Positions 1 through 64,000 of a DNA stretch of 64,000 nt are shown here, piece after piece (within the stretch, counting starts at the first letter, position 1; each line of letters begins with the position of its first letter). The position numbers were made by a program, and so were the translations under genes. Source of the DNA: Methanolinea mesophila (lineage in GTDB: Archaea > Halobacteriota > Methanomicrobia > Methanomicrobiales > Methanospirillaceae); the NCBI RefSeq assembly GCF_017873855.1, contig NZ_JAGGKR010000001.1:1803529-1867528 (forward strand). The letters are read 5' to 3'. The notes under the pieces were generated by a model. That model was given only the letters and a program-made list of their open reading frames with translations, was not told the DNA's origin and made no database searches.

Positions 1-2
1 TC

Positions 3-452
3 CCATCCGATGTTTACAAGTACCTTCGGAGTACAAAAGTCGGTGACCCTGAACTTGCAAAGAGAATTAACTTTTATCAAAAACCATATATCCGAATTAG
101 CGAACCGGAAATACGGAGAATTAATGAAAATAATTTCAGTGTAAAAATACGAATCGATCAATATGTTGTAATGGATATCCCCTTAAAAGATGAAAGCAAA
201 CGCCCCGAAATTGAAAGGTGTCTAGCAAAAAATTTTGCATATCTTATTGATTACTGGACGATAGACTGGGATTATGATGGTGATGTGTTCCGGAGTGATT
301 GGCAGGCGATTCGGGATAGACGAGAAGATCAACCGGTTCCCGCTTTTGCTGAAAAATTGATGGAGAGGGGTAAGAAATATACAATCGCTGTCAGGGTTGT
401 TGATGTTTTTGGCAATGACTCAGCTGGAACAAAGGAGATTGACCTACGATAA
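3..452 (+). CDS. C-terminal part of a type III-like DNA methyltransferase (Mod), cut by the left edge
   Basis: The frame is open from the first bases of the window to a TAA at 450-452, about 149 residues, so the start lies outside. No catalytic methylase motif is visible. The assignment rests on context and on the C-terminal end (VVDVFGNDSAG), which resembles the tail of adenine-specific methylases paired with DEAD-box Res subunits. The gene stops 2 bases before the res start at 455, so the two are almost certainly co-transcribed. If correct, the protein methylates the recognition site and supplies target specificity to the nuclease. An internal ATG at 171 exists, but the upstream frame has no stop and reads as ordinary protein. 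The stretch is AT-rich like res. Family assignment is inferred from the neighbour. Confidence 0.6.
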   Translation, partial: PSDVYKYLRSTKVGDPELAKRINFYQKPYIRISEPEIRRINENNFSVKIRIDQYVVMDIPLKDESKRPEIERCLAKNFAYLIDYWTIDWDYDGDVFRSDWQAIRDRREDQPVPAFAEKLMERGKKYTIAVRVVDVFGNDSAGTKEIDLR

Positions 453-454
453 AA

Positions 455-3274
455 ATGGCAGCGAAAAAATCTAAAACAGAACTTTTCGGAAAACACCCCC
501 TGGCAAGGGCAATTGAACCAGTCATAGAAACATGGGCAAAGAGTGGCTATCCTGCAGTCAATGGAAGAGAGATAACGGCAACAACTCGCGAATTATTCCA
601 TTGGTGGTTTTCCGAACAGGTCCATGAACCTGATGCATTTCATATCTGTCAGCGTCGAGCACTTGAAACAATTGTTTACTGCTATGAAATCCTTGGGATT
701 CCACTTATAGAATCGCTTTTCGAGACTTTTTCTTCTGGTCTTTTAGAAAAAGAAAATCTTAAAAAAGGAATTGAGAAAATCGATCATCCCCGTTTTGGGA
801 TTAAGATGGCAACGGGAACTGGAAAAACGTGGGTTATCACTGCTATTATCATTTGGCAATACTGGAATCGGGTAAAAACTGAAGATAAACGATTTGCCTC
901 CCACTTTCTTCTTTGTGCTCCCGGCAACATAGTCTATGAACGCTTACTCGATTCATTCATCGGCAAAAAGACAACAGAAGGAAAACGATTACCTGATACC
1001 GCAGATATCCGAAAAACAATTTTCATGCCGGAACCGTGGAAGGATGATTTCAATCTAAAGATATTCTCCAAAGAAGATTTGCAGGAAAATGCCCCAATTA
1101 CCGAAAGTCCCTTCATTCTCATCACAAACTGGCATCAATTAATGGATACCACAAAACAACGGGAAGATACGCTTGCTCAAAGCCTGGGTATCGATATGAA
1201 ATCAGATACCATTTCTCTTCGCGTTGAGCGTTTCATGAATTTCCTTACCTTCAACGATGATCTCATCGTAATCAATGACGAAGCTCACCATGTTCAGAAT
1301 GCTACCGATGCGGAGCAGAAACGGTGGCAGGAGTCCATCGAATTACTTAAAAAGGAACTTCAGACAAGGAAAGATAACATTTTCGTCCAGTATGATTTCA
1401 CTGCCACGCCATTTGTGATTAAGGGAAAGAGGAAGGAATACTTCCCCCACGTAATCTATGATTATGGACTTGTCGAGGCAATGCGAGCAATGCTCGTCAA
1501 ACAAATCTTCATCGAGAAAAGTAGTCTTCTCTCAGAAAAAATTGAAAAACTGCCATCATCAGAAATTGATATTACTGGTCATCGTGATGAAGCCGGCCAT
1601 CCTCTCGAATTATCTGAAACACAGAAACACATGCTCGATGTGGGGTTAGCAAAACTCAACAACCTAAGGAAAGAATTCATCCGGCTGAAAATCCAGAAAA
1701 AACCAGTAATGTTTGTGATCGGAGATCAAAATGCTGAAGCTGACCTGATTGCCAATTACATTAAAGATAAAACAGATAGCGATGGCCTTTCTTACGGCGA
1801 TGAAACAAACGGAGAGCAGGTCGTCACTATACATGAGGGGAAAAAAAGTATCCTATCGGAAGATGGCTATGAAAAATTGAGGACAAAGGTATTCACAAGT
1901 GACGATCCGGATAATCCCACCAAAATCATCGTTTCTGTGTTAATGTTACGTGAAGGGTTCGACGTTAAAAACGTCTGTGTTCTTGTGGTCCTTCGCCGCT
2001 CCGATTCGGACCTACTGACGGAACAGGTCATTGGCAGAGGCATTCGCCAGATGTTCCCGGAAATGGAATATTTCCATGATAAATTGGAGAACATTGAGAG
2101 GTTGAAAAATCGGCAAGAATTGGTGAATTCGTACGATCTGCTATTCGTAGTTGAGCATCCAAAATATAACGAGATTTATACCCAGCTGACTGAAGCTGGG
2201 GCACTAATTGCAAGTGGAAATTCTTTAGAAATTAGTCTCGATGCAAAAAGCGTTCTCATTTCGGCGGACCAAAGCAGGGCAGCTCAATACGATATCGCAT
2301 GGCCGGCTTATCTCACCTACAGAACCGAGGAGGATTTAAATTTCAAATATTTCGATATCTCCGGCCTCCCCATTTATGAAATTCCATTCGATAAAGTGGA
2401 ACCAACCAGGATAATCATCACCGATTATCACCCGGATACCAAGTTTAAACAAGATTGGGAATTGAAAGAAGCGAATTTCTCATACCAAGTCTTTCTAAGG
2501 AATCTTACCAAGGATATTATAGGAACAAGCCGTAGAAATGTCTGGATCTCACGGTATTCAACAGATATTGTTCAAATCCTCGATCAATACATTTCGGAAT
2601 ATCTTTTTGGGCGCCTTATCGACTTTAACAATGAAAATAATGTTAAAAGATTGCGAAATCAGCAACTATTCAATTTCATTGCAGAGAGAGTCCGAATCCA
2701 ATTGATGAAATTTATCCAGGCAGCGAAATCCCAGGATGTTATCGAAGCGGAATGGGTCAAACTTTCTGATTATAAGGATATGAAAGTCAGAATGGAACGT
2801 TCCATTAGCACAAGAAAATGTATCTATCCTAACATCGATTTTCCTTATAAGGGCGGATTTGAGCGAAAATTCACCGAAGATCAACTTGAAAATGATTCTG
2901 TAGTGGAAGCGTATGTCAAACTAAATCAATACGTCCATGGATTCTCTATTCCTTATATCAATAGCCAGGGATATTTGGTTCAATATTACCCAGATTTTCT
3001 TGTTCGGACGAAAGATTCCATGCTAATTATAGAAACGAAATCAGAGAAGGAGGCACGAACCGATACCGATGTCAAACGAAAGGCACTTGCTGCAGAAAAA
3101 CGATGCATTGAATTATCTAAAATCCGGACCTTACCTCCGATAAATCAGCCAAAAACTTGGAAATATGTTCTCCTACCGCAAGACATTTACAAGGACATGG
3201 AAGGACAAAGTTTGAGAGCAATCATAGAAAGATGTGAGAGCAATCTTGATCTATTAAAGATGAAAAGAGAATGA
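455..3274 (+). CDS. Type III-like restriction endonuclease subunit (Res): SF2 helicase plus PD-(D/E)xK nuclease
   Basis: The 939-residue protein is an ATP-dependent DNA translocase/nuclease that would cleave unmodified foreign DNA with the Mod product encoded just upstream. Visible signatures are Walker A MATGTGKT at about residues 118-125, the DEAH box (VINDEAHH) at 275-278, helicase motif VI (EQVIGRGIRQ) near 527, and a C-terminal nuclease core with Asp847 (YPDFLVR) followed by Glu860-x-Lys862 (IIETK). This order of helicase then PD-(D/E)xK is the type III Res layout; the length is typical. The start is ATG, 2 bases after the mod stop. Base composition is AT-rich compared with the core genes of the window, consistent with horizontal transfer. 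I cannot tell the recognition sequence, nor separate classical type III from the related single-Res families often annotated BPTD_3080. Confidence 0.88.
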   Translation: MAAKKSKTELFGKHPLARAIEPVIETWAKSGYPAVNGREITATTRELFHWWFSEQVHEPDAFHICQRRALETIVYCYEILGIPLIESLFETFSSGLLEKENLKKGIEKIDHPRFGIKMATGTGKTWVITAIIIWQYWNRVKTEDKRFASHFLLCAPGNIVYERLLDSFIGKKTTEGKRLPDTADIRKTIFMPEPWKDDFNLKIFSKEDLQENAPITESPFILITNWHQLMDTTKQREDTLAQSLGIDMKSDTISLRVERFMNFLTFNDDLIVINDEAHHVQNATDAEQKRWQESIELLKKELQTRKDNIFVQYDFTATPFVIKGKRKEYFPHVIYDYGLVEAMRAMLVKQIFIEKSSLLSEKIEKLPSSEIDITGHRDEAGHPLELSETQKHMLDVGLAKLNNLRKEFIRLKIQKKPVMFVIGDQNAEADLIANYIKDKTDSDGLSYGDETNGEQVVTIHEGKKSILSEDGYEKLRTKVFTSDDPDNPTKIIVSVLMLREGFDVKNVCVLVVLRRSDSDLLTEQVIGRGIRQMFPEMEYFHDKLENIERLKNRQELVNSYDLLFVVEHPKYNEIYTQLTEAGALIASGNSLEISLDAKSVLISADQSRAAQYDIAWPAYLTYRTEEDLNFKYFDISGLPIYEIPFDKVEPTRIIITDYHPDTKFKQDWELKEANFSYQVFLRNLTKDIIGTSRRNVWISRYSTDIVQILDQYISEYLFGRLIDFNNENNVKRLRNQQLFNFIAERVRIQLMKFIQAAKSQDVIEAEWVKLSDYKDMKVRMERSISTRKCIYPNIDFPYKGGFERKFTEDQLENDSVVEAYVKLNQYVHGFSIPYINSQGYLVQYYPDFLVRTKDSMLIIETKSEKEARTDTDVKRKALAAEKRCIELSKIRTLPPINQPKTWKYVLLPQDIYKDMEGQSLRAIIERCESNLDLLKMKRE

Positions 3275-3353
3275 TTCCTTTCAATCTCGTCTGGATGAGT
3301 ATGAAATTCAATAAATCCCTTGTTTTAACTTTGGATTCAATTTTGATATAAAA

Positions 3354-3405
3354 TTTATAACACTTTTATTAGGTACTCATCCCCAGCCCCAAATCGGGGC
3401 TGGAG
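3354..3405 (+). promoter_or_regulatory. TATA box and RBS-adjacent hairpin before the 3414 gene
   Basis: A TATA-like sequence (TTTATAAC) lies at 3354-3361. A perfect 8-bp stem follows at 3383-3403: CCAGCCCC, loop AAATC, GGGGCTGG. Its last two bases overlap the GGAG ribosome binding site at 3402-3405, and the ATG is at 3414. Transcription starting about 25 bases after the TATA box would place the hairpin at the very 5' end of the message, able to mask the RBS. A regulatory role is inferred. Confidence 0.45.
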
Positions 3406-3413
3406 TATCAGCA

Positions 3414-3917
3414 ATGGCAGATTTTGTCCAGACCAACAACACCAAGACCGCAGTGCGTGAACTTGCCGTCCCAATTGCGGACGTCAATACGTTCAACGGC
3501 ATCATCCAGGCGGTCCTCACGGACAACCCGTGGGAATGTACCGCATACATCCAGAACGACGTGCAGCAGGACCCCGTCATGCGGAGCAAGGACGCCTACA
3601 CCGCCCGTATCATCTACCAGGACAACGAGGCAGACACCGTAGGCTACGTGACCGCCCGGGCCCAGACCATCGCCGGGTTTTCCGCGAGCATCACCGAGCT
3701 CCTGGCAAACGAGGCGCTCACCGCCGCAATGGGTGGAGACCCCGTCCGCGACGCCGAGCGGGACAGCTTCTCCTGCACCCTGAAGTGCCACGACGCTTCC
3801 GGGGAGATCTACTACGTGGCGTTCACCCGGGACCGAGTCACCGTCTCTTCCTACAGCGACGACGCCATTCTGACGGCCGTGGAGACCTGGGCCGACACCG
3901 TGCCCGCCCTGGCCTGA
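3414..3917 (+). CDS. Hypothetical 167-residue protein of a mobile-element-like gene set
   Basis: I do not recognise the family. The protein is soluble-looking and acidic, with no signal peptide, membrane segment or clear motif. It mixes aliphatic and aromatic stretches in its second half (SGEIYYVAFTRDRVTVSSY) that could be beta strands. The ATG start has a GGAG RBS 8 bases upstream. The gene is GC-rich, unlike the AT-rich res gene before it, and is followed by two more unrecognised GC-rich small genes (3966, 4149). Such runs of short orphan genes in an island are typical of integrated viral or plasmid DNA. The two alternative frames over the same bases have poorer starts and arginine-rich shadow composition. 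Confidence 0.6.
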   Translation: MADFVQTNNTKTAVRELAVPIADVNTFNGIIQAVLTDNPWECTAYIQNDVQQDPVMRSKDAYTARIIYQDNEADTVGYVTARAQTIAGFSASITELLANEALTAAMGGDPVRDAERDSFSCTLKCHDASGEIYYVAFTRDRVTVSSYSDDAILTAVETWADTVPALA

Positions 3918-3965
3918 TCAGGACCGGACCGAGAATAACCAATTTCCTCACAGGGAGGGAGGGCC

Positions 3966-4088
3966 ATGAACGAGATGATCATGTTCCTCCTCGGGATGAG
4001 CTTCGGAGGGCTCCTGATGTTGTTCATCATCCTCCGGCTCATCGCAGGAATGCACGACCGGCTGGAACAGAACCTGGGGAAGCGGTGA
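3966..4088 (+). CDS. Small single-pass membrane protein (40 residues)
   Basis: ATG at 3966 follows a strong purine-rich RBS (GGGAGGGAGGG). The 40-residue product begins with MNEMIMFLLGMSFGG, continues as one hydrophobic helix of about 23 residues, and ends in a charged tail (HDRLEQNLGKR), giving a simple N-out or N-in anchored peptide. It lies 48 bases after the 167-residue gene and 60 bases before the next one, all on the same strand, so the three probably form one transcript. Small hydrophobic proteins of this shape occur in archaeal proviruses (holin-like or regulatory), but no function can be assigned. Confidence 0.5.
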   Translation: MNEMIMFLLGMSFGGLLMLFIILRLIAGMHDRLEQNLGKR

Positions 4089-4148
4089 ACTCTTTCCCGC
4101 TTTCCCTTCATCGCCATGCGACGGCCCGCCCCTCCCGGGAGTTTTATC

Positions 4149-4577
4149 ATGGAGCAGGATTTAGTCCAGATTTTCGAGTTGTTTCTCGCCCTCGCAGCGG
4201 CCGTGGTCGCCTTCTGGCAGCACCGGCAGAAACTCGTTGCGGTGGACGCCAAGGACGAGGCCCTTATCGAGCGGGACCTGGCCGAGGCCCGGCAGTGGGA
4301 AACGGAAGCGCTGAAGGACAATGTGATCTCGTTCTTCGACCCGGAAGACGAGTCGGTGGTCAAGGCCCCGCCCGAAGTGGCGGCCAGGTCCTGGAAGATG
4401 ACCGACGAGACGAAGAAGTGGGTCATCTGCGGGCACTCGCCCGAGGACCAGGCATCGCTGCTGAAGCAGATCGCGGATGCCGAAGGGCAGAAGAAGATCC
4501 AGTACCTAATCTCGGTGCCCGGGTGCTACTACGAGATCGAGTACGGGTTACTGAAGGGAGGTGGGAAAGGGGGGTGA
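4149..4577 (+). CDS. Hypothetical protein with N-terminal membrane anchor (142 residues)
   Basis: The start chosen is the ATG at 4149 (MEQDLVQIFELFLALA), preceded by GGGAG; an in-frame ATG 33 bases upstream gives a proline/arginine-rich leader and looks spurious. One N-terminal hydrophobic helix (about residues 8-25) is followed by a charged, probably coiled segment (KDEALIERDLAEARQWETE) and a soluble C-terminal part with a Gly/Lys-rich end. This resembles small membrane-anchored proteins of mobile elements, but I do not recognise the family. It follows the 167- and 40-residue genes in the same direction and shares their high GC content, which drops sharply immediately afterwards. Confidence 0.55.
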   Translation: MEQDLVQIFELFLALAAAVVAFWQHRQKLVAVDAKDEALIERDLAEARQWETEALKDNVISFFDPEDESVVKAPPEVAARSWKMTDETKKWVICGHSPEDQASLLKQIADAEGQKKIQYLISVPGCYYEIEYGLLKGGGKGG

Positions 4578-4605
4578 ATATCCCTTTTTCTCTCTACAGG
4601 AATTC

Positions 4606-4661
4606 ACTATTCATTTACTGTCGCCTTGCCGAATATAATTAAATATTTTTTAATGAATAGT
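4606..4661. promoter_or_regulatory. 10-bp perfect inverted repeat spanning the promoter of the 4673 gene
   Basis: ACTATTCATT at 4606-4615 and its exact complement AATGAATAGT at 4652-4661 enclose 36 bases that contain an AT-rich TATA-like stretch (AATTAAATATTTTTT). The second arm ends 11 bases before the ATG at 4673. This is the layout of an operator pair around a promoter, or of a long hairpin leader. Binding by the product itself is an inference. Confidence 0.5.
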
Positions 4662-4672
4662 AATATCTTAAT

Positions 4673-5965
4673 ATGAAAATATTGCTCCGAAATTATGAGG
4701 GATGGGGCTTATTTACTTTAAAGGAAGGTAAGCCACTGAAAATAATTTCATATTTTCATCTCCATTTTTTTTCAAATGGTTCAGCAGAAATACAATGCGA
4801 TTTGAGCAAAGCTCATACGAGAATACTCCAAGATTTTTCATCACCTAATTTCACGTATTTTTCAATGATTGGAATTATTGAAGATTCCGAGTATTTCATC
4901 ACCATCGATGAATTAGCCACTATTGAATTAAATAAACTGCTAGTTTCGAGCTCTATTATTCTTAGATCTAAATATGGAGATTTTGATGCTGGAATTGCTA
5001 GAAATGGAATCACTAATTTAGAATTTTTCGGTTGTTATTACAGAAAGAAAGATGATAAGGCTGTTCTTGATACAGTTGATCTAAAATTTGAGGATTTTGT
5101 CCTTCAGATTCAGAGAATTAACAATTACGATCATGTGATTAAAGAAATTAAAAATTCTCAAATAGCAAACGTGACCGCAGAAATAATCGTTCCAGTAACA
5201 TTAGGCAATCGAGAATCTCGAGAAGAGCTAATAGAGGATATTACTCACTTATTATCTTTCGCCGTTTCAAACGAGGTTCTTGTAATTTATCGTGATTACT
5301 ATTTATCCAATGGAGATATTTTTTTTACAGAATTGCTTTGTCGACATGATGTGAATTTCTCAAATTCGATTCCTATTTTACCTATTAATCATCCAATACC
5401 TTGTAATTTAGAAGAATTCTTGAAGCATTCTATTCCAAGATATCATGAATACCGCGATAATTTAGATTTGAATGCATTGATATATTTCGTAATTAATGCA
5501 AATTCGCCCTTAATTGCATTAGAGTTAAAATTTTTGATTTCCTTCACCGGGATTGAAACCTTTTGCAGTGATTTCGAGAGTTTAGGACAAGGTGTGATTC
5601 CCAGGCGTTCAATCGAAAGAAATGAAAAAATAATTCAACAATTCTTCGATAAAAAGAAAATAAAAATTGAAGAATCAGTCATGAAAGAACTTGCCATTAA
5701 AGTTGCATTTCCGCATCCAGACTTAAAAGATAAAATGCGCCTTGCACTTTCTGCATTCTCTATCCCTTTTGATGATGATGATATGAATCTTGTTTCGATA
5801 AGAAATGAAATTGTCCATAACGGACAATTTAAATCTGAAAAGAACCCTCTGGAATTAACTTTCAGGGCCCAGAATCTTTTAATCAGAATCTTATTGTCGG
5901 TTTTGAATTACCATGGTAAATATATCAAAAGATCAATAGGTTATCGACAGATTGAGTTTCCTTGA
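4673..5965 (+). CDS. Protein with C-terminal HEPN-like domain (430 residues), possible defence effector
   Basis: The AT-rich gene encodes a soluble protein whose last hundred residues carry a HEPN-type RX4H motif (SIRNEIVHNGQF, Arg377 to His382) in a helical context, as in ApeA-like and other HEPN ribonucleases. The N-terminal 300 residues are rich in aromatic beta-strand-like segments and are not recognised. HEPN proteins commonly act as metal-independent RNases in abortive infection or toxin-antitoxin systems. Supporting context is the upstream restriction system, the convergent second RX4H protein at 6008, and the inverted repeat over its promoter. The start ATG lacks a strong RBS, so the message may be leaderless. 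A structural role of the HEPN fold without RNase activity remains possible. Confidence 0.6.
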   Translation: MKILLRNYEGWGLFTLKEGKPLKIISYFHLHFFSNGSAEIQCDLSKAHTRILQDFSSPNFTYFSMIGIIEDSEYFITIDELATIELNKLLVSSSIILRSKYGDFDAGIARNGITNLEFFGCYYRKKDDKAVLDTVDLKFEDFVLQIQRINNYDHVIKEIKNSQIANVTAEIIVPVTLGNRESREELIEDITHLLSFAVSNEVLVIYRDYYLSNGDIFFTELLCRHDVNFSNSIPILPINHPIPCNLEEFLKHSIPRYHEYRDNLDLNALIYFVINANSPLIALELKFLISFTGIETFCSDFESLGQGVIPRRSIERNEKIIQQFFDKKKIKIEESVMKELAIKVAFPHPDLKDKMRLALSAFSIPFDDDDMNLVSIRNEIVHNGQFKSEKNPLELTFRAQNLLIRILLSVLNYHGKYIKRSIGYRQIEFP

Positions 5966-6007
5966 TGTTTTTTATTGATATTTCTGGTAATATTTATCGA
6001 TTAAATA

Positions 6008-6781
6008 CTATTCAGAAAGTTTTTGATATGCTACTTTAAACCAAGGCCCATTTCCCTGGTTCTTTTCGAAATATTCAAGCATATTTATTCCTATAAATGC
6101 AATTTTCTTTACATCCAAACTTAAAAATTCGTAAAATAAGGATTGTTCTTTGGTTTTATTTTTAGGATATGCCTTCTGGGACTTTAGATGCAAAATATTA
6201 TTGCGTATTTCTTTTATTGTTAGATATTCATTCCACAATCCCGGGTTTTCATTATTTATTGGTTTCTGTGATAGTAATTTTGGTAATATTTCTAATATCT
6301 TTTTATCTGTAGAAATCCAGTCGCTCTGCAGTTGTAATGCATTATAATTCTTAATTTTATTTTTTATTTTTATTGGAAAAGTTTTCGTCACTTTTCGCTC
6401 AATGACGCTGTTGCAATATGTGTCAATCGATTGAAGAGTAAATGTAACCGCGATCATACAGTACTCAAAAAAATCGTAGAGATGAGGTAAATTTTCGTTT
6501 GCAACGTTTTTCCCCGTGCCATACGGATTGTTTTGAAAAGCAATAGTTTTCCGTAATTTTTTTGCCTTTATTGCAGAATTAATCGCAATATCCATTGCTA
6601 GTTTGAATGGAGCCGGGGTGATAAATCCAATTAATTCACCATTAGAGTCACGAGAAACGGTATTAACATAAGCAATTTCGCCTGGAATAAATGACGGTTT
6701 CCCGGGCACCGGGGGCGGAAAGACACCCGTAACCCTTAAATAAGCTTGGACTCGCCAATCGATTGGCTCAATATCGCTCAT
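6008..6781 (-). CDS. Second HEPN-motif protein (257 residues), convergent with the first
   Basis: This AT-rich gene on the opposite strand ends 42 bases from the 430-residue gene. Its product is mostly helical, with a proline-rich N-terminal segment and an RX4H motif (KEIRNNILHLKS, Arg193 to His198) near residue 195, the position and neighbourhood expected for a HEPN catalytic motif. I do not recognise a named family. The convergent pairing with another HEPN-motif gene and the adjoining restriction genes suggest a defence or toxin-like role, but the two need not interact. The ATG at 6781 is preceded by an imperfect inverted repeat rather than a clear RBS. Confidence 0.55.
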   Translation of the reverse strand: MSDIEPIDWRVQAYLRVTGVFPPPVPGKPSFIPGEIAYVNTVSRDSNGELIGFITPAPFKLAMDIAINSAIKAKKLRKTIAFQNNPYGTGKNVANENLPHLYDFFEYCMIAVTFTLQSIDTYCNSVIERKVTKTFPIKIKNKIKNYNALQLQSDWISTDKKILEILPKLLSQKPINNENPGLWNEYLTIKEIRNNILHLKSQKAYPKNKTKEQSLFYEFLSLDVKKIAFIGINMLEYFEKNQGNGPWFKVAYQKLSE

Positions 6782-6788
6782 AAATATG

Positions 6789-6836
6789 CATATTCTTCGA
6801 AAATCGCATGAAACTTTTCCTTAAACGAAGCATATG
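6789..6836. promoter_or_regulatory. Inverted repeat upstream of the 257-residue HEPN-motif gene
   Basis: CATATTCTTCG at 6789-6799 pairs with CGAAGCATATG at 6826-6836, one mismatch in 11. It begins 7 bases upstream of the start codon of the minus-strand gene, mirroring the repeat over the promoter of its convergent neighbour although the sequences differ. An operator or hairpin role is inferred. Confidence 0.35.
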
Positions 6837-6850
6837 AATAACATCCCCCC

Positions 6851-7040
6851 AATGTTCGTTCCGGTCGCTGGTCCGCTCCTCCTGGCGTCCGGTGCTCCCT
6901 TCTCCATTCGCTCACAACGTGGGGCTGATTTTACCGGTTCATCCTGATATGATGAAGGCCATGCTCGCTCAAGCATTCGCTTCGCATCGTCTGCCATTCC
7001 CGCTCCTCGCAGATTGTTTTACAGACTGCTCGTCGCTGAG
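6851..7040 (+). repeat. GC-rich dispersed repeat, copy A
   Basis: About 190 bases beginning near TTCGTTCCGGTCGCTG and ending CAGACTGCTCGTCGCTGAG. It matches copy C (10483-10672, opposite strand) along its whole length by eye, with shared blocks such as GTCCGCTCCTCCTGGCGTCC, CTCACAACGTGGGGCTG and CATTCGCTTCGCATCG. It matches copy B (7432-7628) at its two ends. None of the copies holds a convincing reading frame. The tail contains a near-tandem CAGACTG motif. Confidence 0.75.
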
Positions 7041-7041
7041 T

Positions 7042-7290
7042 TCAAGACGGAATATGAACCCCATCGCCATAAAATGACCAGTAAAGGAGCGTGAATATCA
7101 GGATTACAAACAACAACAGCCAAAACGAGATTAAAACAACAAAGAGGGGAACGTTCATTATTCCGAGAGAACGGTAAATCGCCCCGTAAATCGCAATCAG
7201 GTAGCCCATCCAGAGGTTAATAGTGATTGCTCCCAGATGGACCGGAACCCAGGACCAGGGAAGTTCAGTTTCACCCTCCATACGAATCAT
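7042..7290 (-). CDS. Possible small two-helix membrane protein (82 residues)
   Basis: From ATG at 7290 (or 7281) the minus strand encodes a product with two hydrophobic segments: about residues 15-35 (HLGAITINLWMGYLIAIYG) and residues 42-70 (VPLFVVLISFWLLLFVILIF). A longer frame reaches 7500, but its N-terminal part crosses a hairpin and repeat B and looks noncoding. The stop codon lies directly beside copy A of the repeat. No family is recognised and the RBS is weak. It could be a real membrane peptide or a decayed fragment. Confidence 0.35.
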   Translation of the reverse strand: MIRMEGETELPWSWVPVHLGAITINLWMGYLIAIYGAIYRSLGIMNVPLFVVLISFWLLLFVILIFTLLYWSFYGDGVHIPS

Positions 7291-7367
7291 ATTGAAAACA
7301 CACCACGAAGAACCTGTCTTGTCGCACCGTCCTCGTACAAAAAGACGGAGCGTCTCTTTTGCATGCA

Positions 7368-7389
7368 TTGAGGGGCAAACCCCCCTCAA
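7368..7389. terminator. Strong hairpin, possible terminator
   Basis: TTGAGGGG at 7368-7375 pairs perfectly with CCCCTCAA at 7382-7389 across a 6-base loop, followed by AT-rich sequence. It sits upstream of the small minus-strand membrane ORF and before copy B of the repeat. It may end transcription from either side or be part of a structured noncoding RNA. Confidence 0.35.
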
Positions 7390-7431
7390 ATTTAATGTAA
7401 CTGCAACATTATCGAGGCATAACGGCCCGTA

Positions 7432-7628
7432 GTGTTCGTCTCCGTTTCGCTTCGTCCGCTCCTCCTCGCGTCCGGTGCTCCTTCGTTCCACTCCGCTCAC
7501 ACATCGGGCCTGCCTTTCCTCCCTTCCTAGGTGTCAGATGACGCCCGCGAGTTCGTCACAGGCTCCTCTCCCGCCGGCTGCAGGGTCTCGCTCCTCACAG
7601 ACTGTTTCACAGACTGCTCGTCGCTGTG
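7432..7628 (+). repeat. GC-rich dispersed repeat, copy B (diverged)
   Basis: It shares with copy A the head (GTCCGCTCCTCCTCGCGTCC, GGTGCTCC, CGCTCACA, GGGCCTG) and the tail (CAGACTGTTTCACAGACTG followed by CTCGTCGCTG). The middle, which in A and C reads CATTCGCTTCGCATCG, has diverged. It is in the same orientation as copy A. The following 200 bases (7630-7820) are GC-rich, hold several inverted repeats and contain no credible gene. Confidence 0.65.
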
Positions 7629-7853
7629 TCCTGGATCTCGACGCTCGGTGACTCGCTCCCTCTGGTCGCTCGGGCCGCTGTGGCCCGCCCGGCTCCCCTA
7701 CGGTCGCCAGATTCCCACTCCCCCGCCCTTGCGTCGCGCCGGGGGATAGGCGAGTATCCCCCTCTCTCCGCACCCTCTGGGCCAGGCTCCTCCTCTCCAG
7801 GGGAGAGGCAGTGAAGAGGATATAGCCCTTCGGGCAAAAACTAAATAAAATGG

Positions 7854-8771
7854 TTGAAATTATTTAAAAATTTTAATATAGATAAAAAATCAAGAAAAAA
7901 TTCAATGAATAACTTATTAGACTATTTAAAATGTAACAATTCATTTAAAATTTTGACACTTTTATTGGTCATAATTTTCATTTTACCTTTGGTCTGGTCA
8001 ATTATTTTCTATAACGTTCCAGAAAACGTCCAAACATCATTGAAATTAAGTGTAAATAATACTCAAATATGGCAATATTTCACCCATAGTTTTGTTCATA
8101 ATGATTTAACTCATCTCCAAAACAACCTCGAGACATATTTTATTGCAATAATTTTTGGTTTAATTTTTGCATTATTATCAAAAAATTTAAAAATTTTCCT
8201 CATACTAGTGTTACTATCAATTTTTATTTTCCCTCCGATATGGGGAATTTTAAAGGTTTTTTTCCTTAATGGTTTATTTCCGTCATCTTATGAATGTGGA
8301 AGCTCTGGGGTAATTGCAGCCCTTTTAGGGATAGTACCTGTGTTTTTTATATTATCATTTAGTAAATACACTGGAAAATCGTTGTTATTTCAAGAATACT
8401 TTTATTTTTTCTTAATTTACATAGTCTTTTTTTTCCAAGATACTTATAAAACAATGGATATCTCCCCATTTTTAATGGGAATATATATTGCCTCTCTTTT
8501 GGCTCTTTTCATTGTTATATTCTTTTATATCTATCATATCCGCCAAGCATTGGATTCCAAAAAGTTATTCATTTTAACATTATTTTCATTAATGCTCTTT
8601 TTATTGATTTATACCATTTTTATTGGTTTCTTTTTCCCGCAACAGTTAGTATCTTTAGGAGGCCGTACGGCTATTGAAACGCACTACGTTGGTCTTGTTT
8701 TTGGATTATTTGTATCCTATTCACTTGTTATTTTATCACAGAATACTTCTTTTTCATGGTTAAGGTGCTGA
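7854..8771 (+). CDS. Rhomboid-family intramembrane serine protease
   Basis: The AT-rich gene encodes a 305-residue polytopic membrane protein with the rhomboid signatures: HNDLTHLQNN (His82, His87, Asn91) after the first helix, the GSSG nucleophile motif with Ser151 (ECGSSGVIAALLG), and the catalytic His277 (ETHYVGLVFG) in a late helix, giving a Ser/His dyad. Rhomboids cut other membrane proteins within the bilayer. The reading frame opens with TTG at 7854; an ATG at 7905 (MNNLLDYLKC) is an equally good start and neither has a clear RBS. It lies alone between copy B of the repeat and the phage-like operon at 8958, and its low GC content contrasts with both. Substrate unknown; in an island it could process a toxin, receptor or signalling protein. 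Confidence 0.82.
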   Translation: MKLFKNFNIDKKSRKNSMNNLLDYLKCNNSFKILTLLLVIIFILPLVWSIIFYNVPENVQTSLKLSVNNTQIWQYFTHSFVHNDLTHLQNNLETYFIAIIFGLIFALLSKNLKIFLILVLLSIFIFPPIWGILKVFFLNGLFPSSYECGSSGVIAALLGIVPVFFILSFSKYTGKSLLFQEYFYFFLIYIVFFFQDTYKTMDISPFLMGIYIASLLALFIVIFFYIYHIRQALDSKKLFILTLFSLMLFLLIYTIFIGFFFPQQLVSLGGRTAIETHYVGLVFGLFVSYSLVILSQNTSFSWLRC

Positions 8772-8957
8772 TCTAGGTTTTTCATTTTTTTAGATTAAAC
8801 GACACCCAATAGAACTTCCAGAAACATGATGGATGGGAGAAATTAACCCCTGTGAACTTACCTTATGATTGCATTAAGAATAACTTTGTATTACTTTCAC
8901 ACCGCGAGGCGACCTTATATTATAACTCCAGTCCAAGACTATGTGGTGACAAACACC

Positions 8958-9353
8958 ATGAGTCCTACAACTATATTCAGCCACATCGGCAGCGTGAAGC
9001 AGTCCGATGGAGTACTCCGCATCGACATCAAGACCATGCAGGCCGTGATCGCACGGTCCGATGTGTCCCAGCTCCTCGACCACTACCCGGTGGACGTCTA
9101 TAACATGGCGGACATCATCCAGACATGCGGATCTCCCGAGAAGGTCGGCCGGGCCTGGATGGCTAGGTCGGGGAAGTCGGTCGTCTTCCATATCAACGGC
9201 TTCCGGTATGTCTCACCCCTCGCCCAGGTGAAGGGGTTGCTGAACGGCACCCGGAAATACGCCCACGTGGCGATAATGCTGGAAAAGGAAGCACCCGCTG
9301 CGGATGCACCCTCCTCCTGCCCGGCAGGAATGACCGCGGAGGCCTCGGCATGA
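8958..9353 (+). CDS. Hypothetical protein (131 residues), first gene of a mobile-element-like operon
   Basis: The start chosen is ATG 8958 (MSPTTIFSHIGSVKQSDG), with GGTGA 9 bases upstream; the frame is open further upstream but that part reads as untranslated AT-rich leader. The protein is soluble, with a probable beta-rich N-terminal half and a tail rich in alanine, proline and serine. No family is recognised. Its TGA overlaps the ATG of the next gene (ATGA), so translation is coupled. The 15 bases around its start (CACCATGAGTCCTAC) recur at 10262-10276 beyond the end of the operon. Confidence 0.6.
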   Translation: MSPTTIFSHIGSVKQSDGVLRIDIKTMQAVIARSDVSQLLDHYPVDVYNMADIIQTCGSPEKVGRAWMARSGKSVVFHINGFRYVSPLAQVKGLLNGTRKYAHVAIMLEKEAPAADAPSSCPAGMTAEASA

Positions 9354-9589
9354 GTGCCCAGGTAATAGTGCAAAGCAATGGGCGCCAGCCCCGGGTGGTG
9401 ACTTTCACCACTACCAATCTCGAATGGCTTGATGCCATCCGGGAAGAATATAACCGGCGCTTTGAGCACGACCTTACTATCGAGCAGGTCCTCGATTATG
9501 CAATCATCAGTGAGATCTGGTCCTTGTCTCGCGAGATGTACCTGAGCGAAGAACAGACATTCCGCATCGGAATACAGGGGGATCTGTAG
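9350..9589 (+). CDS. Hypothetical 79-residue protein, possible small regulator
   Basis: ATG at 9350 overlaps the previous stop by 4 bases. The product has a basic N-terminal strand-like part (RVVTFTTTNLEWLDAI) followed by two helices (REEYNRRFEHDLTIEQVLDYAI). This strand-helix-helix order and size would fit a ribbon-helix-helix DNA-binding protein, but I see no diagnostic motif, so that is only a suggestion. It sits 2 bases before the DUF6573-like gene in a tight four-gene run. Confidence 0.55.
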   Translation: MSAQVIVQSNGRQPRVVTFTTTNLEWLDAIREEYNRRFEHDLTIEQVLDYAIISEIWSLSREMYLSEEQTFRIGIQGDL

Positions 9590-9591
9590 GT

Positions 9592-10026
9592 ATGGACCTC
9601 ACCACCCCTTTCTCCAACGATGAGATCATCTTTGCCTACACCCGTGCCGATGCCATCCGGGACGGGGTCCTGGTCGAAATCCCCGAGGACCTCCTCAAGG
9701 AAGTAGGCATCAGGGTCCCGGTCGCAGTTACCCAGGCGGTATGGGACTACCTCTGCCCCGAGGACCTGGACGAGTTACCGGGCCAGAGCGTCGAGGGCAG
9801 GACCTGGGACCTGCTGTGGATGTTCAGCCGGGCAGCAGCCCGGTCCCGCAATTCTTCAAAGGTCCTGTTCCGGATCGCGTTCCTCCTGATGAATGAGTAT
9901 TCAGAACGGGGTCAGATCCTGCTCTCGAGCGAGCCCAGAGAGCAACTGATCACGCTGAAAGCACTATGTGGACCGGGAGATGAAGGGGAGCCAGTGATTA
10001 CCATTATGCTCCCCGGGGAGGACTAA
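9592..10026 (+). CDS. DUF6573-like protein (144 residues)
   Basis: The N-terminal half, with FAYTRADAIRDGVLVEI followed by VGIRVPVAVTQAVWDYL, matches the characteristic pattern of DUF6573 proteins, small proteins found on plasmids, phages and integrative elements near replication and partition genes. Their function is unknown. ATG start 2 bases after the previous stop, and the excisionase-like gene begins 4 bases after its own stop. Composition and spacing tie it to the mobile-element operon 8958-10243. The family assignment is from remembered sequence pattern; a profile search would settle it. Confidence 0.65.
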   Translation: MDLTTPFSNDEIIFAYTRADAIRDGVLVEIPEDLLKEVGIRVPVAVTQAVWDYLCPEDLDELPGQSVEGRTWDLLWMFSRAAARSRNSSKVLFRIAFLLMNEYSERGQILLSSEPREQLITLKALCGPGDEGEPVITIMLPGED

Positions 10027-10030
10027 CTCA

Positions 10031-10243
10031 ATGGAAGAACCGATGCCAGAGAAAACCGGGGATGATATAATATCCGCCCCAATTTTTTATACCACGGACC
10101 AGGTGGCGGATATCCTTCATGTTCATATCAAAACGGTGCGCGAACTGATTAAAGCAAAGAAACTGAAAGCGGTGAAGATAGGAAACGAATACCGGATAAC
10201 AGGGGAACAGCTCAGGCGGTTTGCAGAGGAGAATGAAACGTGA
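10031..10243 (+). CDS. Excisionase-type helix-turn-helix protein (70 residues)
   Basis: The product contains a MerR-like winged HTH of the excisionase (HTH_17) family: YTTDQVADILHVHIKTVREL forms the helix-turn-helix and KLKAVKIGNEYRITGEQLRR the wing and following helix. Such proteins direct recombination or act as small repressors in integrative elements. It is the last gene of the four-gene operon. No integrase follows within the window, so this is either a relic of an element, an element mobilised in trans, or a plain regulator. Confidence 0.8.
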   Translation: MEEPMPEKTGDDIISAPIFYTTDQVADILHVHIKTVRELIKAKKLKAVKIGNEYRITGEQLRRFAEENET

Positions 10244-10265
10244 CCGGGAGATCTCCGGTGCCACC

Positions 10266-10361
10266 ATGAGTCCTACGTCAATGAGAACACCGGTCGCGAC
10301 CCGGTCGCATTATTCTTGGATTTTCACCCGCAAAGAGGTTTTCCGTTCTCCTTTGGATTAG
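10266..10361 (+). CDS. Very short ORF after the excisionase gene, possible gene remnant
   Basis: ATG 10266 to TAG 10361 encodes 31 residues starting MSPTSMRTPVATRSHYSW. The start region duplicates 15 bases of the start of the 8958 gene. There is no good RBS and no recognised family. It may be a truncated gene, possibly left by a rearrangement that copied the start region, or chance. Confidence 0.18.
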   Translation: MSPTSMRTPVATRSHYSWIFTRKEVFRSPLD

Positions 10362-10482
10362 GACCATCCCGTTGGTTTCGCTCCAATCGGAGCGATAGGG
10401 GACCGAAGCGGAGCGCAGTGTCGCCTGGCGGAAGGCCCGTGGAGCCCTGGAAGGAGCCGCGAGCGGGAGCGGGAGGCGGCGA

Positions 10483-10672
10483 CTCAGCGACGAGCAGTCT
10501 GCGGAGCAGTCTGCGAGGAGTGAGAAGGCAGGCGATGCGAAGCGAATGAATAAGCGAGCATGGCCGTCATCCTATCGGGGTGAACCGGGAGAAGCAGCCC
10601 CACGTTGTGAGTGCAGGGAGAGCGGGAGCACCGGACGCCAGGAGGAGCGGACCGGCGACTGGAGCGAACATG
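10483..10672 (-). repeat. GC-rich dispersed repeat, copy C (inverted relative to A)
   Basis: Read on the minus strand it aligns end to end with copy A (6851-7040): GTCCGCTCCTCCTGGCGTCC, CTCACAACGTGGGGCTG, GGCCATGCTCGCT, CATTCGCTTCGCATCG and the CAGACTGCTC tail, here present as a 12-base tandem (GCAGACTGCTCC, GCAGACTGCTCG). Together A and C form long inverted repeats around 3.4 kb that include the rhomboid gene and the excisionase operon. The flank 10370-10480 is also GC-rich with small hairpins (CGCTCC/GGAGCG at 10379-10394). Confidence 0.75.
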
Positions 10673-10703
10673 GTGGGGCGTCTTATAAATTAAATAGGAA
10701 TAA

Positions 10704-10853
10704 TCAGAAAAAGGTCTCCTCTTCCTCATAGTCAGGATGTTTTTTCCTAGGTCTTCCCCTTTTGCCGGTTCCACCACACGCTTCACATTCAACTAAGCCA
10801 TGTGTCATATCATATTTTCTACCGGTCCCATTACACGCGCTACAAATACCCAT
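10704..10853 (-). CDS. 49-residue zinc-finger miniprotein with CxxCxGxG motifs and AT-hook-like tail
   Basis: The minus strand from ATG 10853 to TGA 10704 encodes two DnaJ-type CxxCxGxG motifs (CSACNGTGRK and CEACGGTGKRGRP), a basic GRPRKK stretch like an AT-hook, and an acidic end (DYEEEETFF). Two such motifs can bind one zinc ion; the fold in DnaJ and similar proteins binds unfolded protein or nucleic acid. AT-rich codon use matches the neighbouring 119-residue and caspase-like genes rather than repeat C just downstream. The gene is too short for usual length cut-offs. Function unknown; I am confident of the frame because the Cys/Gly pattern is so regular. Confidence 0.7.
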   Translation of the reverse strand: MGICSACNGTGRKYDMTHGLVECEACGGTGKRGRPRKKHPDYEEEETFF

Positions 10854-10957
10854 AATTATTTTTAAAGAACCAATGAGATAAATCTTTTACCGGATGCATA
10901 AATGGGTTGAATGGGTTCCAATGACATGAAAAAGGCATTGGTATGAGGAAAAAATAA

Positions 10958-11317
10958 CTAAGTTTTAGGCGAAAATTCCTCCAGATTTCCTATATTTTTA
11001 TCCCTAACGTCTAGAATTTCAAATTGGGAGTTTATTAAATAAGTAAACTGTTCTCGAATTGGATATGCCGTTTCGAATGCGGGTTTCCCTTCTCTGGTTA
11101 TAGTGCCCAGTCCAGATGGTTTTTTACTAAAATAGGTCTTTATTAAAATTGGTAGTTGGAGATTTTTCTCTTGGATTAAAGGAATAATCTCGGATTTAAT
11201 TTTCTCTTCATTCACCTGCCCCTCCCCATAATCCTTTGTCGAATTCATTGGAATAACGATATCTCCATTTAACTCTGCATAATACAAACCCCACTTGGCC
11301 CTAGCTGACATGGGCAT
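10958..11317 (-). CDS. Hypothetical 119-residue protein divergent from the caspase-like gene
   Basis: No family recognised. The protein is soluble, starts MPMSARAKWGLYYAELNG and appears to have alternating strands and helices, ending in an acidic tail (DKNIGNLEEFSPKT). ATG start at 11317; no strong RBS, compatible with a leaderless message. The start codon lies 39 bases from the ATG of the divergently transcribed membrane-anchored gene, so they share one promoter region and could be a functional pair, for example regulator or inhibitor and effector. AT-rich, as in the other defence-like genes of the island. Confidence 0.55.
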   Translation of the reverse strand: MPMSARAKWGLYYAELNGDIVIPMNSTKDYGEGQVNEEKIKSEIIPLIQEKNLQLPILIKTYFSKKPSGLGTITREGKPAFETAYPIREQFTYLINSQFEILDVRDKNIGNLEEFSPKT

Positions 11318-11356
11318 TTAATTAATGATAGGTTATTGAAAAATGTATTGGAAAAT

Positions 11357-12118
11357 ATGTCCCCTATGGCAAATGATTGTAAAAATCTGATTATTGAGTT
11401 GCTACAAATAGTCCAGATGATTATTCAAGTAGGGTCATTGGTATCAGTCATTATTTTTCCTCCATTTTTTATTGTTTTCTTAATAACTTTAGGAAATTAT
11501 TTTCTAAGTCTGGCGATAGGGTTAGGAATACCGGTATTTCTCTCGTTTCTAGCTCTAATTTTTTATGTGAAAAAGGCAACAGATACGATAAAATTAGTAC
11601 AAAAATATCCTGAATACAATAATCAAAATTTTCACCATGCTATAATCATAGCTTATCGAAAGCCTTTCAATGATGAAAATAGAAAAATTCGCTCTAATAT
11701 GGATGGAATAGATATTTTAATAAACAGATTTAGAAACAATCCTCTCCCCCTTAATTATAAGATATATGAGGTGGATTCAAGAGAGAATGCCCAGAAAGTA
11801 ATTTGCGATCCAAAAACAACGCATTTATGGATTTTTGGACATGGGCAGAGAAATAAACTAAGGTTATCTGACGGTGACCTATGTTATTATGAGGTAAAAG
11901 ACGCCAAAAAAAAGATATTTATTGGACAATATCATTGCAATTCGATTCTCGGTAAAAGTTTAGCGGATTATAATAATCCTGACAATTCAGATGTAACTCG
12001 ATGGAATAGAATTACACCATTAATTCGGTTCTCGGTAGGAAAGAAATTGGACGAATTGACTAAAAATAATATGATTGAACCAAATGAAACATTTTCAGAT
12101 GGGAACTGTAACTCTTAA
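11357..12118 (+). CDS. Membrane-anchored protein with caspase-like (clan CD) His/Cys signature
   Basis: Start ATG 11357 (a TTG at 11336 would add seven residues). Two hydrophobic helices occupy about residues 13-70 (ELLQIVQMIIQVGSLVSVII; GLGIPVFLSFLALIFYV). The cytoplasmic-side domain that follows has the pattern of a clan CD/caspase-like hydrolase: strand then Gly-His-Gly (THLWIFGHGQ, His about 162), and roughly 30 residues later strand then Cys (KKIFIGQYHCNS, Cys about 194). An earlier strand (HHAIIIAYRKPF) fits the Rossmann-like core. The membrane helices and island context suggest a sensor or effector in immunity, where CHAT and caspase-like proteases kill or signal. Sequence similarity is limited to these motifs, so the fold is a prediction. 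Confidence 0.5.
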   Translation: MSPMANDCKNLIIELLQIVQMIIQVGSLVSVIIFPPFFIVFLITLGNYFLSLAIGLGIPVFLSFLALIFYVKKATDTIKLVQKYPEYNNQNFHHAIIIAYRKPFNDENRKIRSNMDGIDILINRFRNNPLPLNYKIYEVDSRENAQKVICDPKTTHLWIFGHGQRNKLRLSDGDLCYYEVKDAKKKIFIGQYHCNSILGKSLADYNNPDNSDVTRWNRITPLIRFSVGKKLDELTKNNMIEPNETFSDGNCNS

Positions 12119-12142
12119 AATCATAACAATATTAATTGAAAC

Positions 12143-12174
12143 ATCACTCGCGCGGTCCACAATTCCCGAGTGAT
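12143..12174. terminator. Inverted repeat between convergent genes, possible terminator
   Basis: ATCACTCG at 12143-12150 and CGAGTGAT at 12167-12174 pair perfectly over a 16-base loop, between the end of the caspase-like gene and the end of the DsrH-like gene. A T-rich tract (12213-12230) lies further on. It may terminate transcription or mark the boundary of the AT-rich island. Confidence 0.35.
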
Positions 12175-12255
12175 TTGAACTCCATTTCCTGCTTCACGGC
12201 TGGGGCTTTGTCGTTTTTTAAAAATTTTTTGAGGGTATTTTATATCGAGGCTGGA

Positions 12256-12543
12256 TCAGAAGCTGTAGACGTGGTCCGCGTCTTCCATCATGTCGTGGAC
12301 CATACGCTCGTAGAATTCGTCCTGCCCATACCCGCCGTCATCCTCCATCGGCACCCCCCTCGTCAGGGCATCGTCCCTGCAGACCACCACTCTTGCTTTT
12401 GGGATCTCCTGTTTCCTTATGAGGTGGAACACGCCGTCGCAAAAGAGGTACAGGACGGGGTCATCGGAGCGTTTCATGAATTCGAAACAGAGTTTCGCCC
12501 GGGTCGATCCGGGAGGTTTACTGAGCATAAAAAGATCGGTCAT
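12256..12543 (-). CDS. DsrH/TusB-like sulfur relay protein
   Basis: Start ATG 12543 (MTDLFMLSKPPG), placed with GAGGG 8 bases upstream; two longer starts exist. The 95-residue product has the alternating strand/helix pattern of the DsrH/TusB branch (KLCFEFMKRSDDPVLYLFCD, ARVVVCRDDALTRG). In bacteria DsrE, DsrF and DsrH form a hexamer that passes persulfide sulfur to DsrC or to tRNA thiolation. Here it is the last gene of a run of three DsrE-superfamily genes and an Fe-S protein gene, overlapping the preceding gene's region by none and spaced 10 bases from it. In a methanogen the partner is probably not DsrC; sulfur transfer for cofactor or tRNA modification is a reasonable guess. Confidence 0.6.
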   Translation of the reverse strand: MTDLFMLSKPPGSTRAKLCFEFMKRSDDPVLYLFCDGVFHLIRKQEIPKARVVVCRDDALTRGVPMEDDGGYGQDEFYERMVHDMMEDADHVYSF

Positions 12544-12553
12544 TACCATACCC

Positions 12554-12895
12554 TCACAGGAACAGGACGTGGTCGAATTTCTGCAGTTCTGCCATGAACG
12601 CATCATCGTCCAAAACTTCGATAAGTTCAATCAGCTTCAAATCCGAAAGCCCCCGCTCTTCCATTGACGGCCCGTGCGCAATCACCCGGATCTCGGGATA
12701 GGCATAGATGTAGTAGCTTAGGTTCGGGGTCGTGGGGTTTATGGATTGCTGGCCATGCAGGGCCAGGTAGGTGCCGTCCCCGTACAGCCCGACCGTAGAA
12801 CCGAAAGGAAGACAGACGATCGCGGCGTGGAGCACGCCGTAGGCCTTCTCTGTACCATACGGGGATACATCGACTAACTGGATAACCGAATTCAT
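12554..12895 (-). CDS. DsrF/TusC-like protein of the sulfur relay operon
   Basis: The 113-residue product has the DsrE-fold pattern: MNSVIQLVDVSPYGTEKAYG begins with the first strand and helix, and the middle (AAIVCLPFGSTVGLYGDGTY) and end (FMAELQKFDHVLFL) match the DsrF-like arrangement. ATG at 12895 follows GGTGA by a few bases. It lies 4 bases after the stop of the DsrE-like gene. The single cysteine (IVC) is not at the usual DsrE position, which fits a structural partner rather than the sulfur-carrying subunit. Assignment rests on length, fold pattern and neighbourhood. Confidence 0.58.
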   Translation of the reverse strand: MNSVIQLVDVSPYGTEKAYGVLHAAIVCLPFGSTVGLYGDGTYLALHGQQSINPTTPNLSYYIYAYPEIRVIAHGPSMEERGLSDLKLIELIEVLDDDAFMAELQKFDHVLFL

Positions 12896-12899
12896 GGAA

Positions 12900-13259
12900 T
12901 CACCTGGTAATGGAGATTACCCTGTCGCTCTCCGCGATCATTTCCTGAAGGTCGTAGAGACTGGATATCTCGATCAGGTCAGGGTATTCGCAGTTATTCT
13001 CTGTCTGGTACCCCCGGGCCATACCGCAGCGCGGGCAGCCCCGGATCCGGGCACCGTGCTCCGCAAGGTCGATAAAGAGGTTCCCCATGTTCGCCACTGC
13101 CTGGGGGTTCTGGTGCAGCTTGGGAATATGGAGGGCATCGAGGTAGAGAAAGATGTTCACCCTGTAGTTCTTCAGGGCTTTGGAAGCGATTCGGTACGCA
13201 ATTTCAGCACACTCCGATATATAGGGGCCGTCGGTCAGCAGGATCGTCAGCGTTTTCAT
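12900..13259 (-). CDS. DsrE-family sulfur carrier protein
   Basis: Start ATG 13259 (MKTLTILLTDGPYISECAEI), preceded by GGTGA; the frame extends 12 bases further. The protein shows the DsrE signature near residue 80: an ARIRGCPRCGMARG segment corresponding to the CxxCxxARG active-site loop that carries persulfide in DsrE/TusD relatives. It is the best candidate for the catalytic subunit of this predicted relay. The Fe-S protein gene upstream ends at 13268, 8 bases from this start, so the four genes are one operon, read from 13.8 to 12.3 kb. Confidence 0.72.
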   Translation of the reverse strand: MKTLTILLTDGPYISECAEIAYRIASKALKNYRVNIFLYLDALHIPKLHQNPQAVANMGNLFIDLAEHGARIRGCPRCGMARGYQTENNCEYPDLIEISSLYDLQEMIAESDRVISITR

Positions 13260-13267
13260 GGGAAAAA

Positions 13268-13834
13268 TCACCTGCCGATCAGGGAACTCACCGTTTCACG
13301 GTTGGAGGCATAGCCGTCTTCATGGAGTGGTGTGCATTTTTCCAGGCAGGTTTCTTCGAACGCAAGCATCGTCGCGAAGTAAAAACAGCTCTTGAACCCG
13401 CATTTCCCGCAGTTCGAGTGGGGGAGGGATTCGTTGATCTCCATGGGATCGACCGGGTTCCGGGTAGGGCGGGGTGCGGGTTCATCCGAACCCTTCTCCC
13501 GGACCCTGTTGATCATGGCAACGACATCTCCCAGGATCTCCCTGCCGTGGTCATCGCTGTTTAACCGGGTCATCGTGACGATCCCCGAGGTATATACGGT
13601 GATAAGCGTGTTCTCGCTCTTGACCAGGAGGGCATTCATCTTCTTTGAATACGTGGATTTATCAAAATAAGGGTCCATTGTGGCCAGGAGATGCGAGGGT
13701 GGCGGGGTGAGGCGGGCCACGACCCTGAACTTGTTCCGGTCTCCGAGGCAGGTAAGAAGCCGACTGTATTCCATCACGTCTAAATTATTTTTGCCCGTCA
13801 AGGGAGCAGCTGCCCCTTGTTCATTGCTACGCAT
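13268..13834 (-). CDS. Fe-S protein with C-terminal CdhE-type [4Fe-4S] domain, sulfur relay operon
   Basis: Start ATG 13834 (MRSNEQGAAAPL) or TTG 13864 with GGAG 9 bases upstream. The first 130 residues form an unrecognised domain (KFRVVARLTPPPSHLLATMD; ENTLITVYTSGIVTMTRL). The C-terminal part (HSNCGKCGFKSCFYFATML, then ETCLEKCTPL) is the four-cysteine [4Fe-4S] motif C-x2-C-x4-C-x(about 16)-C seen in the corrinoid Fe-S protein large subunit and in similar reductive-activation proteins. Lying at the head of a DsrE/F/H operon, it could deliver electrons or receive sulfur. The precise family is unknown to me, and this combination of genes is not one I can name. Confidence 0.65.
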   Translation of the reverse strand: MRSNEQGAAAPLTGKNNLDVMEYSRLLTCLGDRNKFRVVARLTPPPSHLLATMDPYFDKSTYSKKMNALLVKSENTLITVYTSGIVTMTRLNSDDHGREILGDVVAMINRVREKGSDEPAPRPTRNPVDPMEINESLPHSNCGKCGFKSCFYFATMLAFEETCLEKCTPLHEDGYASNRETVSSLIGR

Positions 13835-14288
13835 TATTGAACGGCCCCTGTAATTTATCTTCAACTATTTGTGCTCCTTGGCAAAAATGCTAGTGCCTCG
13901 ATAGATCCTCCGTGATCGAAGGACTATTCCCTGATCTCTCCGGAAAATTTACCGACGCGAAGATCCGGCTCATTCTGCCGCTTGCCGCAGAATACCGCAA
14001 GATGGAATGATTGGGTTTTGGTCTGTATGCCGCACAGGACGGGCTTTTTTCCAGGAAAATCTTTCTTATGTACTTGATCGCCCGGAGAAGTATATGTCCG
14101 GATCGCGCCACGTGAGGTGGGTCTTCTGATTTATTTTGAATTTGTCAGCGCTTTGAGTTCTTGTGTTCAAATCATCTTTTATTTCATGGGGGTATCGAAC
14201 AACCCAAGAAAGTACCCGTAATCCGGTGCCGGACAGAACCGGGGAACCAAAAAACCTATCCTTCCCACAAATAGTATCATAAATTATT
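13835..14288. other. Gene-free stretch with a possible gene remnant
   Basis: No complete gene is visible between the Fe-S gene and the exported protein at 14289. A short open stretch at 13912-14010 (GTG start, 32 residues, LFPDLSGKFTDAKIRLILPL region) has good codon texture and ends in TGA, like the 3' fragment of a lost gene. Strand +. The remainder is mixed AT-rich sequence with a TATA-like ATAAATTATT just before 14289. Confidence 0.35.
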
Positions 14289-14846
14289 ATGTGGTCTTCC
14301 CGGAGGGTGCCTGTTCTTTCCGGACGGGTAGGATTCTTCATACTTACTACGCTGTTCATTCTCGTAATTCCCGGCATTTGCGTGGCATCGACGCCCCCAA
14401 TCTCGCCATCGCTTCTTTTAAACATGTCAGATGATCCTGCGGACCCGGACGCTTCGTATTCGTTACAGTTTACCTGGAACGGGTACGTCCCGGAAAATCT
14501 CCCCCCAGAATACATTGTCGTCGAAGTGTATGACGTGATGGACGGCGAAAGGCTGGGCTCGTTTTCGGTTCCTCGTGAAAACCCTGCGTGCGAGCCGGAA
14601 CATCCGTGTACCTACGGTTCAACGGTCGACATGGGGATACTGCCCTCCGGGGAGTTCATGCTGGTCGGCTACGATCCCCTCTCGGGAGCGACGGCCCGCC
14701 AACAGATATCCGTCTCCCCCCACGGAGATGGCAATGAGGAATTTCTCGACCGGGTCGAACCGGAGCCGGCATTTTTCTTCGTATCGGGGATTCTCATGAT
14801 TCTCCTGGTGATTATCCTCGCAATCCTCGTGGGGCGTAAAAAATAG
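14289..14846 (+). CDS. Exported protein with C-terminal membrane anchor (185 residues)
   Basis: The product has an N-terminal signal or anchor (GRVGFFILTTLFILVIPGIC), an extracellular domain of about 120 residues with a probable beta-sandwich (SYSLQFTWNGYVPENLPPEY), and a C-terminal membrane helix (FFFVSGILMILLVIILAILV) ended by GRKK. This is the common plan of small archaeal surface proteins anchored by the C-terminus. Two cysteines (CEPEHPC) could form a disulfide. The family is not recognised. ATG at 14289 directly follows an AT-rich promoter-like sequence, so it may be leaderless. It is monocistronic as far as can be seen. Confidence 0.7.
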   Translation: MWSSRRVPVLSGRVGFFILTTLFILVIPGICVASTPPISPSLLLNMSDDPADPDASYSLQFTWNGYVPENLPPEYIVVEVYDVMDGERLGSFSVPRENPACEPEHPCTYGSTVDMGILPSGEFMLVGYDPLSGATARQQISVSPHGDGNEEFLDRVEPEPAFFFVSGILMILLVIILAILVGRKK

Positions 14847-14955
14847 GAGTGGGACCGATTGCAGAGCGCCAGCGACTCATACCCGAAAGGGCAAGCCTTT
14901 CGGCTACCTCGTCCGGACAGACCAGGTACGTGAAGAACGAGACCAGAGGATTGGA

Positions 14956-15948
14956 ATGAAACATCCGGGAAGAACCCCGCCCTTCCGTGGACCCGACGGC
15001 GAGCCGATGCCGGACAGCATCGCCGAGATCCGCTACCTCCGTCTCGGAGGGATCGACCAGTGGGTGATGATGCGGGGCGAGCACATCACAAACCCTCCGC
15101 TGGTGTTTCTGCACGGGGGTCCCGGGTTTACCGAGACAAGTCTTTTCCGTCATTTCAATGCCCCGCTTGAGAAGATATTCACCGTCGTGTGCTGGGACCA
15201 GCGGGGCGCCGGAAAATCGTTCGACCCCACAATTCCCCGATCTTCGATGAACGTGGAACAGTTCATCTCCGATCTCGACGAACTGGTCGAGGCGGTACGG
15301 ACCCGCACCGGGCAGGACCGGGTGGCACTATTCGGACACTCCTGGGGCTCTGCGCTCGGCGTGCTCTATTCTGCACGTTTTCCGGAAAAAGTCTCTGCCT
15401 ACGTCGGGAGCGGGCAGATCGGAGACTGGCAGGAGGGTGAAAAGTTATCGTACTCATTCGCACTCGCAGAAGCGCAGCGCCAGGGCAACCGCAAGGCGGA
15501 ACGAGCACTTCAGGCGATCGGCCCGCCTCCGCACGATTCCCGGAGCCTGATGACGGAACGTACCTGGCTGCAACGGCTCGAAGGACATCTTGGCATACGA
15601 TCCATGTGGGAGATGGGACGGGTGCTTCTCGGCGGGCCGGAGGCCTCTGTCTTTGATCTGCCGGCCATCGTGCGTGGGTTCCGTTTCTCTCTTGACGCCA
15701 TGTGGAGGGAGGTTTCGTGCCTTAACCTGATAGCGCGTGCACCCGTTCTGAAGATGCCGGTATTCTTTTTCCTGGGCCGCAATGACCACTGGGTCCCCCC
15801 GGAGACGAGCATGGCCTATTTCGAGTCACTCGCGGCTCCCTCGAAAAAACTGGTATGGTTCGAGGAGTCCGGGCACGAGCCGTTTGTCGATGAACCAGAG
15901 AAATTCAACGCGGCAATGGCTGAGCTGGTGAGACCGGTCACGGTGTGA
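14956..15948 (+). CDS. Proline iminopeptidase-like alpha/beta hydrolase (peptidase family S33)
   Basis: The 330-residue protein carries the S33 hallmark set: oxyanion-hole motif HGGPG at 53-57, DQRGAGKS at 81-88, nucleophile Ser129 in GHSWGS, acid Asp277 in GRNDHWV and base His307 in SGHEPF. Prolyl iminopeptidases release N-terminal proline from peptides, but the HGGPG subgroup also includes other amidases and esterases, so the substrate is not certain. It has no signal peptide, so it acts in the cytosol. ATG at 14956 is preceded by GAGGATTGG. The gene stands alone and is followed by a hairpin that separates it from the convergent marker 8-like gene. Confidence 0.85.
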   Translation: MKHPGRTPPFRGPDGEPMPDSIAEIRYLRLGGIDQWVMMRGEHITNPPLVFLHGGPGFTETSLFRHFNAPLEKIFTVVCWDQRGAGKSFDPTIPRSSMNVEQFISDLDELVEAVRTRTGQDRVALFGHSWGSALGVLYSARFPEKVSAYVGSGQIGDWQEGEKLSYSFALAEAQRQGNRKAERALQAIGPPPHDSRSLMTERTWLQRLEGHLGIRSMWEMGRVLLGGPEASVFDLPAIVRGFRFSLDAMWREVSCLNLIARAPVLKMPVFFFLGRNDHWVPPETSMAYFESLAAPSKKLVWFEESGHEPFVDEPEKFNAAMAELVRPVTV

Positions 15949-15966
15949 CAGGAAGATTAAAATCGC

Positions 15967-15988
15967 CCCGGGTCTTCATTGACCCGGG
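15967..15988. terminator. Hairpin between convergent genes
   Basis: CCCGGGT at 15967-15973 and ACCCGGG at 15982-15988 form a perfect 7-bp stem with an 8-base loop, 19 bases after the hydrolase stop. A T-rich stretch (TTTCTTTTTAATT) lies some 25 bases on, close to the end of the opposing gene, so it could serve both directions. Confidence 0.5.
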
Positions 15989-16060
15989 TTCCGGGCATTT
16001 AACTGAAATTTCTTTTTAATTCCATGGCCTGGAATTTCCCGGATGCACCCGAACGCCCCA

Positions 16061-16921
16061 TCAGACGAGCGGTTCCGGCTGTTGCCCGGCAAGTGCAGGG
16101 AGCCGCGGGGTCTTTACCAGGACCGGAGCGTCACTCTGCCGGATCTTCTCCAGGATCATTTCTTTTCCCCTCCTGGTCATTGCGAATATCGGCACCGTGT
16201 CTCCGGCCTGCAGCAGGGCTTTGCCCCCCGCGATCTCCCGGATGGTCCCGGACGCACAGGTGGTGACCAGGTCGCACGACGACGACAGCAGCTCCGCCTC
16301 CCTGCGATCCAACCCGGTGACATGCACCCCGAACAGGAATGCCCCGGGGAACCGATCCCTTATCTTCGAAGCCTCTTCAGGGATTGCGACGGTGACCGCG
16401 ACCTTCGTGTATCCCATTTCGTATGCACGGGCTACCCCGGAGAACTGATCCAGGGAGGCGTGGACTTCGTCCAGTACTATCCCGCCGTTCTCCTTGATCC
16501 TCCGGATGACGTCCGGATAGGCAACCGTCTTTACCAGGCCGGACATTCTGCCCCCAATACCCTGCACGAGCGCAGGGTTCGTCGCGATAACGGTCCCCGC
16601 CCCGTCGGAGGCAAGGACCACGGCGTCGAGCATGTCGGCGGAAAGGCCAAAACTAAGGATTTCCGAAGCCCCGAACCCGACGAACGGCCGGGTATCGGTG
16701 ACTTCCCGTCCCGGGGTGCACATCCCCCATGCGTGAATCCGGTGTTCGATATTCGCCTTCACTGATTCCCTGTCGATCGCCGAAAGAGGGAATGCAAATT
16801 TTCTTGTCAGCGGGCAGGAGGTGATCCGTGCGTCCCCGACCTCCGTCACCACGCCGTTCCGGATAATCACCCGGCACCTGCCGATCGCTTCAAGGATATG
16901 TTCGTCGTTGTGTTCTGTCAT
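16061..16921 (-). CDS. Methanogenesis marker 8 family protein (DUF2099)
   Basis: Start ATG 16921 (MTEHNDEHILEAIGRCRVII); an upstream extension in the same frame is arginine- and proline-rich and looks untranslated. The 286-residue product matches what I know of the DUF2099/COG4022 family: GVVTEVGDARITSCPL and FGLSADMLDAVVLASDGAGT are typical segments, and a conserved CTPGRE cysteine is present. Members occur almost only in methanogens and their relatives. The biochemical role is not established. The gene is followed after 97 bases upstream by the SAM methyltransferase gene on the same strand, so the two may be co-transcribed. Confidence 0.72.
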   Translation of the reverse strand: MTEHNDEHILEAIGRCRVIIRNGVVTEVGDARITSCPLTRKFAFPLSAIDRESVKANIEHRIHAWGMCTPGREVTDTRPFVGFGASEILSFGLSADMLDAVVLASDGAGTVIATNPALVQGIGGRMSGLVKTVAYPDVIRRIKENGGIVLDEVHASLDQFSGVARAYEMGYTKVAVTVAIPEEASKIRDRFPGAFLFGVHVTGLDRREAELLSSSCDLVTTCASGTIREIAGGKALLQAGDTVPIFAMTRRGKEMILEKIRQSDAPVLVKTPRLPALAGQQPEPLV

Positions 16922-17018
16922 CGGGCATCCTGCGGTACATACCAGTCGGCATAGAGGGTCATGAGGTGTTGGATCGATCCCTGATCGCTCCCGCACCCGG
17001 GAGAATGGAGTGCAGTCT

Positions 17019-17867
17019 TCAGAGCCGTGCGGTCGATATCCGTATCCAGCCGTCACCATCGGTGGGGAAATACCGGTTTTCCCCGGTCCGGAGCCACTCC
17101 ATCTCGTTCATCGCGTGGTGCCGGACCTGCCCGCCCCCGGCGGAGATGAGCATCCGCACCATCTCATCCGGGCAGTAGGTAACGGTTTTTTTGACATTGC
17201 AATCCCGGTGGATGATAGACCAGATCCCCCGGGAGATGTAGCGCCGGTCTTCCCTGACCAGCCTGCAGGGGAGCAGCGAGTCCAGGATCACCGTGTTCTG
17301 CCCGGATTTCGAGGTGAAGCGGGACAGGACTCCGGAAGAGATTTCAGGCGGGAGATAGTAGGATATCCCTTCGAATACGATGATTGTGGGCCGGTCCGGA
17401 TAAAACGCCCCGGTATCCGCGACCGCATCCCTCGTCCCCCCGGGGTCGTAGAGGTCTGCCTCGACGCATCGTATCCTTTGTGCGGCGGTTGGGGCTACTT
17501 CCCGGTAGATCCGTGCTTTCTCCTCCATCCCCGCAATATCCGTCTCAATCACCGATACAATCACCCCCGGGCAGCGCTCGAGGAGTTCGAGGGCAAGCGG
17601 GGATTTTCCCGAGGCAAGGATAAGGATCTGGCAGGGAAATCCCCTCGAATTGATGATGGTCGAGGCAATGTGCCGTATGAACCATTTCCGGTTCATCATT
17701 ACTTCAGGATACCATGGGCAGACCGCATCGCATTCCTGCCTCATCCGTTGTCCTGCCGAGAGGTCGAGACGGGCGACGAACGAAGAGGCGATGCCCGTTC
17801 GGTACAGATCCTTCGCCCAGTCCATCACCAGCGCCGCGGTAGGTTCGAGCTCCAGGGACCCGGACAT
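17019..17867 (-). CDS. Class I SAM-dependent methyltransferase, leucine carboxymethyltransferase-like (PPM/LCMT group)
   Basis: The 282-residue protein has the layout of the LCMT/TcmP O-methyltransferase group: motif I region (PCQILILASGKSPLALELL) with an atypical, glycine-poor loop, the acidic end of strand 2 (VSVIETDIAGMEEKARIY), a motif with CVEADLYDPGG for adenine binding, and IIVFEGISYYLPPEI, which corresponds to the conserved E-G-x-x-x-Y-L catalytic segment of LCMTs. Substrate unknown. In methanogens related genes are uncharacterised. ATG at 17867; the gene points away from the VIT-like gene at 18135, leaving a 267-base divergent promoter region. Possible coupling with the downstream marker 8-like gene. 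Confidence 0.72.
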   Translation of the reverse strand: MSGSLELEPTAALVMDWAKDLYRTGIASSFVARLDLSAGQRMRQECDAVCPWYPEVMMNRKWFIRHIASTIINSRGFPCQILILASGKSPLALELLERCPGVIVSVIETDIAGMEEKARIYREVAPTAAQRIRCVEADLYDPGGTRDAVADTGAFYPDRPTIIVFEGISYYLPPEISSGVLSRFTSKSGQNTVILDSLLPCRLVREDRRYISRGIWSIIHRDCNVKKTVTYCPDEMVRMLISAGGGQVRHHAMNEMEWLRTGENRYFPTDGDGWIRISTARL

Positions 17868-18134
17868 TATCGTGAGGAAAGATCTGGCACCCCTGTTATT
17901 TACACCTGTTGGGGCAATGGTATCCGGTAAAAATCCGGTCGGTGAAATCGGGCTGTCCCTGATCCTGTCGGCCTAATTTCCCGACTTACGGGAACAGCGG
18001 AAGAAGGCCCACAGAAATCGACCGGGCCGATCGGTATATTCAATTTTAACCTGCAATAGTACATGGAACGCGTGCGATCTTGTCCAGCTTGCTAAATGAC
18101 CAGGGTTTGCGGAATGAACGGGCAGGAGGAGAGG

Positions 18135-18803
18135 ATGAGATTTAAGGGCATCCCATTCTTACAGGAGAACCTCTCTCTCGGGAACAGGCTCTCGGAATGT
18201 TTCTACGGGGTGTTCATGGTGGTGATCATCACCGGGCTCATCAATACGGGCCTCCCTCCCACGGAGAGTACGCTCCGCATCCTCCTCATCGTGGCGCTTG
18301 GAGTGAACGTCTCGTGGGGGATCATCGACGGGGTGACCGCGATGTACGGGGGGCTGGTGAACCGTGCGGATTATCTCCGCATCGCCAATGCATACCGGGA
18401 CGATCCCGGAAGTCCTGAAAAGAGGGATGCAGTCGCGAGATCCCTGCAGGGGACCATGGTCGAGAACCTGACAGGAGAAGAACAGTCGGGAGTGATCGAC
18501 ATGATCGGTGCCGGAACACCCGTGACGGACAAAAAATTCCCTGCGACCCTTTCGGACTGGAAAGTCGCGATTGCCACGCTTCTCATCGACTTTGCGCTCA
18601 TCTTCCCGGTTATCATCCCCTATTTCCTTATCGATACGGTCCGGATGGCGGTGTTCGTATCCCATACGATCGCCATCGTGCTCCTCGGCGGGATCGCAAT
18701 GGTCTGGGCCGGAAAACTCGGCCTCAATACCTGGAAGGCGGGGATAACCATCGCGATCATCTCATCTGTCGCGATATATTCCACATATCTCATCGGGTGG
18801 TGA
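18135..18803 (+). CDS. VIT1/CCC1-like integral membrane protein
   Basis: ATG 18135 is chosen because AGGAGG lies five bases upstream; in-frame ATGs at 18096 and 18114 lack this. The 222-residue protein has five likely membrane helices in a 2+3 pattern: LSECFYGVFMVVIITGLINT and LRILLIVALGVNVSWGIIDG, then a cytosolic helical domain of about 60 residues, then three helices (ATLLIDFALIFPVIIPYF and two more to the C-terminus). This is the plan of the VIT1/CCC1 Fe2+/Mn2+ transporter superfamily, although the metal-binding residues typical of ferritin-like inserts are not evident. Function as a metal carrier is therefore tentative. Confidence 0.6.
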   Translation: MRFKGIPFLQENLSLGNRLSECFYGVFMVVIITGLINTGLPPTESTLRILLIVALGVNVSWGIIDGVTAMYGGLVNRADYLRIANAYRDDPGSPEKRDAVARSLQGTMVENLTGEEQSGVIDMIGAGTPVTDKKFPATLSDWKVAIATLLIDFALIFPVIIPYFLIDTVRMAVFVSHTIAIVLLGGIAMVWAGKLGLNTWKAGITIAIISSVAIYSTYLIGW

Positions 18804-18853
18804 GATCCCCGGGGCACCATCACCAAGCCAATTATTGCGGACCGCCGGGCCGG

Positions 18854-20326
18854 TCAGGAAAGTGCTCTCCCCATCCTGATCACTTCCCGCACGAGCAGAT
18901 CGAAGTCGTCACACCGGCTGCGGTGATTGGTTATCGCGACATGCAGGTATTTGCTGCCCCGGATAGTAACGGAGGAAGGAACTGCGATCCCCTGCTCCTG
19001 GAGTTCACATTCGATCTGCTTGTTCAACTGATCGAGCCTCTCTTTGCTGATGCCGGGCCGGGCATACCGGAAATTCACGATGTTGAGGGAGACCGGCAGT
19101 GCAAGTTCCAGCTCCGGCGCTGCATCGACGAGTGTGCCCAGGTAATGCGCCTGTTCAATGTTCTGCTGGATTACCTGCCCGTACTTGGCGGTCCCCTGCT
19201 CTTTGATCGTCATCCATGCCTTGAGAGCATGGAAGCCTCGCGAGAGCTCAAAACCGTAATCCGAAAGCCATGGAACATCGACACCGGTCAACCCGCGGTC
19301 GCCTTCCCCATGGGCGAGGTACGTCGGGGTAAGAGAGAATGCCTGACGGTGCAGGTCTGCGTCACGGACAAGAATGCACCCGATCGGGTACTGCAGGTAC
19401 ATCCACTTATGAAGATCGAATGCAAGAGAATCCGCCCGGTTCATTCCCGTAACAAGATGTCGGTAGTCGGGAGCGATGGCGGCCCATGCCCCGAAGGCGC
19501 CATCTACGTGGAACCAGCATTTTTCCATCGCACAGATATCCGCGATGGAATCGAGGTCGTCGATGGCGGCGGTATTGGTCGTCCCGGCAACCCCGACCAC
19601 ACAAAGCGGGAGAAGCCCGGCACTGCGATCTTCTTTGATCAGTGACTTAAGTGCTTCAAGGTCCATCTGCAGGGATCCCGTTACCGGCACCCGGCGTAAT
19701 GAATCGCATCCCAGACCGAGCAGTTCTACGGCCTTCTGGATCGAGGAATGGGCCTCGTCCGAACAATAGACGGTCATCCCGGAAGGTGTGTCCCGGAGAC
19801 CGTGGGTACGCACGTCGAATCCGGCCCTCGTGTTCCGGGCGACGGCCAGGGCGATGAGATTCGATGCGGAGCAGCCGCTGGTAAGGAGACCGCTGGACTC
19901 CCGGGGATAGTTGAGCATTTCCTTGCACCAGTCGAGCACCTGCATCTCGACATAATTGTTGCTCTGATAGGCAAATGCCCCGCTCACTGCGTCGGTCGAG
20001 GCCGCGAGCAGTTCTGCCAACATCCCCATAACAGTCCCCGATCCCGTGACCCATCCCCAATAGCGCGGGTGGCTGTTGCCGATCTGGAAGGGAAGGACGG
20101 TATCGAGATACTCCTGGTACACGCGTTCCGGCGGAGTGGGTTCTGGCGGAGCATGCTGCCTGAAATGGGATTTTATCTCCGGTGGAGCATGCTGCCAGAC
20201 AGGGCGATCCCGCAGGGTAATGATATAATCAAGTACATCGTCCATCATCCGGTGTCCGAGCGCACGCATGGAGTCCCAGTCCTCGGGATCCAGGGTCTTT
20301 TCGTGAGCACGCCCTCGGGTGCTCAT
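18854..20326 (-). CDS. Group II PLP-dependent amino acid decarboxylase (aromatic amino acid decarboxylase-like)
   Basis: The 490-residue protein has the group II decarboxylase features: an N-terminal helix domain, substrate/PLP stacking His193 (SDEAHSS), PLP-binding Asp275 (WFHVDGAFGAW) and Schiff-base Lys307 in FDLHKWMY. Length and motif order match aromatic-L-amino-acid decarboxylases rather than the shorter archaeal tyrosine/aspartate decarboxylase MfnA. Products could be amines or, in some homologues, aldehydes. The start ATG follows GGGGAGA. An odd detail is an imperfect direct repeat HAPPE...HAPPE at residues 46-62. The gene is alone between the VIT-like gene (convergent) and the large exoprotein. 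Confidence 0.85.
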   Translation of the reverse strand: MSTRGRAHEKTLDPEDWDSMRALGHRMMDDVLDYIITLRDRPVWQHAPPEIKSHFRQHAPPEPTPPERVYQEYLDTVLPFQIGNSHPRYWGWVTGSGTVMGMLAELLAASTDAVSGAFAYQSNNYVEMQVLDWCKEMLNYPRESSGLLTSGCSASNLIALAVARNTRAGFDVRTHGLRDTPSGMTVYCSDEAHSSIQKAVELLGLGCDSLRRVPVTGSLQMDLEALKSLIKEDRSAGLLPLCVVGVAGTTNTAAIDDLDSIADICAMEKCWFHVDGAFGAWAAIAPDYRHLVTGMNRADSLAFDLHKWMYLQYPIGCILVRDADLHRQAFSLTPTYLAHGEGDRGLTGVDVPWLSDYGFELSRGFHALKAWMTIKEQGTAKYGQVIQQNIEQAHYLGTLVDAAPELELALPVSLNIVNFRYARPGISKERLDQLNKQIECELQEQGIAVPSSVTIRGSKYLHVAITNHRSRCDDFDLLVREVIRMGRALS

Positions 20327-20496
20327 GGGAGTATCTCCCCTGACCCGGTCGTCAATGAAATTCCCAACAGAACTGCCGGCATAATTTCCAATTAGGAAAA
20401 ATCAACGCATATCCTTTTTGATATGGGTCGGACACGGGCAGGAGTGGATCTGATTCTCCCACGGCGGTCCGGTCGGCAGGATAATGAAAAATGAAA

Positions 20497-23400
20497 TTAT
20501 GCCCTGTTCACGACGATCGTACCGGTGGAGACAGAACTCTGCAGCGATGCGAAATCTGAATTGATACGGAGAATGGTCAGGGTTACCTTGTACGTGCCCG
20601 GGAACCGGTAGGTATGGACAGAGTGTGCGGTAGTCGATTTGAACCCGTCCCCGAAATCGTACGTGTAATAGGTGGGGTTTCCGCTTGACTCATCGCTAAA
20701 GGAGACTGTCAGGGGAGCGGGCCCCTCCATCGGCGACGCGGTGAACGCTGCTTCCGGTGGCGGGCTTATTGCACGGAAAACCGTAATGGCGCCGGGTTTT
20801 CTTGCAACGCTCGTCAGGAAAGTCATTTTTCCAGGATCATACTTCGAGATGGTCTCGGTGATCGTATACGTCCCGGGGAACCGGTAGGTATAGATTACGT
20901 CCGGACCCTTCGCAGTGAACCCGTCCCCGAAATTATATACGATCCTGCTCGGATTGCCGACAGACCTGTCTATGCAATGCACCGTCAGGGGTGCGGAACC
21001 GGTGACAGGGCTCACGGTGAAGTCCGCCTTGAACAGGGGTTGCCCACCCACTGTGATGTAATCCGGCTTGACCATGGTGTTGTCCTGGCAGGCCGTATTG
21101 GTCTCGTGGAGACTGACCGTATAGCTCCCCGGGGACGTGTAGGTATGGACCGGGTTCTCCTCTTCGGAATATGTTCCATCGCCGAAACTCCAGTTCCAGG
21201 CCTGTGCAATCCCCACAGAGCGACTCTCGAAGCCGACCGTCAGGGGAGCGGCCCCATCCGTGACGTTCGCGGTGAAATCTGCGATCAAAGGCTCCTTCGG
21301 GGCGGTGAGGTTCGCCCAGAGGTCCACCACCTCGTCCTTTGCAGGGTACCGCGTATTATTCTGGGTCAGGGCGAAATATCCGCACTTTTTCACGGTATAT
21401 GTCCATACCGGTGTGCAGGTAGTGCAGGTCTCGACCAGGAGGGTGCCATTTTGTATGGTCCCTTCGAACCAGTCGCCGTTGAAGTATACCTCCGCGCCGT
21501 CGACGTTCGAATGGACCAGGTAATAGGCCTTGCCGCCGCCTATCGGGGGCAGGTGTTCCATTGCACGGATATACCCCGGTTGTTCGAAACTGTGTGAACC
21601 GGCACTGTTGCTCACGGTGAGCGTGACGTTGTAGGTTCCGCTGTAGGTATAGGTGTGAACGGGATTCTGTTCGGTCGCATTCGGTGACCCGTCACCAAAG
21701 TCCCACTGGAATGCCATGGGCGGCGAACCGGTGGATGAATCAATGAACTGGACGGTCAGCGGGACAAATCCAAACGTCTCGTTCGCGGTGAAGTTCGCCA
21801 CCGGGGTGAGGGGAGACAGCACGGCATTCACGGTGGTCGTCTTTCCTGCAGTAACCGTCACAGTCCCGGTATAATTCATGTAACCTGCAAGTACCAGTTC
21901 CACGGTATGATCGCCGGCAGTGATCCCAGCCAGTTCCTGCGAGGTGACAAAGCCTGTGTCGCTCCCGTCGAGGAAGATCGCTGCGCCGAAGGGAGTCGAG
22001 GTCACCCAGATCTTCCCGGTGGTGGGCGCGAGCCCGACGTCGAGGCCGGAGAGTTGAGGGGGGCTGTTCACCATTGTGCTGGCCGCAGGCGAATATCCGT
22101 CTGCTTCCACCCAGACCCGGTAGGACCCTTCCTCCACGTCCCATTGGTATAGGCCTGCTTCACCGGTGGTGAGCGGGTTCTGGTCAGGAGTCATCGGCGG
22201 AGTGGCGAGTCCTGTCGGGACATTTACCCAGTTCCCCTCATCATCAGGCCACTGGAGCCAGACCTCGGCACCCTCGATCCGCTGCCCCCCGGTGGAGTCA
22301 TAGATGTATCCCGCGGGCTCGATTTTGAAGGGGAATGTGATTCCGGAAATGATGCATCCCGGTGTCTCGTAGGTGACGGTGGCTGATCCGTAACGGGGAT
22401 AGAAGGTGGCCGTATAATTCCAGTACTGGGGTCCCCCGGTCATCGGTGCGGCGATGTCCGGTCCGCCGTCATCGATATGGAACAGGATATTCACCGGTGT
22501 ATCGGGGGAGCAGAGGGTCTGGTTATAAGAGAACATAACAGGGTCACGCCAGTACACCGTCGGGGTGCCCCACGGGTCCGGTACGGAGGGGGTGATCGAG
22601 CAACCCGGTGGTGTCCATGCACTTTTCAGGGTCGTCGAGGTCGAAGCGATATTGTCACCGTATTGGGTTTCCGGCGTGCTGGTGGTAATGTTTGCGGTGT
22701 TGTTCAGGACCGTGCCGTAGGCAACCGATGAAGGAATACGAACTGTAAGGGACTGCGTGCCGGTGGAGAGCGGAGGAATGCTCCCGAGATCCCACGTCAC
22801 TGTCCTTGCAGTTTCATCATAGACAGGACTTCCGGATCCGGACAGATACTCGACCGAAGGCGGAAGAAAATCTTTCAGGACCACGTTCTCCGCGGAACTA
22901 TTTCCCTGGTTCCGGTAGAACAAAGAATAATCCATCATGCTCGCATTCTCATAGAAAACGGGGCCCAATTTCCCGAGCATCAGGTTGGTGGTGCCTGGTG
23001 AGGAGCCGAGTGCATAGACATTTCCGTCGAAACTTCCGAAGTAGACCCGGCCATCGGAAACCGCCGGGCTGGAATACACGACACTTCCGGTCGGGTAGTT
23101 CCAGATCTGCTCGCCGGTTTCGGCATCCAGGGCGTAGAGTGTGTGATCCCAGCTTCCGACGTACACGATACCATTGGCGAGTGTCGGGCTGGAATAGACC
23201 ACACTGCCCGTGGTGTAGTTCCAGATCTTCTCCCCTGTCAGGGCGTCCAGCGCGTATACGTTGTTGTCGTTGCTCCCGATGTAGACCACGCCATCCGCGA
23301 CTGCCGGGCTCGAATCCATCTCGCTTTCGCTCCCTATCGCAGACCTCCAGATCTCCTGGCCTGTGAGGGTATCGAGGGCATAGGCATTACCATCCCAGCT

Positions 23401-24132
23401 CGATACGTAGAGGATCCCATCCGCGACCGCCGGGCTCGAAGAGATCGGGCTGCCGGTGGTGAAGTTCCAGATTTCCGTGCCGTCCATTGCATCGAGGGCA
23501 TACAGTGTCGTCTGGTCCCCGGTAACGTACAGGAGACCGTTGCATACGGCGGGACTCGAATCGATGGAGGGATATTCCCCGAACGTTACGTTCCATAGCT
23601 CCGTCCCGTTGTGGGCATCGAGGGCGTAGAGCCTGTCACCAAGACTCCCGCTGTACACGACCCCGCCGGTCACTACCGGGCTCGAGGTCACCCAGCCCCC
23701 TGTTTGGAAAGTCCAGAGCAACAACCCGGTATTCTTGTCGAGAGCGTACAGGTTGTTATCGTAGCTCCCGGAGTACACGATGCCGTTATCGACTGCCGGA
23801 CTTGCGAGGACCCGTCCGCCGGTAGTATAGTTCCACACCACCGCTCCGTTCTCTGCATCGAGAGCGTACAGATTCTGGTCATCGCTCCCGATGTATACTA
23901 CACCGTCGACAACGGCAGGGCTCGAATAGACCCTGTCCCCGGTCGCACGGGACCATACCAGAGCACCGGAGGGGCGTGTCCCCCCGTCGTCGTTAACCCC
24001 TGTGTGACAGGGATCAGCCCTGAACATCAGGGGAGCGCGGTCCGGAGAATCCGCATGAACGCCGGGAACACACGTTGCGCATAGACCTGAAAAAAAAACT
24101 AAAAGGAAGACCAATCCAAAAATTGCCCGCAT
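20497..24132 (-). CDS. Large exported PQQ-propeller / PKD-repeat surface protein (1211 residues)
   Basis: Start ATG 24132 gives a clear signal peptide (MRAIFGLVFLLVFFSGLCAT); a longer in-frame start at 24186 would bury it. Domains in order: eight PQQ/beta-propeller repeats of about 40 residues with the pattern YALDAxTGExIWNYTTG (to about residue 370); a DUF11-like domain (YRNQGNSSAENVVLKDFLPP); an immunoglobulin-like segment; a carboxypeptidase-regulatory-like domain (AEVWLQWPDDEGNW); a PEGA domain (GAAIFLDGSDTGFV); then four PKD domains, with FGDG motifs, the first separated from the other three by a second PEGA-like part with CTTC. There is no C-terminal anchor or PGF-CTERM. Such proteins act outside the cell in adhesion or binding. 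It is monocistronic. Confidence 0.88.
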   Translation of the reverse strand: MRAIFGLVFLLVFFSGLCATCVPGVHADSPDRAPLMFRADPCHTGVNDDGGTRPSGALVWSRATGDRVYSSPAVVDGVVYIGSDDQNLYALDAENGAVVWNYTTGGRVLASPAVDNGIVYSGSYDNNLYALDKNTGLLLWTFQTGGWVTSSPVVTGGVVYSGSLGDRLYALDAHNGTELWNVTFGEYPSIDSSPAVCNGLLYVTGDQTTLYALDAMDGTEIWNFTTGSPISSSPAVADGILYVSSWDGNAYALDTLTGQEIWRSAIGSESEMDSSPAVADGVVYIGSNDNNVYALDALTGEKIWNYTTGSVVYSSPTLANGIVYVGSWDHTLYALDAETGEQIWNYPTGSVVYSSPAVSDGRVYFGSFDGNVYALGSSPGTTNLMLGKLGPVFYENASMMDYSLFYRNQGNSSAENVVLKDFLPPSVEYLSGSGSPVYDETARTVTWDLGSIPPLSTGTQSLTVRIPSSVAYGTVLNNTANITTSTPETQYGDNIASTSTTLKSAWTPPGCSITPSVPDPWGTPTVYWRDPVMFSYNQTLCSPDTPVNILFHIDDGGPDIAAPMTGGPQYWNYTATFYPRYGSATVTYETPGCIISGITFPFKIEPAGYIYDSTGGQRIEGAEVWLQWPDDEGNWVNVPTGLATPPMTPDQNPLTTGEAGLYQWDVEEGSYRVWVEADGYSPAASTMVNSPPQLSGLDVGLAPTTGKIWVTSTPFGAAIFLDGSDTGFVTSQELAGITAGDHTVELVLAGYMNYTGTVTVTAGKTTTVNAVLSPLTPVANFTANETFGFVPLTVQFIDSSTGSPPMAFQWDFGDGSPNATEQNPVHTYTYSGTYNVTLTVSNSAGSHSFEQPGYIRAMEHLPPIGGGKAYYLVHSNVDGAEVYFNGDWFEGTIQNGTLLVETCTTCTPVWTYTVKKCGYFALTQNNTRYPAKDEVVDLWANLTAPKEPLIADFTANVTDGAAPLTVGFESRSVGIAQAWNWSFGDGTYSEEENPVHTYTSPGSYTVSLHETNTACQDNTMVKPDYITVGGQPLFKADFTVSPVTGSAPLTVHCIDRSVGNPSRIVYNFGDGFTAKGPDVIYTYRFPGTYTITETISKYDPGKMTFLTSVARKPGAITVFRAISPPPEAAFTASPMEGPAPLTVSFSDESSGNPTYYTYDFGDGFKSTTAHSVHTYRFPGTYKVTLTILRINSDFASLQSSVSTGTIVVNRA

Positions 24133-24364
24133 GGTTTGTCTGCCGCCTTGAAATTTATTCATCAACGACAATATACAGCACTTCACGTAATAATTCCCGC
24201 GGATACGCGGGAGGAGAATAAGGATCCGCCGATACTTTTCACACCATCAATTTCCGATAGGGAAATGGCTGATTCTCCCGGCAGGACAGACCTTGTAGAG
24301 GTCGGATCTCATGTGGGCGGGAAAATCCCGATGAACTGATAAACTTTCTCTTCTCACGCTTATC

Positions 24365-24991
24365 ATGACCCAGCGTTCGTATGGTATGTACCTGGCCTAT
24401 ATTGTCCAGGCGCTCGTAGGTTTAAATGTCATTATCGCAATTGTATATCAGGGCCCTTCAGCCGCGCTGATAACAGGCGCCCTTTTCATTGTGGGGATGA
24501 TCCCTTATATCTTCACGTGGAAGACAAAAATCGTCTTTCCATGGTTCGTGTATTTCCTGGTATCCCTCGCATTACTTATCCACGTCTCCGGCTATGTCCA
24601 GGAGCGGTACATCACCTTCCCCAACTGGGACTCACTCGCTCACCTGATCTCGGGAACCATCGTTTCGATCATAGGGTTTGTCGCGATCCTCTTTGCCGAC
24701 AAGATCAAGAACTACAACCTGGACACCCCGTTCATCGCGATCTTTGTGATCCTCTTCGGCATGGCGATGGAATACCTCTGGGAAATCTGGGAGTTCTTCA
24801 TGGACCTCTTCTTCGGGGGATCCCTCGCCGGGCCTATGCAGCCGAACAATGCCGATACCATGACCGACATGATCTTTGTCCTGTTATCGTCGATTATCGT
24901 GGCCGGAATCGTATACTTCTACATGAATCACCACGGGAAAGAGAACATTTTCCATAATATGGTGAAGGACAGCCCTTATTTTAACGAATAA
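24365..24991 (+). CDS. YjdF/DUF2238-like membrane protein, paralogue 1
   Basis: A 208-residue protein with about six membrane helices. Conserved polar motifs inside the membrane, WDSLAHLISG, LWEIWEFFMD and ADTMTDMIF, match the DUF2238 (YjdF) pattern of D-x-x-x-H, W-E-x-x-E-F and D-T-x-x-D, suggesting a metal- or proton-handling site. Function unknown. A paralogue with the same motifs is at 49354. In both places a short four-helix membrane protein gene lies next to it (here at 25174, same strand, 182 bases on). The start ATG has no obvious RBS. Confidence 0.75.
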   Translation: MTQRSYGMYLAYIVQALVGLNVIIAIVYQGPSAALITGALFIVGMIPYIFTWKTKIVFPWFVYFLVSLALLIHVSGYVQERYITFPNWDSLAHLISGTIVSIIGFVAILFADKIKNYNLDTPFIAIFVILFGMAMEYLWEIWEFFMDLFFGGSLAGPMQPNNADTMTDMIFVLLSSIIVAGIVYFYMNHHGKENIFHNMVKDSPYFNE

Positions 24992-25087
24992 CCCTTTTTC
25001 CGTGTCTTCCGGATCCATAACCAGAGGATCGCTGACAATGGTTTCCTGGCCGTATCCCCGGGAGAAACAAAACCATGGAGGTCCGGG

Positions 25088-25116
25088 AATTTTCACCCGA
25101 AGGCAAGGTGAAAATT
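25088..25116. promoter_or_regulatory. 10-bp perfect inverted repeat upstream of the 25174 gene
   Basis: AATTTTCACC at 25088-25097 and GGTGAAAATT at 25107-25116, separated by 9 bases. It lies between the two membrane protein genes, just upstream of AATATATCG (25131-25139), a TATA-like box for the gene at 25174. It may be an operator or a terminator for the previous gene. Confidence 0.5.
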
Positions 25117-25173
25117 TAAAGAGACCCGGAAATATATCGTATGGGAAAACAGGTCAGGAGATAAGAGCGAACC

Positions 25174-25701
25174 ATGGATAAAGAGAGCACAAAAACCGGG
25201 TTTCTGGACAGGTTTCTTCGCATCATCGTGTATATCCTGGGGATCAGTGTGATACTGCCGGTCCTGGCCGGGATTCTCTTCGGATCCACCGCAGCTTCAA
25301 TGTTTGGGTTCCTCTTCTCGGCATTCGCCCTCCAGGCCATTGCCGCACCGGTCGGTCTGAGAGCCGGGCTCACTCCGCTTGAGACTCTCGTTTTTATGGC
25401 ATTCTTCGGGATCGGCCTGATCCTCGGGGTATTCGAGATCTGCCAGACGCTTGGCACAAGTTCGAAACGCGTCGCATCATTCATTGACAAGATCGAGCAA
25501 AAGACCTCAAAGTATCCGTTTCTTTCGAAGTACGGTTCCGTGTCATGCTTTCTTCTTGTATGGATACCTGGGATCGGCCTTTACGGGACCCCGGTCATCG
25601 CCTGGCTGCTCTCGTGGAAGCGGATCCCGGCGGTTATCTTCACCTTTCTCGGCTTTATGTCGGGGTGTTTCACCTTCCTGTTCCTGGCCGGCGTACTATA
25701 G
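25174..25701 (+). CDS. Small multi-pass membrane protein, paralogue 1 of the duplicated module
   Basis: The 175-residue product has four to five hydrophobic helices, the first after a short charged N-terminus (MDKESTKTGFLDRFLR). The central APVGLRAGLTPLE, FEICQTLG and the KYGSVSCFLLVWIPGIGLYG and TPVIAWLLSWKR segments are nearly repeated in the protein at 48490 (KYGSISCVFISWIPGLGLYS). KYGS and P-G-x-G-x-Y motifs resemble the DedA/sm_multidrug_ex type of helical hairpin, but I am not sure of the family. ATG preceded by GGAGATAAGAGCG. It lies after the YjdF-like gene and may work with it. Confidence 0.68.
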   Translation: MDKESTKTGFLDRFLRIIVYILGISVILPVLAGILFGSTAASMFGFLFSAFALQAIAAPVGLRAGLTPLETLVFMAFFGIGLILGVFEICQTLGTSSKRVASFIDKIEQKTSKYPFLSKYGSVSCFLLVWIPGIGLYGTPVIAWLLSWKRIPAVIFTFLGFMSGCFTFLFLAGVL

Positions 25702-25934
25702 AATTATTATTCAATCATTTTTTTATGCGGATTATCGGGAGATAATTCAGGCGAACCCCGCTACCACCCCCTTCATCCGTCAAACCTGCCCGGCTGGTAA
25801 ATTCCCCGGACCCCGGGCGGGAAACAGGTATCAAAACATCTCCTGGGAACCCGGTAGGTTCGGCGTTCGAATAACAAGAAATATGATGGAATTTAGGGAA
25901 TATTCATACGATTGATCGCAGGAGCAGACCGGAT

Positions 25935-26831
25935 ATGATTACACAAACCATCCTTATGGTTGCAATATATCTCTTCATCATCACCTCGCTCCTCTTTATC
26001 GGCCTCGATCATACGTATCGCGATATTCTCGCCCCGTTGAAGGACATCAGGCTGGTCATCATCGCACTACTGGTGAATCTCGTCCTCGTTCCTCTGACGG
26101 GCTACATCCTCGTCACCGTATTTGCTCTTTCCGGGGCAGTGCTGATCGGATGCATCCTGATGACCAGCGCCCCGGGTGCGTCCTATAGTCCCAGGCTGGC
26201 TGAAGTATCCGCAGGCAACGTCCCGTTCGCCACCGGGCTCATGTTCCTGCTTTGTACAACTGCCCTGGTATCTACACCGGTCACCCTGCTTATCGTGCTC
26301 CCGGAGAGCACCATGATGAATGTCTGGCCTGTAATCCGGTCCCTGATATTCCTGATGGTCATCCCCCTGATCGTCGGCCTCGCATTGCGGGCATACCGGC
26401 CGACGGTTGCTGATCGTCTGAAGGGGCCGGTCGTGCTGTTCTCGTACGTAATGATCCTCTTCGTGCTCATCCTGGCCCTGGCGACAACATTCGGTCCGGC
26501 AAATCCGGTCGGGATTTTCCGTGGTCTCTTTGGCTCCTACGGGGTCCTGGTGATCATTCTGGCCGTCGCCATATCGTTCCTTTTCGGGTTCCTCCTCGGA
26601 GGACCCAACCCCGGAATCCGCAGGTCGCTCGCAGAGAGCTCTGCGATCAGGAACTCCGGAATGGCGCTCCTCTTCGCAGCCAGCAGTTTCACAGCCATAA
26701 TGAGCGATATCCTGACCGTCCTGATTGCATATACCATTATTCAGACGGTAATCGTCGGAATTGTTGCAGGACTGTGGCGGAGAAAGTCGGGGCTCATCCC
26801 GACGGATGATACCGCAAAGGCGGGGTCCTGA
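25935..26831 (+). CDS. Bile acid:sodium symporter (BASS) family transporter
   Basis: A 298-residue membrane protein with nine to ten helices and the BASS pattern: an early LLVNLVLVPLTGYIL, the crossover MTSAPGASYSPRLAEVSAGN corresponding to the conserved G-x-x-S/N-x-x-T region, and in the second half SSAIRNSGMALLFAASSF, the paired N-x-G-x-A crossover motif. Members use Na+ to import organic acids or, in Acr3 relatives, export arsenite; this one lacks an arsenic operon so an organic anion is likelier. ATG at 25935 after GCAGGAGCAG. It is monocistronic and followed by a 389-base gap with a repeat. Confidence 0.78.
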   Translation: MITQTILMVAIYLFIITSLLFIGLDHTYRDILAPLKDIRLVIIALLVNLVLVPLTGYILVTVFALSGAVLIGCILMTSAPGASYSPRLAEVSAGNVPFATGLMFLLCTTALVSTPVTLLIVLPESTMMNVWPVIRSLIFLMVIPLIVGLALRAYRPTVADRLKGPVVLFSYVMILFVLILALATTFGPANPVGIFRGLFGSYGVLVIILAVAISFLFGFLLGGPNPGIRRSLAESSAIRNSGMALLFAASSFTAIMSDILTVLIAYTIIQTVIVGIVAGLWRRKSGLIPTDDTAKAGS

Positions 26832-27054
26832 ACCGACGCACCTCCGGTCTCAGGCCAGGTACGGGAATTTCAAAAGCCTGATGTGGGTAGTTCGTTCACC
26901 CGGTGAAACGCGTCCTGTCCGGGGGAGATGATGGGGATTTGACCGGACATTTGTAGGTCCAGGATCTAGTTATCTAGTTATATTGAGCGATATCTGCCAG
27001 GATACGCCTTTTTCCAGGAGATATCGCGCCTGGGGGAGCTGCCGTAGCAGGGGC

Positions 27055-27114
27055 GAAGCCCCGGGAACGTCACGAATACGAATGTCAAAAAAGCCGGTAT
27101 TTTAAAAAATTTCC
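27055..27114 (+). repeat. Dispersed repeat, copy 1 (partner at 63328)
   Basis: GAAGCCCCGGGAACGTCACG and following bases resemble 63328-63390 over about 55 bases: both read GAACGTyACGAA, then GTCArAAAAGCCGGwATT, then AAAAAATwTTCC, with small gaps. Both copies are intergenic. It looks like a short dispersed element of the genome. Confidence 0.5.
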
Positions 27115-27191
27115 TAAAAAAGAAGAAATTTTAACGTTTTTTTCATGGGACGAGGCAGTGCTTTATCATCTCGGCTCCCCTGTAGTAACTA

Positions 27192-27206
27192 CAGTTTTTC
27201 AAACTG
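27192..27206 (+). promoter_or_regulatory. Dyad in the leader of the 27221 miniprotein gene
   Basis: CAGTTT-TTC-AAACTG is a perfect 6-bp dyad ending 14 bases before the ATG. The leader of the paralogous gene at 48077 has a matching element (CAGTT-TTCCAT-AACTG at 48046-48061), and both are followed by GTTYGAG and ACAAC. A shared operator or RNA hairpin is likely. Confidence 0.55.
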
Positions 27207-27220
27207 TTTGAGTATACAAC

Positions 27221-27388
27221 ATGGAAACATCAAATTTTGGAAGTTCGAGAAATTCCGGACCCCGTGAAATGACAAAGGTAGTCTGTTCAGACTGCGGAAA
27301 GGATTGTGAAGTGCCGTTTAAGCCTACCGAGGGCAGACCTGTCTATTGCCAGGATTGCCTCCCGAACCACAGGCGCCCCCGGCTCTAA
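27221..27388 (+). CDS. CxxC-x17-CxxC zinc-ribbon miniprotein (55 residues), paralogue 1
   Basis: ATG 27221 to TAA 27388. The product has a Ser/Asn/Arg-rich N-terminus, then VCSDCGKDCEVPFKP and TEGRPVYCQDCLPNHRRPR: two CxxC pairs separated by 17 residues, the signature of a small zinc-ribbon domain known from several archaea and bacteria, with a basic end suited to nucleic acid binding. An extra Cys (KDC) lies between. The paralogue at 48077 is almost identical over the zinc domain. It is preceded by a conserved dyad leader. Function is unknown; transcription- or ribosome-associated roles are plausible. Confidence 0.8.
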   Translation: METSNFGSSRNSGPREMTKVVCSDCGKDCEVPFKPTEGRPVYCQDCLPNHRRPRL

Positions 27389-27641
27389 ATTTTTCTTTTT
27401 CGGACAGCCCGCCCACAGGGCCGGCAGAGGTCCGGATGATCATTATCGTTTCGTAACAACTCCTTGACGTCGGCAGATTTTTTTTTATTTTCACATGAAA
27501 GGCCGGAAATTATAGAAAAAGTCATTAATGGAGGGTGATCCTTTCCTACCCGTATCCGGCCTGGAAAGGAAAGGTGCCATGAAGACCGAATGAACCGGAT
27601 GAATTGCCGACGGTCGTCGTGTTCGCGCTACCGGAAAAAAA

Positions 27642-27986
27642 TTACCCTAAAATATAGTTATTTTTTCTCAACCATTCCGTCTGCGTTCGAATATACCGGT
27701 AGACAATATCGCATTTCTCATCCTGGAAAGTCCAGGGAGCAACGATTAATGTATCGCCCTCGCGGATCCAGGTCCTTTTTTTCATGGTTCCCTTGATCCT
27801 TCCCATCCGGGTGACCCCGTCACTGCACCGGACACGGACATGATTTGCTCCAAGCATAGATTCAGCGTACGCGAACTGCTCTTTCTTCCATTTCTTTGGC
27901 AGTCTTGCCCGGACAATCGGTGTGCCATCGGCATTCACTGCATTCGGGTTTCGTTCGCCATTATCCTTATGTGATTTTTTTTGCAT
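27642..27986 (-). CDS. eif1A: Translation initiation factor aIF1A
   Basis: Start ATG 27986 gives 114 residues (MQKKSHKDNGERNPNA); the frame remains open to an ATG at 28049, but the shorter form fits the family length. Conserved aIF1A segments are visible: MLGANHVRVRCSDGVTRMGR and IKGTMKKRTWIREGDTLIV, which form the OB-fold, and DIVYRYIRTQTEWL at the C-terminus. The protein binds the small ribosomal subunit A site and helps scan or place the initiator tRNA. The gene is monocistronic, convergent with nothing close, on the minus strand. Confidence 0.9.
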   Translation of the reverse strand: MQKKSHKDNGERNPNAVNADGTPIVRARLPKKWKKEQFAYAESMLGANHVRVRCSDGVTRMGRIKGTMKKRTWIREGDTLIVAPWTFQDEKCDIVYRYIRTQTEWLRKNNYILG

Positions 27987-28297
27987 GCAACCAACTTTGT
28001 AGTCCCCTAAACGGTGCGTGATACGATGAAGGTATGTATAGGACGACATATTTCCCGGTTATCCAAAAAGAATGGACAAATTTTTCCGGGAAACCATGTT
28101 GTCCCGCACCGGGGGGAAACCCCGGCTCTCGTAATTAGTGGATCCTGAAGAAAAACAATAGTTCGTTGCACGCGTTTCCGGAGCTCGAAATACTTTAGAC
28201 CTCGCCTCCGAGAATGGGATTTACCCGGGAATCTTCAAATAAAAGGTAAAAATTTAGGGGTGAATACCCGGAATCCCCGGAGGTCTCACTCCCGGTT

Positions 28298-28525
28298 TCA
28301 GATCGGGGCCCGGACCGAACCCTCTTCGAAATACTTCATCGCTTTCGGCACATACTTCTTGACTTCTGCGTAAAAGTACTCGGCAAACGCGGGATCGGAA
28401 TCTCGTATCGCCCCGTAAATGGTGTTAACCAGCCAGTTCGGGAGTTCTGACTGCTCATCGAAGACATTCTTTATGACCACCACGGTCTCGTCTACGTCAA
28501 CCTTCTTGTTCCAACGGTATGGCAT
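28298..28525 (-). CDS. Hypothetical 75-residue protein
   Basis: Start ATG 28525 (MPYRWNKKVDVDETVVVIKN) has GAAGGGA five bases upstream; the frame extends eight residues further. The product is a soluble, mostly helical, charged protein (AFAEYFYAEVKKYVPKAMKY) with no recognised motif. It lies alone. A preceding TATA-like ATAATTATAAATAATT (minus strand of 28563-28578) supports expression. No function can be suggested. Confidence 0.6.
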   Translation of the reverse strand: MPYRWNKKVDVDETVVVIKNVFDEQSELPNWLVNTIYGAIRDSDPAFAEYFYAEVKKYVPKAMKYFEEGSVRAPI

Positions 28526-28846
28526 GCAAATCCCTTCTTCAGGGTGCATTAACGGGTCAGGAATTATTTATAATTATTGCGGAGGTCCGTGGTACAAGAA
28601 TATATGATGTTGCCTTCAGTGACTGTTGAGGTGGGAGGTCACGGTCGCCTGATACCAGCCTTATATACCCTATGCCCGCCTATTATAATGAACCAGAAAA
28701 GTCTGGACATGCATACGCCTTTTTGATGGGATTGGCATAGATTCCCCAGCGGACATCTACCGGGCGAAGAGTTATCGGAATCTGAATATTCGGAGTGGAC
28801 CCTTGTTACCTCCGAATCGTTGTAAAACCATTCCAAGAACGAGATT
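28526..28846. other. Divergent intergenic region
   Basis: About 320 bases between the 75-residue gene (minus) and the zinc-ribbon gene (plus). I see TATA-like stretches (ATTATTTATAATTATT near 28562 and CTTATATACCC near 28661) but no convincing gene or repeat. Confidence 0.5.
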
Positions 28847-29041
28847 ATGATAAAAAGTTCAGTATATCCGACGGTTGTCGGGACGAGATCCGGGTATGTA
28901 ATCCGTTTTACCTGCCCCAGTTGCTTTAAAGAGAATTCGATCGTCTTCAACATGCCAAAAGCCTATTTTAAGGAATCCAGGGAAGGAACGTGCGCGAAAT
29001 GTAAGAAACACTTCACGGTCCTGACCCCTGGGCGGACCTGA
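28847..29041 (+). CDS. Small zinc-ribbon protein (64 residues)
   Basis: The product has two Cys pairs, RFTCPSCFKENSIVF and EGTCAKCKKHFTVLTPG, about 25 residues apart, a classic four-Cys zinc ribbon in the style of the MJ0042/zinc_ribbon_5 group. No other domain. ATG at 28847 has GAACGAGA upstream, a weak RBS. It could be a nucleic acid- or protein-binding adaptor. It is followed by the minus-strand ogt gene and is not in an operon. Confidence 0.65.
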   Translation: MIKSSVYPTVVGTRSGYVIRFTCPSCFKENSIVFNMPKAYFKESREGTCAKCKKHFTVLTPGRT

Positions 29042-29199
29042 TCTCTTTTTGATTGCTGATATTAGTGGATACTGCAGTTCACAAAACCGCGGGTTTATCC
29101 GTGGGTATGGATTCGGCAAAGCACTGAAATTTCGTGATGGTCCCTTTTACCATTCCCGGCTTTTGGTGACTTCCTCCTGGTCTGCCACTTATGGAATTT

Positions 29200-29784
29200 T
29201 TACCCATAATGAAATCCCGTGCAGATCACCCTGCCTGTCCTCCCGAACCTGATCCCCTCCATCTCGAGCAGTGCCCGTTTCATTGCAGGACCGCCCTGAA
29301 AACCGCCAAGGGTGCAGTCGGAGCGGATAGCCCTGTGACAGGGTATGAGGATGGGGAAAGGGTTCCGGGCCAGGGCATTTCCGGCCGCCCTCGCCGCGTT
29401 TTCATTCCCTGCCCGTCGCGCGAGGAGATGATAGGTACTGACTTTTCCCCTGGGGATCCCGTGTTCCAGGCGGAGGACCGCCTCCTGGAACGGTGTGCAT
29501 CTCTTGAAATTCAGCATTTCAAGAGGGAAACGAACATCATCCCCGCCCAGGAATGCAAGAACTGATGCGGAAACAGAGTCAATTTCCGGACAGGCTGATG
29601 AACCTGTCCCGGGACAGAGACGGAGCACCTCATCTATCGCGGAGACCCCCGGCCTTGAGATCAGGACCCTTTCGATCCTCACCGAACCTCCCGACCCGGA
29701 CCAGACAAGGGCCACCGGACCGAAAGGTGTCGGTTGTACTATCGACCGGTACAGTCCCGGGCAATTGTCCGGATTCCTGGTCAT
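29200..29784 (-). CDS. ogt: Methylated-DNA-[protein]-cysteine S-methyltransferase
   Basis: The 194-residue protein ends in the Ogt/MGMT catalytic domain: FQEAVLRLEHGIPRGKVSTY with the DNA-binding helix and the AAGNALARNPFPILIPCHRA motif (part of the helix-turn-helix and active site), with acceptor Cys149 in IPCHR, followed by LGGFQGG and KRALLEMEG. It removes alkyl groups from O6-alkylguanine in a suicidal reaction. The N-terminal domain (PFGPVALVWSGSGG) is the usual partner domain. ATG 29784. Monocistronic between the zinc-ribbon gene and the acetate transporter-like gene. Confidence 0.9.
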   Translation of the reverse strand: MTRNPDNCPGLYRSIVQPTPFGPVALVWSGSGGSVRIERVLISRPGVSAIDEVLRLCPGTGSSACPEIDSVSASVLAFLGGDDVRFPLEMLNFKRCTPFQEAVLRLEHGIPRGKVSTYHLLARRAGNENAARAAGNALARNPFPILIPCHRAIRSDCTLGGFQGGPAMKRALLEMEGIRFGRTGRVICTGFHYG

Positions 29785-29946
29785 GGCTGATTCTTCCCCT
29801 CATGGACGAGATAATCTCGCGTTCCCTTCCAGCGTTCCAAAGACGGCTTGGCATGGGAATGATCCATGTCTTTTCACCTGGCACGATACCCGATACCTGA
29901 TGTGGGGATGTACCCCGCATCAAAAAAAAAAGATTGCCCAGCCGTG

Positions 29947-30537
29947 TTATCCCAGCGGGGCGACGGTTTTCCCGTAAATATCGTTCATAATCGGTGCAAA
30001 CGCGGTATAGACCGCCGAGAATCCGCTTATAATGCCCACGTATCCTGCAAGCACCGTGATAGAGGTGATCCCGGTCGCGGCTCCCGCAGCCTCCAGGAAG
30101 AAGACCAGGGCAAGCGTACCGAGCACGAACTGGAGTGCACGGGACATCTTCAGCGATCCAATGAACAGGATAACCGTGAAGACTCCCCAGACGGCAAGGT
30201 ATGCCGCCAGAGCGCCGCTTCCACCGATACCTGTGGCGAGCCCCAGCTCGGGGAGTATCAGCAGGGCCGCAAACGAAAGCCAGAACAGGCCGTACGATCC
30301 GTATGCGGTCAGACCGAACGTGTTACCTTTCTTCCACTCCATCATGCCCGCGGTAAACTGGGCGATACCACCATAGAAGATGATCATGCCGAGGATCATC
30401 GATCCGGATTCGATGAGACCGGCATTTGCCAGGCTGACCAGGATTATGGGCAACCCGTACCCGAGGAGTCCGAGTGCACCCGGTCCCCCGGTGATGTCTT
30501 TTACATGTACGATTCTCTCCACATTGCTCTCTGTCAT
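29947..30537 (-). CDS. Acetate uptake transporter family membrane protein (GPR1/FUN34/SatP)
   Basis: The 196-residue protein has six membrane helices and begins with the family signature in modified form (GGPGALGLLGYGLPIILVSL, in place of the usual NPAPLGL). Other conserved parts are FYGGIAQFTAGMMEWKKGN and TAYGSYGLFWLSFA, which match the SatP family closely. Members move acetate, succinate or related acids; some form ion channels in hexamers. In hydrogenotrophic methanogens acetate is a carbon source, so uptake fits. ATG 30537. The opposite-strand sequence on its other side is a 327-base gap with a promoter for the small membrane protein. Confidence 0.85.
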   Translation of the reverse strand: MTESNVERIVHVKDITGGPGALGLLGYGLPIILVSLANAGLIESGSMILGMIIFYGGIAQFTAGMMEWKKGNTFGLTAYGSYGLFWLSFAALLILPELGLATGIGGSGALAAYLAVWGVFTVILFIGSLKMSRALQFVLGTLALVFFLEAAGAATGITSITVLAGYVGIISGFSAVYTAFAPIMNDIYGKTVAPLG

Positions 30538-30864
30538 GTGTCAATCAATCCTTTGCTACGAAATCAGGGTATGACACGAAGCTATAAATGGAAGACGATT
30601 TCCTTCTTGCTAAAATAAGTATTTTCCATAGGAATATCCTGCAATTTCTCCAAACTGCGTATAATATACCGGATTTTTTGAGGTTTTTCTCATTACGGGT
30701 CCTGGTGGTGTGAAACGGTAATGGCGGTGAACACAAGTGTTCGCGATTTTTCCGGTGAAAAAGAACCCTGGCCCCGGGACTGCCCCGGACTGCACAGGGT
30801 CGGCGGGACTCGTTTCGTTATTTATAAGTAAGCTTAACAGTCACATCTTCAGCGTGATACTTTA
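30538..30864. other. Divergent intergenic region
   Basis: No gene is seen. It contains the start region of the SatP-like gene (TATA-like TATAGCTTCG on the minus strand near 30577), an AT-rich middle, and the promoter of the small membrane protein gene at its right end. Confidence 0.5.
30811..30828 (+). promoter_or_regulatory. Archaeal promoter (BRE/TATA) of the small membrane protein gene
   Basis: CGTTTCGTTATTTATAAG contains a good TATA box (TTTATAAG, 30821-30828) preceded by a purine/pyrimidine BRE-like stretch. It lies 36 bases before the ATG at 30865, so the message would have a short leader. Confidence 0.55.
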
Positions 30865-31050
30865 ATGGACTGGATTGCCGTTATTTCATTCATTGCCGGA
30901 ATAGTCCTCGTGGTAATCGGTATTGCCCTGATCCTCAACATGTCGATGATCATGGTGCTTTTTGAGAAGATTGTCGGGGCATTATGCGTGCTTCTGGGTG
31001 CGGTAGCACTCATTTTCGCCTGGAAACTGATAAAAAGTGTGAGTGTGTGA
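30865..31050 (+). CDS. Small two-helix membrane protein (61 residues)
   Basis: The product consists almost wholly of two hydrophobic helices (WIAVISFIAGIVLVVIGIAL and IVGALCVLLGAVALIFAWKL) with a short loop containing FEK and a small polar end KSVSV. The ATG follows a clear TATA box. It ends 6 bases before the stop of the convergent UbiB-like gene. No family is recognised; such hairpin proteins often regulate or stabilise larger membrane complexes. Confidence 0.6.
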   Translation: MDWIAVISFIAGIVLVVIGIALILNMSMIMVLFEKIVGALCVLLGAVALIFAWKLIKSVSV

Positions 31051-31056
31051 AAGCCC

Positions 31057-32712
31057 CTATTTTTTCCTCATCAGCCGGAAGAGGGCAACTATCCCGATGA
31101 CAATCGCCACGATATAGACGATGAACGTGAGATAAAAAAGGTTCCCGGTGATCGGGGTGTCCGACGCATACACCACGAGGGACGAACCGATGACGATTGC
31201 GGAAGCGATCATCCCTATGAGAATCCGTTCGGAAGCGTCATTGATGCTCGTACTAAGTGTTTTCAGATCATTTGCCTCGATTTCAAGTTTAAAATCGCCA
31301 TTTCCAAGACTCCTGAGTGTCTGGTTGACGGCACGGGGGAGGTTCATGATCCCTTCGGCCATCTCCATAAGGGAGAGTGGGAGCTTCCTGAACGTCTCCG
31401 AGGAGAGGTAACCGCTCCGTATGATCTCCTCGAAATACGGCTTTACCCGCTCGTTGAAGTTGAAACCCGGATCGAGCTTGACCGCGACATCGAAGATCAT
31501 CCAGATCACCTTGAGGACCATCATCAGGGACCCGGGGACCATAAGGTGGTATTTCTGCAGGGCCTTGGGGAGCGAGTCCATGGCCGGCCCTACATTGAAA
31601 TCTCCGATTGCAGTGGTCTGGTAATCGCGGAGGGCAGAGAACAGGTCGTCTTTTAAGGGTTCCATGTCCTCCTGCCGGATGACCAGACCCAGCTTTTCGA
31701 AACAATCGACGAGGGTGTCCACGTCGGAGTCGACGATGGCCAGCAGGACCTTGATGAAGATTTTCCTCCGTTCAGGCCGGACCAGCACCATCATCCCGAA
31801 ATCGAGGAAGATAAGCTGCCCCTCTGGGGAGACGAGGAGGTTGCCAGGGTGTGGATCCGCGTGGAAAAAGCCATCCCTGAAGATCTGTCTGATATAGGCG
31901 TGAAAACCGACATCCGCGATCATCACCGGGTCCACCCCGTATGACCGGATCGTCTCGATATCGTCTATTCTGCAGCCCCGGACGAACTCCATGGTCAACA
32001 CCCGCTCCCCCGAACACTGCCAGAATATTTTGGGGACCTTTATTTCGGGGATATCGGCCATCCCCGCCGCCAGGATCTCGGCATTTCTCCCTTCCCTGGT
32101 GAAATCAAGTTCTTTCCGGATCTGGACCGAAAATTCGTGGACCATCGCTTTCGGGTTATACACCCTGGATTCCGGCGAGAGCTTCTCGATCCTCTCTGCC
32201 ATCTTCAGGAACAGGGGGAGATCCGTCTCGATCTGCGTCGCGATGCCTGGACGCTGCACCTTCACGGCAACTACAGTCCCGTCATGCAGCATTGCCTTAT
32301 GGACCTGTGAGATCGAGGCGGCCGCAAAGGGTTCGGTCTCGAAACACTGGAAGGCCTGGTCGATCGGACCGCAGTATTGCTCCACGACCGGGCGTATGTC
32401 CTCGAATGGGAGGGGGGCCACTTTGTCCTGGAGCTTGGAGAGCTCCTCGAACATCTCCTGGGAGATCATCTCCCTCCGGGTGGAAAGGATCTGCCCGAAT
32501 TTTACGAACGTCGGCCCCAGATCTTCAAGGACATGCCGCATTCGTTCATAAACGGACATGTTGGCGATATTCGGATGAAGCCTCCCGGAAAGGTTCATCT
32601 GTCGCAGTCCCGGGGACAGGTCTTCGAGCAGGGTGGTCCCAAACCCCCACTTGAGGAGAACATCCCCTATCTCCTTATACCGCTTGAGATTTGAGACGGT
32701 CTTTGTCTGCAT
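31057..32712 (-). CDS. UbiB/AarF (ABC1) family atypical kinase
   Basis: Start ATG 32712; the TTG at 32727 adds five residues. The 551-residue protein shows the UbiB set: the KxGQ motif (GPTFVKFGQILSTR), the Ala-rich loop that replaces the P-loop (AAASISQVHKA), the catalytic HADPHPGNLL and metal-binding LDFGMM, then two membrane helices at the C-terminus (MIASAIVIGSSLVVYASD and LTFIVYIVAIVIGIVALF). UbiB proteins have ATPase or kinase activity linked to isoprenoid quinone or lipid metabolism; archaea without ubiquinone retain them for unknown, probably lipid, functions. Monocistronic. Confidence 0.9.
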   Translation of the reverse strand: MQTKTVSNLKRYKEIGDVLLKWGFGTTLLEDLSPGLRQMNLSGRLHPNIANMSVYERMRHVLEDLGPTFVKFGQILSTRREMISQEMFEELSKLQDKVAPLPFEDIRPVVEQYCGPIDQAFQCFETEPFAAASISQVHKAMLHDGTVVAVKVQRPGIATQIETDLPLFLKMAERIEKLSPESRVYNPKAMVHEFSVQIRKELDFTREGRNAEILAAGMADIPEIKVPKIFWQCSGERVLTMEFVRGCRIDDIETIRSYGVDPVMIADVGFHAYIRQIFRDGFFHADPHPGNLLVSPEGQLIFLDFGMMVLVRPERRKIFIKVLLAIVDSDVDTLVDCFEKLGLVIRQEDMEPLKDDLFSALRDYQTTAIGDFNVGPAMDSLPKALQKYHLMVPGSLMMVLKVIWMIFDVAVKLDPGFNFNERVKPYFEEIIRSGYLSSETFRKLPLSLMEMAEGIMNLPRAVNQTLRSLGNGDFKLEIEANDLKTLSTSINDASERILIGMIASAIVIGSSLVVYASDTPITGNLFYLTFIVYIVAIVIGIVALFRLMRKK

Positions 32713-32848
32713 ATGGTAGTGTTGCAACCACTCCGGGCATAAAAGGTAATACCTTGAATGCGACCGGATCAGGAAAAAATTTCATTGCCGGGTCGACCCG
32801 GAAATTCCAGGCTCGGGGAATGCCGAACATAGCCGCATCTCCTCGGTC

Positions 32849-33538
32849 CTATTTATCGGCGGATACGGACTTTCTCCCCATTTTCCGAAACAGGAGCAAC
32901 ATTATGATCGCAGCAAGAATCACCAGGCATGCAACACCCACGCCGAGGTAGACATTGGTCAGAATAAGGTTCCAGATCAATTCCGAGCCGAGGGCGAACA
33001 TGAGACACTCCGCGGAACCCCCGATGGCGATCGCGAGAAGTATCATTCCCGGGGAGAGTCCCACCATCATCCCCACGACGGTGGCACCGACGCCTCCCGT
33101 TCCCTGAAACGGGAGAAATACGAAAAATGCAACTCCAAGTGTCCTCCAGCGGGCGAGCCAGGGGCGATCCCGCATGAAATCGTTCCCCGATGCGATGAAC
33201 CGGGAGATCCAGGGCCCGAGGTAGGGGAACCGAAGTGCGATTCCGAAATTGAGGATCATGAAGAGCCCGGTGAGCACATCCAGGAGCGCGAGCGCCGCCG
33301 CCATGAGCCACCAGGGGATCCCGAGCGCAATTCCCAGGGGAATGATCGATTCCTTCCCCGCGGGAGGGACGTAATAGAGGATCATCAGGCCTCCGAGGAT
33401 CATGGCGGACTCACGGGGGACAATAAGGAAACACAGGAGGAAGAAGGCGAAGGCAATTGCCCCCGGTAGGATCAGGCGGAAAAGGAAAGAAACAGGTGAA
33501 TATCGTTGATCTTCCGGGGTGAACCACGCGAGAACCAT
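32849..33538 (-). CDS. Small multidrug export/COG2426-like membrane protein
   Basis: Start ATG 33538 (MVLAWFTPEDQRYSPVSF), with GGGAG just upstream; a longer frame to 33754 has noncoding character. The 229-residue product has about five membrane helices and a central amphipathic stretch (NDFMRDRPWLARWRTLGVAF). Segments YYVPPAGKESIIPLGIALGI and FLPFQGTGGVGATVVGMMVG match the putative small multidrug export (PF06695/COG2426) pattern in archaea. Despite the name, transport activity is not established. Monocistronic; downstream is the UbiB-like gene on the same strand (137 bases). Confidence 0.68.
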   Translation of the reverse strand: MVLAWFTPEDQRYSPVSFLFRLILPGAIAFAFFLLCFLIVPRESAMILGGLMILYYVPPAGKESIIPLGIALGIPWWLMAAALALLDVLTGLFMILNFGIALRFPYLGPWISRFIASGNDFMRDRPWLARWRTLGVAFFVFLPFQGTGGVGATVVGMMVGLSPGMILLAIAIGGSAECLMFALGSELIWNLILTNVYLGVGVACLVILAAIIMLLLFRKMGRKSVSADK

Positions 33539-33848
33539 GCTGCTCCCATATTCCAGATGAGTTTGGCGGGCTTTGGTCTTATCTGTTATTCGTGGGAATC
33601 CTTCCCACAAACCGCGGGAATGTCGGGAGTATAGATGCATAATTAACGAAAAGAGCCCGACCCGTCCGGGAGGCATCGCTATTCGATCCCTGAGTAAGCG
33701 CTCTTCCCTTTTTGTCCGGGATCGCGGACCTGGGGGGAGAGAGACCCCACCCATGATGGTTCAGCCCAGGAGCCGGATTTTCGCCATACTCCATTTCAAA
33801 ATTCTCTCTGAAATTCACCATTTCCCGTCAGGAAATCGGGGAGATATG
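33539..33848. other. Intergenic region without a recognised gene
   Basis: About 310 bases between the COG2426-like gene and the promoter of the decarboxylase leader. It contains short open stretches on both strands, rich in arginine and proline, that look like chance. Nothing else is seen. Confidence 0.5.
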
Positions 33849-33889
33849 TTTAAATATAATGAATAAAAGGCTGTATAGAGGAGCGATTT
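33849..33889 (+). promoter_or_regulatory. Promoter and RBS of the upstream ORF of the decarboxylase operon
   Basis: TATA-like TTTAAATATA at 33849-33858 is followed 25-30 bases later by AGAGGAGCG, a strong ribosome binding site, and ATG at 33890. The spacing suggests a very short leader. Confidence 0.55.
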
Positions 33890-34114
33890 ATGAAATGTAA
33901 TTATCCAGTAAAAAAATCAATTATTTTTGATATTCCCGGTTTTCCGGATCCCTGCTTTCCTCTCAGTTACTCCCGGCAAAGTGCATTTTATCCGATAGGA
34001 GGCATATCCCCGGAGGGTTTGGACATGACTGGTGAACCGAGAAATAGCCCCGCAACAGTCTGGAACGAAACGGGGAGTGCACGGCCACTCAAGTCGGACG
34101 GGGGATATGCATGA
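33890..34114 (+). CDS. Upstream ORF (74 residues) overlapping the decarboxylase start
   Basis: ATG 33890 has an AGGAG RBS six bases upstream and a TATA box about 35 bases upstream. The stop TGA (34112-34114) overlaps the ATG of the decarboxylase gene (34111), giving ATGA coupling. The peptide begins MKCNYPVKKSIIFDIPGF and is rich in Pro and aromatic residues in its first half (GFPDPCFPLSYSR); it has no known domain. It may be a small protein in its own right or a leader whose translation sets expression of the decarboxylase. The alternative is that it is an AT-rich leader with a chance frame; the strong RBS and overlap argue against that. Confidence 0.5.
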   Translation: MKCNYPVKKSIIFDIPGFPDPCFPLSYSRQSAFYPIGGISPEGLDMTGEPRNSPATVWNETGSARPLKSDGGYA

Positions 34115-36417
34115 ACCCGGAGGAGGAGGTCGTAGTAGCCATCATTGATGATACCATCGCGACCGATACCCCGCACGGGCGAACGATCGCCCGCATTATC
34201 AAGGGCATGACCGAGTACGATATCCAGGTCTTCACCATCGCTTCGCTCGAGGGTGCCCGGTCCGCGTATGCCAATCTCCCTGACGTGGACTGTATCCTGA
34301 TCAACTGGAGCCTGGGCGGTTCGCCCACACATGACGCCGCAAAAGAACTGATCGGTGAAATCAGGCAGAGAAACGAGGATATCCCGATCTTCCTTATGTC
34401 GGAACCCCTCGGGGTAGGCGAGGCCGAGCTGGACGTCGATACGATCCGGGAGATAAACGAGTACATTTACATCATGGAAGACACCCCTGAGTTTATCGCC
34501 GGTCGTATCAGGGCTGCCGCAAACAGGTACAAGGAAAGACTGCTCCCTCCATTCTTCGGGGCCCTGGTAAACTTCTCGAAGGACTTCGAGTATTCATGGC
34601 ATACCCCGGGCCATGCAGGAGGGACGGCGTTCCGCAAATCTCCGGCGGGAAGGCTGTTCTTCGAGTTCTTCGGCGAGCAGCTCTTCAGGTCGGACCTCTC
34701 GATCTCGGTGGGAGAACTCGGGTCACTGCTCGACCATTCCGGCCCCCTGGGAGAGGCGGAACGGTATGCGGCCAAGGTCTTCGGTGCGGACCAGACGTAT
34801 TTTGTCACGAACGGCACGTCCACCGCAAACAAGATCGTGTTCTTCGGGAGGGTGGTCCGGGACGATATTGTCCTTGTAGATCGGAATTGTCATAAATCGG
34901 CCGAGCACGCACTCACCATGACCCATTCCGTCGCGGTCTTCATGATACCCACCCGGAACCGCTACGGGATCATCGGCCCCATCCCCCCGGAGGAAATGAC
35001 CCTCCGGAAGATCAGGTCGAAGATACGGGAATGCCCGCTGATCGAGGGACTCGGGAGTACCAAGCCGGTGCATGCAATCATCACCAATTCCACTTATGAC
35101 GGGCTCTGTTACAAGGCAACGGAAGTGGAGGCGCTGCTGGGAAAAGCCGTGGACAGTATTCATTTTGATGAGGCGTGGTACGGGTACGCCCGGTTCAACC
35201 CGCTGTACCGGGACCGGTTCGCAATGAGGGACGGTGCCCGGGACGAAAAAGGTCCGACCGTCTTTGCCACCCAGTCCACCCACAAGCTGCTTGCCGCCCT
35301 TTCCCAGGCATCAATGGTCCATGTAAGGAACGGACGGGTGCCGATCGAGCATTCCAGGTTCAACGAAGGGTTCATGATGCACAGCTCCACCTCCCCGCTC
35401 TATACCATCATGGCCTCGCTTGACGTTTCATCGAAAATGATGGACGGGGCTGCAGGGAGGGTCCTGACCACCGAATCGATCGAGGAGGCGATACGGTTCA
35501 GGCGGGTCATGGCCCGGTTGTACCGCGAGATCTGCGGCACCGCAAAGAAACCAAAGGACTGGTGGTTCGGGATGTGGCAGCCGGAAACGGTTGCCGAACC
35601 GAAGTCCGGAAAAAAAGTCGCGTTTGCCGATGCGCCGTTCGAACTGCTCAGAGATGAGCCCTCCGCCTGGGTCCTGCATCCCGGGGAGAAATGGCACGGA
35701 TTTACCGGGCTCCCTGACGATTACTGCATGCTCGACCCGATCAAGGTCACGGTGGTGATGCCCGGGGTGAAGGAGGACGGCACACTGGATACATGGGGAA
35801 TACCTGCCGCAGTGGTGGTGAAATTCCTCGACACCAGGGGGATCGTGAACGAGAAGTCCGGCGATTATATCATCCTTTTCCTCTTCTCCATGGGCAATAC
35901 CAAGGGGAAGTGGGGGACCCTTGTCACCGAGCTCTTCGAGTTCAAACGCCATTATGATGAGGAAACCCCACTGGAGGAGGTGTTCCCCGACCTCACGAAC
36001 GCATATCCCGAGCGGTACGGTGGGATGACGTTAAAGAGCCTCACCGAGGAGATGCACCGGTTCAAGAAGGAGCATGGTATGTGCGAGCTGCTCCAGCAGG
36101 CATACTCCCTCATACCCGAGCCGGCGATACCATATGCCGAAGCATACAGAAAACTCGTCCGGGGCGAGGTGGAGCAGGTCCCGGTATCGGAAGCGGGTGA
36201 CCGGGTGGTGGCGACAGGGATCTTCCCCTATCCGCCCGGGATCCCGGTACTGGCCCCCGGGGAACGGACCGGATCGCAGGACGGCCCGATCCTCCGGTAC
36301 CTGAAATCGATGCAGGATTTCGATGCCAGGTTCCCCGGGTTCGAGCATGACACCCACGGGGTTGAAAATATAAAAGGCGAATACAGGATGTATTGTATCA
36401 AAGAGGGTCGATCGTGA
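34111..36417 (+). CDS. PLP-dependent Orn/Lys/Arg decarboxylase (AdiA/LdcI type)
   Basis: The 768-residue protein has the three-part layout of the inducible bacterial basic amino acid decarboxylases: N-terminal receiver-like wing domain (residues 1-130, AIIDDTIATDTPHGRTI), PLP domain with SWHTPGHAGGTAF, VTNGTSTANKIV, and Schiff-base Lys392 in TQSTHKLLAALSQ, and a C-terminal domain. Length equals E. coli AdiA. It decarboxylates arginine, lysine or ornithine with proton consumption; which one is not determined. Archaeal methanogens usually make agmatine with a pyruvoyl-type enzyme, so this fold-I enzyme looks acquired. ATG 34111, translationally overlapping with the upstream ORF and with the GTG of the antiporter gene downstream. 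Confidence 0.88.
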   Translation: MNPEEEVVVAIIDDTIATDTPHGRTIARIIKGMTEYDIQVFTIASLEGARSAYANLPDVDCILINWSLGGSPTHDAAKELIGEIRQRNEDIPIFLMSEPLGVGEAELDVDTIREINEYIYIMEDTPEFIAGRIRAAANRYKERLLPPFFGALVNFSKDFEYSWHTPGHAGGTAFRKSPAGRLFFEFFGEQLFRSDLSISVGELGSLLDHSGPLGEAERYAAKVFGADQTYFVTNGTSTANKIVFFGRVVRDDIVLVDRNCHKSAEHALTMTHSVAVFMIPTRNRYGIIGPIPPEEMTLRKIRSKIRECPLIEGLGSTKPVHAIITNSTYDGLCYKATEVEALLGKAVDSIHFDEAWYGYARFNPLYRDRFAMRDGARDEKGPTVFATQSTHKLLAALSQASMVHVRNGRVPIEHSRFNEGFMMHSSTSPLYTIMASLDVSSKMMDGAAGRVLTTESIEEAIRFRRVMARLYREICGTAKKPKDWWFGMWQPETVAEPKSGKKVAFADAPFELLRDEPSAWVLHPGEKWHGFTGLPDDYCMLDPIKVTVVMPGVKEDGTLDTWGIPAAVVVKFLDTRGIVNEKSGDYIILFLFSMGNTKGKWGTLVTELFEFKRHYDEETPLEEVFPDLTNAYPERYGGMTLKSLTEEMHRFKKEHGMCELLQQAYSLIPEPAIPYAEAYRKLVRGEVEQVPVSEAGDRVVATGIFPYPPGIPVLAPGERTGSQDGPILRYLKSMQDFDARFPGFEHDTHGVENIKGEYRMYCIKEGRS

Positions 36418-37856
36418 GCGAAGAAACCGGTAACGAACAGAAAACAGGAATGTCACCCCCCAAGATCCTCGGGGTGTTCGCCCTGGCGATGATCAACGTC
36501 GCAGCGGTACTCAGTATCAGGAACTACCCCTCGATGGCGATGTTCGGGTGGGCATGCATCGGGTGGTACATCATAGGGACCGTGCTGTTCCTGATCCCTC
36601 TCTCCCTGGCGGCGGCGGAACTGGCGACCATGCTCTCGGACAAGGGGGGCGGCGTGTATGCATGGTGCCGGGAGGCCTTCGGGGATAAAGGCGGATTCGT
36701 GGCGATATTCTGTGAATGGTCGAATAATCTCGTATGGTTCCCTACGGTACTCGCCTTCATCGCCGCGACACTCGCGTATGCGATATCGCCCGTACTGCAG
36801 ACCGACAAGATTTATCTGTTCGTCGTGATGATGATCGCGTTCTGGGGCACGACGACGATTGCATACTTCGGGGAGAACGTCTCCACGAAGTTCCAGAACG
36901 TGGGAGTGATCCTCGGAAGTATCATCCCTTCGGTCCTGATCATCATCCTCGGGGTCTGGTGGATCGCCTCCGGCCAGCAGATGGTGCTCCCCCCCTTCTC
37001 GCCCGGCGAGATCGTCCCCACGTTGAACCTGGCCACCCTGCCGTTCTTTGCAACGGTAATCCTGCTGTTTGCAGGCATGGAGATGGCAGGCTTCCACGCA
37101 CTTGAGACGAAGAACCCGAAAACCGATTATCCCAAGGCGATAGCCCTCTCCGCGATTATCATCTTCCTCTGCACGGTCATCGCAACCCTGGCGATTGCCT
37201 TCGTAATTCCGGCAGACGACCTCAGTCTTGCCGCAGGGGTGATGCAGGCGCTCCAGTACTTCTTCGAGGCCGCGAATATTCCCTGGGCGGTCGCGCCGAT
37301 GGCGGTGCTCATCACGATCGGCGGGGCGGTCTCGCTTGCGGCATGGCTCATAGGCCCTGCAAAGGGTCTTGGGGTCGTCGCGGTGGAGGGCAACCTTCCC
37401 CCCGTGTTCAACCGGCATAACAAGTACGGGTCCCCGGTAGCGGTCCTCCTGATACAGGCGGGGATCGGGACATTCATCTCCCTGCTGTACGTATTCCTCC
37501 CGTCGGTGAACCAGGCCTACTGGATCCTCTCGGCGATCACCGTTGAACTGCTCTGTATAGTATATTTCACGATCTTTGCCGCGGTGATCAAGCTACGGTA
37601 CAGCAAACCGGATGCACCCCGACCTTTCAAGATTCCGGGAGGGCTAGCCGGAATCTGGATTATCGGGGGCATGGGGGCCTTCGGGGTAATGTTCTCGTTC
37701 CTTGTCGGGCTCATGCCGACGGGTGAGTTCACTGCAGCAGAAACGGTTTCCTATGTCCTTGGCATTCTGATCGGTACATTCCTGCTGGCGGTGCCCCCAC
37801 TGATCTTCCTGAAGATGAAAAAACCGAGCTGGGTCGAGGAGGGGGCAGGCGAATGA
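36414..37856 (+). CDS. APC family amino acid/amine antiporter (GadC/AdiC-like)
   Basis: GTG 36414 overlaps the decarboxylase stop (GTGA) with GAGGG six bases upstream; an ATG at 36393 in frame would overlap too far. The 480-residue protein has twelve membrane helices and the APC superfamily start (FALAMINVAAVLSIRNYP) with LSLAAAELATMLSDKGGGVY and GVYAWCREAFGDKGGF, which matches the glutamate:GABA antiporter-type subgroup. With the decarboxylase it should exchange an amino acid for its amine, exporting a proton equivalent or making energy, as in AdiA-AdiC. Substrate inferred from the neighbour. The gene is followed 46 bases on by an anchored protein. Confidence 0.87.
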   Translation: MSEETGNEQKTGMSPPKILGVFALAMINVAAVLSIRNYPSMAMFGWACIGWYIIGTVLFLIPLSLAAAELATMLSDKGGGVYAWCREAFGDKGGFVAIFCEWSNNLVWFPTVLAFIAATLAYAISPVLQTDKIYLFVVMMIAFWGTTTIAYFGENVSTKFQNVGVILGSIIPSVLIIILGVWWIASGQQMVLPPFSPGEIVPTLNLATLPFFATVILLFAGMEMAGFHALETKNPKTDYPKAIALSAIIIFLCTVIATLAIAFVIPADDLSLAAGVMQALQYFFEAANIPWAVAPMAVLITIGGAVSLAAWLIGPAKGLGVVAVEGNLPPVFNRHNKYGSPVAVLLIQAGIGTFISLLYVFLPSVNQAYWILSAITVELLCIVYFTIFAAVIKLRYSKPDAPRPFKIPGGLAGIWIIGGMGAFGVMFSFLVGLMPTGEFTAAETVSYVLGILIGTFLLAVPPLIFLKMKKPSWVEEGAGE

Positions 37857-37902
37857 CCGTGCCTCCGTATCCTCTCCGGATCGCATGGAACGGAGGGTTC
37901 CG

Positions 37903-38352
37903 ATGAGCAGAGCAGACGAGGTCCTGGTGATCATCATTATCCTGGCCCTGGTGCTTATACCGTTCGGCTGGGTCTTTGTACTGTTTCCCGGTCATACCTA
38001 TTACGTGAAGACCGGAGAACCGCTACAGCAGGCGGCACAGAACGCCGGGCTGACGATCGTGAACACATCCCCGGTACAATGGCCGTTCCCCGGGGCGACC
38101 GGAGGTACGCGTTATATCCTCGAGGATAGCGCAGGGAACACCGTGACGGTGCAGACCCAGACATTTGAGAGCATGCAGTCCCGCGACGCGGCCATCCAGG
38201 CGTTTTCCGCCCAGACCGTGGGCAAAGGCAGGCCAATCGGGACTATCCTGGTGCATGGGCAGGAACTGATCTATATTCCTGCGGACCAGACCGGGATCCT
38301 TGCCCTGATTGCATCCGAATTAAAAGCCATGGAAAAATCCATGCCCCTTTGA
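37903..38352 (+). CDS. Exported or membrane-anchored hypothetical protein (149 residues)
   Basis: Start ATG 37903 with GGAGGG six bases upstream; a six-residue longer form is possible. One N-terminal helix (VLVIIIILALVLIPFGWVFV) is followed by an extracytoplasmic domain of about 110 residues containing RYILEDSAGNTVTVQTQTFE and AFSAQTVGKGRPIGTILVHG. No family is recognised. It lies 46 bases after the antiporter gene on the same strand, so it may be part of the decarboxylase operon. If so, a role outside the membrane, such as sensing, is possible. Confidence 0.65.
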   Translation: MSRADEVLVIIIILALVLIPFGWVFVLFPGHTYYVKTGEPLQQAAQNAGLTIVNTSPVQWPFPGATGGTRYILEDSAGNTVTVQTQTFESMQSRDAAIQAFSAQTVGKGRPIGTILVHGQELIYIPADQTGILALIASELKAMEKSMPL

Positions 38353-38523
38353 ATTTTCATTCCGGAAGGGAGACGAACCTCTTTTTTTACCAGGGTCACC
38401 GCCGGCATTGATGAGGGCACGATGTCCGGAAACGGGGAGAGTGTGAACTTTCGTATACCTCCCTGAATATCCGGGCAATCATAGAAGGGGACGGGGCGGT
38501 GGCAAAGTATTTTACCGGGAAGG

Positions 38524-38754
38524 GTGAACGAATGGCTCGATATGGACCGGAAACAGGACCCCGCTAATCCCGACGACAAGTCGGTCCTCATATCGGGAGG
38601 CGGCATAGCGGGTCTCACGCTGGCCATTCTCCTCAGGGAGAGCGGATGGACCCCCCTGGTGATCGAGAAAGGACCCTCGCTCCGGACGGAGGGGTACATA
38701 ATGGACTTTTTTGGAACCGGGTGGGACGTTGCAAGCACCCCGAGTTTTTCCTGA
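38524..38754 (+). pseudogene. Truncated FAD-dependent oxidoreductase/monooxygenase gene (N-terminal fragment)
   Basis: The 76-residue frame contains the Rossmann dinucleotide-binding motif of the PHBH-like flavoproteins (VLISGGGIAGLTLAILL), with the following VIEKGPSLRTEGYIMDFFGT that in full-length relatives continues for about 300 residues. Here it stops 12 residues later. No continuation is seen in the other frames downstream. It is probably a decayed gene, though a tiny FAD-binding protein cannot be excluded. GTG start at 38524 (or ATG 38542). Confidence 0.65.
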
Positions 38755-38841
38755 ATTTATCGTTCCGGTCCCAATCTTAAAGACTACACCTTCCGATATA
38801 TGCTCACCCGGGATAGTCTCCCGCAACTCAGGCAGTGTACA

Positions 38842-39651
38842 ATGGCTTCCGCTCATGATACGACCGTTCCGGCCCCCCTGCTCGAATTCAGGGATGTCAC
38901 CGTGATGAAGGAGGGGAAGAAGGTCCTTGATTCCCTCGCGGTTACCCTCCTGGAAGGCGAACATATCGCCATCCTTGGTCCGAACGGCGCGGGAAAATCC
39001 TCGTTCATCAAGACGATAACCCGGGAATATTACCCGGTGAACCGCGAGGACATGATCTTTCGGATCTGGGGCAGGGAACGCTGGCACGTGTTCGACCTCC
39101 GCGCACTCCTCGGCGTGGTCTCAAACGACCTGCAGTACACCTTCACCAGGGAGATTTCGGCAAGAGAGGCCGTAATTTCAGGATTTTTCTCAAGTGTGGG
39201 GTTGTTTTCCCAGCACGTCACCTGCGAGATGGAGGAGAAGACAGACCGGATACTCGAATTTTTGGAAATCTCCCACCTCCAGGACCGCCTGATGACCGAG
39301 TTATCCTCGGGAGAAGCCAGGAGATTTCTTATCGGGAGGGCCCTGGTGCATGACCCCAAGGCCCTCATCCTCGACGAACCGACCAACAGCCTCGACCTGC
39401 ACGCGCTTCACACGTTCCGGCGTACCCTTCGCAAAGTGGCCGGGTCCGGGACCGGGATCATCCTGGTGACCCACAACCTCCCGGACATAATCCCCGAGGT
39501 GTCCCGGGTAATCCTGATGAAGGACGGCAGGTTCTGGAAAGACGGTCCGAAGAGGGATATTCTCACGGCATCCAACATGGAGGCCCTCTTCTCTGTGCCG
39601 GGCGTCCGGGTCAGGGAAGAAGAGGGATATTTTTACGCCACGGGGTACTGA
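38842..39651 (+). CDS. ABC-type ATPase, single nucleotide-binding domain, without permease
   Basis: Start ATG 38842 (MASAHDTTVPAPLLEFRDV); a longer ATG at 38800 is in frame. The 269-residue protein has Walker A GPNGAGKS, the signature ELSSGEARRFLIGRAL (LSSGE in place of LSGGQ), Walker B KALILDEPTNSLDL, and a switch His (ILVTHNLPDI). It resembles the ModF/YlmA-like ATPases, which act without a transmembrane partner. No permease gene is adjacent. It follows the flavoprotein fragment by 87 bases and precedes a convergent lipoprotein gene. Role in transport, or in stress or translation, undetermined. Confidence 0.82.
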   Translation: MASAHDTTVPAPLLEFRDVTVMKEGKKVLDSLAVTLLEGEHIAILGPNGAGKSSFIKTITREYYPVNREDMIFRIWGRERWHVFDLRALLGVVSNDLQYTFTREISAREAVISGFFSSVGLFSQHVTCEMEEKTDRILEFLEISHLQDRLMTELSSGEARRFLIGRALVHDPKALILDEPTNSLDLHALHTFRRTLRKVAGSGTGIILVTHNLPDIIPEVSRVILMKDGRFWKDGPKRDILTASNMEALFSVPGVRVREEEGYFYATGY

Positions 39652-39691
39652 ACCGGTCCTGCCATAAAATGAGATGAGGAGATCGCTCTTT

Positions 39692-40288
39692 TTACAGTTT
39701 TTCTCTCATTCTCTGGATATAATCGTCCAGGTGAGCTTTCATGGACGTGATCGCGTCCCGGGACTGTTGATCGGGGACTCCTTCAATACGGTCGAGTGCG
39801 GTCCTCGCAAGGGTCGCGAAGTTCATGGCCAGTGCATACTGGTTGGAGTTTTCCGCGGAGGCAGCTTCGGCGATATCTTTTCCTGCAGTCGAGATCGAGG
39901 TAAGATATCCTAGGTATTCGTTGCGTTTCAGTTCGTTTGCCTGGGTTGCGAAATTCAAAATCCCAATCATCGAGGTGTGATACCCATCTGCGGTGGAGCT
40001 CATGTCGAGGGCCGCCATGCGGAGGTTCGCAGGGGAGTAGGTGACGCCTGCATCGGTTGATGAGGAATAAAACTTTGAATTCACATTCAGAATCTGAGCG
40101 GCCACATCGACCGATGACTGCGAGTACAGGGAGGAGAATGCGGAATCGCCCGACGACGTCTGCGTGGCAGGGGGGCCGGTCGTGGGAGGAGCTCCGCCCG
40201 GGACAGGAAACGGGGCACTGCATCCGGCAAGGATAAGGGAAAGTGTAAGGATCAGCATCAACGCCGGGATTTTTCCATGGATATTCAT
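39692..40288 (-). CDS. Lipoprotein, hypothetical (198 residues)
   Basis: Start ATG 40288 gives a classic lipobox: MLILTLSLILAGC with Cys23 as the lipid anchor. A short Pro/Thr-rich linker (GGAPPTTGPPATQTSSG) leads to a helical domain (SSLYSQSSVDVAAQILNVNS, then ALAMNFATLARTALDRIEGV) that may form a four-helix bundle. No named family is recognised. It lies outside the membrane. The gene converges on the ABC ATPase and is followed upstream by the HNH nuclease gene on the same strand. Confidence 0.75.
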   Translation of the reverse strand: MNIHGKIPALMLILTLSLILAGCSAPFPVPGGAPPTTGPPATQTSSGDSAFSSLYSQSSVDVAAQILNVNSKFYSSSTDAGVTYSPANLRMAALDMSSTADGYHTSMIGILNFATQANELKRNEYLGYLTSISTAGKDIAEAASAENSNQYALAMNFATLARTALDRIEGVPDQQSRDAITSMKAHLDDYIQRMREKL

Positions 40289-40370
40289 AGTTCCTGATTC
40301 GGTTTCGACCAGATAAAAACTCTTCATTTCTGGTCGCCCGAAACCCCCCGTGCTACCGGGAGGGCTCTCG

Positions 40371-40826
40371 TTACGCACCCTCCCTCCCCTCACCCGCCCT
40401 TGCGGAGAGGTCTCCCGAGTTCTTACCCGTTACGTCCGGACACCCCTGTCCCTGACCACCCGGATCACCATCCACGAATAGTTTTACCTGGCAGGAGTCG
40501 AACTGCATCCGTTCCGCTCTTTTGTTCATATGCTCCCGGTCGTGGCATTCCCTGCACAGGAGGATCAGATTGGAGGGTTCGGAGTTCCCGCCGAAGCAGA
40601 GCGGGACCTTGTGATGCACTTCCAGCTCACAGGGGATGCCGCAGATCGCACAATGCCACCGGTACCGTTCGGCAACCAGGACCGAGACGAACCGCCAGGC
40701 ACAACTCCCGGGCCGCACTCCCGGACGGATCAGTTCGTCCCACCACTTTGCAATCCACCGGTCGCGATTACTCCACGATTCCCAGAAACGAGGATTACCC
40801 GGAATCATGGGGCCCTGTTCCCGCAT
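40371..40826 (-). CDS. HNH endonuclease
   Basis: The 151-residue protein has the HNH motif: a Cys pair (HCAICGIPC, Cys59 and Cys62), LEVHHKVPLCFGGNSEPSNL with the His71-His72 pair, then LLCRECHDREH with Cys91 and Cys94 and the final metal-binding His. The two Cys pairs bind zinc and the His cluster the catalytic metal. ATG at 40826. The C-terminal 40 residues are Gly/Asp-rich (DGDPGGQGQG) and unordered-looking. It may belong to a mobile element or restriction function, or to DNA repair; there is no other element gene nearby. It is 82 bases before the lipoprotein start. Confidence 0.85.
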   Translation of the reverse strand: MREQGPMIPGNPRFWESWSNRDRWIAKWWDELIRPGVRPGSCAWRFVSVLVAERYRWHCAICGIPCELEVHHKVPLCFGGNSEPSNLILLCRECHDREHMNKRAERMQFDSCQVKLFVDGDPGGQGQGCPDVTGKNSGDLSARAGEGREGA

Positions 40827-41034
40827 AGCATGCCGATTGTTCTCGTACGTGTGTGCTTTGTGTCATGGGAAGGCAATCGGGTCATTTGCGTGCAATAATC
40901 CACTCTGATCTCAGGAACATAACGGGATCCGGTGAGGGGCGAAAGTGATCCCACCCGGCAACCGCCACCTTTAAGGTGCCAGGAACGGTAGAGAGAGCGA
41001 AAAGATCCTTATAACGCTCAAATGAGGAATTAAC

Positions 41035-41616
41035 ATGAAAATCGCAATTATCGGCAAAGGGCATGTCGGGTCATCGCTCGGTGCGGGACTGGCGCGGGCC
41101 GGACATGAGATACGCTACGGGCACCGGGACCCACGGGAGCCGGTATCCGATGCGGCGAACTGGGGGGAACTGATCATTATGGCAGTACCGTTCGGGGAGG
41201 TGGAACATACGGTGAAAGAGATCGGAGGTGCGGCTGACGGGAAAATCCTTATCGACGTCACAAATCCCCTGGACCAGAACATGGAACTCGCGATCGGATT
41301 TTCAACTTCGAATGCGGAGAACGTCCAGAGAATGCTCCCGAACGCACGCGTAATCAAGGCATTCAACACGGTGTTTGCGCAGAACCAGAGCACGGCGAGG
41401 GTCGGGGAGCATCAGCTGACCGCGTTCGTTGCCGGCGACGATCCGGATGCCAAGACCACGGTGATGCACCTGACGAAAGGGATGGGATACGATCCTGTGG
41501 ATGTGGGCCCTCTGAAAAGCGCCCGGTATCTCGAGCCGATGGGGATCATGATCATCGGCATGGCGTTCAAACTCGGTATGGGGGTAAATATCGGGTATAA
41601 ACTGTTGAAAGGCTGA
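41035..41616 (+). CDS. NADPH:F420 oxidoreductase-like protein (Fno family)
   Basis: The 193-residue protein begins with the Rossmann loop (MKIAIIGKGHVGSSLGAGLA) and RYGHRDPREP, the phosphate-recognising segment of the F420-dependent NADP reductase family; LIIMAVPFGEVEHTV and ILIDVTNPLD follow, and KAFNTVFAQNQ is the conserved F420/hydride region. It would move hydride between F420H2 and NADP+, though shorter than classical Fno (about 220) and with parts of the C-terminal loop altered; some relatives have other partners. ATG after GAGGA. Monocistronic, divergent from the HNH gene. Confidence 0.78.
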   Translation: MKIAIIGKGHVGSSLGAGLARAGHEIRYGHRDPREPVSDAANWGELIIMAVPFGEVEHTVKEIGGAADGKILIDVTNPLDQNMELAIGFSTSNAENVQRMLPNARVIKAFNTVFAQNQSTARVGEHQLTAFVAGDDPDAKTTVMHLTKGMGYDPVDVGPLKSARYLEPMGIMIIGMAFKLGMGVNIGYKLLKG

Positions 41617-41757
41617 CGAGCATCCGCAGGCGAAGAGGACTATCGCAGCCCCGGATGTACCATTATGCATCACGCACGCCCCATGTTCATCGCACGTGCC
41701 CGGATGATATGCAACAATCCTCGTTTTCATCGTCCGGGGACGGGAGTGGAAAAAAAT

Positions 41758-43086
41758 TCAGGGGGATCCCGGCTGATACCAGTCGGGAAGGACGAAGTCC
41801 GCCTCTTTGAGACCTGCAGGCCAGACAATCTTCGGCCGCAGGGCCTGGAGAGAATCGTCCCAGTAGAGCTGTTCCATATAGAGCGTGAACTGTGCTTCGT
41901 GGGCCTCTTCCGTGAAGGATATCTCGCCTCCCTGCATGGTCTCGATGATCTCCGGTATACTCATCGACCCGAGCGTGTCCTGCACCCGGGCCTTATCCAG
42001 GCTGCCGGCTTGTTCTATGGCATTCGCGGCGATGTACACACCTTCGTAGGTCGTGGCCCCCATCATCCCGGGAAGCCCTCCCCACCTGCTCTTGTATGCC
42101 TCCTTGAAGGCTGTTGCAGCAGCGGCCGTGCTCCCGCCCGGAACGGTGTACGGTGAGAAATGACTCTCGATGACCGAGCCCGCGCCGTACTGGCCGAGAC
42201 TTGAGTAATAATCGGGATCGTCGTTACACTCGACCGCCAGGAAAATGGTGTCGAGCCCCACGTCCCTCCGGGCCTGGATGATCATCGGGGCCTGTTCGTT
42301 CAGGAATGCAGCGGCATAAACCGCATCAGGCCTGGTGGCCTTTACCGAGGTGAGCAGAGTCCGGAAATCGGTCTCCCCCATCTTGAACGATTCGTTGCTT
42401 ACCAGCTGGATCGGAAGTCCCTCACGCTGGATAGTGGCTTCAACCGCCGAAAGTACTCCTTTTCCATAGGGGCTGTCCTGATACACGATCGCCAGCCGCA
42501 GGGGTCGGTCGGCACTGTAACCGTACTTCTCGTTTATCGCCGGCCGTATTACCTCGCTGATGAATTCGGTCGTCTGTTTTCCGTAATCGTCCGTGGTAGG
42601 GCAGAAGTGGTACATATAGCTCGTATCGACATCCGTCCTTCGCGTGATCGTGGGACTAGAGGCCCCGGTAATGATGTAAGGAACTTTATTGTCGGCGACG
42701 ATGGACTGGTGGGCCGTAGTGACCGCACTGGAGAACCCCCCAACGAGCACATCGACATTGTCGTTCGATATCATTCTGGATACCGCTTTCTGGCCGCCCT
42801 CCCTGGTCGACTCGTCGTCACCCTGGACGAGCACTATCGGGATCTTTGCCCCGAGGTCCTTTACATACACCCCGCCGTTGGCATTAATCTCGTCGGCTGC
42901 GATCATGGCCGACTGCCACATGTCCTTGCCGGTGGCGCTCGCGGGCCCTGTGAGCGATGCGACCACCCCGATTTTAGCTTCTTTTACCGCCGGCGGGGCC
43001 GAAGAAGTCTGCATCTGCGTGCACCCGGCAATCAGGACCATGCAGATTATGCAGGCAAGGAGTGCACCGAGCACGATCTTCTTCAT
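41758..43086 (-). CDS. Branched-chain amino acid/amide-type ABC transporter substrate-binding lipoprotein
   Basis: The 442-residue protein has a lipobox (CMVLIAGC, Cys22), then the Periplasmic_binding family 6 plan: KIGVVASLTGPASATGKDMW, IAADEINANGGVYVKDLGAK, then DVLVGGFSSAVTTAHQSI and PYIITGASSP, and in the second lobe ATTYEGVYIAANAIEQAG. Such receptors bind leucine, isoleucine, amides or urea outside the membrane and feed an ABC permease. No permease or ATPase of this type is adjacent, so it is an orphan receptor or its partners are elsewhere. ATG 43086. Confidence 0.85.
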   Translation of the reverse strand: MKKIVLGALLACIICMVLIAGCTQMQTSSAPPAVKEAKIGVVASLTGPASATGKDMWQSAMIAADEINANGGVYVKDLGAKIPIVLVQGDDESTREGGQKAVSRMISNDNVDVLVGGFSSAVTTAHQSIVADNKVPYIITGASSPTITRRTDVDTSYMYHFCPTTDDYGKQTTEFISEVIRPAINEKYGYSADRPLRLAIVYQDSPYGKGVLSAVEATIQREGLPIQLVSNESFKMGETDFRTLLTSVKATRPDAVYAAAFLNEQAPMIIQARRDVGLDTIFLAVECNDDPDYYSSLGQYGAGSVIESHFSPYTVPGGSTAAAATAFKEAYKSRWGGLPGMMGATTYEGVYIAANAIEQAGSLDKARVQDTLGSMSIPEIIETMQGGEISFTEEAHEAQFTLYMEQLYWDDSLQALRPKIVWPAGLKEADFVLPDWYQPGSP

Positions 43087-43738
43087 AATCCCTCACCGAT
43101 ATTCCGCACTCTCCATATTTCTGCGCGTGTACGTCGCCGGGACCTCGGCATGACCGCCGGTCTCCGGAGGGCGCCCCGCCCGGTCTCTGCTTCCTGTAGA
43201 AAGATTTCACCCATGATGAACACCATCCGGTAAACTCTTATTATACGCCTTTACAGGGGATCCGGCAACCTGCCAGGTCCCCTATCTAAAAAAGAAGAAA
43301 AAGGTGTCTGCTACCGGGCCTGGTGATGAACTACCGGATCCATGTGATACAGACATGAGTTTACCTGATCTCACTATTTCTGATTTGGGAATATATAGCT
43401 TGCCATGTTATGACATGGCAATGTTTTGTGGTAAAGGGAGGAACGTGGAGGTATGCGATCCCCCCCGGGCCGTCCTGGACAGACGACGTTACGGGCTTCT
43501 TTTCACGGGCATTCCCGGTGTCGGGGACACAATATCCTGAGAGTCACGTCCGGGAAATGGCGACACCCCCCCTCTCGCAGAGGGATCCCGCAGGCATCAT
43601 TCTCAGCCGGATCGTCGCCTGGGGCCCCGGGCACCGTGACCCTCACGCCCTTGTGCCCCGAAATAAAAACGGCCCCGCACCGGGTGTCGCTGTAGCATTA
43701 TTACCGATGAAGTCGTTCTGTGATACTGGAGAGTTTTC
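43087..43738. other. Long intergenic region upstream of RuBisCO
   Basis: About 650 bases between the receptor gene (minus) and rbcL (plus). Short arginine- and proline-rich frames are present on both strands but none has an RBS or recognisable product. The notable feature is the element at 43377-43438 with its palindrome. A long leader of about 300 bases between that promoter-like element and the start of rbcL would follow. Confidence 0.55.
43377..43438 (+). promoter_or_regulatory. Shared promoter-like element with palindrome, copy upstream of RuBisCO
   Basis: TTTCTGATTTGGGAATATAT, TATA-like, is followed by the 22-base palindrome TTGCCATG-TTATGA-CATGGCAA (43400-43421) and ATGTTTTGTGGTAAAGGG. 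The ends are repeated almost exactly at 58624-58689, upstream of the glutamine amidotransferase gene, where the middle holds a different short dyad. A regulator-binding site or structured leader is likely. Confidence 0.55.
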
Positions 43739-45031
43739 TTGGCAATCGACTGGTACATGGATTTCGTGGACACAGGGTATACCCCCGGGAAGGACGAACT
43801 CGTATGCCTTTACTATTTCGAACCGGCGGAAGGCATCGGCAGGGAAGAGGCGGTGGGAAGGATCGCGTCGGAGAGCTCGACGGGTACATGGACCACCCTC
43901 TTCACCCTGCCTCCCCGGATGAAAGACCTCCAGGCCACCGCATTCCAAATCGAAGGAAATTTCGCGAAGATCGCATACCCGCTCGCGCTCTGGGAGGAGG
44001 GGAACGCCCCGCAGCTGATGAGCGGGATCGCCGGGAATATCTTCGGCATGAAGGCGCTCGCGAACCTTAGATTGATCGACGTCTCCCTTCCGGCTGAATA
44101 TATCACGCATTTCAGGGGCCCACATTTCGGTATGGAGGGTATCCGGAAGATGATGAAGGTCCACGGGAGGCCACTTACCGGGGCGGTCCCCAAGCCTAAG
44201 ATCGGGTTCTCCGCGCAGGAGCATGCCGAGGTGGGGTACGAGACCTGGATGGGCGGGTTCGATTTCGTAAAGGACGATGAAAATCTTACTTCAACTCCCT
44301 TCAACCGTTTCGAGGACCGGGTGAAACTCATGGCAAAGATGCGGGACCGGGCCGAGAAAGAGACCGGGGAGACCAAGTCCGCGTTCATAAACATCACCGC
44401 CGAAACGGAACTGATGAAGAAAAGGGCCGAATTCCTTGCGGATTACGGCTGGAATTATGCCATGATCGATGTCGTTGTCGCCGGAACCGCCGCGGTCTCC
44501 ACCCTCCGGGACCACTGTTCCGACCTTGGGCTGGCGATCCATGCCCACCGGGCCATGCATGCCGCGTTCGACCGGGACCAAAAGCACGGCATCACCATGC
44601 AGTTCCTCGCAAAGCTGATGCGCCTTATCGGGGTTGCCCAGATCCATACCGGGACCGCGGTCGGCAAGCTTGCGGGAACGAAGAAGGAGTCTCTGCTCCT
44701 GGCGAACCTCCTCCGGGAGCAAAAGACAGAAGCGTCGGGGAACATGCTCCTGGAGCAGGACTGGGGGGGGATAAAAAGTGCATTTCCGGTCTCTTCGGGA
44801 GGGCTTCACCCGGGGCTGGTCCCGGAAGTACTCGATATTTACGGCATCGACCTGGTGCTCCTGGTGAGCGGAGGGATCCACGGGCATCCTGACGGAACAA
44901 GGGCAGGAGCGACGGCGACCATGCAGGCCATCGAAGCCTGGAGCGAAGGGATTACCCTGGATGAAAAAGCGGGGACTTCACACGAGCTCGCCAGGGCGCT
45001 GGAGAAATGGGGCTATTACAGGCCAAAATAG
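43739..45031 (+). CDS. rbcL: Form III ribulose-1,5-bisphosphate carboxylase/oxygenase (RuBisCO)
   Basis: The 430-residue protein carries the catalytic set: Lys152 in TGAVPKPKIG, the carbamylation motif GGFDFVKDDEN with Lys178, Asp180 and Glu181, the HAHRAMHAA loop, loop 6 Lys in TGTAVGKLAG, and SSGGLHPG. Length and sequence match archaeal form III enzymes. The start TTG 43739 is chosen since GGAG lies 7 bases upstream and the residues MAIDWYMDFVD resemble family N-termini; the next ATG is 43757. In methanogens it fixes CO2 onto RuBP from nucleotide salvage (AMP pathway) or the reductive hexulose-phosphate cycle. No phosphoribulokinase or AMP phosphorylase gene lies nearby, so the pathway cannot be fixed here. 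It is monocistronic. Confidence 0.93.
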   Translation: MAIDWYMDFVDTGYTPGKDELVCLYYFEPAEGIGREEAVGRIASESSTGTWTTLFTLPPRMKDLQATAFQIEGNFAKIAYPLALWEEGNAPQLMSGIAGNIFGMKALANLRLIDVSLPAEYITHFRGPHFGMEGIRKMMKVHGRPLTGAVPKPKIGFSAQEHAEVGYETWMGGFDFVKDDENLTSTPFNRFEDRVKLMAKMRDRAEKETGETKSAFINITAETELMKKRAEFLADYGWNYAMIDVVVAGTAAVSTLRDHCSDLGLAIHAHRAMHAAFDRDQKHGITMQFLAKLMRLIGVAQIHTGTAVGKLAGTKKESLLLANLLREQKTEASGNMLLEQDWGGIKSAFPVSSGGLHPGLVPEVLDIYGIDLVLLVSGGIHGHPDGTRAGATATMQAIEAWSEGITLDEKAGTSHELARALEKWGYYRPK

Positions 45032-45191
45032 GGTACCGCTCCAGGAGTCTGTACGAGTATGGGCTCATGGTTTTATGTCACTTCTTTTTTTAGTATACTG
45101 CTTCGCGACTGCAGATCCGAACGTGGAAAACCCGGGTGCTGATCCATAACAGGAATCCCTCACGATACCCGATCCGGGCTTTCGCGTAGGG

Positions 45192-47807
45192 CTAATCGTC
45201 GATAAAATCGTGAAGATGCGCAGGGAGACGTCTGCTTTTAAGATACTTGAACAGTTCAAACCAGATGATGCTCGCGACGCCGGCTCCTATCGCGATGGCC
45301 AGGGCCATCGCCGGTACCGGGCTGAAAAGGAACAGATCCTGGAGCCCCGGCACGTACAGGACGAGGAACAGGGCAACGAGCGTACCCGCAAACACCCAGG
45401 CAAGTGACGTGTTCGGCGTTCGCATGGTCGAGACCAGTGTCCTCGTCCACGAACGGTTGGTGAGGATCAGCATGAGGTTCGAGATCACGATGGTGGTGAA
45501 CGCCAGTGCCCTCGCCTGGGTCGCCACGAGCCCGCCGGAGAGCGCTGCGCTGTATACCAGGAGAACGATGCCGAGGACTACCATTCCCTGGATCACGGAG
45601 AGGAACGCCGCCCCACGGGTGAACAGGACCTCGGTCTTTTTTCGCGGGGGGCGATTCATCACATCGGACTCCTCGGGTTCTGCCTCGAATACGATGGAGC
45701 ATGCCGGATCGATGATCAGTTCCAGGAAGACGATATGTACCGGAAGGAGTACCAGGGGGAGGTCGAAGAGCACCGGGAGAAGCGACATTCCCGCTATAGG
45801 GACGTGGATCGAGAGGATGTAGGACACGGCCTTTTTAAGGTTGTCAAAGATTCTCCTCCCCAGGCGTACTGCGGCGACTATCGAGCTGAACGCATCGTCG
45901 AGCAGGACGAGCGAGGCCGATTCCCGGGCCACGTCCGTACCCCGCCGGCCCATCGCGATCCCGATATCGGCGGATTTCAACGCCGGGGCATCATTTACTC
46001 CGTCCCCGGTCATGGCAACCACCTCCCCGTTCTCTTTCAGCGCATCAACTATCCTCAGTTTCTGCCGGGGGACGGTCCTTGCGAAGACATTCGCGGATCC
46101 GACCCGCGCTTTGAGCGCTTCACCGTCCAACTCTTCAAGTTCTGGCCCGGTTATGCATTTTTCAGGATCTTTGAGCCCGATTTGGCGGGCTATGTTGAGG
46201 GCGGTCAGGGCGTAATCCCCGGTGATCATGATTACCCGGATCCCCGCATCGTAACACTCGCGAACCGCCTGAGGCACGTCAGGACGCACCGGGTCGGCAA
46301 AACCGATCAGGCCCAGGAATTCGAATACGAAATCATGCTGGTTCGCCGGGAGCCTTGTCCTGGTGAATGCGGCTTTCGCCACTCCGAGAACCCTAAGCCC
46401 CTCTGCGGCCATGGCATCGACCTGTACGGTGAGATCCTTCATGGAGGATACATCGAGGTGGCAGAGATCGGCGACCGCCTCCGGCGCTCCCTTGGCGGCG
46501 ATGACGTAATCGGTCCCGTCCGGCGACATCCACACGTTTGACATCGCGAGCAGTTCGGGGGAGAGCGGGTACTCGATCACGAGCTCCCAGTTCCTGTGGA
46601 CATGATCGGTCGTACCGAACTCCCCGTCGGCGATCTTCTTGAGGGCTTTTTCCATGGGATCGAAGGGGTCTTTCTTGCTGGCGAGAATACCGAACTCCAT
46701 CAGCGTGTGGCATGATTCGGGAACACGCCCGCCGGAGTCGGAGGGGAAGTCGCAGGGTACCCCCCCGGCAGAAAATTTCTTCACCGACATCCTGTTTTCG
46801 GTAAGAGTCCCGGTCTTGTCCACGCAGAGGACGGTCGCAGCACCAAGGATCTCGACCGCCGGGATCTGCCTGGTGAGCACATTCTTCCGTGAGATTCTCC
46901 AGGCCCCCAGCGCCAGAAAAATGGTCAGCACGACCGGGAATTCCTCGGGGAGGATCGCCATGGCAAGGGTTACCCCCGCGAGCAGCCCTTCTATCCAGTT
47001 CAGCCGGGTTATCCCGTAGACCACCACGATGAGGATACAGAGCGCGAGCCCCACGAGCGCGATAGTGAGAACGATGCCGGATATCTCCTGTTTCAGGTGC
47101 GTATCGCTCCGTTCCACCTCTCCGAGGGTCATCCCGATCTTACCCATTTCGGTCCGGATCCCTGTCGATCGAACCTCGGCAACCCCCCGGCCCTGGACCA
47201 CCATAGTCCCTGACCAGACCCACGGAAGTCCGTCACCTCCGGGACGATCCTCCCCTATCCCCTCTTTCCATGCGACCTTGCGCACCGGAACCGATTCCCC
47301 TGTGAGCAGGGACTCGTCAACGGCGATGTTGTTGGAATACAGGAGGACCGCATCCGCCGGCACCCTGTCGCCCTCCGAGAGGATCAGCATGTCGCCGGTC
47401 ACTACCTCCCTGCCCGGGATGCGGCGATGCTCGCCGTCGCGAATCACCAGCGCCCGGGGGCTGGAAAGACTTCGCAGGGCATCCAGAGCCCGTTCGGTCT
47501 TCTGTTCCTGATATACGGTGATTCCGATGATGACGAGCACAAAACTGAGCAGGATGAGTCCTTCCTGAATATCACCCAGAATAAAATAGATCGATCCGGC
47601 AGCCACAAGGAGGATGAACATGGGCTCCCTGGCGACATCGAGGATTATCCGGGAGACGCTCCGCTTTTTTGCCGCAGGCAGTTCGTTGTATCCTTCCTTG
47701 CGCAGCCTGTCGGCGGCCTCATGCTCCGGGAGTCCCTTCACCGAATCGATCTCAAAGACCTGCAACGGACGTCCATCCCCTGCCGTGTCACAGTGTCGTT
47801 GACACAC
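45192..47807 (-). CDS. P-type (P2-like) cation-transporting ATPase
   Basis: The 871-residue protein has the full P-type ATPase layout: cation-ATPase N domain, actuator loop TGES (169-172), transmembrane ion-binding PEEFPVV (287-293), phosphorylation motif DKTGT with Asp330, the nucleotide-binding domain (KGAPEAVADLC), and TGDGVNDAPALKSADIG in the hinge, then four to six C-terminal helices. PEEFP in helix 4, rather than PEGLP of calcium pumps or CPC of metal pumps, is found in uncharacterised archaeal pumps and leaves the ion (Ca2+, Mg2+ or H+/Na+) open. GTG start 47807; the RBS is weak and the first 15 residues could be untranslated. Monocistronic. Confidence 0.9.
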   Translation of the reverse strand: MCQRHCDTAGDGRPLQVFEIDSVKGLPEHEAADRLRKEGYNELPAAKKRSVSRIILDVAREPMFILLVAAGSIYFILGDIQEGLILLSFVLVIIGITVYQEQKTERALDALRSLSSPRALVIRDGEHRRIPGREVVTGDMLILSEGDRVPADAVLLYSNNIAVDESLLTGESVPVRKVAWKEGIGEDRPGGDGLPWVWSGTMVVQGRGVAEVRSTGIRTEMGKIGMTLGEVERSDTHLKQEISGIVLTIALVGLALCILIVVVYGITRLNWIEGLLAGVTLAMAILPEEFPVVLTIFLALGAWRISRKNVLTRQIPAVEILGAATVLCVDKTGTLTENRMSVKKFSAGGVPCDFPSDSGGRVPESCHTLMEFGILASKKDPFDPMEKALKKIADGEFGTTDHVHRNWELVIEYPLSPELLAMSNVWMSPDGTDYVIAAKGAPEAVADLCHLDVSSMKDLTVQVDAMAAEGLRVLGVAKAAFTRTRLPANQHDFVFEFLGLIGFADPVRPDVPQAVRECYDAGIRVIMITGDYALTALNIARQIGLKDPEKCITGPELEELDGEALKARVGSANVFARTVPRQKLRIVDALKENGEVVAMTGDGVNDAPALKSADIGIAMGRRGTDVARESASLVLLDDAFSSIVAAVRLGRRIFDNLKKAVSYILSIHVPIAGMSLLPVLFDLPLVLLPVHIVFLELIIDPACSIVFEAEPEESDVMNRPPRKKTEVLFTRGAAFLSVIQGMVVLGIVLLVYSAALSGGLVATQARALAFTTIVISNLMLILTNRSWTRTLVSTMRTPNTSLAWVFAGTLVALFLVLYVPGLQDLFLFSPVPAMALAIAIGAGVASIIWFELFKYLKSRRLPAHLHDFIDD

Positions 47808-48045
47808 CTTTTAAAATATTTGAACCGAAGGGATCCCGGGGATTTTCGGAAGTACCACTATATGCGTTCCGTGGGAGATCTCATCCCGTTTCCGGGGTAA
47901 TTGGTCTTTGGCCGGATGCCGTGCAGGCCTGCCTACCCGGTGAGAAACCCGCCGTTCCTTGCCGGTTCTCTTCCGGCCCAGGAACAGATTTCCCCCCCTG
48001 CAGCGACAGAGAGCTTATTAACCTCAGACATCATGTAAGATATCA

Positions 48046-48061
48046 CAGTTTTCCATAACTG
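48046..48061 (+). promoter_or_regulatory. Dyad in the leader of the 48077 miniprotein gene
   Basis: CAGTT-TTCCAT-AACTG is followed by TTCGAGACAACCACT and the ATG. It matches the leader of the paralogous gene at 27221 in order and spacing (CAGTTT-TTC-AAACTG, then GTTTGAG and ACAAC). It is probably a shared operator or RNA hairpin. A preceding CTTATTAACC may be the TATA-like box. Confidence 0.5.
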
Positions 48062-48076
48062 TTCGAGACAACCACT

Positions 48077-48250
48077 ATGTATAAATCAAATTTTAACAGT
48101 GGCGGCCCTAGAAATTACGGCCCCCGCGAGATGACCAAAGTAGTCTGTTCAGACTGCGGTAAAGAGTGCGAAGTACCGTTCAAGCCGACCGAGGGAAGAC
48201 CTGTCTATTGCCAGGAGTGCCTCCCGAAGCACCGGCGCCCCCGGTTCTAA
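48077..48250 (+). CDS. CxxC-x17-CxxC zinc-ribbon miniprotein (57 residues), paralogue 2
   Basis: ATG 48077 to TAA 48250. The zinc domain (VCSDCGKECEVPFKP, TEGRPVYCQECLPKHRRPR) differs from the protein at 27221 by only three conservative changes; the N-terminal tail (MYKSNFNSGGPRNYG) is longer and diverged but again Ser/Asn/Gly/Arg-rich. Two CxxC pairs should bind one zinc; a third Cys pair member lies between (KEC). Two nearly identical copies with related leaders in one 64-kb window suggest dosage or differential regulation. Function unknown. Confidence 0.8.
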   Translation: MYKSNFNSGGPRNYGPREMTKVVCSDCGKECEVPFKPTEGRPVYCQECLPKHRRPRF

Positions 48251-48489
48251 ATCCATCAAACTAACTCTTTTTAGGAAAATCCGTCTGCCAGGAAAACCTT
48301 GTTATAATACTGTTCGGTGGTTCAGTAGCAATGCACATCCTGCTGCAACGCCTGATCCTTCCGATTGACGGATCACGACGAATATCCCTGTATTACTTTT
48401 AGACTTTTTTATAGCGCGAATGAGAACCCCGGGACGAATAAGGTAGGGTTATTTCCCGATGAAAAATTACGCGGTGATTGAAGAACCTT

Positions 48490-49032
48490 TCAGAATATCG
48501 TTATTAACCCCTCGGACAAGAGGAGGAAGCCGAGCGATACGAGAAAGAATCCGAGCACCGTGAAGAAGACCGCAGGGAGTCTTTTCCACCGGAACAGCCA
48601 CGCGATCACCGGGGTACTATACAACCCGAGCCCCGGTATCCAGGATATGAACACGCAGGAGATGGAACCGTATTTGTATATGATCTTCACCTTCTGCATC
48701 TTTTTTTCCACTTTATCCAGCCAATTCCGGACCTTTTCGGAGCTCTGTGCGAAGGTATCGCATATCTCCAGGATGCCAAGCACCATCCCCACGGCGAACG
48801 AAGTCATCACGGAAAGGATCACCGCAGGAGACAGGCCCATCCCGACCCCTACGGGGGAGGCGGTTGCCTGAAGGAGGAAGGTCGAGCTTATCAGCGCGAC
48901 GATCACTCCAACAGGAACTCCTGCGATGACTCCGATAAAAAGGGGGATCGCCAGACCGAATATAAAGAAAAAGAAAAAAGCCTTCAGGATCTGACGGAAT
49001 ATGATGATTGCCCGAAAAAATGGTTTTTCCAT
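48490..49032 (-). CDS. Small multi-pass membrane protein, paralogue 2 of the duplicated module
   Basis: Start ATG 49032 (MEKPFFRAIIIFRQILKAFF) is preferred over 49083, because a TATA-like AATATGTATATATCC (minus strand of 49057-49071) lies inside the longer version and would place transcription start near 49035. The 180-residue product has four to five helices and matches the protein at 25174 in FLLQATASPVGVGMGLSP, ILEICDTFAQSS, KYGSISCVFISWIPGLGLYS and TPVIAWLFRWKRLPAV. The YjdF-like partner gene here is divergent (49354), whereas at 24-25 kb the pair is in tandem. Confidence 0.7.
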   Translation of the reverse strand: MEKPFFRAIIIFRQILKAFFFFFIFGLAIPLFIGVIAGVPVGVIVALISSTFLLQATASPVGVGMGLSPAVILSVMTSFAVGMVLGILEICDTFAQSSEKVRNWLDKVEKKMQKVKIIYKYGSISCVFISWIPGLGLYSTPVIAWLFRWKRLPAVFFTVLGFFLVSLGFLLLSEGLITIF

Positions 49033-49353
49033 CCGACAGTACCATTCACCTGCCAGGATATATACATATTCGCCGGCTCTCATGGGAGATGGGGAGAAAC
49101 GCGATTAAACTGGATTTGGGAGAGCACCGGGATACTGCGGCTCTCCGGGCGCCATCACGCATGACTGAAAACCTCGAATTATTCCGCAGACGCCGGGATT
49201 TTCTTTCGACCCGGTCGGACAGACCCGGATTAACATGAGTTCCCCGCTGCATCCGGGAGCAGGGATCCCGGGAAACACTCCGGAAATGCCAGGAGGGGAC
49301 TCGGGATATTTAAGGTGGAGGTTAATACCAATCGGTTCATATGAGTCTGTGAC
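49033..49353. other. Divergent promoter region of the second membrane module
   Basis: It contains the two TATA-like boxes given for the flanking genes and GC-rich sequence between them. Minor: a GGGATCCCGGGAA block. No gene is seen. Confidence 0.5.
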
Positions 49354-50043
49354 ATGAGCCAGCATTCAGGACACTGGCGATTCGGGACGGTCATGACCCT
49401 GATCCTCCAGGGGTTGATCGTGATGATTCTCATAGCCAGCCTGGTAACCGGGGGACTTATCGCGGTGTTTATTCCTGCGGTCGTCCTCTTCATGACCCTC
49501 ATACCGACCATTATTGAGAGGAAATACAAAGTCGCAATACCATGGTGGATCACGTTCCTGATCGTGCTCTCGCTCTATATCCACCTTGCCGGGGAGTATT
49601 TTACCTGGTATGTCATGTTCTACCCGTATTATGACAAGGTTGCACACCTCATCGCAGGTATTACCGCGGCACTCATCGGATTTACCGCGGTCCTGCTCAT
49701 GGACCGGTACACCGAGAACAACTTCGACCGTTACGTGATCATCCTGATGATTATCATGTTCACCATGGCATTCGGGGCGTTCTGGGAGATCTTCGAGTTT
49801 ACCATGGATACGTTCTTCGGGACGTCCCTTCAGCACGGGAACACGGACACGATGCTCGACCTGATATTCGACCTCTTTGCCGCTATAATCGTGGCGGCAT
49901 TAGGGAATTTCTACCTTAGGCGGCTTTCCAAGTGTGAGTTGATGCACCTGCTCGCGGGAAACCCGAAATTTCCCCTGAAGTACGAGGAAAAACCATGCGA
50001 CGAGAAACCCGAATCACCCTCGCGATACCAAGAAGATAAGTAG
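49354..50043 (+). CDS. YjdF/DUF2238-like membrane protein, paralogue 2
   Basis: The 229-residue protein has about six helices and the same intramembrane motifs as the paralogue at 24365: YYDKVAHLIAG, AFWEIFEFTMDTFFG and NTDTMLDLIFD. It has a longer, charged C-terminal tail (FPLKYEEKPCDEKPESPSR). ATG 49354 preceded by a TATA-like GGATATTTAAGG at 49306-49317. The divergent small membrane protein at 48490 is its partner by analogy with the 24-25 kb locus. Function unknown. Confidence 0.75.
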   Translation: MSQHSGHWRFGTVMTLILQGLIVMILIASLVTGGLIAVFIPAVVLFMTLIPTIIERKYKVAIPWWITFLIVLSLYIHLAGEYFTWYVMFYPYYDKVAHLIAGITAALIGFTAVLLMDRYTENNFDRYVIILMIIMFTMAFGAFWEIFEFTMDTFFGTSLQHGNTDTMLDLIFDLFAAIIVAALGNFYLRRLSKCELMHLLAGNPKFPLKYEEKPCDEKPESPSRYQEDK

Positions 50044-50064
50044 AATAGTCCCGACTATTAGTAA

Positions 50065-50113
50065 AATTTATATAACACAATGTAAAATATACCGTACGTC
50101 AGGGTGACCTGAC
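50065..50113 (+). promoter_or_regulatory. Shared promoter/operator-like element, copy 1
   Basis: ATTTATATAACAC followed by AATGTAAAATATACCGTAC (50079-50097). The last 19 bases match 17 of 19 in 59675-59693, also just after a TATA-like TTTATA. A stem GTCAGG-GTGA-CCTGAC follows here, with a CCTGACCC block common to both sites. The position just downstream of the TATA box suggests a repressor operator. Confidence 0.5.
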
Positions 50114-50193
50114 CCCGCCGATGACAGATTCGGTCGCGGAAATGAAGAATAACGGCACTCCAGTATGTTAAAAGCGTCATTAAGCATCAGTTC

Positions 50194-50361
50194 ATGACAA
50201 TTTCGGATGTGTACGCCGTTCTCCAGACCACCATGATCTGCTTCGTTCGGATCGTCACGCGGGAAGAAAAGACCGATACAGATGCCGTGTGGTTCTTCGC
50301 CGGGATGCTCCGTAACCATTCCCCCACAACCACCAACATTCCGGCGATTCACACGACATGA
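50194..50361 (+). CDS. Possible small protein (55 residues)
   Basis: ATG 50194 to TGA 50361. The product starts MTISDVYAVLQTTMICFVRI and contains VTREEKTDTDAVWFFAGMLR; it looks like a compact helical protein and is ended by a Thr/Pro-rich tail. It lies about 100 bases downstream of the promoter-like element at 50065, which would transcribe it. No strong RBS (GCATCAGTTC) and no known family. The opposite strand has a competing frame that looks poorer. Confidence 0.35.
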   Translation: MTISDVYAVLQTTMICFVRIVTREEKTDTDAVWFFAGMLRNHSPTTTNIPAIHTT

Positions 50362-50566
50362 GCCGGGGAGCCGGATATCCGGCGGGCAGGCCCGAGGGAG
50401 AGGATTCCGGCCTGCCGGATATTTATCATCCGCACCAGTCGCTATTTTCGTGCGTTTAGCGATTTTAATGCGATACCTGATGGCGGATTACCAAAAGGGT
50501 TATCTCGCTTCGCTATCCCTGTTCATTTATACAAAGCAGTGCTCATGATGTGAAGGGGATCCGGGA

Positions 50567-51625
50567 ATGATTGCACTCCGTTTTTACCGCATGTACGATA
50601 TCGGCAGGGAGGTCGACCTCTCCGCCCTGGAACGATCGCTTTCGGAGGGGTATTCGCCTGCCCGGACCAGCTTTTTACGGGTAAGGCCCCAGTCCATCAT
50701 TCTCGAGGAGCCCCCGCTGAAGATCAGGCTCAAACCCCTCGACGTCGATTACCGCGGGACTTCCTCTCACTACACGGTATTTGCGCATATTTACGATTTC
50801 GGCGCGATCAGCCTTTGTTTTGCGTACGAGGACCAGGAAGCACCTCCTTCTCTGCTTATGGATGTCCCGGGCAATTTTCCGGGGCAGTCAGGGTTGAACG
50901 AGTTTTTCACCGCCTACCTTGCGGCACTCGGAGACATTCTTGCACCCCACATCCAGTTCTCCGCTGACAAGGACTTCTTCGAGGAATACACCATTTACGT
51001 CGCAGACCGTATCGATCCCCGGGTCGATCCTGTAGTCCTTCTCACGGGCGAAACGGGTCCCCTCTCGCCGCAGATGCGGGAAGAGATCCTGAAAAACTCC
51101 CTTAGTTATACGAATGAGGATCTGGCCGTCCTGACCTGGGACGGGGCGCTGCTCTTCAGCCCTGAGTACCCCGGTGACCTGATGGAGCTGATCGAGTTTG
51201 CCTGCGTCCAGGTGCTCGAGCTCCGGTACTACGACAGGGAGCTCACCCGGCAGATGTCCAGAATGTACGATGATATCGAGCAGGCGGACCGGCTTCCCCG
51301 CTACCGGCGGAGCCGCCAGTATCACATGATCATGGCGCGGCTGATGGAGACCTATGCGGAGATCTCGGAGATCACCGAGAAGATTCACAACCTGATCAAG
51401 GTCACCGAGGATGTCTATTATGCCCGGGTCTACGCAGCGGTCCTGAACGTGCTCCGGAGCGGGCAATGGAACCAGAGCGTCGCAAGGAAGATCGAGGTCA
51501 TCCAGGAGAATTATTCCATGCTCTCGGACGAGGTGAGGATCCAGCACTCCAACTTCCTCGAATGGGTGATCATCTTCCTGATTGCATTCGAGCTGGTCCT
51601 CGGGATCTGGCAGATCTTCAGGTGA
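50567..51625 (+). CDS. RMD1/YagE (DUF155) family protein
   Basis: The 352-residue protein matches the DUF155 plan: an N-terminal domain of strands (ALRFYRMYDIGREVDLSALE), the family region NSLSYTNEDLAVLTWDGALL, a long helical section (RYYDRELTRQMSRMYDDIEQ; ITEKIHNLIKVTEDVYYARV) and a C-terminal membrane helix (LEWVIIFLIAFELVLGIWQI). Eukaryotic Rmd1/Sif2 relatives are mitochondrial or microtubule-linked; archaeal and bacterial roles are unknown. ATG at 50567 after GGGGATCCGGGA. Monocistronic. Confidence 0.75.
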   Translation: MIALRFYRMYDIGREVDLSALERSLSEGYSPARTSFLRVRPQSIILEEPPLKIRLKPLDVDYRGTSSHYTVFAHIYDFGAISLCFAYEDQEAPPSLLMDVPGNFPGQSGLNEFFTAYLAALGDILAPHIQFSADKDFFEEYTIYVADRIDPRVDPVVLLTGETGPLSPQMREEILKNSLSYTNEDLAVLTWDGALLFSPEYPGDLMELIEFACVQVLELRYYDRELTRQMSRMYDDIEQADRLPRYRRSRQYHMIMARLMETYAEISEITEKIHNLIKVTEDVYYARVYAAVLNVLRSGQWNQSVARKIEVIQENYSMLSDEVRIQHSNFLEWVIIFLIAFELVLGIWQIFR

Positions 51626-51763
51626 TCCGGGAGTCCACTGGAAAAGATCTCTCCATCGGCTGAACAGGACCTGGCAGGGAACCGGATGACCGGTTGGCCG
51701 GTGGCATCCGGGCAGGATCACGGATGAAGCCGGGCCGGCTGTCCAGCCGGGATGAATTGATCG

Positions 51764-52876
51764 TCAGAGGCTGGTCATGAACCTGTCCCTGATCTGCGCC
51801 GGGGTGAGGGGGATGTTGTCCACCGTCGCATTGCCGGGTTCAAGGAGCACATGTACGAAATTCGGCCCGTCATTGAGCTCGGCGATCGCGCTGTCAAGGC
51901 TCTCCCGGTCTTCGACCTTCCAGGTGCGGGTAAACCCGGCCCCGAGCGCGATCAGCTCGAGATCGGCCGACCGGTACGCGGGGGTAAGCTGGTTTCCGGT
52001 ACTTCCGAACGCCCCGTTGTCGAGGCAGAATATGGTCAGATTCCGCGGTTTTTTGGTAGCGATCACCGGAAGTATTCCGGTCCCGAGGAGACTCCCGTCT
52101 CCGTCAATCACCCACACGTCCCGCGCGGTTCCCTGTGAGAGCCCGAGGCCGATGGGGGATGCCTGGGTATAACTCCCCAGCATGTAAAAATTCAGCGGGC
52201 GGTCCAGGGCTGCATAAAGCTCTTTACCAGGGACCCCGATGTTCGAGACCACCGCCTGCTGGTCGAGGTGACCTGCGATGACCCGGATCGCGTCGTACCG
52301 GGTCATGGACGGGTTCTCTACCCGGCGTCGGAACACGATCGAGGTCTCCCTACTGCGGGAGATCGTTTCGCACCCTGTCCGGCAGGTGTGATCTCCCTTC
52401 CAGGCCCCGGGGAGAATAAGGGCGACGTGGGGCGTGGCACATTCAAAGGCGCGCTCTATAAGATCCCCAATCTTCGGCATTTCCCCATGGGTCCTGATTA
52501 TCGTGTAGGGAATACCGGCCGATTTGAGTATCTCCGGGAGCGCACGATTGAACGGCACCTGGGCAGGGATAACCTCGTCCTGGACCCCCCGCCAGCTCGC
52601 CAGGATCGGCAGGGGAAGTGTGTAGGTGCAGGTAAGAGAGAGAAGTGCATTGAGCGAATTCCCAAGCCCGGAGCTCTGGATGACCATCGCAGGCTTCATC
52701 CCGGCAAGGTACGCCCCCGCGGAGACGCCTATCCCGTCTTCCTCCCTGGTCAGCCCTACATGATTGAACGCTTCGGGAATCATGAAACAGAGATCCTTTG
52801 CCTTATCGCAGGGTATGGAGGATACGAGATCTATCCCGTGCTCTTTCAGTATCGAGATGACAACGTCCTCATACAT
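51764..52876 (-). CDS. comDE: Sulfopyruvate decarboxylase, fused ComD-ComE
   Basis: The 370-residue protein decarboxylates 3-sulfopyruvate to sulfoacetaldehyde, a late step of coenzyme M synthesis. The first 165 residues (ComD) hold the TPP-activating glutamate region (GLTREEDGIGVSAGAYLAG), and the C-terminal half (ComE) holds the TPP-binding GDGSLLGTGILPV with LDNGAFGSTG. In Methanocaldococcus these are two proteins; the single-chain form is known in Methanosarcina and Methanomicrobiales. It is the last gene of the coenzyme M operon, overlapping cysteate synthase by 8 bases. ATG 52876. Confidence 0.92.
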   Translation of the reverse strand: MYEDVVISILKEHGIDLVSSIPCDKAKDLCFMIPEAFNHVGLTREEDGIGVSAGAYLAGMKPAMVIQSSGLGNSLNALLSLTCTYTLPLPILASWRGVQDEVIPAQVPFNRALPEILKSAGIPYTIIRTHGEMPKIGDLIERAFECATPHVALILPGAWKGDHTCRTGCETISRSRETSIVFRRRVENPSMTRYDAIRVIAGHLDQQAVVSNIGVPGKELYAALDRPLNFYMLGSYTQASPIGLGLSQGTARDVWVIDGDGSLLGTGILPVIATKKPRNLTIFCLDNGAFGSTGNQLTPAYRSADLELIALGAGFTRTWKVEDRESLDSAIAELNDGPNFVHVLLEPGNATVDNIPLTPAQIRDRFMTSL

Positions 52877-54146
52877 GGTGCTTCACCCAGTCCAGGAGCT
52901 CGCGGGTGCCGTCATCGACCCTGGATCCCGCGGGTACCGTGAGGGCCGCAGAGACGGGTAGTAACGTGTAGTCTTCGCGCACTCTCCGGTACCCCCCGCC
53001 GGTAATATTCAGCAGGACTGTCCCGTTTCTTTCTAGTTCCCCTGCTTCACACGCGGACACGAGGGACGCTGTACAGACCGATGCCGCCGGATCGAGGTCG
53101 ATCCCCTCGGTGTCCGCGAACAGTTTCTCCGCGGCACGGGCCTCATCGTTGGACACCGCATACATCTCTCCCCGGGTATCAGAAAGCGCGTCGAAGACAC
53201 CCCCCCTGATGGAGAAGGGCGGTTCCCGGTTGGTGAGGACATCGGAATACACCTCCCCGATCGCATGCTTTGCATCCGGCATGTCCTTCTCGGGGACGAG
53301 GTACCTCCTTCGTTCATTCCAGGCGGAGACCATGGGTATGAAAGGGAGGTTCTGGCAGAGACGGAGCGAGGGAAGGACAGGCCCGAACCGGCCGTCGCCT
53401 TTAAGCCGAAGCGCAGCCTCCCAGGCCGAGATCCCCCCTGTCCCGCTCCCCACCGCCTGGAAATAATAATCCGGCATCCTCCCGATGGTGACCGCGGCAT
53501 CGAGCATCACCGTTCCCATCCCGTCCCTGCGGGCCACGTTCTTCGCACCGCCTTCGGCGAGGAACCCGGGGAGCGTGCATACTTCCCGGCTGAACGCTAT
53601 CGCATCGGTATAATCACCCCGGACCGCGATGACAAATGCCTGCCGGGCCGGGGCGGTAGTCCAGAGACGGGAGAGCGCGGTCTCGGGCACTACCACCACC
53701 ACCGGCGTGCCCGTAACGGCGGATACCTGGAGAAACGCCCGGGCGGTATTCCCTGCGGATGCGATGACCAGCACTCCGGGCCTTCGTTCCCTCTGGCGGA
53801 TGACCGTGGGGATCGCTTCCAGCTCCTTGAATGAGCAGGTGGTGATCGCCGCACCCCGTTCCGGCCAGTAGCCGTTGAAATCTATGAAAAGATTATCGAT
53901 ATGCAGCTCCCTCGCGAGCCCCTCGCTCCGGTAGCAGACGGGGCCTGCATCCAGGGGGAGCGTATGGCCTATGGGGAGCCAGTCGCAGAACCGGAAGATC
54001 CCCGGGGATTCGCGGAGCTGCAACTGGCGGCTCGAATACTCGGTCCGCAGGAGCGACACATGCCCATCCGGGCAATCGAGGGTATAGCGATCCCTCACCA
54101 CCTCGCCGCCTTCGAGACACCGCAGGCGATATTTTTCGACCGTCAC
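52869..54146 (-). CDS. Cysteate synthase (PLP-dependent, threonine synthase-like)
   Basis: The 425-residue protein converts O-phosphoserine and sulfite to L-cysteate, the route to coenzyme M in Methanosarcinales and Methanomicrobiales. PLP-binding Lys107 is in TTCSFKELEA, with the phosphate-binding ASAGNTARAF and the late GSGTGGISAW, all as in the threonine-synthase fold group; LCQNLPFIPMVSAW is a family-typical segment. GTG 54146 overlaps the previous stop (GTGA) and has GGAGG five bases upstream. Its position directly before comDE supports the assignment over threonine synthase. A transaminase must convert cysteate to sulfopyruvate; it is not in this locus. Confidence 0.92.
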   Translation of the reverse strand: MTVEKYRLRCLEGGEVVRDRYTLDCPDGHVSLLRTEYSSRQLQLRESPGIFRFCDWLPIGHTLPLDAGPVCYRSEGLARELHIDNLFIDFNGYWPERGAAITTCSFKELEAIPTVIRQRERRPGVLVIASAGNTARAFLQVSAVTGTPVVVVVPETALSRLWTTAPARQAFVIAVRGDYTDAIAFSREVCTLPGFLAEGGAKNVARRDGMGTVMLDAAVTIGRMPDYYFQAVGSGTGGISAWEAALRLKGDGRFGPVLPSLRLCQNLPFIPMVSAWNERRRYLVPEKDMPDAKHAIGEVYSDVLTNREPPFSIRGGVFDALSDTRGEMYAVSNDEARAAEKLFADTEGIDLDPAASVCTASLVSACEAGELERNGTVLLNITGGGYRRVREDYTLLPVSAALTVPAGSRVDDGTRELLDWVKHHV

Positions 54147-55390
54147 ATATCCTCCAGTTTTCCAGTGACCTGGAATTCTCCCTCCAGGATAAGGGTCTTT
54201 AAGTATTCACATAACCTCAATGCCCGCGCCCGGTCGGACTGGCGGAGCGTAACGGGCACGGTGCGGTGCCCGACATTCAAGTTACCGAGCTCGCCGTGGA
54301 AGGCCCCTCCGGGGCAGACCCCGACACAGGTCCCGCAATTCACGCAGAGCCCGGGGTCTATCCCGGTCCCCGGTAGTATCGCGCCCGTCGGACAGTATCC
54401 CGCTGCTTCGCAGGTTTCGCACCGGATGCAGGAACCCTCGGTATAGGTAACGGTCAGGTCGGTCCCGTTCCAGACCTCCCCGTAGTGGGATGCCGCAACA
54501 GGGACCCGGTTGTTGATGTCCGAGACGGGAAGCGGAATCTCTTCGTTCGTCACCCGTAACCGTGTGAGGATTGCATCGTCCAGGACCGGGATTGGGATCG
54601 CCACCGAGGAGGTACATTCGGGCCCGGAGGAAGTGACGAACCCGCCCATCATCTCCGGGATCATCCGGTGCATCTCGCAGAACGCGGCGATATTCGGTTT
54701 ATCCCTGCTGCTCCGCGTTCCCTGGCCCATGATATACCCGGCTCCCCCGTTTAGAAGGATACGGGTCCCCACCCCTATCGTCGAGAGATTGGGGTCGTTT
54801 TGCAGCGGGTTGATATCTCCGCAGCCACTGACGGAGATCTCCCCGGAAGGCCCCGAAAGCCCCCGTACGGAGAAGATGGTGTTTACCACCCCGGGACGCG
54901 GGTTCAGGTACGCCCCGTAATTTTTAAAGGCACTGCGGGTGGTGATGATCCGGGCGGAGCCCATCTCCCTGAGGGTTATCGACCGGGAAAACCTCTTCCC
55001 CCCGGCCTCGATCTCCACATCGACCAGGGACCCCGCGACGAGGTCGCGGAAGAGGTGGCCCCCCCCGTAGGAATTATCGGCCCGGGAGGTGCCGTATATC
55101 ACAAGGTCCACAGAACCGAGCCGTTCGTTCGGGCATGGCCCGGGTATTGCGGGCACCCCGTTCAGCCATGCCCTCTCGGCCCGGTCGAAAGAACCGGGTC
55201 CGGAGACCGGCACGTGGAGCACCGCGATGGTCCCGGACATTACCCCGAACGTCCCCGTGGTAACCACGTCGACATCCTTCGCGGAGATTCGCTCACCTCT
55301 CCCTGTAAGATCCTTCAGTTCGGCCGCGGTGTATACAACCGCGTCTCCCCGTGTGATCCTGTCATTAATCTCCTCAATGGTCTTTTTCAC
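54143..55390 (-). CDS. Methanogenesis marker 16-like metalloprotein (COG1900/DUF39 plus ferredoxin domain)
   Basis: The 415-residue protein has an N-terminal DUF39/COG1900 domain (TIEEINDRITRGDAVVYTAA; GTFGVMSGTIAVLHVP; GNTSRADN-like LVIYGTSRADNSYGGGH) and a C-terminal two-cluster ferredoxin domain: CIRCETCEAAGYCPTGA and CVNCGTCVGVCPGG. DUF39 proteins with ferredoxin modules take part in sulfide-dependent homocysteine formation in methanogens; the marker 16 branch is restricted to methanogens and of unproven function. GTG start 55390 with GGTGG upstream. The gene overlaps cysteate synthase by 4 bases, linking it to sulfur metabolism of coenzyme M. Confidence 0.82.
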   Translation of the reverse strand: MKKTIEEINDRITRGDAVVYTAAELKDLTGRGERISAKDVDVVTTGTFGVMSGTIAVLHVPVSGPGSFDRAERAWLNGVPAIPGPCPNERLGSVDLVIYGTSRADNSYGGGHLFRDLVAGSLVDVEIEAGGKRFSRSITLREMGSARIITTRSAFKNYGAYLNPRPGVVNTIFSVRGLSGPSGEISVSGCGDINPLQNDPNLSTIGVGTRILLNGGAGYIMGQGTRSSRDKPNIAAFCEMHRMIPEMMGGFVTSSGPECTSSVAIPIPVLDDAILTRLRVTNEEIPLPVSDINNRVPVAASHYGEVWNGTDLTVTYTEGSCIRCETCEAAGYCPTGAILPGTGIDPGLCVNCGTCVGVCPGGAFHGELGNLNVGHRTVPVTLRQSDRARALRLCEYLKTLILEGEFQVTGKLEDM

Positions 55391-55401
55391 GGGAATTCCA
55401 C

Positions 55402-56058
55402 CTAATCTATCCTGATGTCCTCCACCCGCACGTGAAGCCCCGAGGATTTCCCGAGCACCATCATGACCACTCCGGTATGGGCACGCTGCATCATACAGAA
55501 GGAAGGGAGAAAAAACTGCCGGAGCCCGAAGCCGGGGGGGTTTTTCACCACCCGGGCGATCCCTTCGAACCCGACCACGTGGTACGCCTGGATATCCTTG
55601 ACCTGTGCATCCCTGGCCCGCTGCGGACCGACCGTATGGCAGGAGAGCACCCCGGTGACGGGGTTGGCATCGATCACCGACAGCACGTGCTGGATGGGAC
55701 AGCCCGCGCCCATCGGCCTCCCGAGTACGATATCCCCGCTTCTGATGTCCCAGCGTTCGACGAGATCAGGGCGGAACGGGTGGATAATCTTCCGGGCCGA
55801 GGGCTCGCCCGGGAGCGGGATCAACACAAAATCGTACTCCCTGCCGCATATATCCGTCCCTTTCGGGGAGGTGATGGGAATGTGCAGGTCCGGTGCCCGA
55901 CTTTCAAAAAAGGGGCATTCCGGATAATCTTTCTCCCCGCAGGAGACGAGGGCCATGAACTCCTCGCAGCTCCGTGCCCCGCAGGCCCCGCAGTTCTTCC
56001 CCGGGGGCTGCCAGGAGCGGGTATCAGTCCCCGCGGAACAGGTCGTCGGCACCTTCAA
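55402..56058 (-). CDS. [4Fe-4S] domain protein of the coenzyme M locus
   Basis: The 218-residue protein begins with a four-Cys motif (NCGACGARSCEEFMALVSC, then YPECPF) of the [4Fe-4S] domain type found in the corrinoid Fe-S protein and similar reductase partners. The rest (EYDFVLIPLPGEPSARKIIH; GRPMGAGCPIQHVLSVID; GVLSCHTVGPQRARD) is a conserved-looking domain not recognised by me. TTG 56058 is chosen as start since GGTGAG lies about 6 bases upstream; it overlaps the GTPase gene by 35 bases. Electron delivery or cluster transfer for the neighbouring metalloprotein is inferred. Confidence 0.72.
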   Translation of the reverse strand: MKVPTTCSAGTDTRSWQPPGKNCGACGARSCEEFMALVSCGEKDYPECPFFESRAPDLHIPITSPKGTDICGREYDFVLIPLPGEPSARKIIHPFRPDLVERWDIRSGDIVLGRPMGAGCPIQHVLSVIDANPVTGVLSCHTVGPQRARDAQVKDIQAYHVVGFEGIARVVKNPPGFGLRQFFLPSFCMMQRAHTGVVMMVLGKSSGLHVRVEDIRID

Positions 56059-56731
56059 GTTTTCTCACCACCCCGGAATGTTTTTGCCACCCGATCTCCT
56101 GTTTTCCCACACATATGGTGCATACCCCAAGGGGCGGTATTCCCCTGAGAGTTATCGTCCCGGGATCCTCGATCTCGTCCGTCTGCTCGATCGCTCTCAT
56201 GAGGTAGCGAAGGCCGGTTCCCTGGATGGCGTTGGTCTCTATAATCTCCACGTGGGGCGCGACCTCTTTTGTCCGTTCCCGGAACACCTCTTTCTCAGAC
56301 TGGGACACCAGGTCGGTCTTGGTGATTACCGCGATGTCGGCGAGCGATATCATGGGCCCCATCTTGAGGGGGGAGTTCATCCCGCTCACCGCCGAAAGAA
56401 CGACAATCCCCAGTGACTGTGTGGTGTAGGGCGAACACCGGAGGCAGAGGCCGGCGCTTTCCACGATAAATATCTCTGCACCGTTCTCTTCCGCCCAGGA
56501 GAGCGCGTCGGCGAGGACCATGATCCCGGTGTGGTCGGGACAGAGGTCCCCGGAGTATACTTTTCTGGCCGGGATGCCGAACTCTGCCCTCAGCTCCTCG
56601 TCCTCGAACGCCCGTACCACATCGATCTTGAGGAAGGCAACCCTTTTTTTCCCGAGGAAGTGCCTGATAATCTGCCTTGCTACCGCGGTCTTCCCGGCAC
56701 TTGGCGGACCGGCGATGACGATCAGTTTCAT
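56024..56731 (-). CDS. HypB/CooC-like P-loop GTPase of the coenzyme M locus
   Basis: The 235-residue protein has Walker A (MKLIVIAGPPSAGKTA, 8-15), a Walker B-like acidic strand (AEIFIVESAGLCLRC), the guanine-specificity motif TKTD (AVITKTDLVSQSE), and two CxxC pairs (LCLRCSPY and VCTICVGKQ) that would bind a metal. It resembles HypB or the MMAA/CooC-type metallochaperone GTPases. Lying between an ABC ATPase and an Fe-S protein, it is probably a maturation or metal/cofactor insertion factor. ATG 56731 overlaps the previous stop by 4 bases. Confidence 0.76.
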   Translation of the reverse strand: MKLIVIAGPPSAGKTAVARQIIRHFLGKKRVAFLKIDVVRAFEDEELRAEFGIPARKVYSGDLCPDHTGIMVLADALSWAEENGAEIFIVESAGLCLRCSPYTTQSLGIVVLSAVSGMNSPLKMGPMISLADIAVITKTDLVSQSEKEVFRERTKEVAPHVEIIETNAIQGTGLRYLMRAIEQTDEIEDPGTITLRGIPPLGVCTICVGKQEIGWQKHSGVVRKLEGADDLFRGD

Positions 56732-57549
56732 GCCGGAAAACCCTTCTCCACCAGCAGCTCGCCTGCCCGGATCCTCTCCCTGAACATGCAGAGGGTGACG
56801 TCCATTCGTTCCACCATCTCCAGCACCTGCCGCTCTTTTCCCTTCGGTTCGAGTATCTTTTCAACAGCCCCGTTTCTCATTACCACCCTTCTGTCCGAGA
56901 GGAGGGATACCAGCGGGTCGTGGGTGACGAATATCACGGACTTGCAATGTTCCTTTAAGACCCGGATCACCTTTTCCCGAAATATGCCGGCATTTTCAAC
57001 CTCATCGAGGAGAATAAGGGGCGCATTGCTGACCAGGATGGCGTCGGCTACCATCAGGGAACGGGTCTGCCCCCCGGAAAGGGCGGTGATCCTGCAGGAA
57101 GGCTGGATCTGTTCCCCGGTGAACTGGTTGGCCAGGTCGATCGTCTCCCGGACGATTCCAGGGTCCTGTAATTTACGTGCCTTCACGTGCATAGTGAGGA
57201 ATGCCTCTACCGTGAGGTCGGCGAGGCACTTGGTGTTCTGGGTGATCAGCGCCACCGGCTTCATCGAGGGGTCACGGATATACTCCTCGGGGGGAACTCT
57301 TCCGTTTACCAGGACGGTCCTCCCCGTTGCCGTGTCGTTCTGGGCGAATACCTCGATATCGTTGATCAGTGCGGTCTTCCCCGAACCGGTAGGTCCTACG
57401 ATGGACAAGGTATCCCCGGGGCGGATCACCAGAGAATCGAACTTCTCGGGCCGTCCCTGCTTGTCGTGGCCGGGAAGGATGGTGATCTCGCTGATGGCGC
57501 AGGTGTCCATGGAGTATACATGGTACGGGGGAATAAAATACATTTGCAT
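56728..57549 (-). CDS. Soluble ABC-type ATPase of the coenzyme M locus
   Basis: The 273-residue protein has Walker A GPTGSGKT, signature ALSGGQTRSLMVADAIL, Walker B APLILLDEVENAG and switch His (VIFVTHDP), but no permease gene is nearby, so it is probably a soluble ATPase, as in component A2 of methyl-coenzyme M reductase activation or in assembly systems. The DEVENAG loop after Walker B, in place of DEPTxxLD, is unusual. Start ATG 57549; a shorter start at 57510 (MDTCAISEITIL) is possible. It heads the six-gene minus-strand operon and is divergent from the HTH regulator, 64 bases apart. Confidence 0.75.
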   Translation of the reverse strand: MQMYFIPPYHVYSMDTCAISEITILPGHDKQGRPEKFDSLVIRPGDTLSIVGPTGSGKTALINDIEVFAQNDTATGRTVLVNGRVPPEEYIRDPSMKPVALITQNTKCLADLTVEAFLTMHVKARKLQDPGIVRETIDLANQFTGEQIQPSCRITALSGGQTRSLMVADAILVSNAPLILLDEVENAGIFREKVIRVLKEHCKSVIFVTHDPLVSLLSDRRVVMRNGAVEKILEPKGKERQVLEMVERMDVTLCMFRERIRAGELLVEKGFPA

Positions 57550-57613
57550 TATTCTAGTTATTAATTACCTATTAAGGAAATATTATTAATAATAATTATA
57601 CTATGGTATTATA

Positions 57614-58102
57614 ATGTTCTCAAAAATGGTATTCGAGAAGGAGTTTCGCACCGCACTCGAGGAGGAGCTCCGACGCCAGGGCCTGACTATCAGGGAGCTG
57701 GCAGAAAAGGCCGGAATACCGGCTGCTACGCTTTACAAGCTCTCTTCGGGTGAGAGGGATGTACGGCTGTCCACCGTGAAGAGGATCGTGCAGGTCCTTG
57801 AGCCGCGGTACCCACCGTTTATTGCGGTTATCGCGGCGAAGTTTCTCCTGGACGAAGTAGAGGGACAGAAGATCACGTTCGGCGAACAGACCTGCATTAT
57901 CCGGGGTTACACCGCGAATTCCATCGAAGAATGTATTATAGCGGCGGTAAAGGCGGAGAAGGAGGGTGCGGTGGGGATCGTGTGCGCACCGGTGCTCGCG
58001 TCGATGGTGGAGAAGATCGTGGATGTCCCTGTAGCCATCATGAAGCCCGGGAAAAAGACCGTGCTCGATGCACTGGACGTCATCGGGAAGCGGATTTCGT
58101 GA
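57614..58102 (+). CDS. HTH transcriptional regulator divergent from the coenzyme M operon
   Basis: The 162-residue protein has an XRE-type helix-turn-helix (LTIRELAEKAGIPAATLYKL, then SSGERDVRLSTVKRIV) at residues 22-58 and a C-terminal alpha/beta domain (ITFGEQTCIIRGYTANSIEE; GAVGIVCAPVLASMVEKIVD), which may bind a ligand. This architecture occurs in an archaeal regulator family often found by methanogen operons (COG1709-like, my recollection). The 64-base AT-rich spacer between it and the ABC ATPase gene contains promoter-like AAATATTATTAATAATAATT. Regulation of the coenzyme M operon and of itself is inferred from position. Confidence 0.78.
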   Translation: MFSKMVFEKEFRTALEEELRRQGLTIRELAEKAGIPAATLYKLSSGERDVRLSTVKRIVQVLEPRYPPFIAVIAAKFLLDEVEGQKITFGEQTCIIRGYTANSIEECIIAAVKAEKEGAVGIVCAPVLASMVEKIVDVPVAIMKPGKKTVLDALDVIGKRIS

Positions 58103-58148
58103 GGAAAAGTCCAGAACACGAGGCCCCGGAATCTTCCCGGAATTTTTT

Positions 58149-58529
58149 TTACCCTCCGTTTTGTTTCACTTTCTCCTCTTTTACCTCGGGGCTGAAGAGG
58201 AAGAACAGGCCGCTCACCAGCATCAGCAGGTCAAGCGGAGGCACAATGCTCGCTATGAGCGCAATGATACCTGCACGCTGCCAGCGGCCCGATCCGGTCG
58301 ACCAGAGAGATACGAACCCGAGAATAATTCCCAGGATCTTTACAAAGGCCAGGGCGTAAAGCCCCCCGATAAAGAGCCCGGGCAGGCCTTGCAGCATGCG
58401 GGCGATCAGCACGCCCGCGAGGAGGACCAGGGCCACCGCGAGTATGCTCAGGACCAGGGAGACGATCAGGATGATCTTCCCGATCTTCGCCTCGGAGCTC
58501 AACCCTCGCAGTTCGAGAATTCCGGTCAT
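58149..58529 (-). CDS. Small membrane protein with four helices (126 residues)
   Basis: The product has four predicted membrane helices (ILIVSLVLSILAVALVLLAG; IGGLYALAFVKILGIILGF; IIALIASIVPPLDLLMLVSG) and a charged C-terminal tail EVKEEKVKQNGG. This resembles DUF4064-type and other small archaeal and bacillar membrane proteins but no family motif is clear. It converges on the HTH gene, ending 46 bases after that gene's stop, so is not part of its operon. ATG 58529. Confidence 0.6.
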   Translation of the reverse strand: MTGILELRGLSSEAKIGKIILIVSLVLSILAVALVLLAGVLIARMLQGLPGLFIGGLYALAFVKILGIILGFVSLWSTGSGRWQRAGIIALIASIVPPLDLLMLVSGLFFLFSPEVKEEKVKQNGG

Positions 58530-58623
58530 TATCCTCGTATGGCCCCCGGAATTATATAACGGTATTTCAGCCCTTCCTTCGCCCGGTTACCTGTGGAGGA
58601 TGAGGCACACGGCCGCTTTTGCG

Positions 58624-58689
58624 TTTCTGATTTGGGAATTTAGCGCCTTATTATTGTAAATAAACCCTATGATGCTTTATGGTAAAGGG
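58624..58689 (+). promoter_or_regulatory. Shared promoter-like element, copy upstream of the amidotransferase
   Basis: TTTCTGATTTGGGAATTTAG and ATGCTTTATGGTAAAGGG at its ends match the element at 43377-43438 by 16 of 16 and about 16 of 18 bases, at nearly the same distance. The middle holds TTATT-ATTGTA-AATAA, a 5-bp dyad in place of the 8-bp palindrome. It ends 80 bases before the GTG at 58770. Confidence 0.5.
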
Positions 58690-58769
58690 GGAAGCGATCA
58701 GGCCAGCAGCGGGAGGATGCGTATCCGAAGGAAAGAACAATTATCCGGGATAAAAAAGAGAATCTCATT

Positions 58770-59453
58770 GTGGAATCACGCGAGGTTGCGGTGCTCCAGC
58801 ATGTCCCGGAGGAGCCGGGAGGCATCATTGAAGAGCTTGCAGCTACCCGGGAAATTCCCCTCCGGAGGGTCCGGCTCTACGAGACGAATGATCTCCCGCG
58901 GCTGGATTCGTCCCACCTTCTGGTGCTCGGTGGTCCGATGAGCGTGAACGATGAGGCCGAGTACCGTTATCTTCGTCAGGAGAAGGAGCTCATCAGGGAA
59001 CGGGTCCGACGCGGCCGCCCGGTGCTCGGGGTATGCCTCGGGGCGCAGCTTATCGCATCCGCCGGCGGGGCGCCGGTATCCCGGTGTGAACAGGAGCTCG
59101 GGTGGAGCATGGTCGGGCTTGACGAGGGCGCGTCCTTTTCAGGACTCCCGGAGAGGTTCAGGGTGTTCCAGATGCACGGGGAGACCTTCGGCCTGCCTGC
59201 CGGTGCGTCGCTGCTCTGTCGCGGTGAGCGGGTTTCCCACCAGGCTTTGGTATGGAAGAGTGCACTCGGAGTCCAGTTTCACCTCGAGCTGACCGGGGAG
59301 ATGGCCGCTGACTGGACAAAAGGGTGCCAGCCCGGTGAACGGACGAAGATACTGGAAGAAACGAGGCGTTATCTCCCCGAGAGCCACCGGCTTTGCGGTA
59401 TCATCGCCGGTAAATTCTTTTCAGGAGCCGGTGAAAGGTTCTCCTGGATATAA
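58770..59453 (+). CDS. Class I glutamine amidotransferase domain protein
   Basis: The 227-residue protein has the triad of a GATase1: nucleophile Cys89 in VLGVCLGAQL, and His171 with Glu173 in GVQFHLELT. The GGPMSVNDEAEYRYL segment matches the GMP synthase-like subgroup (YfeJ/GuaA-type solitary domain). Such proteins hydrolyse glutamine to release ammonia for a partner, or act on a gamma-glutamyl compound. GTG start 58770 with a weak RBS. No synthase partner is adjacent. The end of the protein (FFSGAGERFSWI) is short of any extra domain. Confidence 0.82.
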   Translation: MESREVAVLQHVPEEPGGIIEELAATREIPLRRVRLYETNDLPRLDSSHLLVLGGPMSVNDEAEYRYLRQEKELIRERVRRGRPVLGVCLGAQLIASAGGAPVSRCEQELGWSMVGLDEGASFSGLPERFRVFQMHGETFGLPAGASLLCRGERVSHQALVWKSALGVQFHLELTGEMAADWTKGCQPGERTKILEETRRYLPESHRLCGIIAGKFFSGAGERFSWI

Positions 59454-59787
59454 CGTTTTGACAGTGATGGATGTCAGGGACGCATACTCCGTCAGGTTTC
59501 ATGACCTGCGCCAGGTCAGGACTTTCTCAACCGGCGAAACGATGCCACTCACGGATTGGTGACCTGCCGTACCCGGATATCTCGTTTCCCTGCCTTCATT
59601 TTCCCCTAATCCCGGTTTACTAAAGGCCTGCACTACACAGAGATATTGGGGACTTTGGAGAACTATTTATACATAATGTAAAATATACTATACTTAGCAC
59701 CCCTGACCCGGCGAACATATCCGTCGGGATGTGCGGGATAAAACTCTGAAGACGAATGAGCGCGGGATAACCCCGCTGAGTGATACT
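59454..59787. other. Leader region of the COG1361/ABC exporter operon
   Basis: About 330 bases without a gene. It holds the shared element at 59664 and some short open stretches (one at 59468-59562) with no RBS. Confidence 0.5.
59664..59693 (+). promoter_or_regulatory. Shared promoter/operator-like element, copy 2
   Basis: TATTTATACAT followed by AATGTAAAATATACTATAC (59675-59693), matching 17 of 19 bases to 50079-50097. The TATA-like box TTTATA is at 59666-59671. It lies about 95 bases before the ATG at 59788 and probably controls the exporter operon. Confidence 0.5.
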
Positions 59788-61080
59788 ATGGTCATTACAC
59801 CGTTAAACCGAAAAAATTCGAGAATATTCCTGATATTCTTTCTAATCGCTGCATGTGCCTGCACCGCAGTTGCCAGTGCGGCGTCAACGAGCGATGACAT
59901 CGCGTCATCACAGGTCGCCGTAACCGCGATCTCCCTCGATCCGGAGATCCTCATGCAGGACGATACCGGGATGATCACCGTGGAAGTCCAGAATTTCGGC
60001 AGCAGCAGCGTTCCACTCTATCGTGCAACCCTGATGACGGACACCAATCTCAAATTGCAAAACCAGGGTACGTACGACTCGCTGGGATCCCTCGGTGCCG
60101 GGACGACCATGAAATTCACCTTCACTGTGAATGCCGATACCTGGGACGGAATATACTATCCCCGGTTCCAGCTCGACTACTCCGACCCCTCGGCGGACGG
60201 GCTCCGTTACTCCATCCCTGTCCAGGTGGAGAGCACGGGGATAGAGGTATCGGTCCTTGACGCGCCGGACAGCTTCTCGGATGGGAAAAAGGGTGCAATT
60301 ACCCTGCTTATCGGGAATCCCCGTGAAAATACCGTTCACGGGATAACCGTTACCCCACAGGGGGACGGGATCACCTCTACCCAGAGGAGCATCTTCGTAG
60401 GAGACTTAAAGCCCGGAGAATCCCGGAACGTGACCTTCGATATCACCCCTTCACAGGAGACCGAGCTCACCTTCAACGTCAATTACAAAAACGGGATCAA
60501 TGCCCATAATGCCACGGTCAGCCTGCCGGTCACGTTCGGCGAGGATAAGATGGGCGCCGATATGGTGATCAGCGGAATCGAGGTCTCCAGGAGCGGGGCC
60601 GGGTATTCCATGAGCGGGGATGTGAGCAATGTGGGGCTATCGGATGCAAAATCGGTGATCGTCATGGTGGATTCACCCGCCGTCCCGATCGATCCGGACA
60701 GGGTGTCGGTCATAGGCGCCCTCGAACCGGATGACTTCTCCAGTTTCGACCTGACCTTCAATGCGCAGGGGGTGTCCAGCATACCGGTGATAGTCCAGTA
60801 CAAGGACGAAGACGGGAACCTCTACGAGGAAAAAACCCAGGTGAGCCTCAACTCCATGTCGGCGAGTACCGGCACGGGAAGCGGGACATTCCAGTCAGGA
60901 CAGGCCGTCCAGGACGGCCAGCCCCCGGGAGGCGCCCGGACGGGTCCGTTTACGTTCGGAAGAGGTGTCAATTCGATCCCCTGGCTCGAGATCGTACTTG
61001 CAGTCATCGTCGCGGTCGGTATCGTGGTCGCCTGGAGAAAGGGCGTATTCGGGAAGATCAAAGGACGTATCCGGAAGTAA
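59788..61080 (+). CDS. Exported COG1361-like surface protein with C-terminal anchor
   Basis: Start ATG 59788 (MVITPLNRKNSRIF); an upstream GTG at 59731 adds 19 residues before a clear signal (FLIFFLIAACACTAVASAAS). The 430-residue protein has several CARDB/COG1361-type beta-sandwich repeats: MITVEVQNFGSSSVPLYRAT, AITLLIGNPRENTVHGITV and GYSMSGDVSNVGLSDAKSVI. It ends in a Gly/Thr-rich linker, one membrane helix (WLEIVLAVIVAVGIVVAW) and a basic tail (GKIKGRIRK). It is the first gene of a three-gene run with an ABC ATPase (17 bases on) and a MacB-like permease. As in other archaea it may be the extracytoplasmic partner of the exporter. Confidence 0.8.
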   Translation: MVITPLNRKNSRIFLIFFLIAACACTAVASAASTSDDIASSQVAVTAISLDPEILMQDDTGMITVEVQNFGSSSVPLYRATLMTDTNLKLQNQGTYDSLGSLGAGTTMKFTFTVNADTWDGIYYPRFQLDYSDPSADGLRYSIPVQVESTGIEVSVLDAPDSFSDGKKGAITLLIGNPRENTVHGITVTPQGDGITSTQRSIFVGDLKPGESRNVTFDITPSQETELTFNVNYKNGINAHNATVSLPVTFGEDKMGADMVISGIEVSRSGAGYSMSGDVSNVGLSDAKSVIVMVDSPAVPIDPDRVSVIGALEPDDFSSFDLTFNAQGVSSIPVIVQYKDEDGNLYEEKTQVSLNSMSASTGTGSGTFQSGQAVQDGQPPGGARTGPFTFGRGVNSIPWLEIVLAVIVAVGIVVAWRKGVFGKIKGRIRK

Positions 61081-61097
61081 TCCCGGGAGTGTTGCAC

Positions 61098-61772
61098 ATG
61101 AGCTCGCACCCGCTGATTGAGCTTGCCGGGGTCAGCAAAGTCTACCCCCTGCCGTCGGGAGACGTGGTCGCACTCGACAACCTCTCCCTCGGGATAGACG
61201 AAGGGGAGTTCGTCGCCATCATGGGACCGTCAGGGTCGGGGAAATCAACCCTTCTCAACCAGATCGGCTGCCTCGACGTCCCTACCTCGGGGACCCTGCG
61301 AATAAAAGGGAGCGATATCGGTTCGCTGAGGGATCACGAACTTACCGACCTTCGGTTGAATACCCTCGGGTACATCTTCCAGAAGTTCAACCTCATCGGG
61401 CTCCTTACCGCCTACGAGAACGTGGAATATCCCTACATCCTCAAACACCGCCACCCGGACGAGAGCGGGATCGTGGCGGAGATGCTCCGGAAGGTCGGTA
61501 TCGACGAAAAACTCTCGGCCCACAGGCCGAATGAACTCTCCGGAGGGCAGCAGCAGAGGGTTGCGATTGCGAGGGCCCTGATCAACGACCCTGCAATCCT
61601 TCTCTGCGACGAGCCGACCGGAAACCTTGACACACGGACCGGCGGACAGATCATGGAGATGCTCGCGGAACTGAACCGCGAGGGAAGGACGGTCATCATG
61701 GTGACACACGACCCGGCGATCGCCCGGTACGCGGGACGGTCCATCACTATTCAGGACGGGAGGGTGGCCTAA
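61098..61772 (+). CDS. MacB/LolD-type ABC transporter ATP-binding protein
   Basis: Start ATG 61098 with GGGAG eight bases upstream; a GTG nine bases upstream is possible. The 224-residue protein has Walker A GPSGSGKS, the signature ELSGGQQQRVAIARAL, Walker B AILLCDEPTGNLD and the switch His (VIMVTHDP), all typical of the LolD/MacB family that powers FtsX-like permeases. Its stop overlaps the permease start by 1 base (61772), so they form one transcription unit. Confidence 0.92.
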   Translation: MSSHPLIELAGVSKVYPLPSGDVVALDNLSLGIDEGEFVAIMGPSGSGKSTLLNQIGCLDVPTSGTLRIKGSDIGSLRDHELTDLRLNTLGYIFQKFNLIGLLTAYENVEYPYILKHRHPDESGIVAEMLRKVGIDEKLSAHRPNELSGGQQQRVAIARALINDPAILLCDEPTGNLDTRTGGQIMEMLAELNREGRTVIMVTHDPAIARYAGRSITIQDGRVA

Positions 61773-62992
61773 TGGCGAAAGACGTAATTTTCCAGCTCTC
61801 TCTCCGGAGCATCAGGCTTCATTTCCTGCGTTCCGTCCTCGCTGCACTCGGTATCGTGATCGGGGTGGTGGCCATCTCGTCGATGGGCATGATGGGGGCC
61901 AATATGACCCTCTCGGTTACCGAAGAACTCTCCTCCATGGGGAATGTTCTCGTGGTCCACGCGGATTCGGGTGGAGGCGGCGGGATGATCTTCCGGTCGG
62001 GCGGCGGCGGTGGCGGTGTTTCGGGCGGAGACGACGATACCACCATCTCGGATTCGGAGTTCGAGCAGATCAACAGGGCGGCAGATAAGTACGGAACGGT
62101 CTATTATCTCTATTCGGGAAATGACCGTATCTCGATAAGTTCCCAGGATGGAAGGGCGAGTATCTACGGGTTGGACCCGGATGTGATGCCGGAGATCCTG
62201 CCTCTCGCGGAGGGTGCCTACCCGAAAAGTACCAGTTCGGTGGTAATCGGCCCGACGCTCGCGGAGCGTTACGGACTCACCCTCGGCAGCCGTCTCACCA
62301 TCGGTGATGAAGATTCCGGCGAGGAAACCGTTCGCGTGGTGGGGATTCTCGAGGAACGGGGAATGTCGATGGACCTCAATTCCGATAATGCGATCATCAC
62401 CACCGAAAAATGGTATACCGGAGTCTATGGAGGAGAAGGTGAATACGACCAGGTCAATGTCCTCCTCGACGACATCAATGACGCGGATGCCGCAAAGACC
62501 GCGATTACCGACCAGTTGAACCGCAGGGAAAACGTGGTGAGCGTCCAGGACAGCAGCCGGATGCTCGAGAGCATCACCTCAACGCTGGGGACCCTCACCA
62601 GTTTCGTGATGGCGATCGCCGGGATCTCCCTGATCGTTGCCGCGGTCTCCATCTTCAACGTCATGATGATGTCGGTCACCGAACGGGTCCGGGAGATAGG
62701 GATCCTCCGGAGTATCGGGACCCAGAAGGGAGAGATCCGCAGGATGTTCATCTATGAATCGGTAATACTCGGCCTCGTAGGGGCAGGGATTGGTGCAATC
62801 GTCAGTCTCGGGATGGGGTACCTCATCGTGATGGCGATGGTGGGGACGACGGAGTATTTCTTTTTCCCCCAGAGCCTGGTCTATATTCCCCTTGCGATGG
62901 GAGTCGGGATCTTCACCTGCGTAATCTCGGGGGTGTACCCGGCCTGGAGAGCTTCAAACCTCGATCCCATCGAGGCATTGCGGGCTGAATAA
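61772..62992 (+). CDS. MacB-type ABC transporter permease (FtsX domain)
   Basis: The 406-residue protein has the N-terminal membrane helix (LRSVLAALGIVIGVVAISSM), a large extracytoplasmic MacB_PCD domain (about residues 45-270), and three helices of the FtsX domain at the C-terminus (GISLIVAAVSIFNVMMMSVT; GAGIGAIVSLGMGYLIVMAM; AMGVGIFTCVISGVYPAW), ending with the typical NLDPIEALRAE. An unusual Gly-rich insert (SGGGGGMIFRSGGGGGGVSG) is present after residue 65. MacB-like systems export peptides, antibiotics or lipids or act as mechanotransmitters. Paired with the ATPase and the COG1361 protein. Confidence 0.92.
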   Translation: MAKDVIFQLSLRSIRLHFLRSVLAALGIVIGVVAISSMGMMGANMTLSVTEELSSMGNVLVVHADSGGGGGMIFRSGGGGGGVSGGDDDTTISDSEFEQINRAADKYGTVYYLYSGNDRISISSQDGRASIYGLDPDVMPEILPLAEGAYPKSTSSVVIGPTLAERYGLTLGSRLTIGDEDSGEETVRVVGILEERGMSMDLNSDNAIITTEKWYTGVYGGEGEYDQVNVLLDDINDADAAKTAITDQLNRRENVVSVQDSSRMLESITSTLGTLTSFVMAIAGISLIVAAVSIFNVMMMSVTERVREIGILRSIGTQKGEIRRMFIYESVILGLVGAGIGAIVSLGMGYLIVMAMVGTTEYFFFPQSLVYIPLAMGVGIFTCVISGVYPAWRASNLDPIEALRAE

Positions 62993-63507
62993 AAAACAGT
63001 GATATTATGGCGGCCGGACCCCGCCACTCAATTTAGAGTATTGCAGGTGCCGGAGCTTATCCGGAGATCCGAAGTTGTCGGACCTCTCATCTCGATCAGG
63101 CGGACTATGAATGCATATTTTTAAATTTCCTGTAAGGATTATCAATAAATTCGACTTTGCATTGTTTAACGCTCCAGGGGCTGCGCCCCGCCGCTGTGGC
63201 GTCCCGACGGGATATGCCCGGCCTGTCGAACGTCCGGACTCTTTTTATCGATTCACATTGTGCGCTATCCGCCAGGGTTAATCTGCCGGAAAAAAATCTC
63301 GCCGGTGGCTGCCCACAGTGGCCGGGAGAAGCCCGAAAGAACGTTACGAAGTAAGGAAGTCAGAAAAGCCGGAATTCCAAAAAATATTCCACGAGTTTTC
63401 CCTGATTACGGCGGTAACTCACCCTTCCGTTATTCAGGAATTCCGCAGACGGCGTACTTTGTGGCTCTGTGGGGGTAAATAGTCGATTCCGTCAAAAAGA
63501 ATGGGGG
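62993..63507. other. Intergenic region with dispersed repeat
   Basis: No gene is seen in 515 bases. A GC-rich hairpin (GGGGCTGCGCCCC, 63176-63188), an AT-rich start-like tract (TATTTTTAAATTTCC near 63116) and the repeat at 63328-63390 are present. Short frames in the region lack starts and RBSs. Confidence 0.5.
63328..63390 (+). repeat. Dispersed repeat, copy 2 (partner at 27055)
   Basis: GAAGCCCGAAAGAACGTTAC and the following GTCAGAAAAGCCGGAATTCC, AAAAAATATTCC align with 27055-27114 with a few substitutions and small gaps. Both copies are followed by intergenic sequence. Confidence 0.5.
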
Positions 63508-64000
63508 CTAATACGCCCGCTCACCATGCTGCGAGAGGTCGAGCCCCACATACTCCTCGGTCTCCGATACCCGGAGCCCGATGAACCGGTTGATGATCCA
63601 GGCGACGAGGTAGGTGACTCCGAAGGCGAACACCATTACCACGACCGCGCCGAAGATCTGGATCCCTAGCTGGGTCACGTTGCCCTCGACAAGACCCGAG
63701 ACCCCGTTGACCGCGCTCATCGCAAAGATCCCCACGGCAATTGTGCCCCAGAGACCCCCGACCCCGTGGACCGCCCATGCATCCAGGCTCTCGTCCATCT
63801 TTTTCTGAATTCTCCAGAGCATCGCACGGTAACAAAGGAGACCCGCCACCGCACCTATCACGATAGCCGCCATGGGGGTGACGTATCCCGCCGCGGGAGT
63901 TATAGCCCCGAGCCCGGCTACCGCACCGCTTACCATGCCGAGCGAACTCGGCATCCCGCGCATCCAGGAGATACACAGCCAGGCAAGTGCCCCGGAAGCC
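63508..64000 (-). CDS. amt: Ammonium transporter (Amt), C-terminal part, cut by the right edge
   Basis: The minus-strand frame is open to the edge of the window and contains 163 visible residues of the C-terminal half of Amt/[43 protein letters not shown] and [17 protein letters not shown], including the twin-His helix region and the AHGVGG-type motif (AVHGVGG). The cytosolic C-terminal tail ([20 protein letters not shown]) has the usual E-Y-x-G-x-D/L regulatory part. The start lies beyond the window. It imports ammonium and is normally regulated by a GlnK protein; no glnK gene is visible on this side. Confidence 0.92.

Follow-up and report, generated by a model that had tools for sequence, protein, structure and literature searches.

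Results

A decarboxylase and an antiporter encoded in one operon

One operon of a methanogen genome encodes a PLP decarboxylase of the Adc/AdiA subfamily together with an antiporter of the GadC branch of APC exchangers, and we consider it probable that the two proteins form an arginine:agmatine exchange module. The genes lie on the forward strand of the window, the stretch of 64,000 nucleotides that was analysed. The decarboxylase gene (34111..36417) starts with ATG and encodes 768 aa, and the antiporter gene (36414..37856) starts with GTG and encodes 480 aa. Both frames are intact, and the two genes overlap by the four bases GTGA (36414..36417), which hold the stop of the former and the start of the latter. 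The ORF listing had given a longer antiporter frame starting from TTG at 36393; this was set aside in favour of GTG at 36414, since the alignment of relatives begins at the GTG start. The same gene order and near-zero spacing were seen again in relatives, and the arrangement is therefore not due to chance. The original prediction of a PLP decarboxylase overlapping an APC antiporter by GTGA was thus confirmed, Pfam domains being found in both proteins (AA_permease_2 in the antiporter, 188.7 bits), as was that of an AdiA-type decarboxylase and an APC antiporter in a single operon, with the trees described below bearing out the Adc placement.

The genome harbours an MCR alpha gene, indicating a methanogen host, and the nearest named loci to the pair are those of Methanoregulaceae. 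A candidate TATA-like promoter element, TTTAAATATA, is present on the same strand at 33849..33858, approximately 250 bases upstream of the decarboxylase start. AT boxes occur at a similar place in several of the nine aligned leaders of relatives, marking a candidate promoter only; beyond this box the nine leaders did not align, and an Rfam search of the leader gave no element at E values up to 1. The G+C content of the pair (0.582, versus 0.562 for the 12-64 kb region of the window) gave no compositional sign of recent transfer.

The decarboxylase is a winged enzyme of the Adc subfamily

Pfam detected, all above cut-off and on the forward strand, an N-terminal wing domain (OKR_DC_1_N, residues 23-140, 34177..34530, 85.5 bits), a major PLP domain (OKR_DC_1, residues 146-599, 34546..35907, 529 bits) and a C-terminal domain (OKR_DC_1_C, residues 626-753, 35986..36369, 152 bits). 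The three domains by which membership in the winged, extended form was defined thus lie together on a single chain of about 750 aa. Lys392 in a THK motif (codon 35284..35286, forward strand) aligns with Lys386, the PLP lysine of AdiA/Adc according to a figure legend in PMC8983666. The best NCBIfam model was the arginine decarboxylase PRK15029 with 914.8 bits, the lysine model giving 662. The equivalog cut-off of PRK15029 (1167) was not reached, and we therefore regard the protein as a relative within the Adc subfamily rather than an AdiA equivalog.

Concerning the substrate, the pair might instead consist of a lysine (or ornithine) decarboxylase and a lysine:cadaverine (or ornithine:putrescine) exchanger. 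Among the structure references, AdiA/Adc scored 803-807 bits, and P. aeruginosa LdcA (6q6i), which acts on lysine, still reached 711 bits; this enzyme is also winged and has several motifs in common with the window decarboxylase. In addition, when 70 columns separating two known ADCs from two known LDCs were inspected, the window enzyme matched the LDC side in 38, the ADC side in 13 and neither in 19, a count that says little on specificity because enteric AdiA is derived. Most of these seem to be ancestral states since lost from enteric AdiA. At position 397, which follows the PLP lysine by five residues, the window enzyme and both Adc references have Leu; its counterpart is Phe in the LDC references, in ODCs and in a distinct set of methanogen enzymes of about 50% identity (f4/f5).

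Phylogenetic analysis placed the window decarboxylase with E. coli AdiA and Providencia Adc (support of 98/95 and 98/97 in two trees), and P. aeruginosa LdcA, E. coli CadA/LdcI and ODC stood apart. It was the f4/f5 methanogen enzymes, which have no such antiporter, that grouped with LdcA outside the window clade (87/85 and 97/94). Taking these trees into account, we regard a lysine or ornithine pair as unlikely, and arginine as the probable substrate. For all trees, near-duplicates were removed by hand-picked selection and recovered rows were dropped when they had fewer than 600 (decarboxylase) or 380 (antiporter) aligned residues. L159, whose frame was broken on extraction, was left out of all decarboxylase trees, and the long branches L188, L152 (two), L089, L173 and L187 were dropped from one decarboxylase tree and kept in another.

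The window decarboxylase belongs to a nearly all-archaeal clade that is sister to the clade with E. coli AdiA and spans several Methanomicrobiales families and Methanomassiliicoccales. This clade is old, and the gene was gained neither recently nor as a lone event. A single archaeal clade was nevertheless rejected in an AU test (p-AU 7e-28), the groups of which were defined after earlier trees had been seen, and the Methanothrix decarboxylase is a separate acquisition. The original prediction of horizontal acquisition, against which an old archaeal clade for both genes combined with another substrate would speak, therefore holds for the family, which has crossed between domains and was gained separately by Methanothrix, and does not hold as a recent event for the window gene; the first half of that counter-evidence, an old and nearly all-archaeal clade, was what we found for the decarboxylase.

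The antiporter belongs to the GadC branch

The partner had been predicted to be of the AdiC type. In NCBIfam, however, it scored 408 bits with GadC and 70 with AdiC. The closest solved structure by sequence and fold was GadC (27% identity, Z 38.9), and in the tree the AdiC, CadB and PotE-like rows formed a separate clade. These three results rule out an AdiC identity. The GadC equivalog cut-offs were also missed (407.7 of 650, 403.4 of 640 and 223.5 of 673.5 bits), as was that of AdiC (69.7 of 574 bits). The antiporter is thus a member of the GadC branch of APC exchangers, in an Adc-associated subfamily.

The pocket and gate residues were then compared. Glu223, Trp311 and Tyr384 correspond to the gate residues Glu208, Trp293 and Tyr365 of AdiC and are kept, as they are in GadC. 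The proximal gate Trp202 of AdiC is replaced by Leu217, and Ser26 of AdiC aligns with a gap. Glu101 (codon 36714..36716, forward strand) occupies the position of Tyr93, the distal gate of AdiC, and of Gly95 in GadC. Throughout the three nearest paired groups (26 of 26 rows) this position was Glu. In the gut group, where Glu is not conserved, six of eight rows had Ser. Leu380 (codon 37551..37553, forward strand) is found at the position of Tyr378, the pocket tyrosine of GadC. Tyr was present here in none of the 34 paired rows, but in all 20 of the aligned Glu-type relatives (GadB-paired, Chlamydiae/Verrucomicrobia, methanogen paralog, f6 paralog and E. coli GadC groups). The chain stops 13 residues past the last helix and has no C-terminal plug, the tail of E. 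coli GadC being longer.

These features bear on the possibility that the antiporter exchanges glutamate for GABA, or another acidic or neutral substrate, unrelated to the decarboxylase. GadC is its best named family, and glutamate decarboxylase-like genes adjoin two relatives of lower identity (L175 and L184). On the other hand, GadB was found in none of the flanks of the 47 antiporter relatives of at least 54% identity, and the gene sits in a tight operon whose other member encodes a basic amino acid decarboxylase. To judge from the alignments, Glu101, Leu380 and the absent C-plug argue against glutamate exchange, and we consider this alternative very improbable.

Distribution of the pair

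The antiporter gene lies directly downstream of the decarboxylase gene in 44 of 54 relatives in the order, a set comprising full-length matches of at least 56% identity, with partial matches and the f4/f5 enzymes excluded. G175, counted among the 44, has two overlapping genes. No intact antiporter was seen beside the decarboxylase in the other 10, and some relatives may use the decarboxylase without it. Conversely, a genome scan detected an OKR decarboxylase in the examined flank of 44/47 antiporters of at least 54% identity. The pair also occurs in Methanothrix, Methanomassiliicoccales, Chloroflexota, Thermoleophilia and Slackia. The two gene trees conflict at depth, indicating that partners were exchanged at least once.

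Other genes for agmatine and putrescine

A pyruvoyl ADC, predicted to be typical of methanogens and indeed found in 213 of the 232 genomes of the order, is present here beside the PLP enzyme. The genome also encodes an AguB-AguA fusion, 1.74 Mb from the pair and outside the operon; no arginase-family gene (agmatinase route) was found in it. Among the seven high-quality genomes without PvlArgDC, three had a window-type decarboxylase, one an f4-type and three neither. The PLP enzyme is therefore not a stand-in for a lost pyruvoyl ADC in this genome, and such a role shows no enrichment in the order.

If the pair served polyamine supply, the antiporter would mainly import arginine and agmatine would be kept for putrescine or tRNA agmatidine. 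The AguB-AguA fusion would convert agmatine to putrescine, and the retention of the decarboxylase without an antiporter in some relatives fits this. However, the pyruvoyl ADC is already there, the fusion gene is remote and the pair is not enriched where PvlArgDC is missing, making this explanation rather improbable. As agmatine and putrescine can be made by other genes, the pair is not needed for either, and exchange is its likely use.

Discussion

We infer the arginine substrate, the 1:1 exchange, its direction and its physiological use from sequence comparison. In the proposed arginine:agmatine module, the GadC-branch antiporter would import arginine, the winged, decamer-type decarboxylase would convert it to agmatine and CO2 with consumption of one cytoplasmic proton, and the antiporter would release the agmatine to the outside as it takes up another arginine. 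The net removal of a proton and outward movement of positive charge could help to control pH or contribute to the proton-motive force.

The same reaction is expected of E. coli AdiA-AdiC, likewise an Adc-subfamily winged decarboxylase with an APC-fold exchanger. There, however, the partner is of the AdiC/CadB/PotE type, the locus order is adiA-adiY-adiC, and AdiA carries derived motifs missing from the window enzyme; the window genes overlap with no AdiY-like regulator between them. GadC, the closest solved structure, has GadB as partner, a C-plug and Tyr378, where the window antiporter has an Adc enzyme as partner, no plug, Leu at the tyrosine position and an additional Glu at the distal gate.

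Wingless and pyruvoyl archaeal ADCs have been described (JBC 2021, PMC8503589). The former include another methanogen PLP arginine decarboxylase, that of Methanomicrococcus blatticola, an ancestral form of 483 aa for which the available portions of that paper mention no antiporter, whereas the window enzyme is extended with a REC-like wing. The same portions take extended decarboxylases and homologous basic amino acid/diamine antiporters to have evolved in tandem, an assumption that the window locus does not simply fit. Among the open-access papers searched we found none linking arginine decarboxylase, methanogen and GadC, none on an amino acid antiporter and decarboxylase in Methanoregula, and none on an arginine decarboxylase and antiporter in Methanothrix.

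We tentatively raise the possibility, which we hold with less than even confidence, that the association of Adc decarboxylases with the GadC-branch exchanger is the older one, kept by archaea, Chloroflexota and Actinomycetota, and that enteric AdiA-AdiC is a later swap. This subfamily of the branch would then be a second arginine:agmatine exchanger of independent origin, with a distal-gate carboxylate and no C-plug, suited to methanogens as a pH or proton-motive-force device working near neutral pH rather than to extreme acid defence. If the arginine:agmatine module is true, the decarboxylase/antiporter 'virtual proton pump' would be widespread in methanogens, exchangers of two separate branches would have joined the same decarboxylase family, and an arginine exchanger would probably have arisen twice within one fold.

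A winged decarboxylase and an antiporter share an operon

The decarboxylase gene (34111-36417, plus strand, 768 aa) and the antiporter gene (36414-37856, plus strand, 480 aa, GTG start) are both intact as open reading frames and overlap by the bases GTGA. The host genome, G000, contains a gene for MCR alpha and is thus that of a methanogen, whose nearest named relatives, judged by this locus, are the Methanoregulaceae. Elsewhere in the window, positions 1-12000 have the look of a foreign island (G+C 0.43 versus 0.56 in the rest, with few long open reading frames, one of 939 aa), and a 430-aa open reading frame at 43739-45031 looks, by eye, like a RuBisCO large-chain family protein.

A Pfam search placed all three OKR_DC domains of the decarboxylase over the cut-off. 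The closest solved structures were Providencia Adc (807 bits) and E. coli AdiA (803 bits), followed by P. aeruginosa 6q6i (711 bits) and LdcI (547 bits). Equivalog status as AdiA was ruled out by NCBIfam (915 bits against a cut-off of 1167). Four trees were constructed, with 67, 63, 32 and 24 rows. The window enzyme fell in a clade (support 98/95 with 32 rows, 97/96 with 24) comprising Methanoregulaceae (family f1), Methanomicrobiales of families f5 and f6, Methanocorpusculum-type gut methanogens (f3), Methanomassiliicoccales and, as the sole bacterium, Slackia. E. coli AdiA and Providencia Adc fall in the sister clade, together with proteobacterial AdiA-like enzymes and those of Chloroflexota, Thermoleophilia and Methanothrix. 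The enzyme of Slackia, a gut Actinomycetota (locus L149, 64% identity), is nested among archaeal ones, a possible archaeon-to-bacterium transfer. Copies were also present on contigs labelled Bacteroidetes or Patescibacteria (L131, L144, L176); L131 lies within the Methanoregulaceae range (decarboxylase 77%, antiporter 70%), and its contig looks mis-binned.

The two genes are regularly found together. The Methanomicrobiales yielded 54 full-length decarboxylases at 56% identity or more. In 44 cases the antiporter gene follows immediately downstream and on the same strand, including genome G175, where the two genes overlap. As for the other ten, the antiporter is broken in G151, the contig ends soon after the gene in G017, and in the remaining eight the position is taken by other genes, or no gene follows within the stretch covered. 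A genome scan kept 80 loci out of 173 relatives. Antiporters of at least 54% identity occurred in 47 of these, and at 44 the retrieved flank also contained an OKR decarboxylase; of the three exceptions, two (L118, L156) start at a contig edge. For antiporters below 54% identity, the counts were 5/14 and 5/19. The most frequent spacing, in a partly redundant set of loci, was -4.

The antiporter belongs to the GadC branch

The antiporter scored 408 bits with GadC and 70 with AdiC in NCBIfam, and 188 and 65 bits, respectively, against PDB sequences. Its AlphaFold model (mean pLDDT 78) matched GadC with a Z of 38.9, and the best AdiC entry with 34.2. AdiC, CadB and PotE-like rows were separated from its branch with full support, and the protein is therefore a GadC-branch APC protein. 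All GadC equivalog cut-offs in NCBIfam were missed. The host has five AA_permease_2 genes, the next best match to the antiporter showing 26% identity. We found no description of a GadC-branch protein paired with an Adc decarboxylase in the open-access papers searched.

We take Tyr378 of GadC to be a substrate contact. Tyr is absent from this position in all 34 Adc-paired rows and present in 20 of 20 rows from GadB-paired, Chlamydiae/Verrucomicrobia, methanogen paralog and f6 paralog proteins and E. coli GadC. It is also absent from Pseudonocardia-type rows and from unpaired second copies in Methanocorpusculum-type genomes. Two such GadC-branch copies (L157:4424-5800, L161:4277-5752) have an aldehyde dehydrogenase, and no decarboxylase, just upstream.

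The distal gate of AdiC is formed by Y93, E208 and Y365 (PMC4970712, PMC5983779, as far as the sections consulted go). The corresponding residues here are E101, E223 and Y384, with a TM3 alignment that is ungapped to GadC but uncertain by a few residues to AdiC. Every row from the Methanoregulaceae-type, Methanothrix/Chloroflexota and Thermoleophilia groups (26 of 26) has Glu at position 101. The residue there is Ser in six of eight gut-group rows (Slackia included) and Asp in all six rows from two actinobacterial groups, while most remaining GadC-branch rows have Gln. Unlike GadC, whose tail bears a C-plug (described in part of PMC4970712), the window antiporter has a tail without one.

Partners have been exchanged

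In a phylum sample of 391 genomes, 52 of the 59 matching genomes belong to the Methanomicrobiales, and full decarboxylases of the window kind occurred beyond the order in just four (two Methanothrix-type, two f8). A single clade of window-side archaea and Methanothrix was rejected (p-AU 7e-28), indicating that archaea gained the family at least twice. Placing Slackia outside the archaeal clade was weakly rejected (AU test, p 0.026).

The decarboxylase tree joined the window group with gut archaea and Slackia (97/96), and grouping it with the Chloroflexota/Methanothrix/Thermoleophilia/proteobacterial group was rejected (p 0.0002). In the case of the antiporter, a window and gut grouping was rejected (p 1e-7); the window group joined Chloroflexota/Methanothrix (100/99) and, with lower support, Thermoleophilia (92/94). 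As the two trees conflict at depth, partners were swapped while gene order was kept. This fits part of PMC8983666, according to which adc lies in a non-conserved genetic environment and Adc was strongly shaped by horizontal transfer.

A GadC-branch partner is found on most branches within the Adc clade, whereas the fetched stretch contains an AdiC/PotE-branch antiporter at five of six proteobacterial loci (E. coli, Burkholderia, Rhizobium, Pseudomonas, Vibrio). The AdiC partner may accordingly have arrived later, judging from a thin proteobacterial sample of E. coli and plasmid records. Some of these antiporters may instead serve a neighbouring ornithine decarboxylase, and in the sixth locus, Lichenicola, one is annotated beside a pyruvoyl arginine decarboxylase (ADC).

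Function of the pair

One main rival reading is lysine exchange. Methanogens of families f4 and f5 have a different winged decarboxylase (L075:5963-8260, L080:5378-7699; also L189, L193), about 50% identical to the window enzyme, which groups with P. aeruginosa LdcA in the trees and is possibly a lysine decarboxylase. No related APC antiporter was present in the fetched flanks of these four loci, and antiporter matches in f4/f5-type genomes were never better than E 1e-10 except in G087, which has both decarboxylase kinds and a single antiporter. A second sort of decarboxylase/exchanger module is found at L199:5093-7003, where a 636-aa tyrosine decarboxylase-like protein (Pfam tyr_de_CO2_C, searched in L199 alone) has GadC-branch antiporters on either side; layouts are similar at L200 and L205 in other methanogens.

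The other main rival is polyamine supply. G000 has one pyruvoyl ADC; across the order, PvlArgDC was detected in 213 of 232 genomes. A genome search detected no arginase/agmatinase family gene. A 663-aa fusion (L212:517-2508, contig C1 near 97.8 kb) joins an N-carbamoylputrescine amidase-like half, recognized by eye, to an agmatine deiminase that follows it (Pfam, 402 bits), and is apparently a two-step agmatine-to-putrescine enzyme. With these two genes, agmatine, and probably putrescine, can be made without the pair. In part of PMC7824343, the pyruvoyl ADC itself is proposed for pH regulation in Methanomassiliicoccales, and PMC8503589, in the part consulted, describes the first PLP-dependent ADC verified from archaea as wingless and assigns the extended forms to Proteobacteria and Firmicutes.

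The evidence best supports a virtual proton pump, with arginine:agmatine exchange coupled to decarboxylation. The original prediction of an AdiA/AdiC pair probably holds for how the genes work, but fails on the identity of the antiporter, which is of the GadC branch. AdiC-type transporters are said in part of PMC4970712 to use aromatic rather than acidic residues owing to their acid setting. The carboxylate of E101 and the absence of a C-plug suggest that the pair may work nearer neutral pH than AdiC or GadC.
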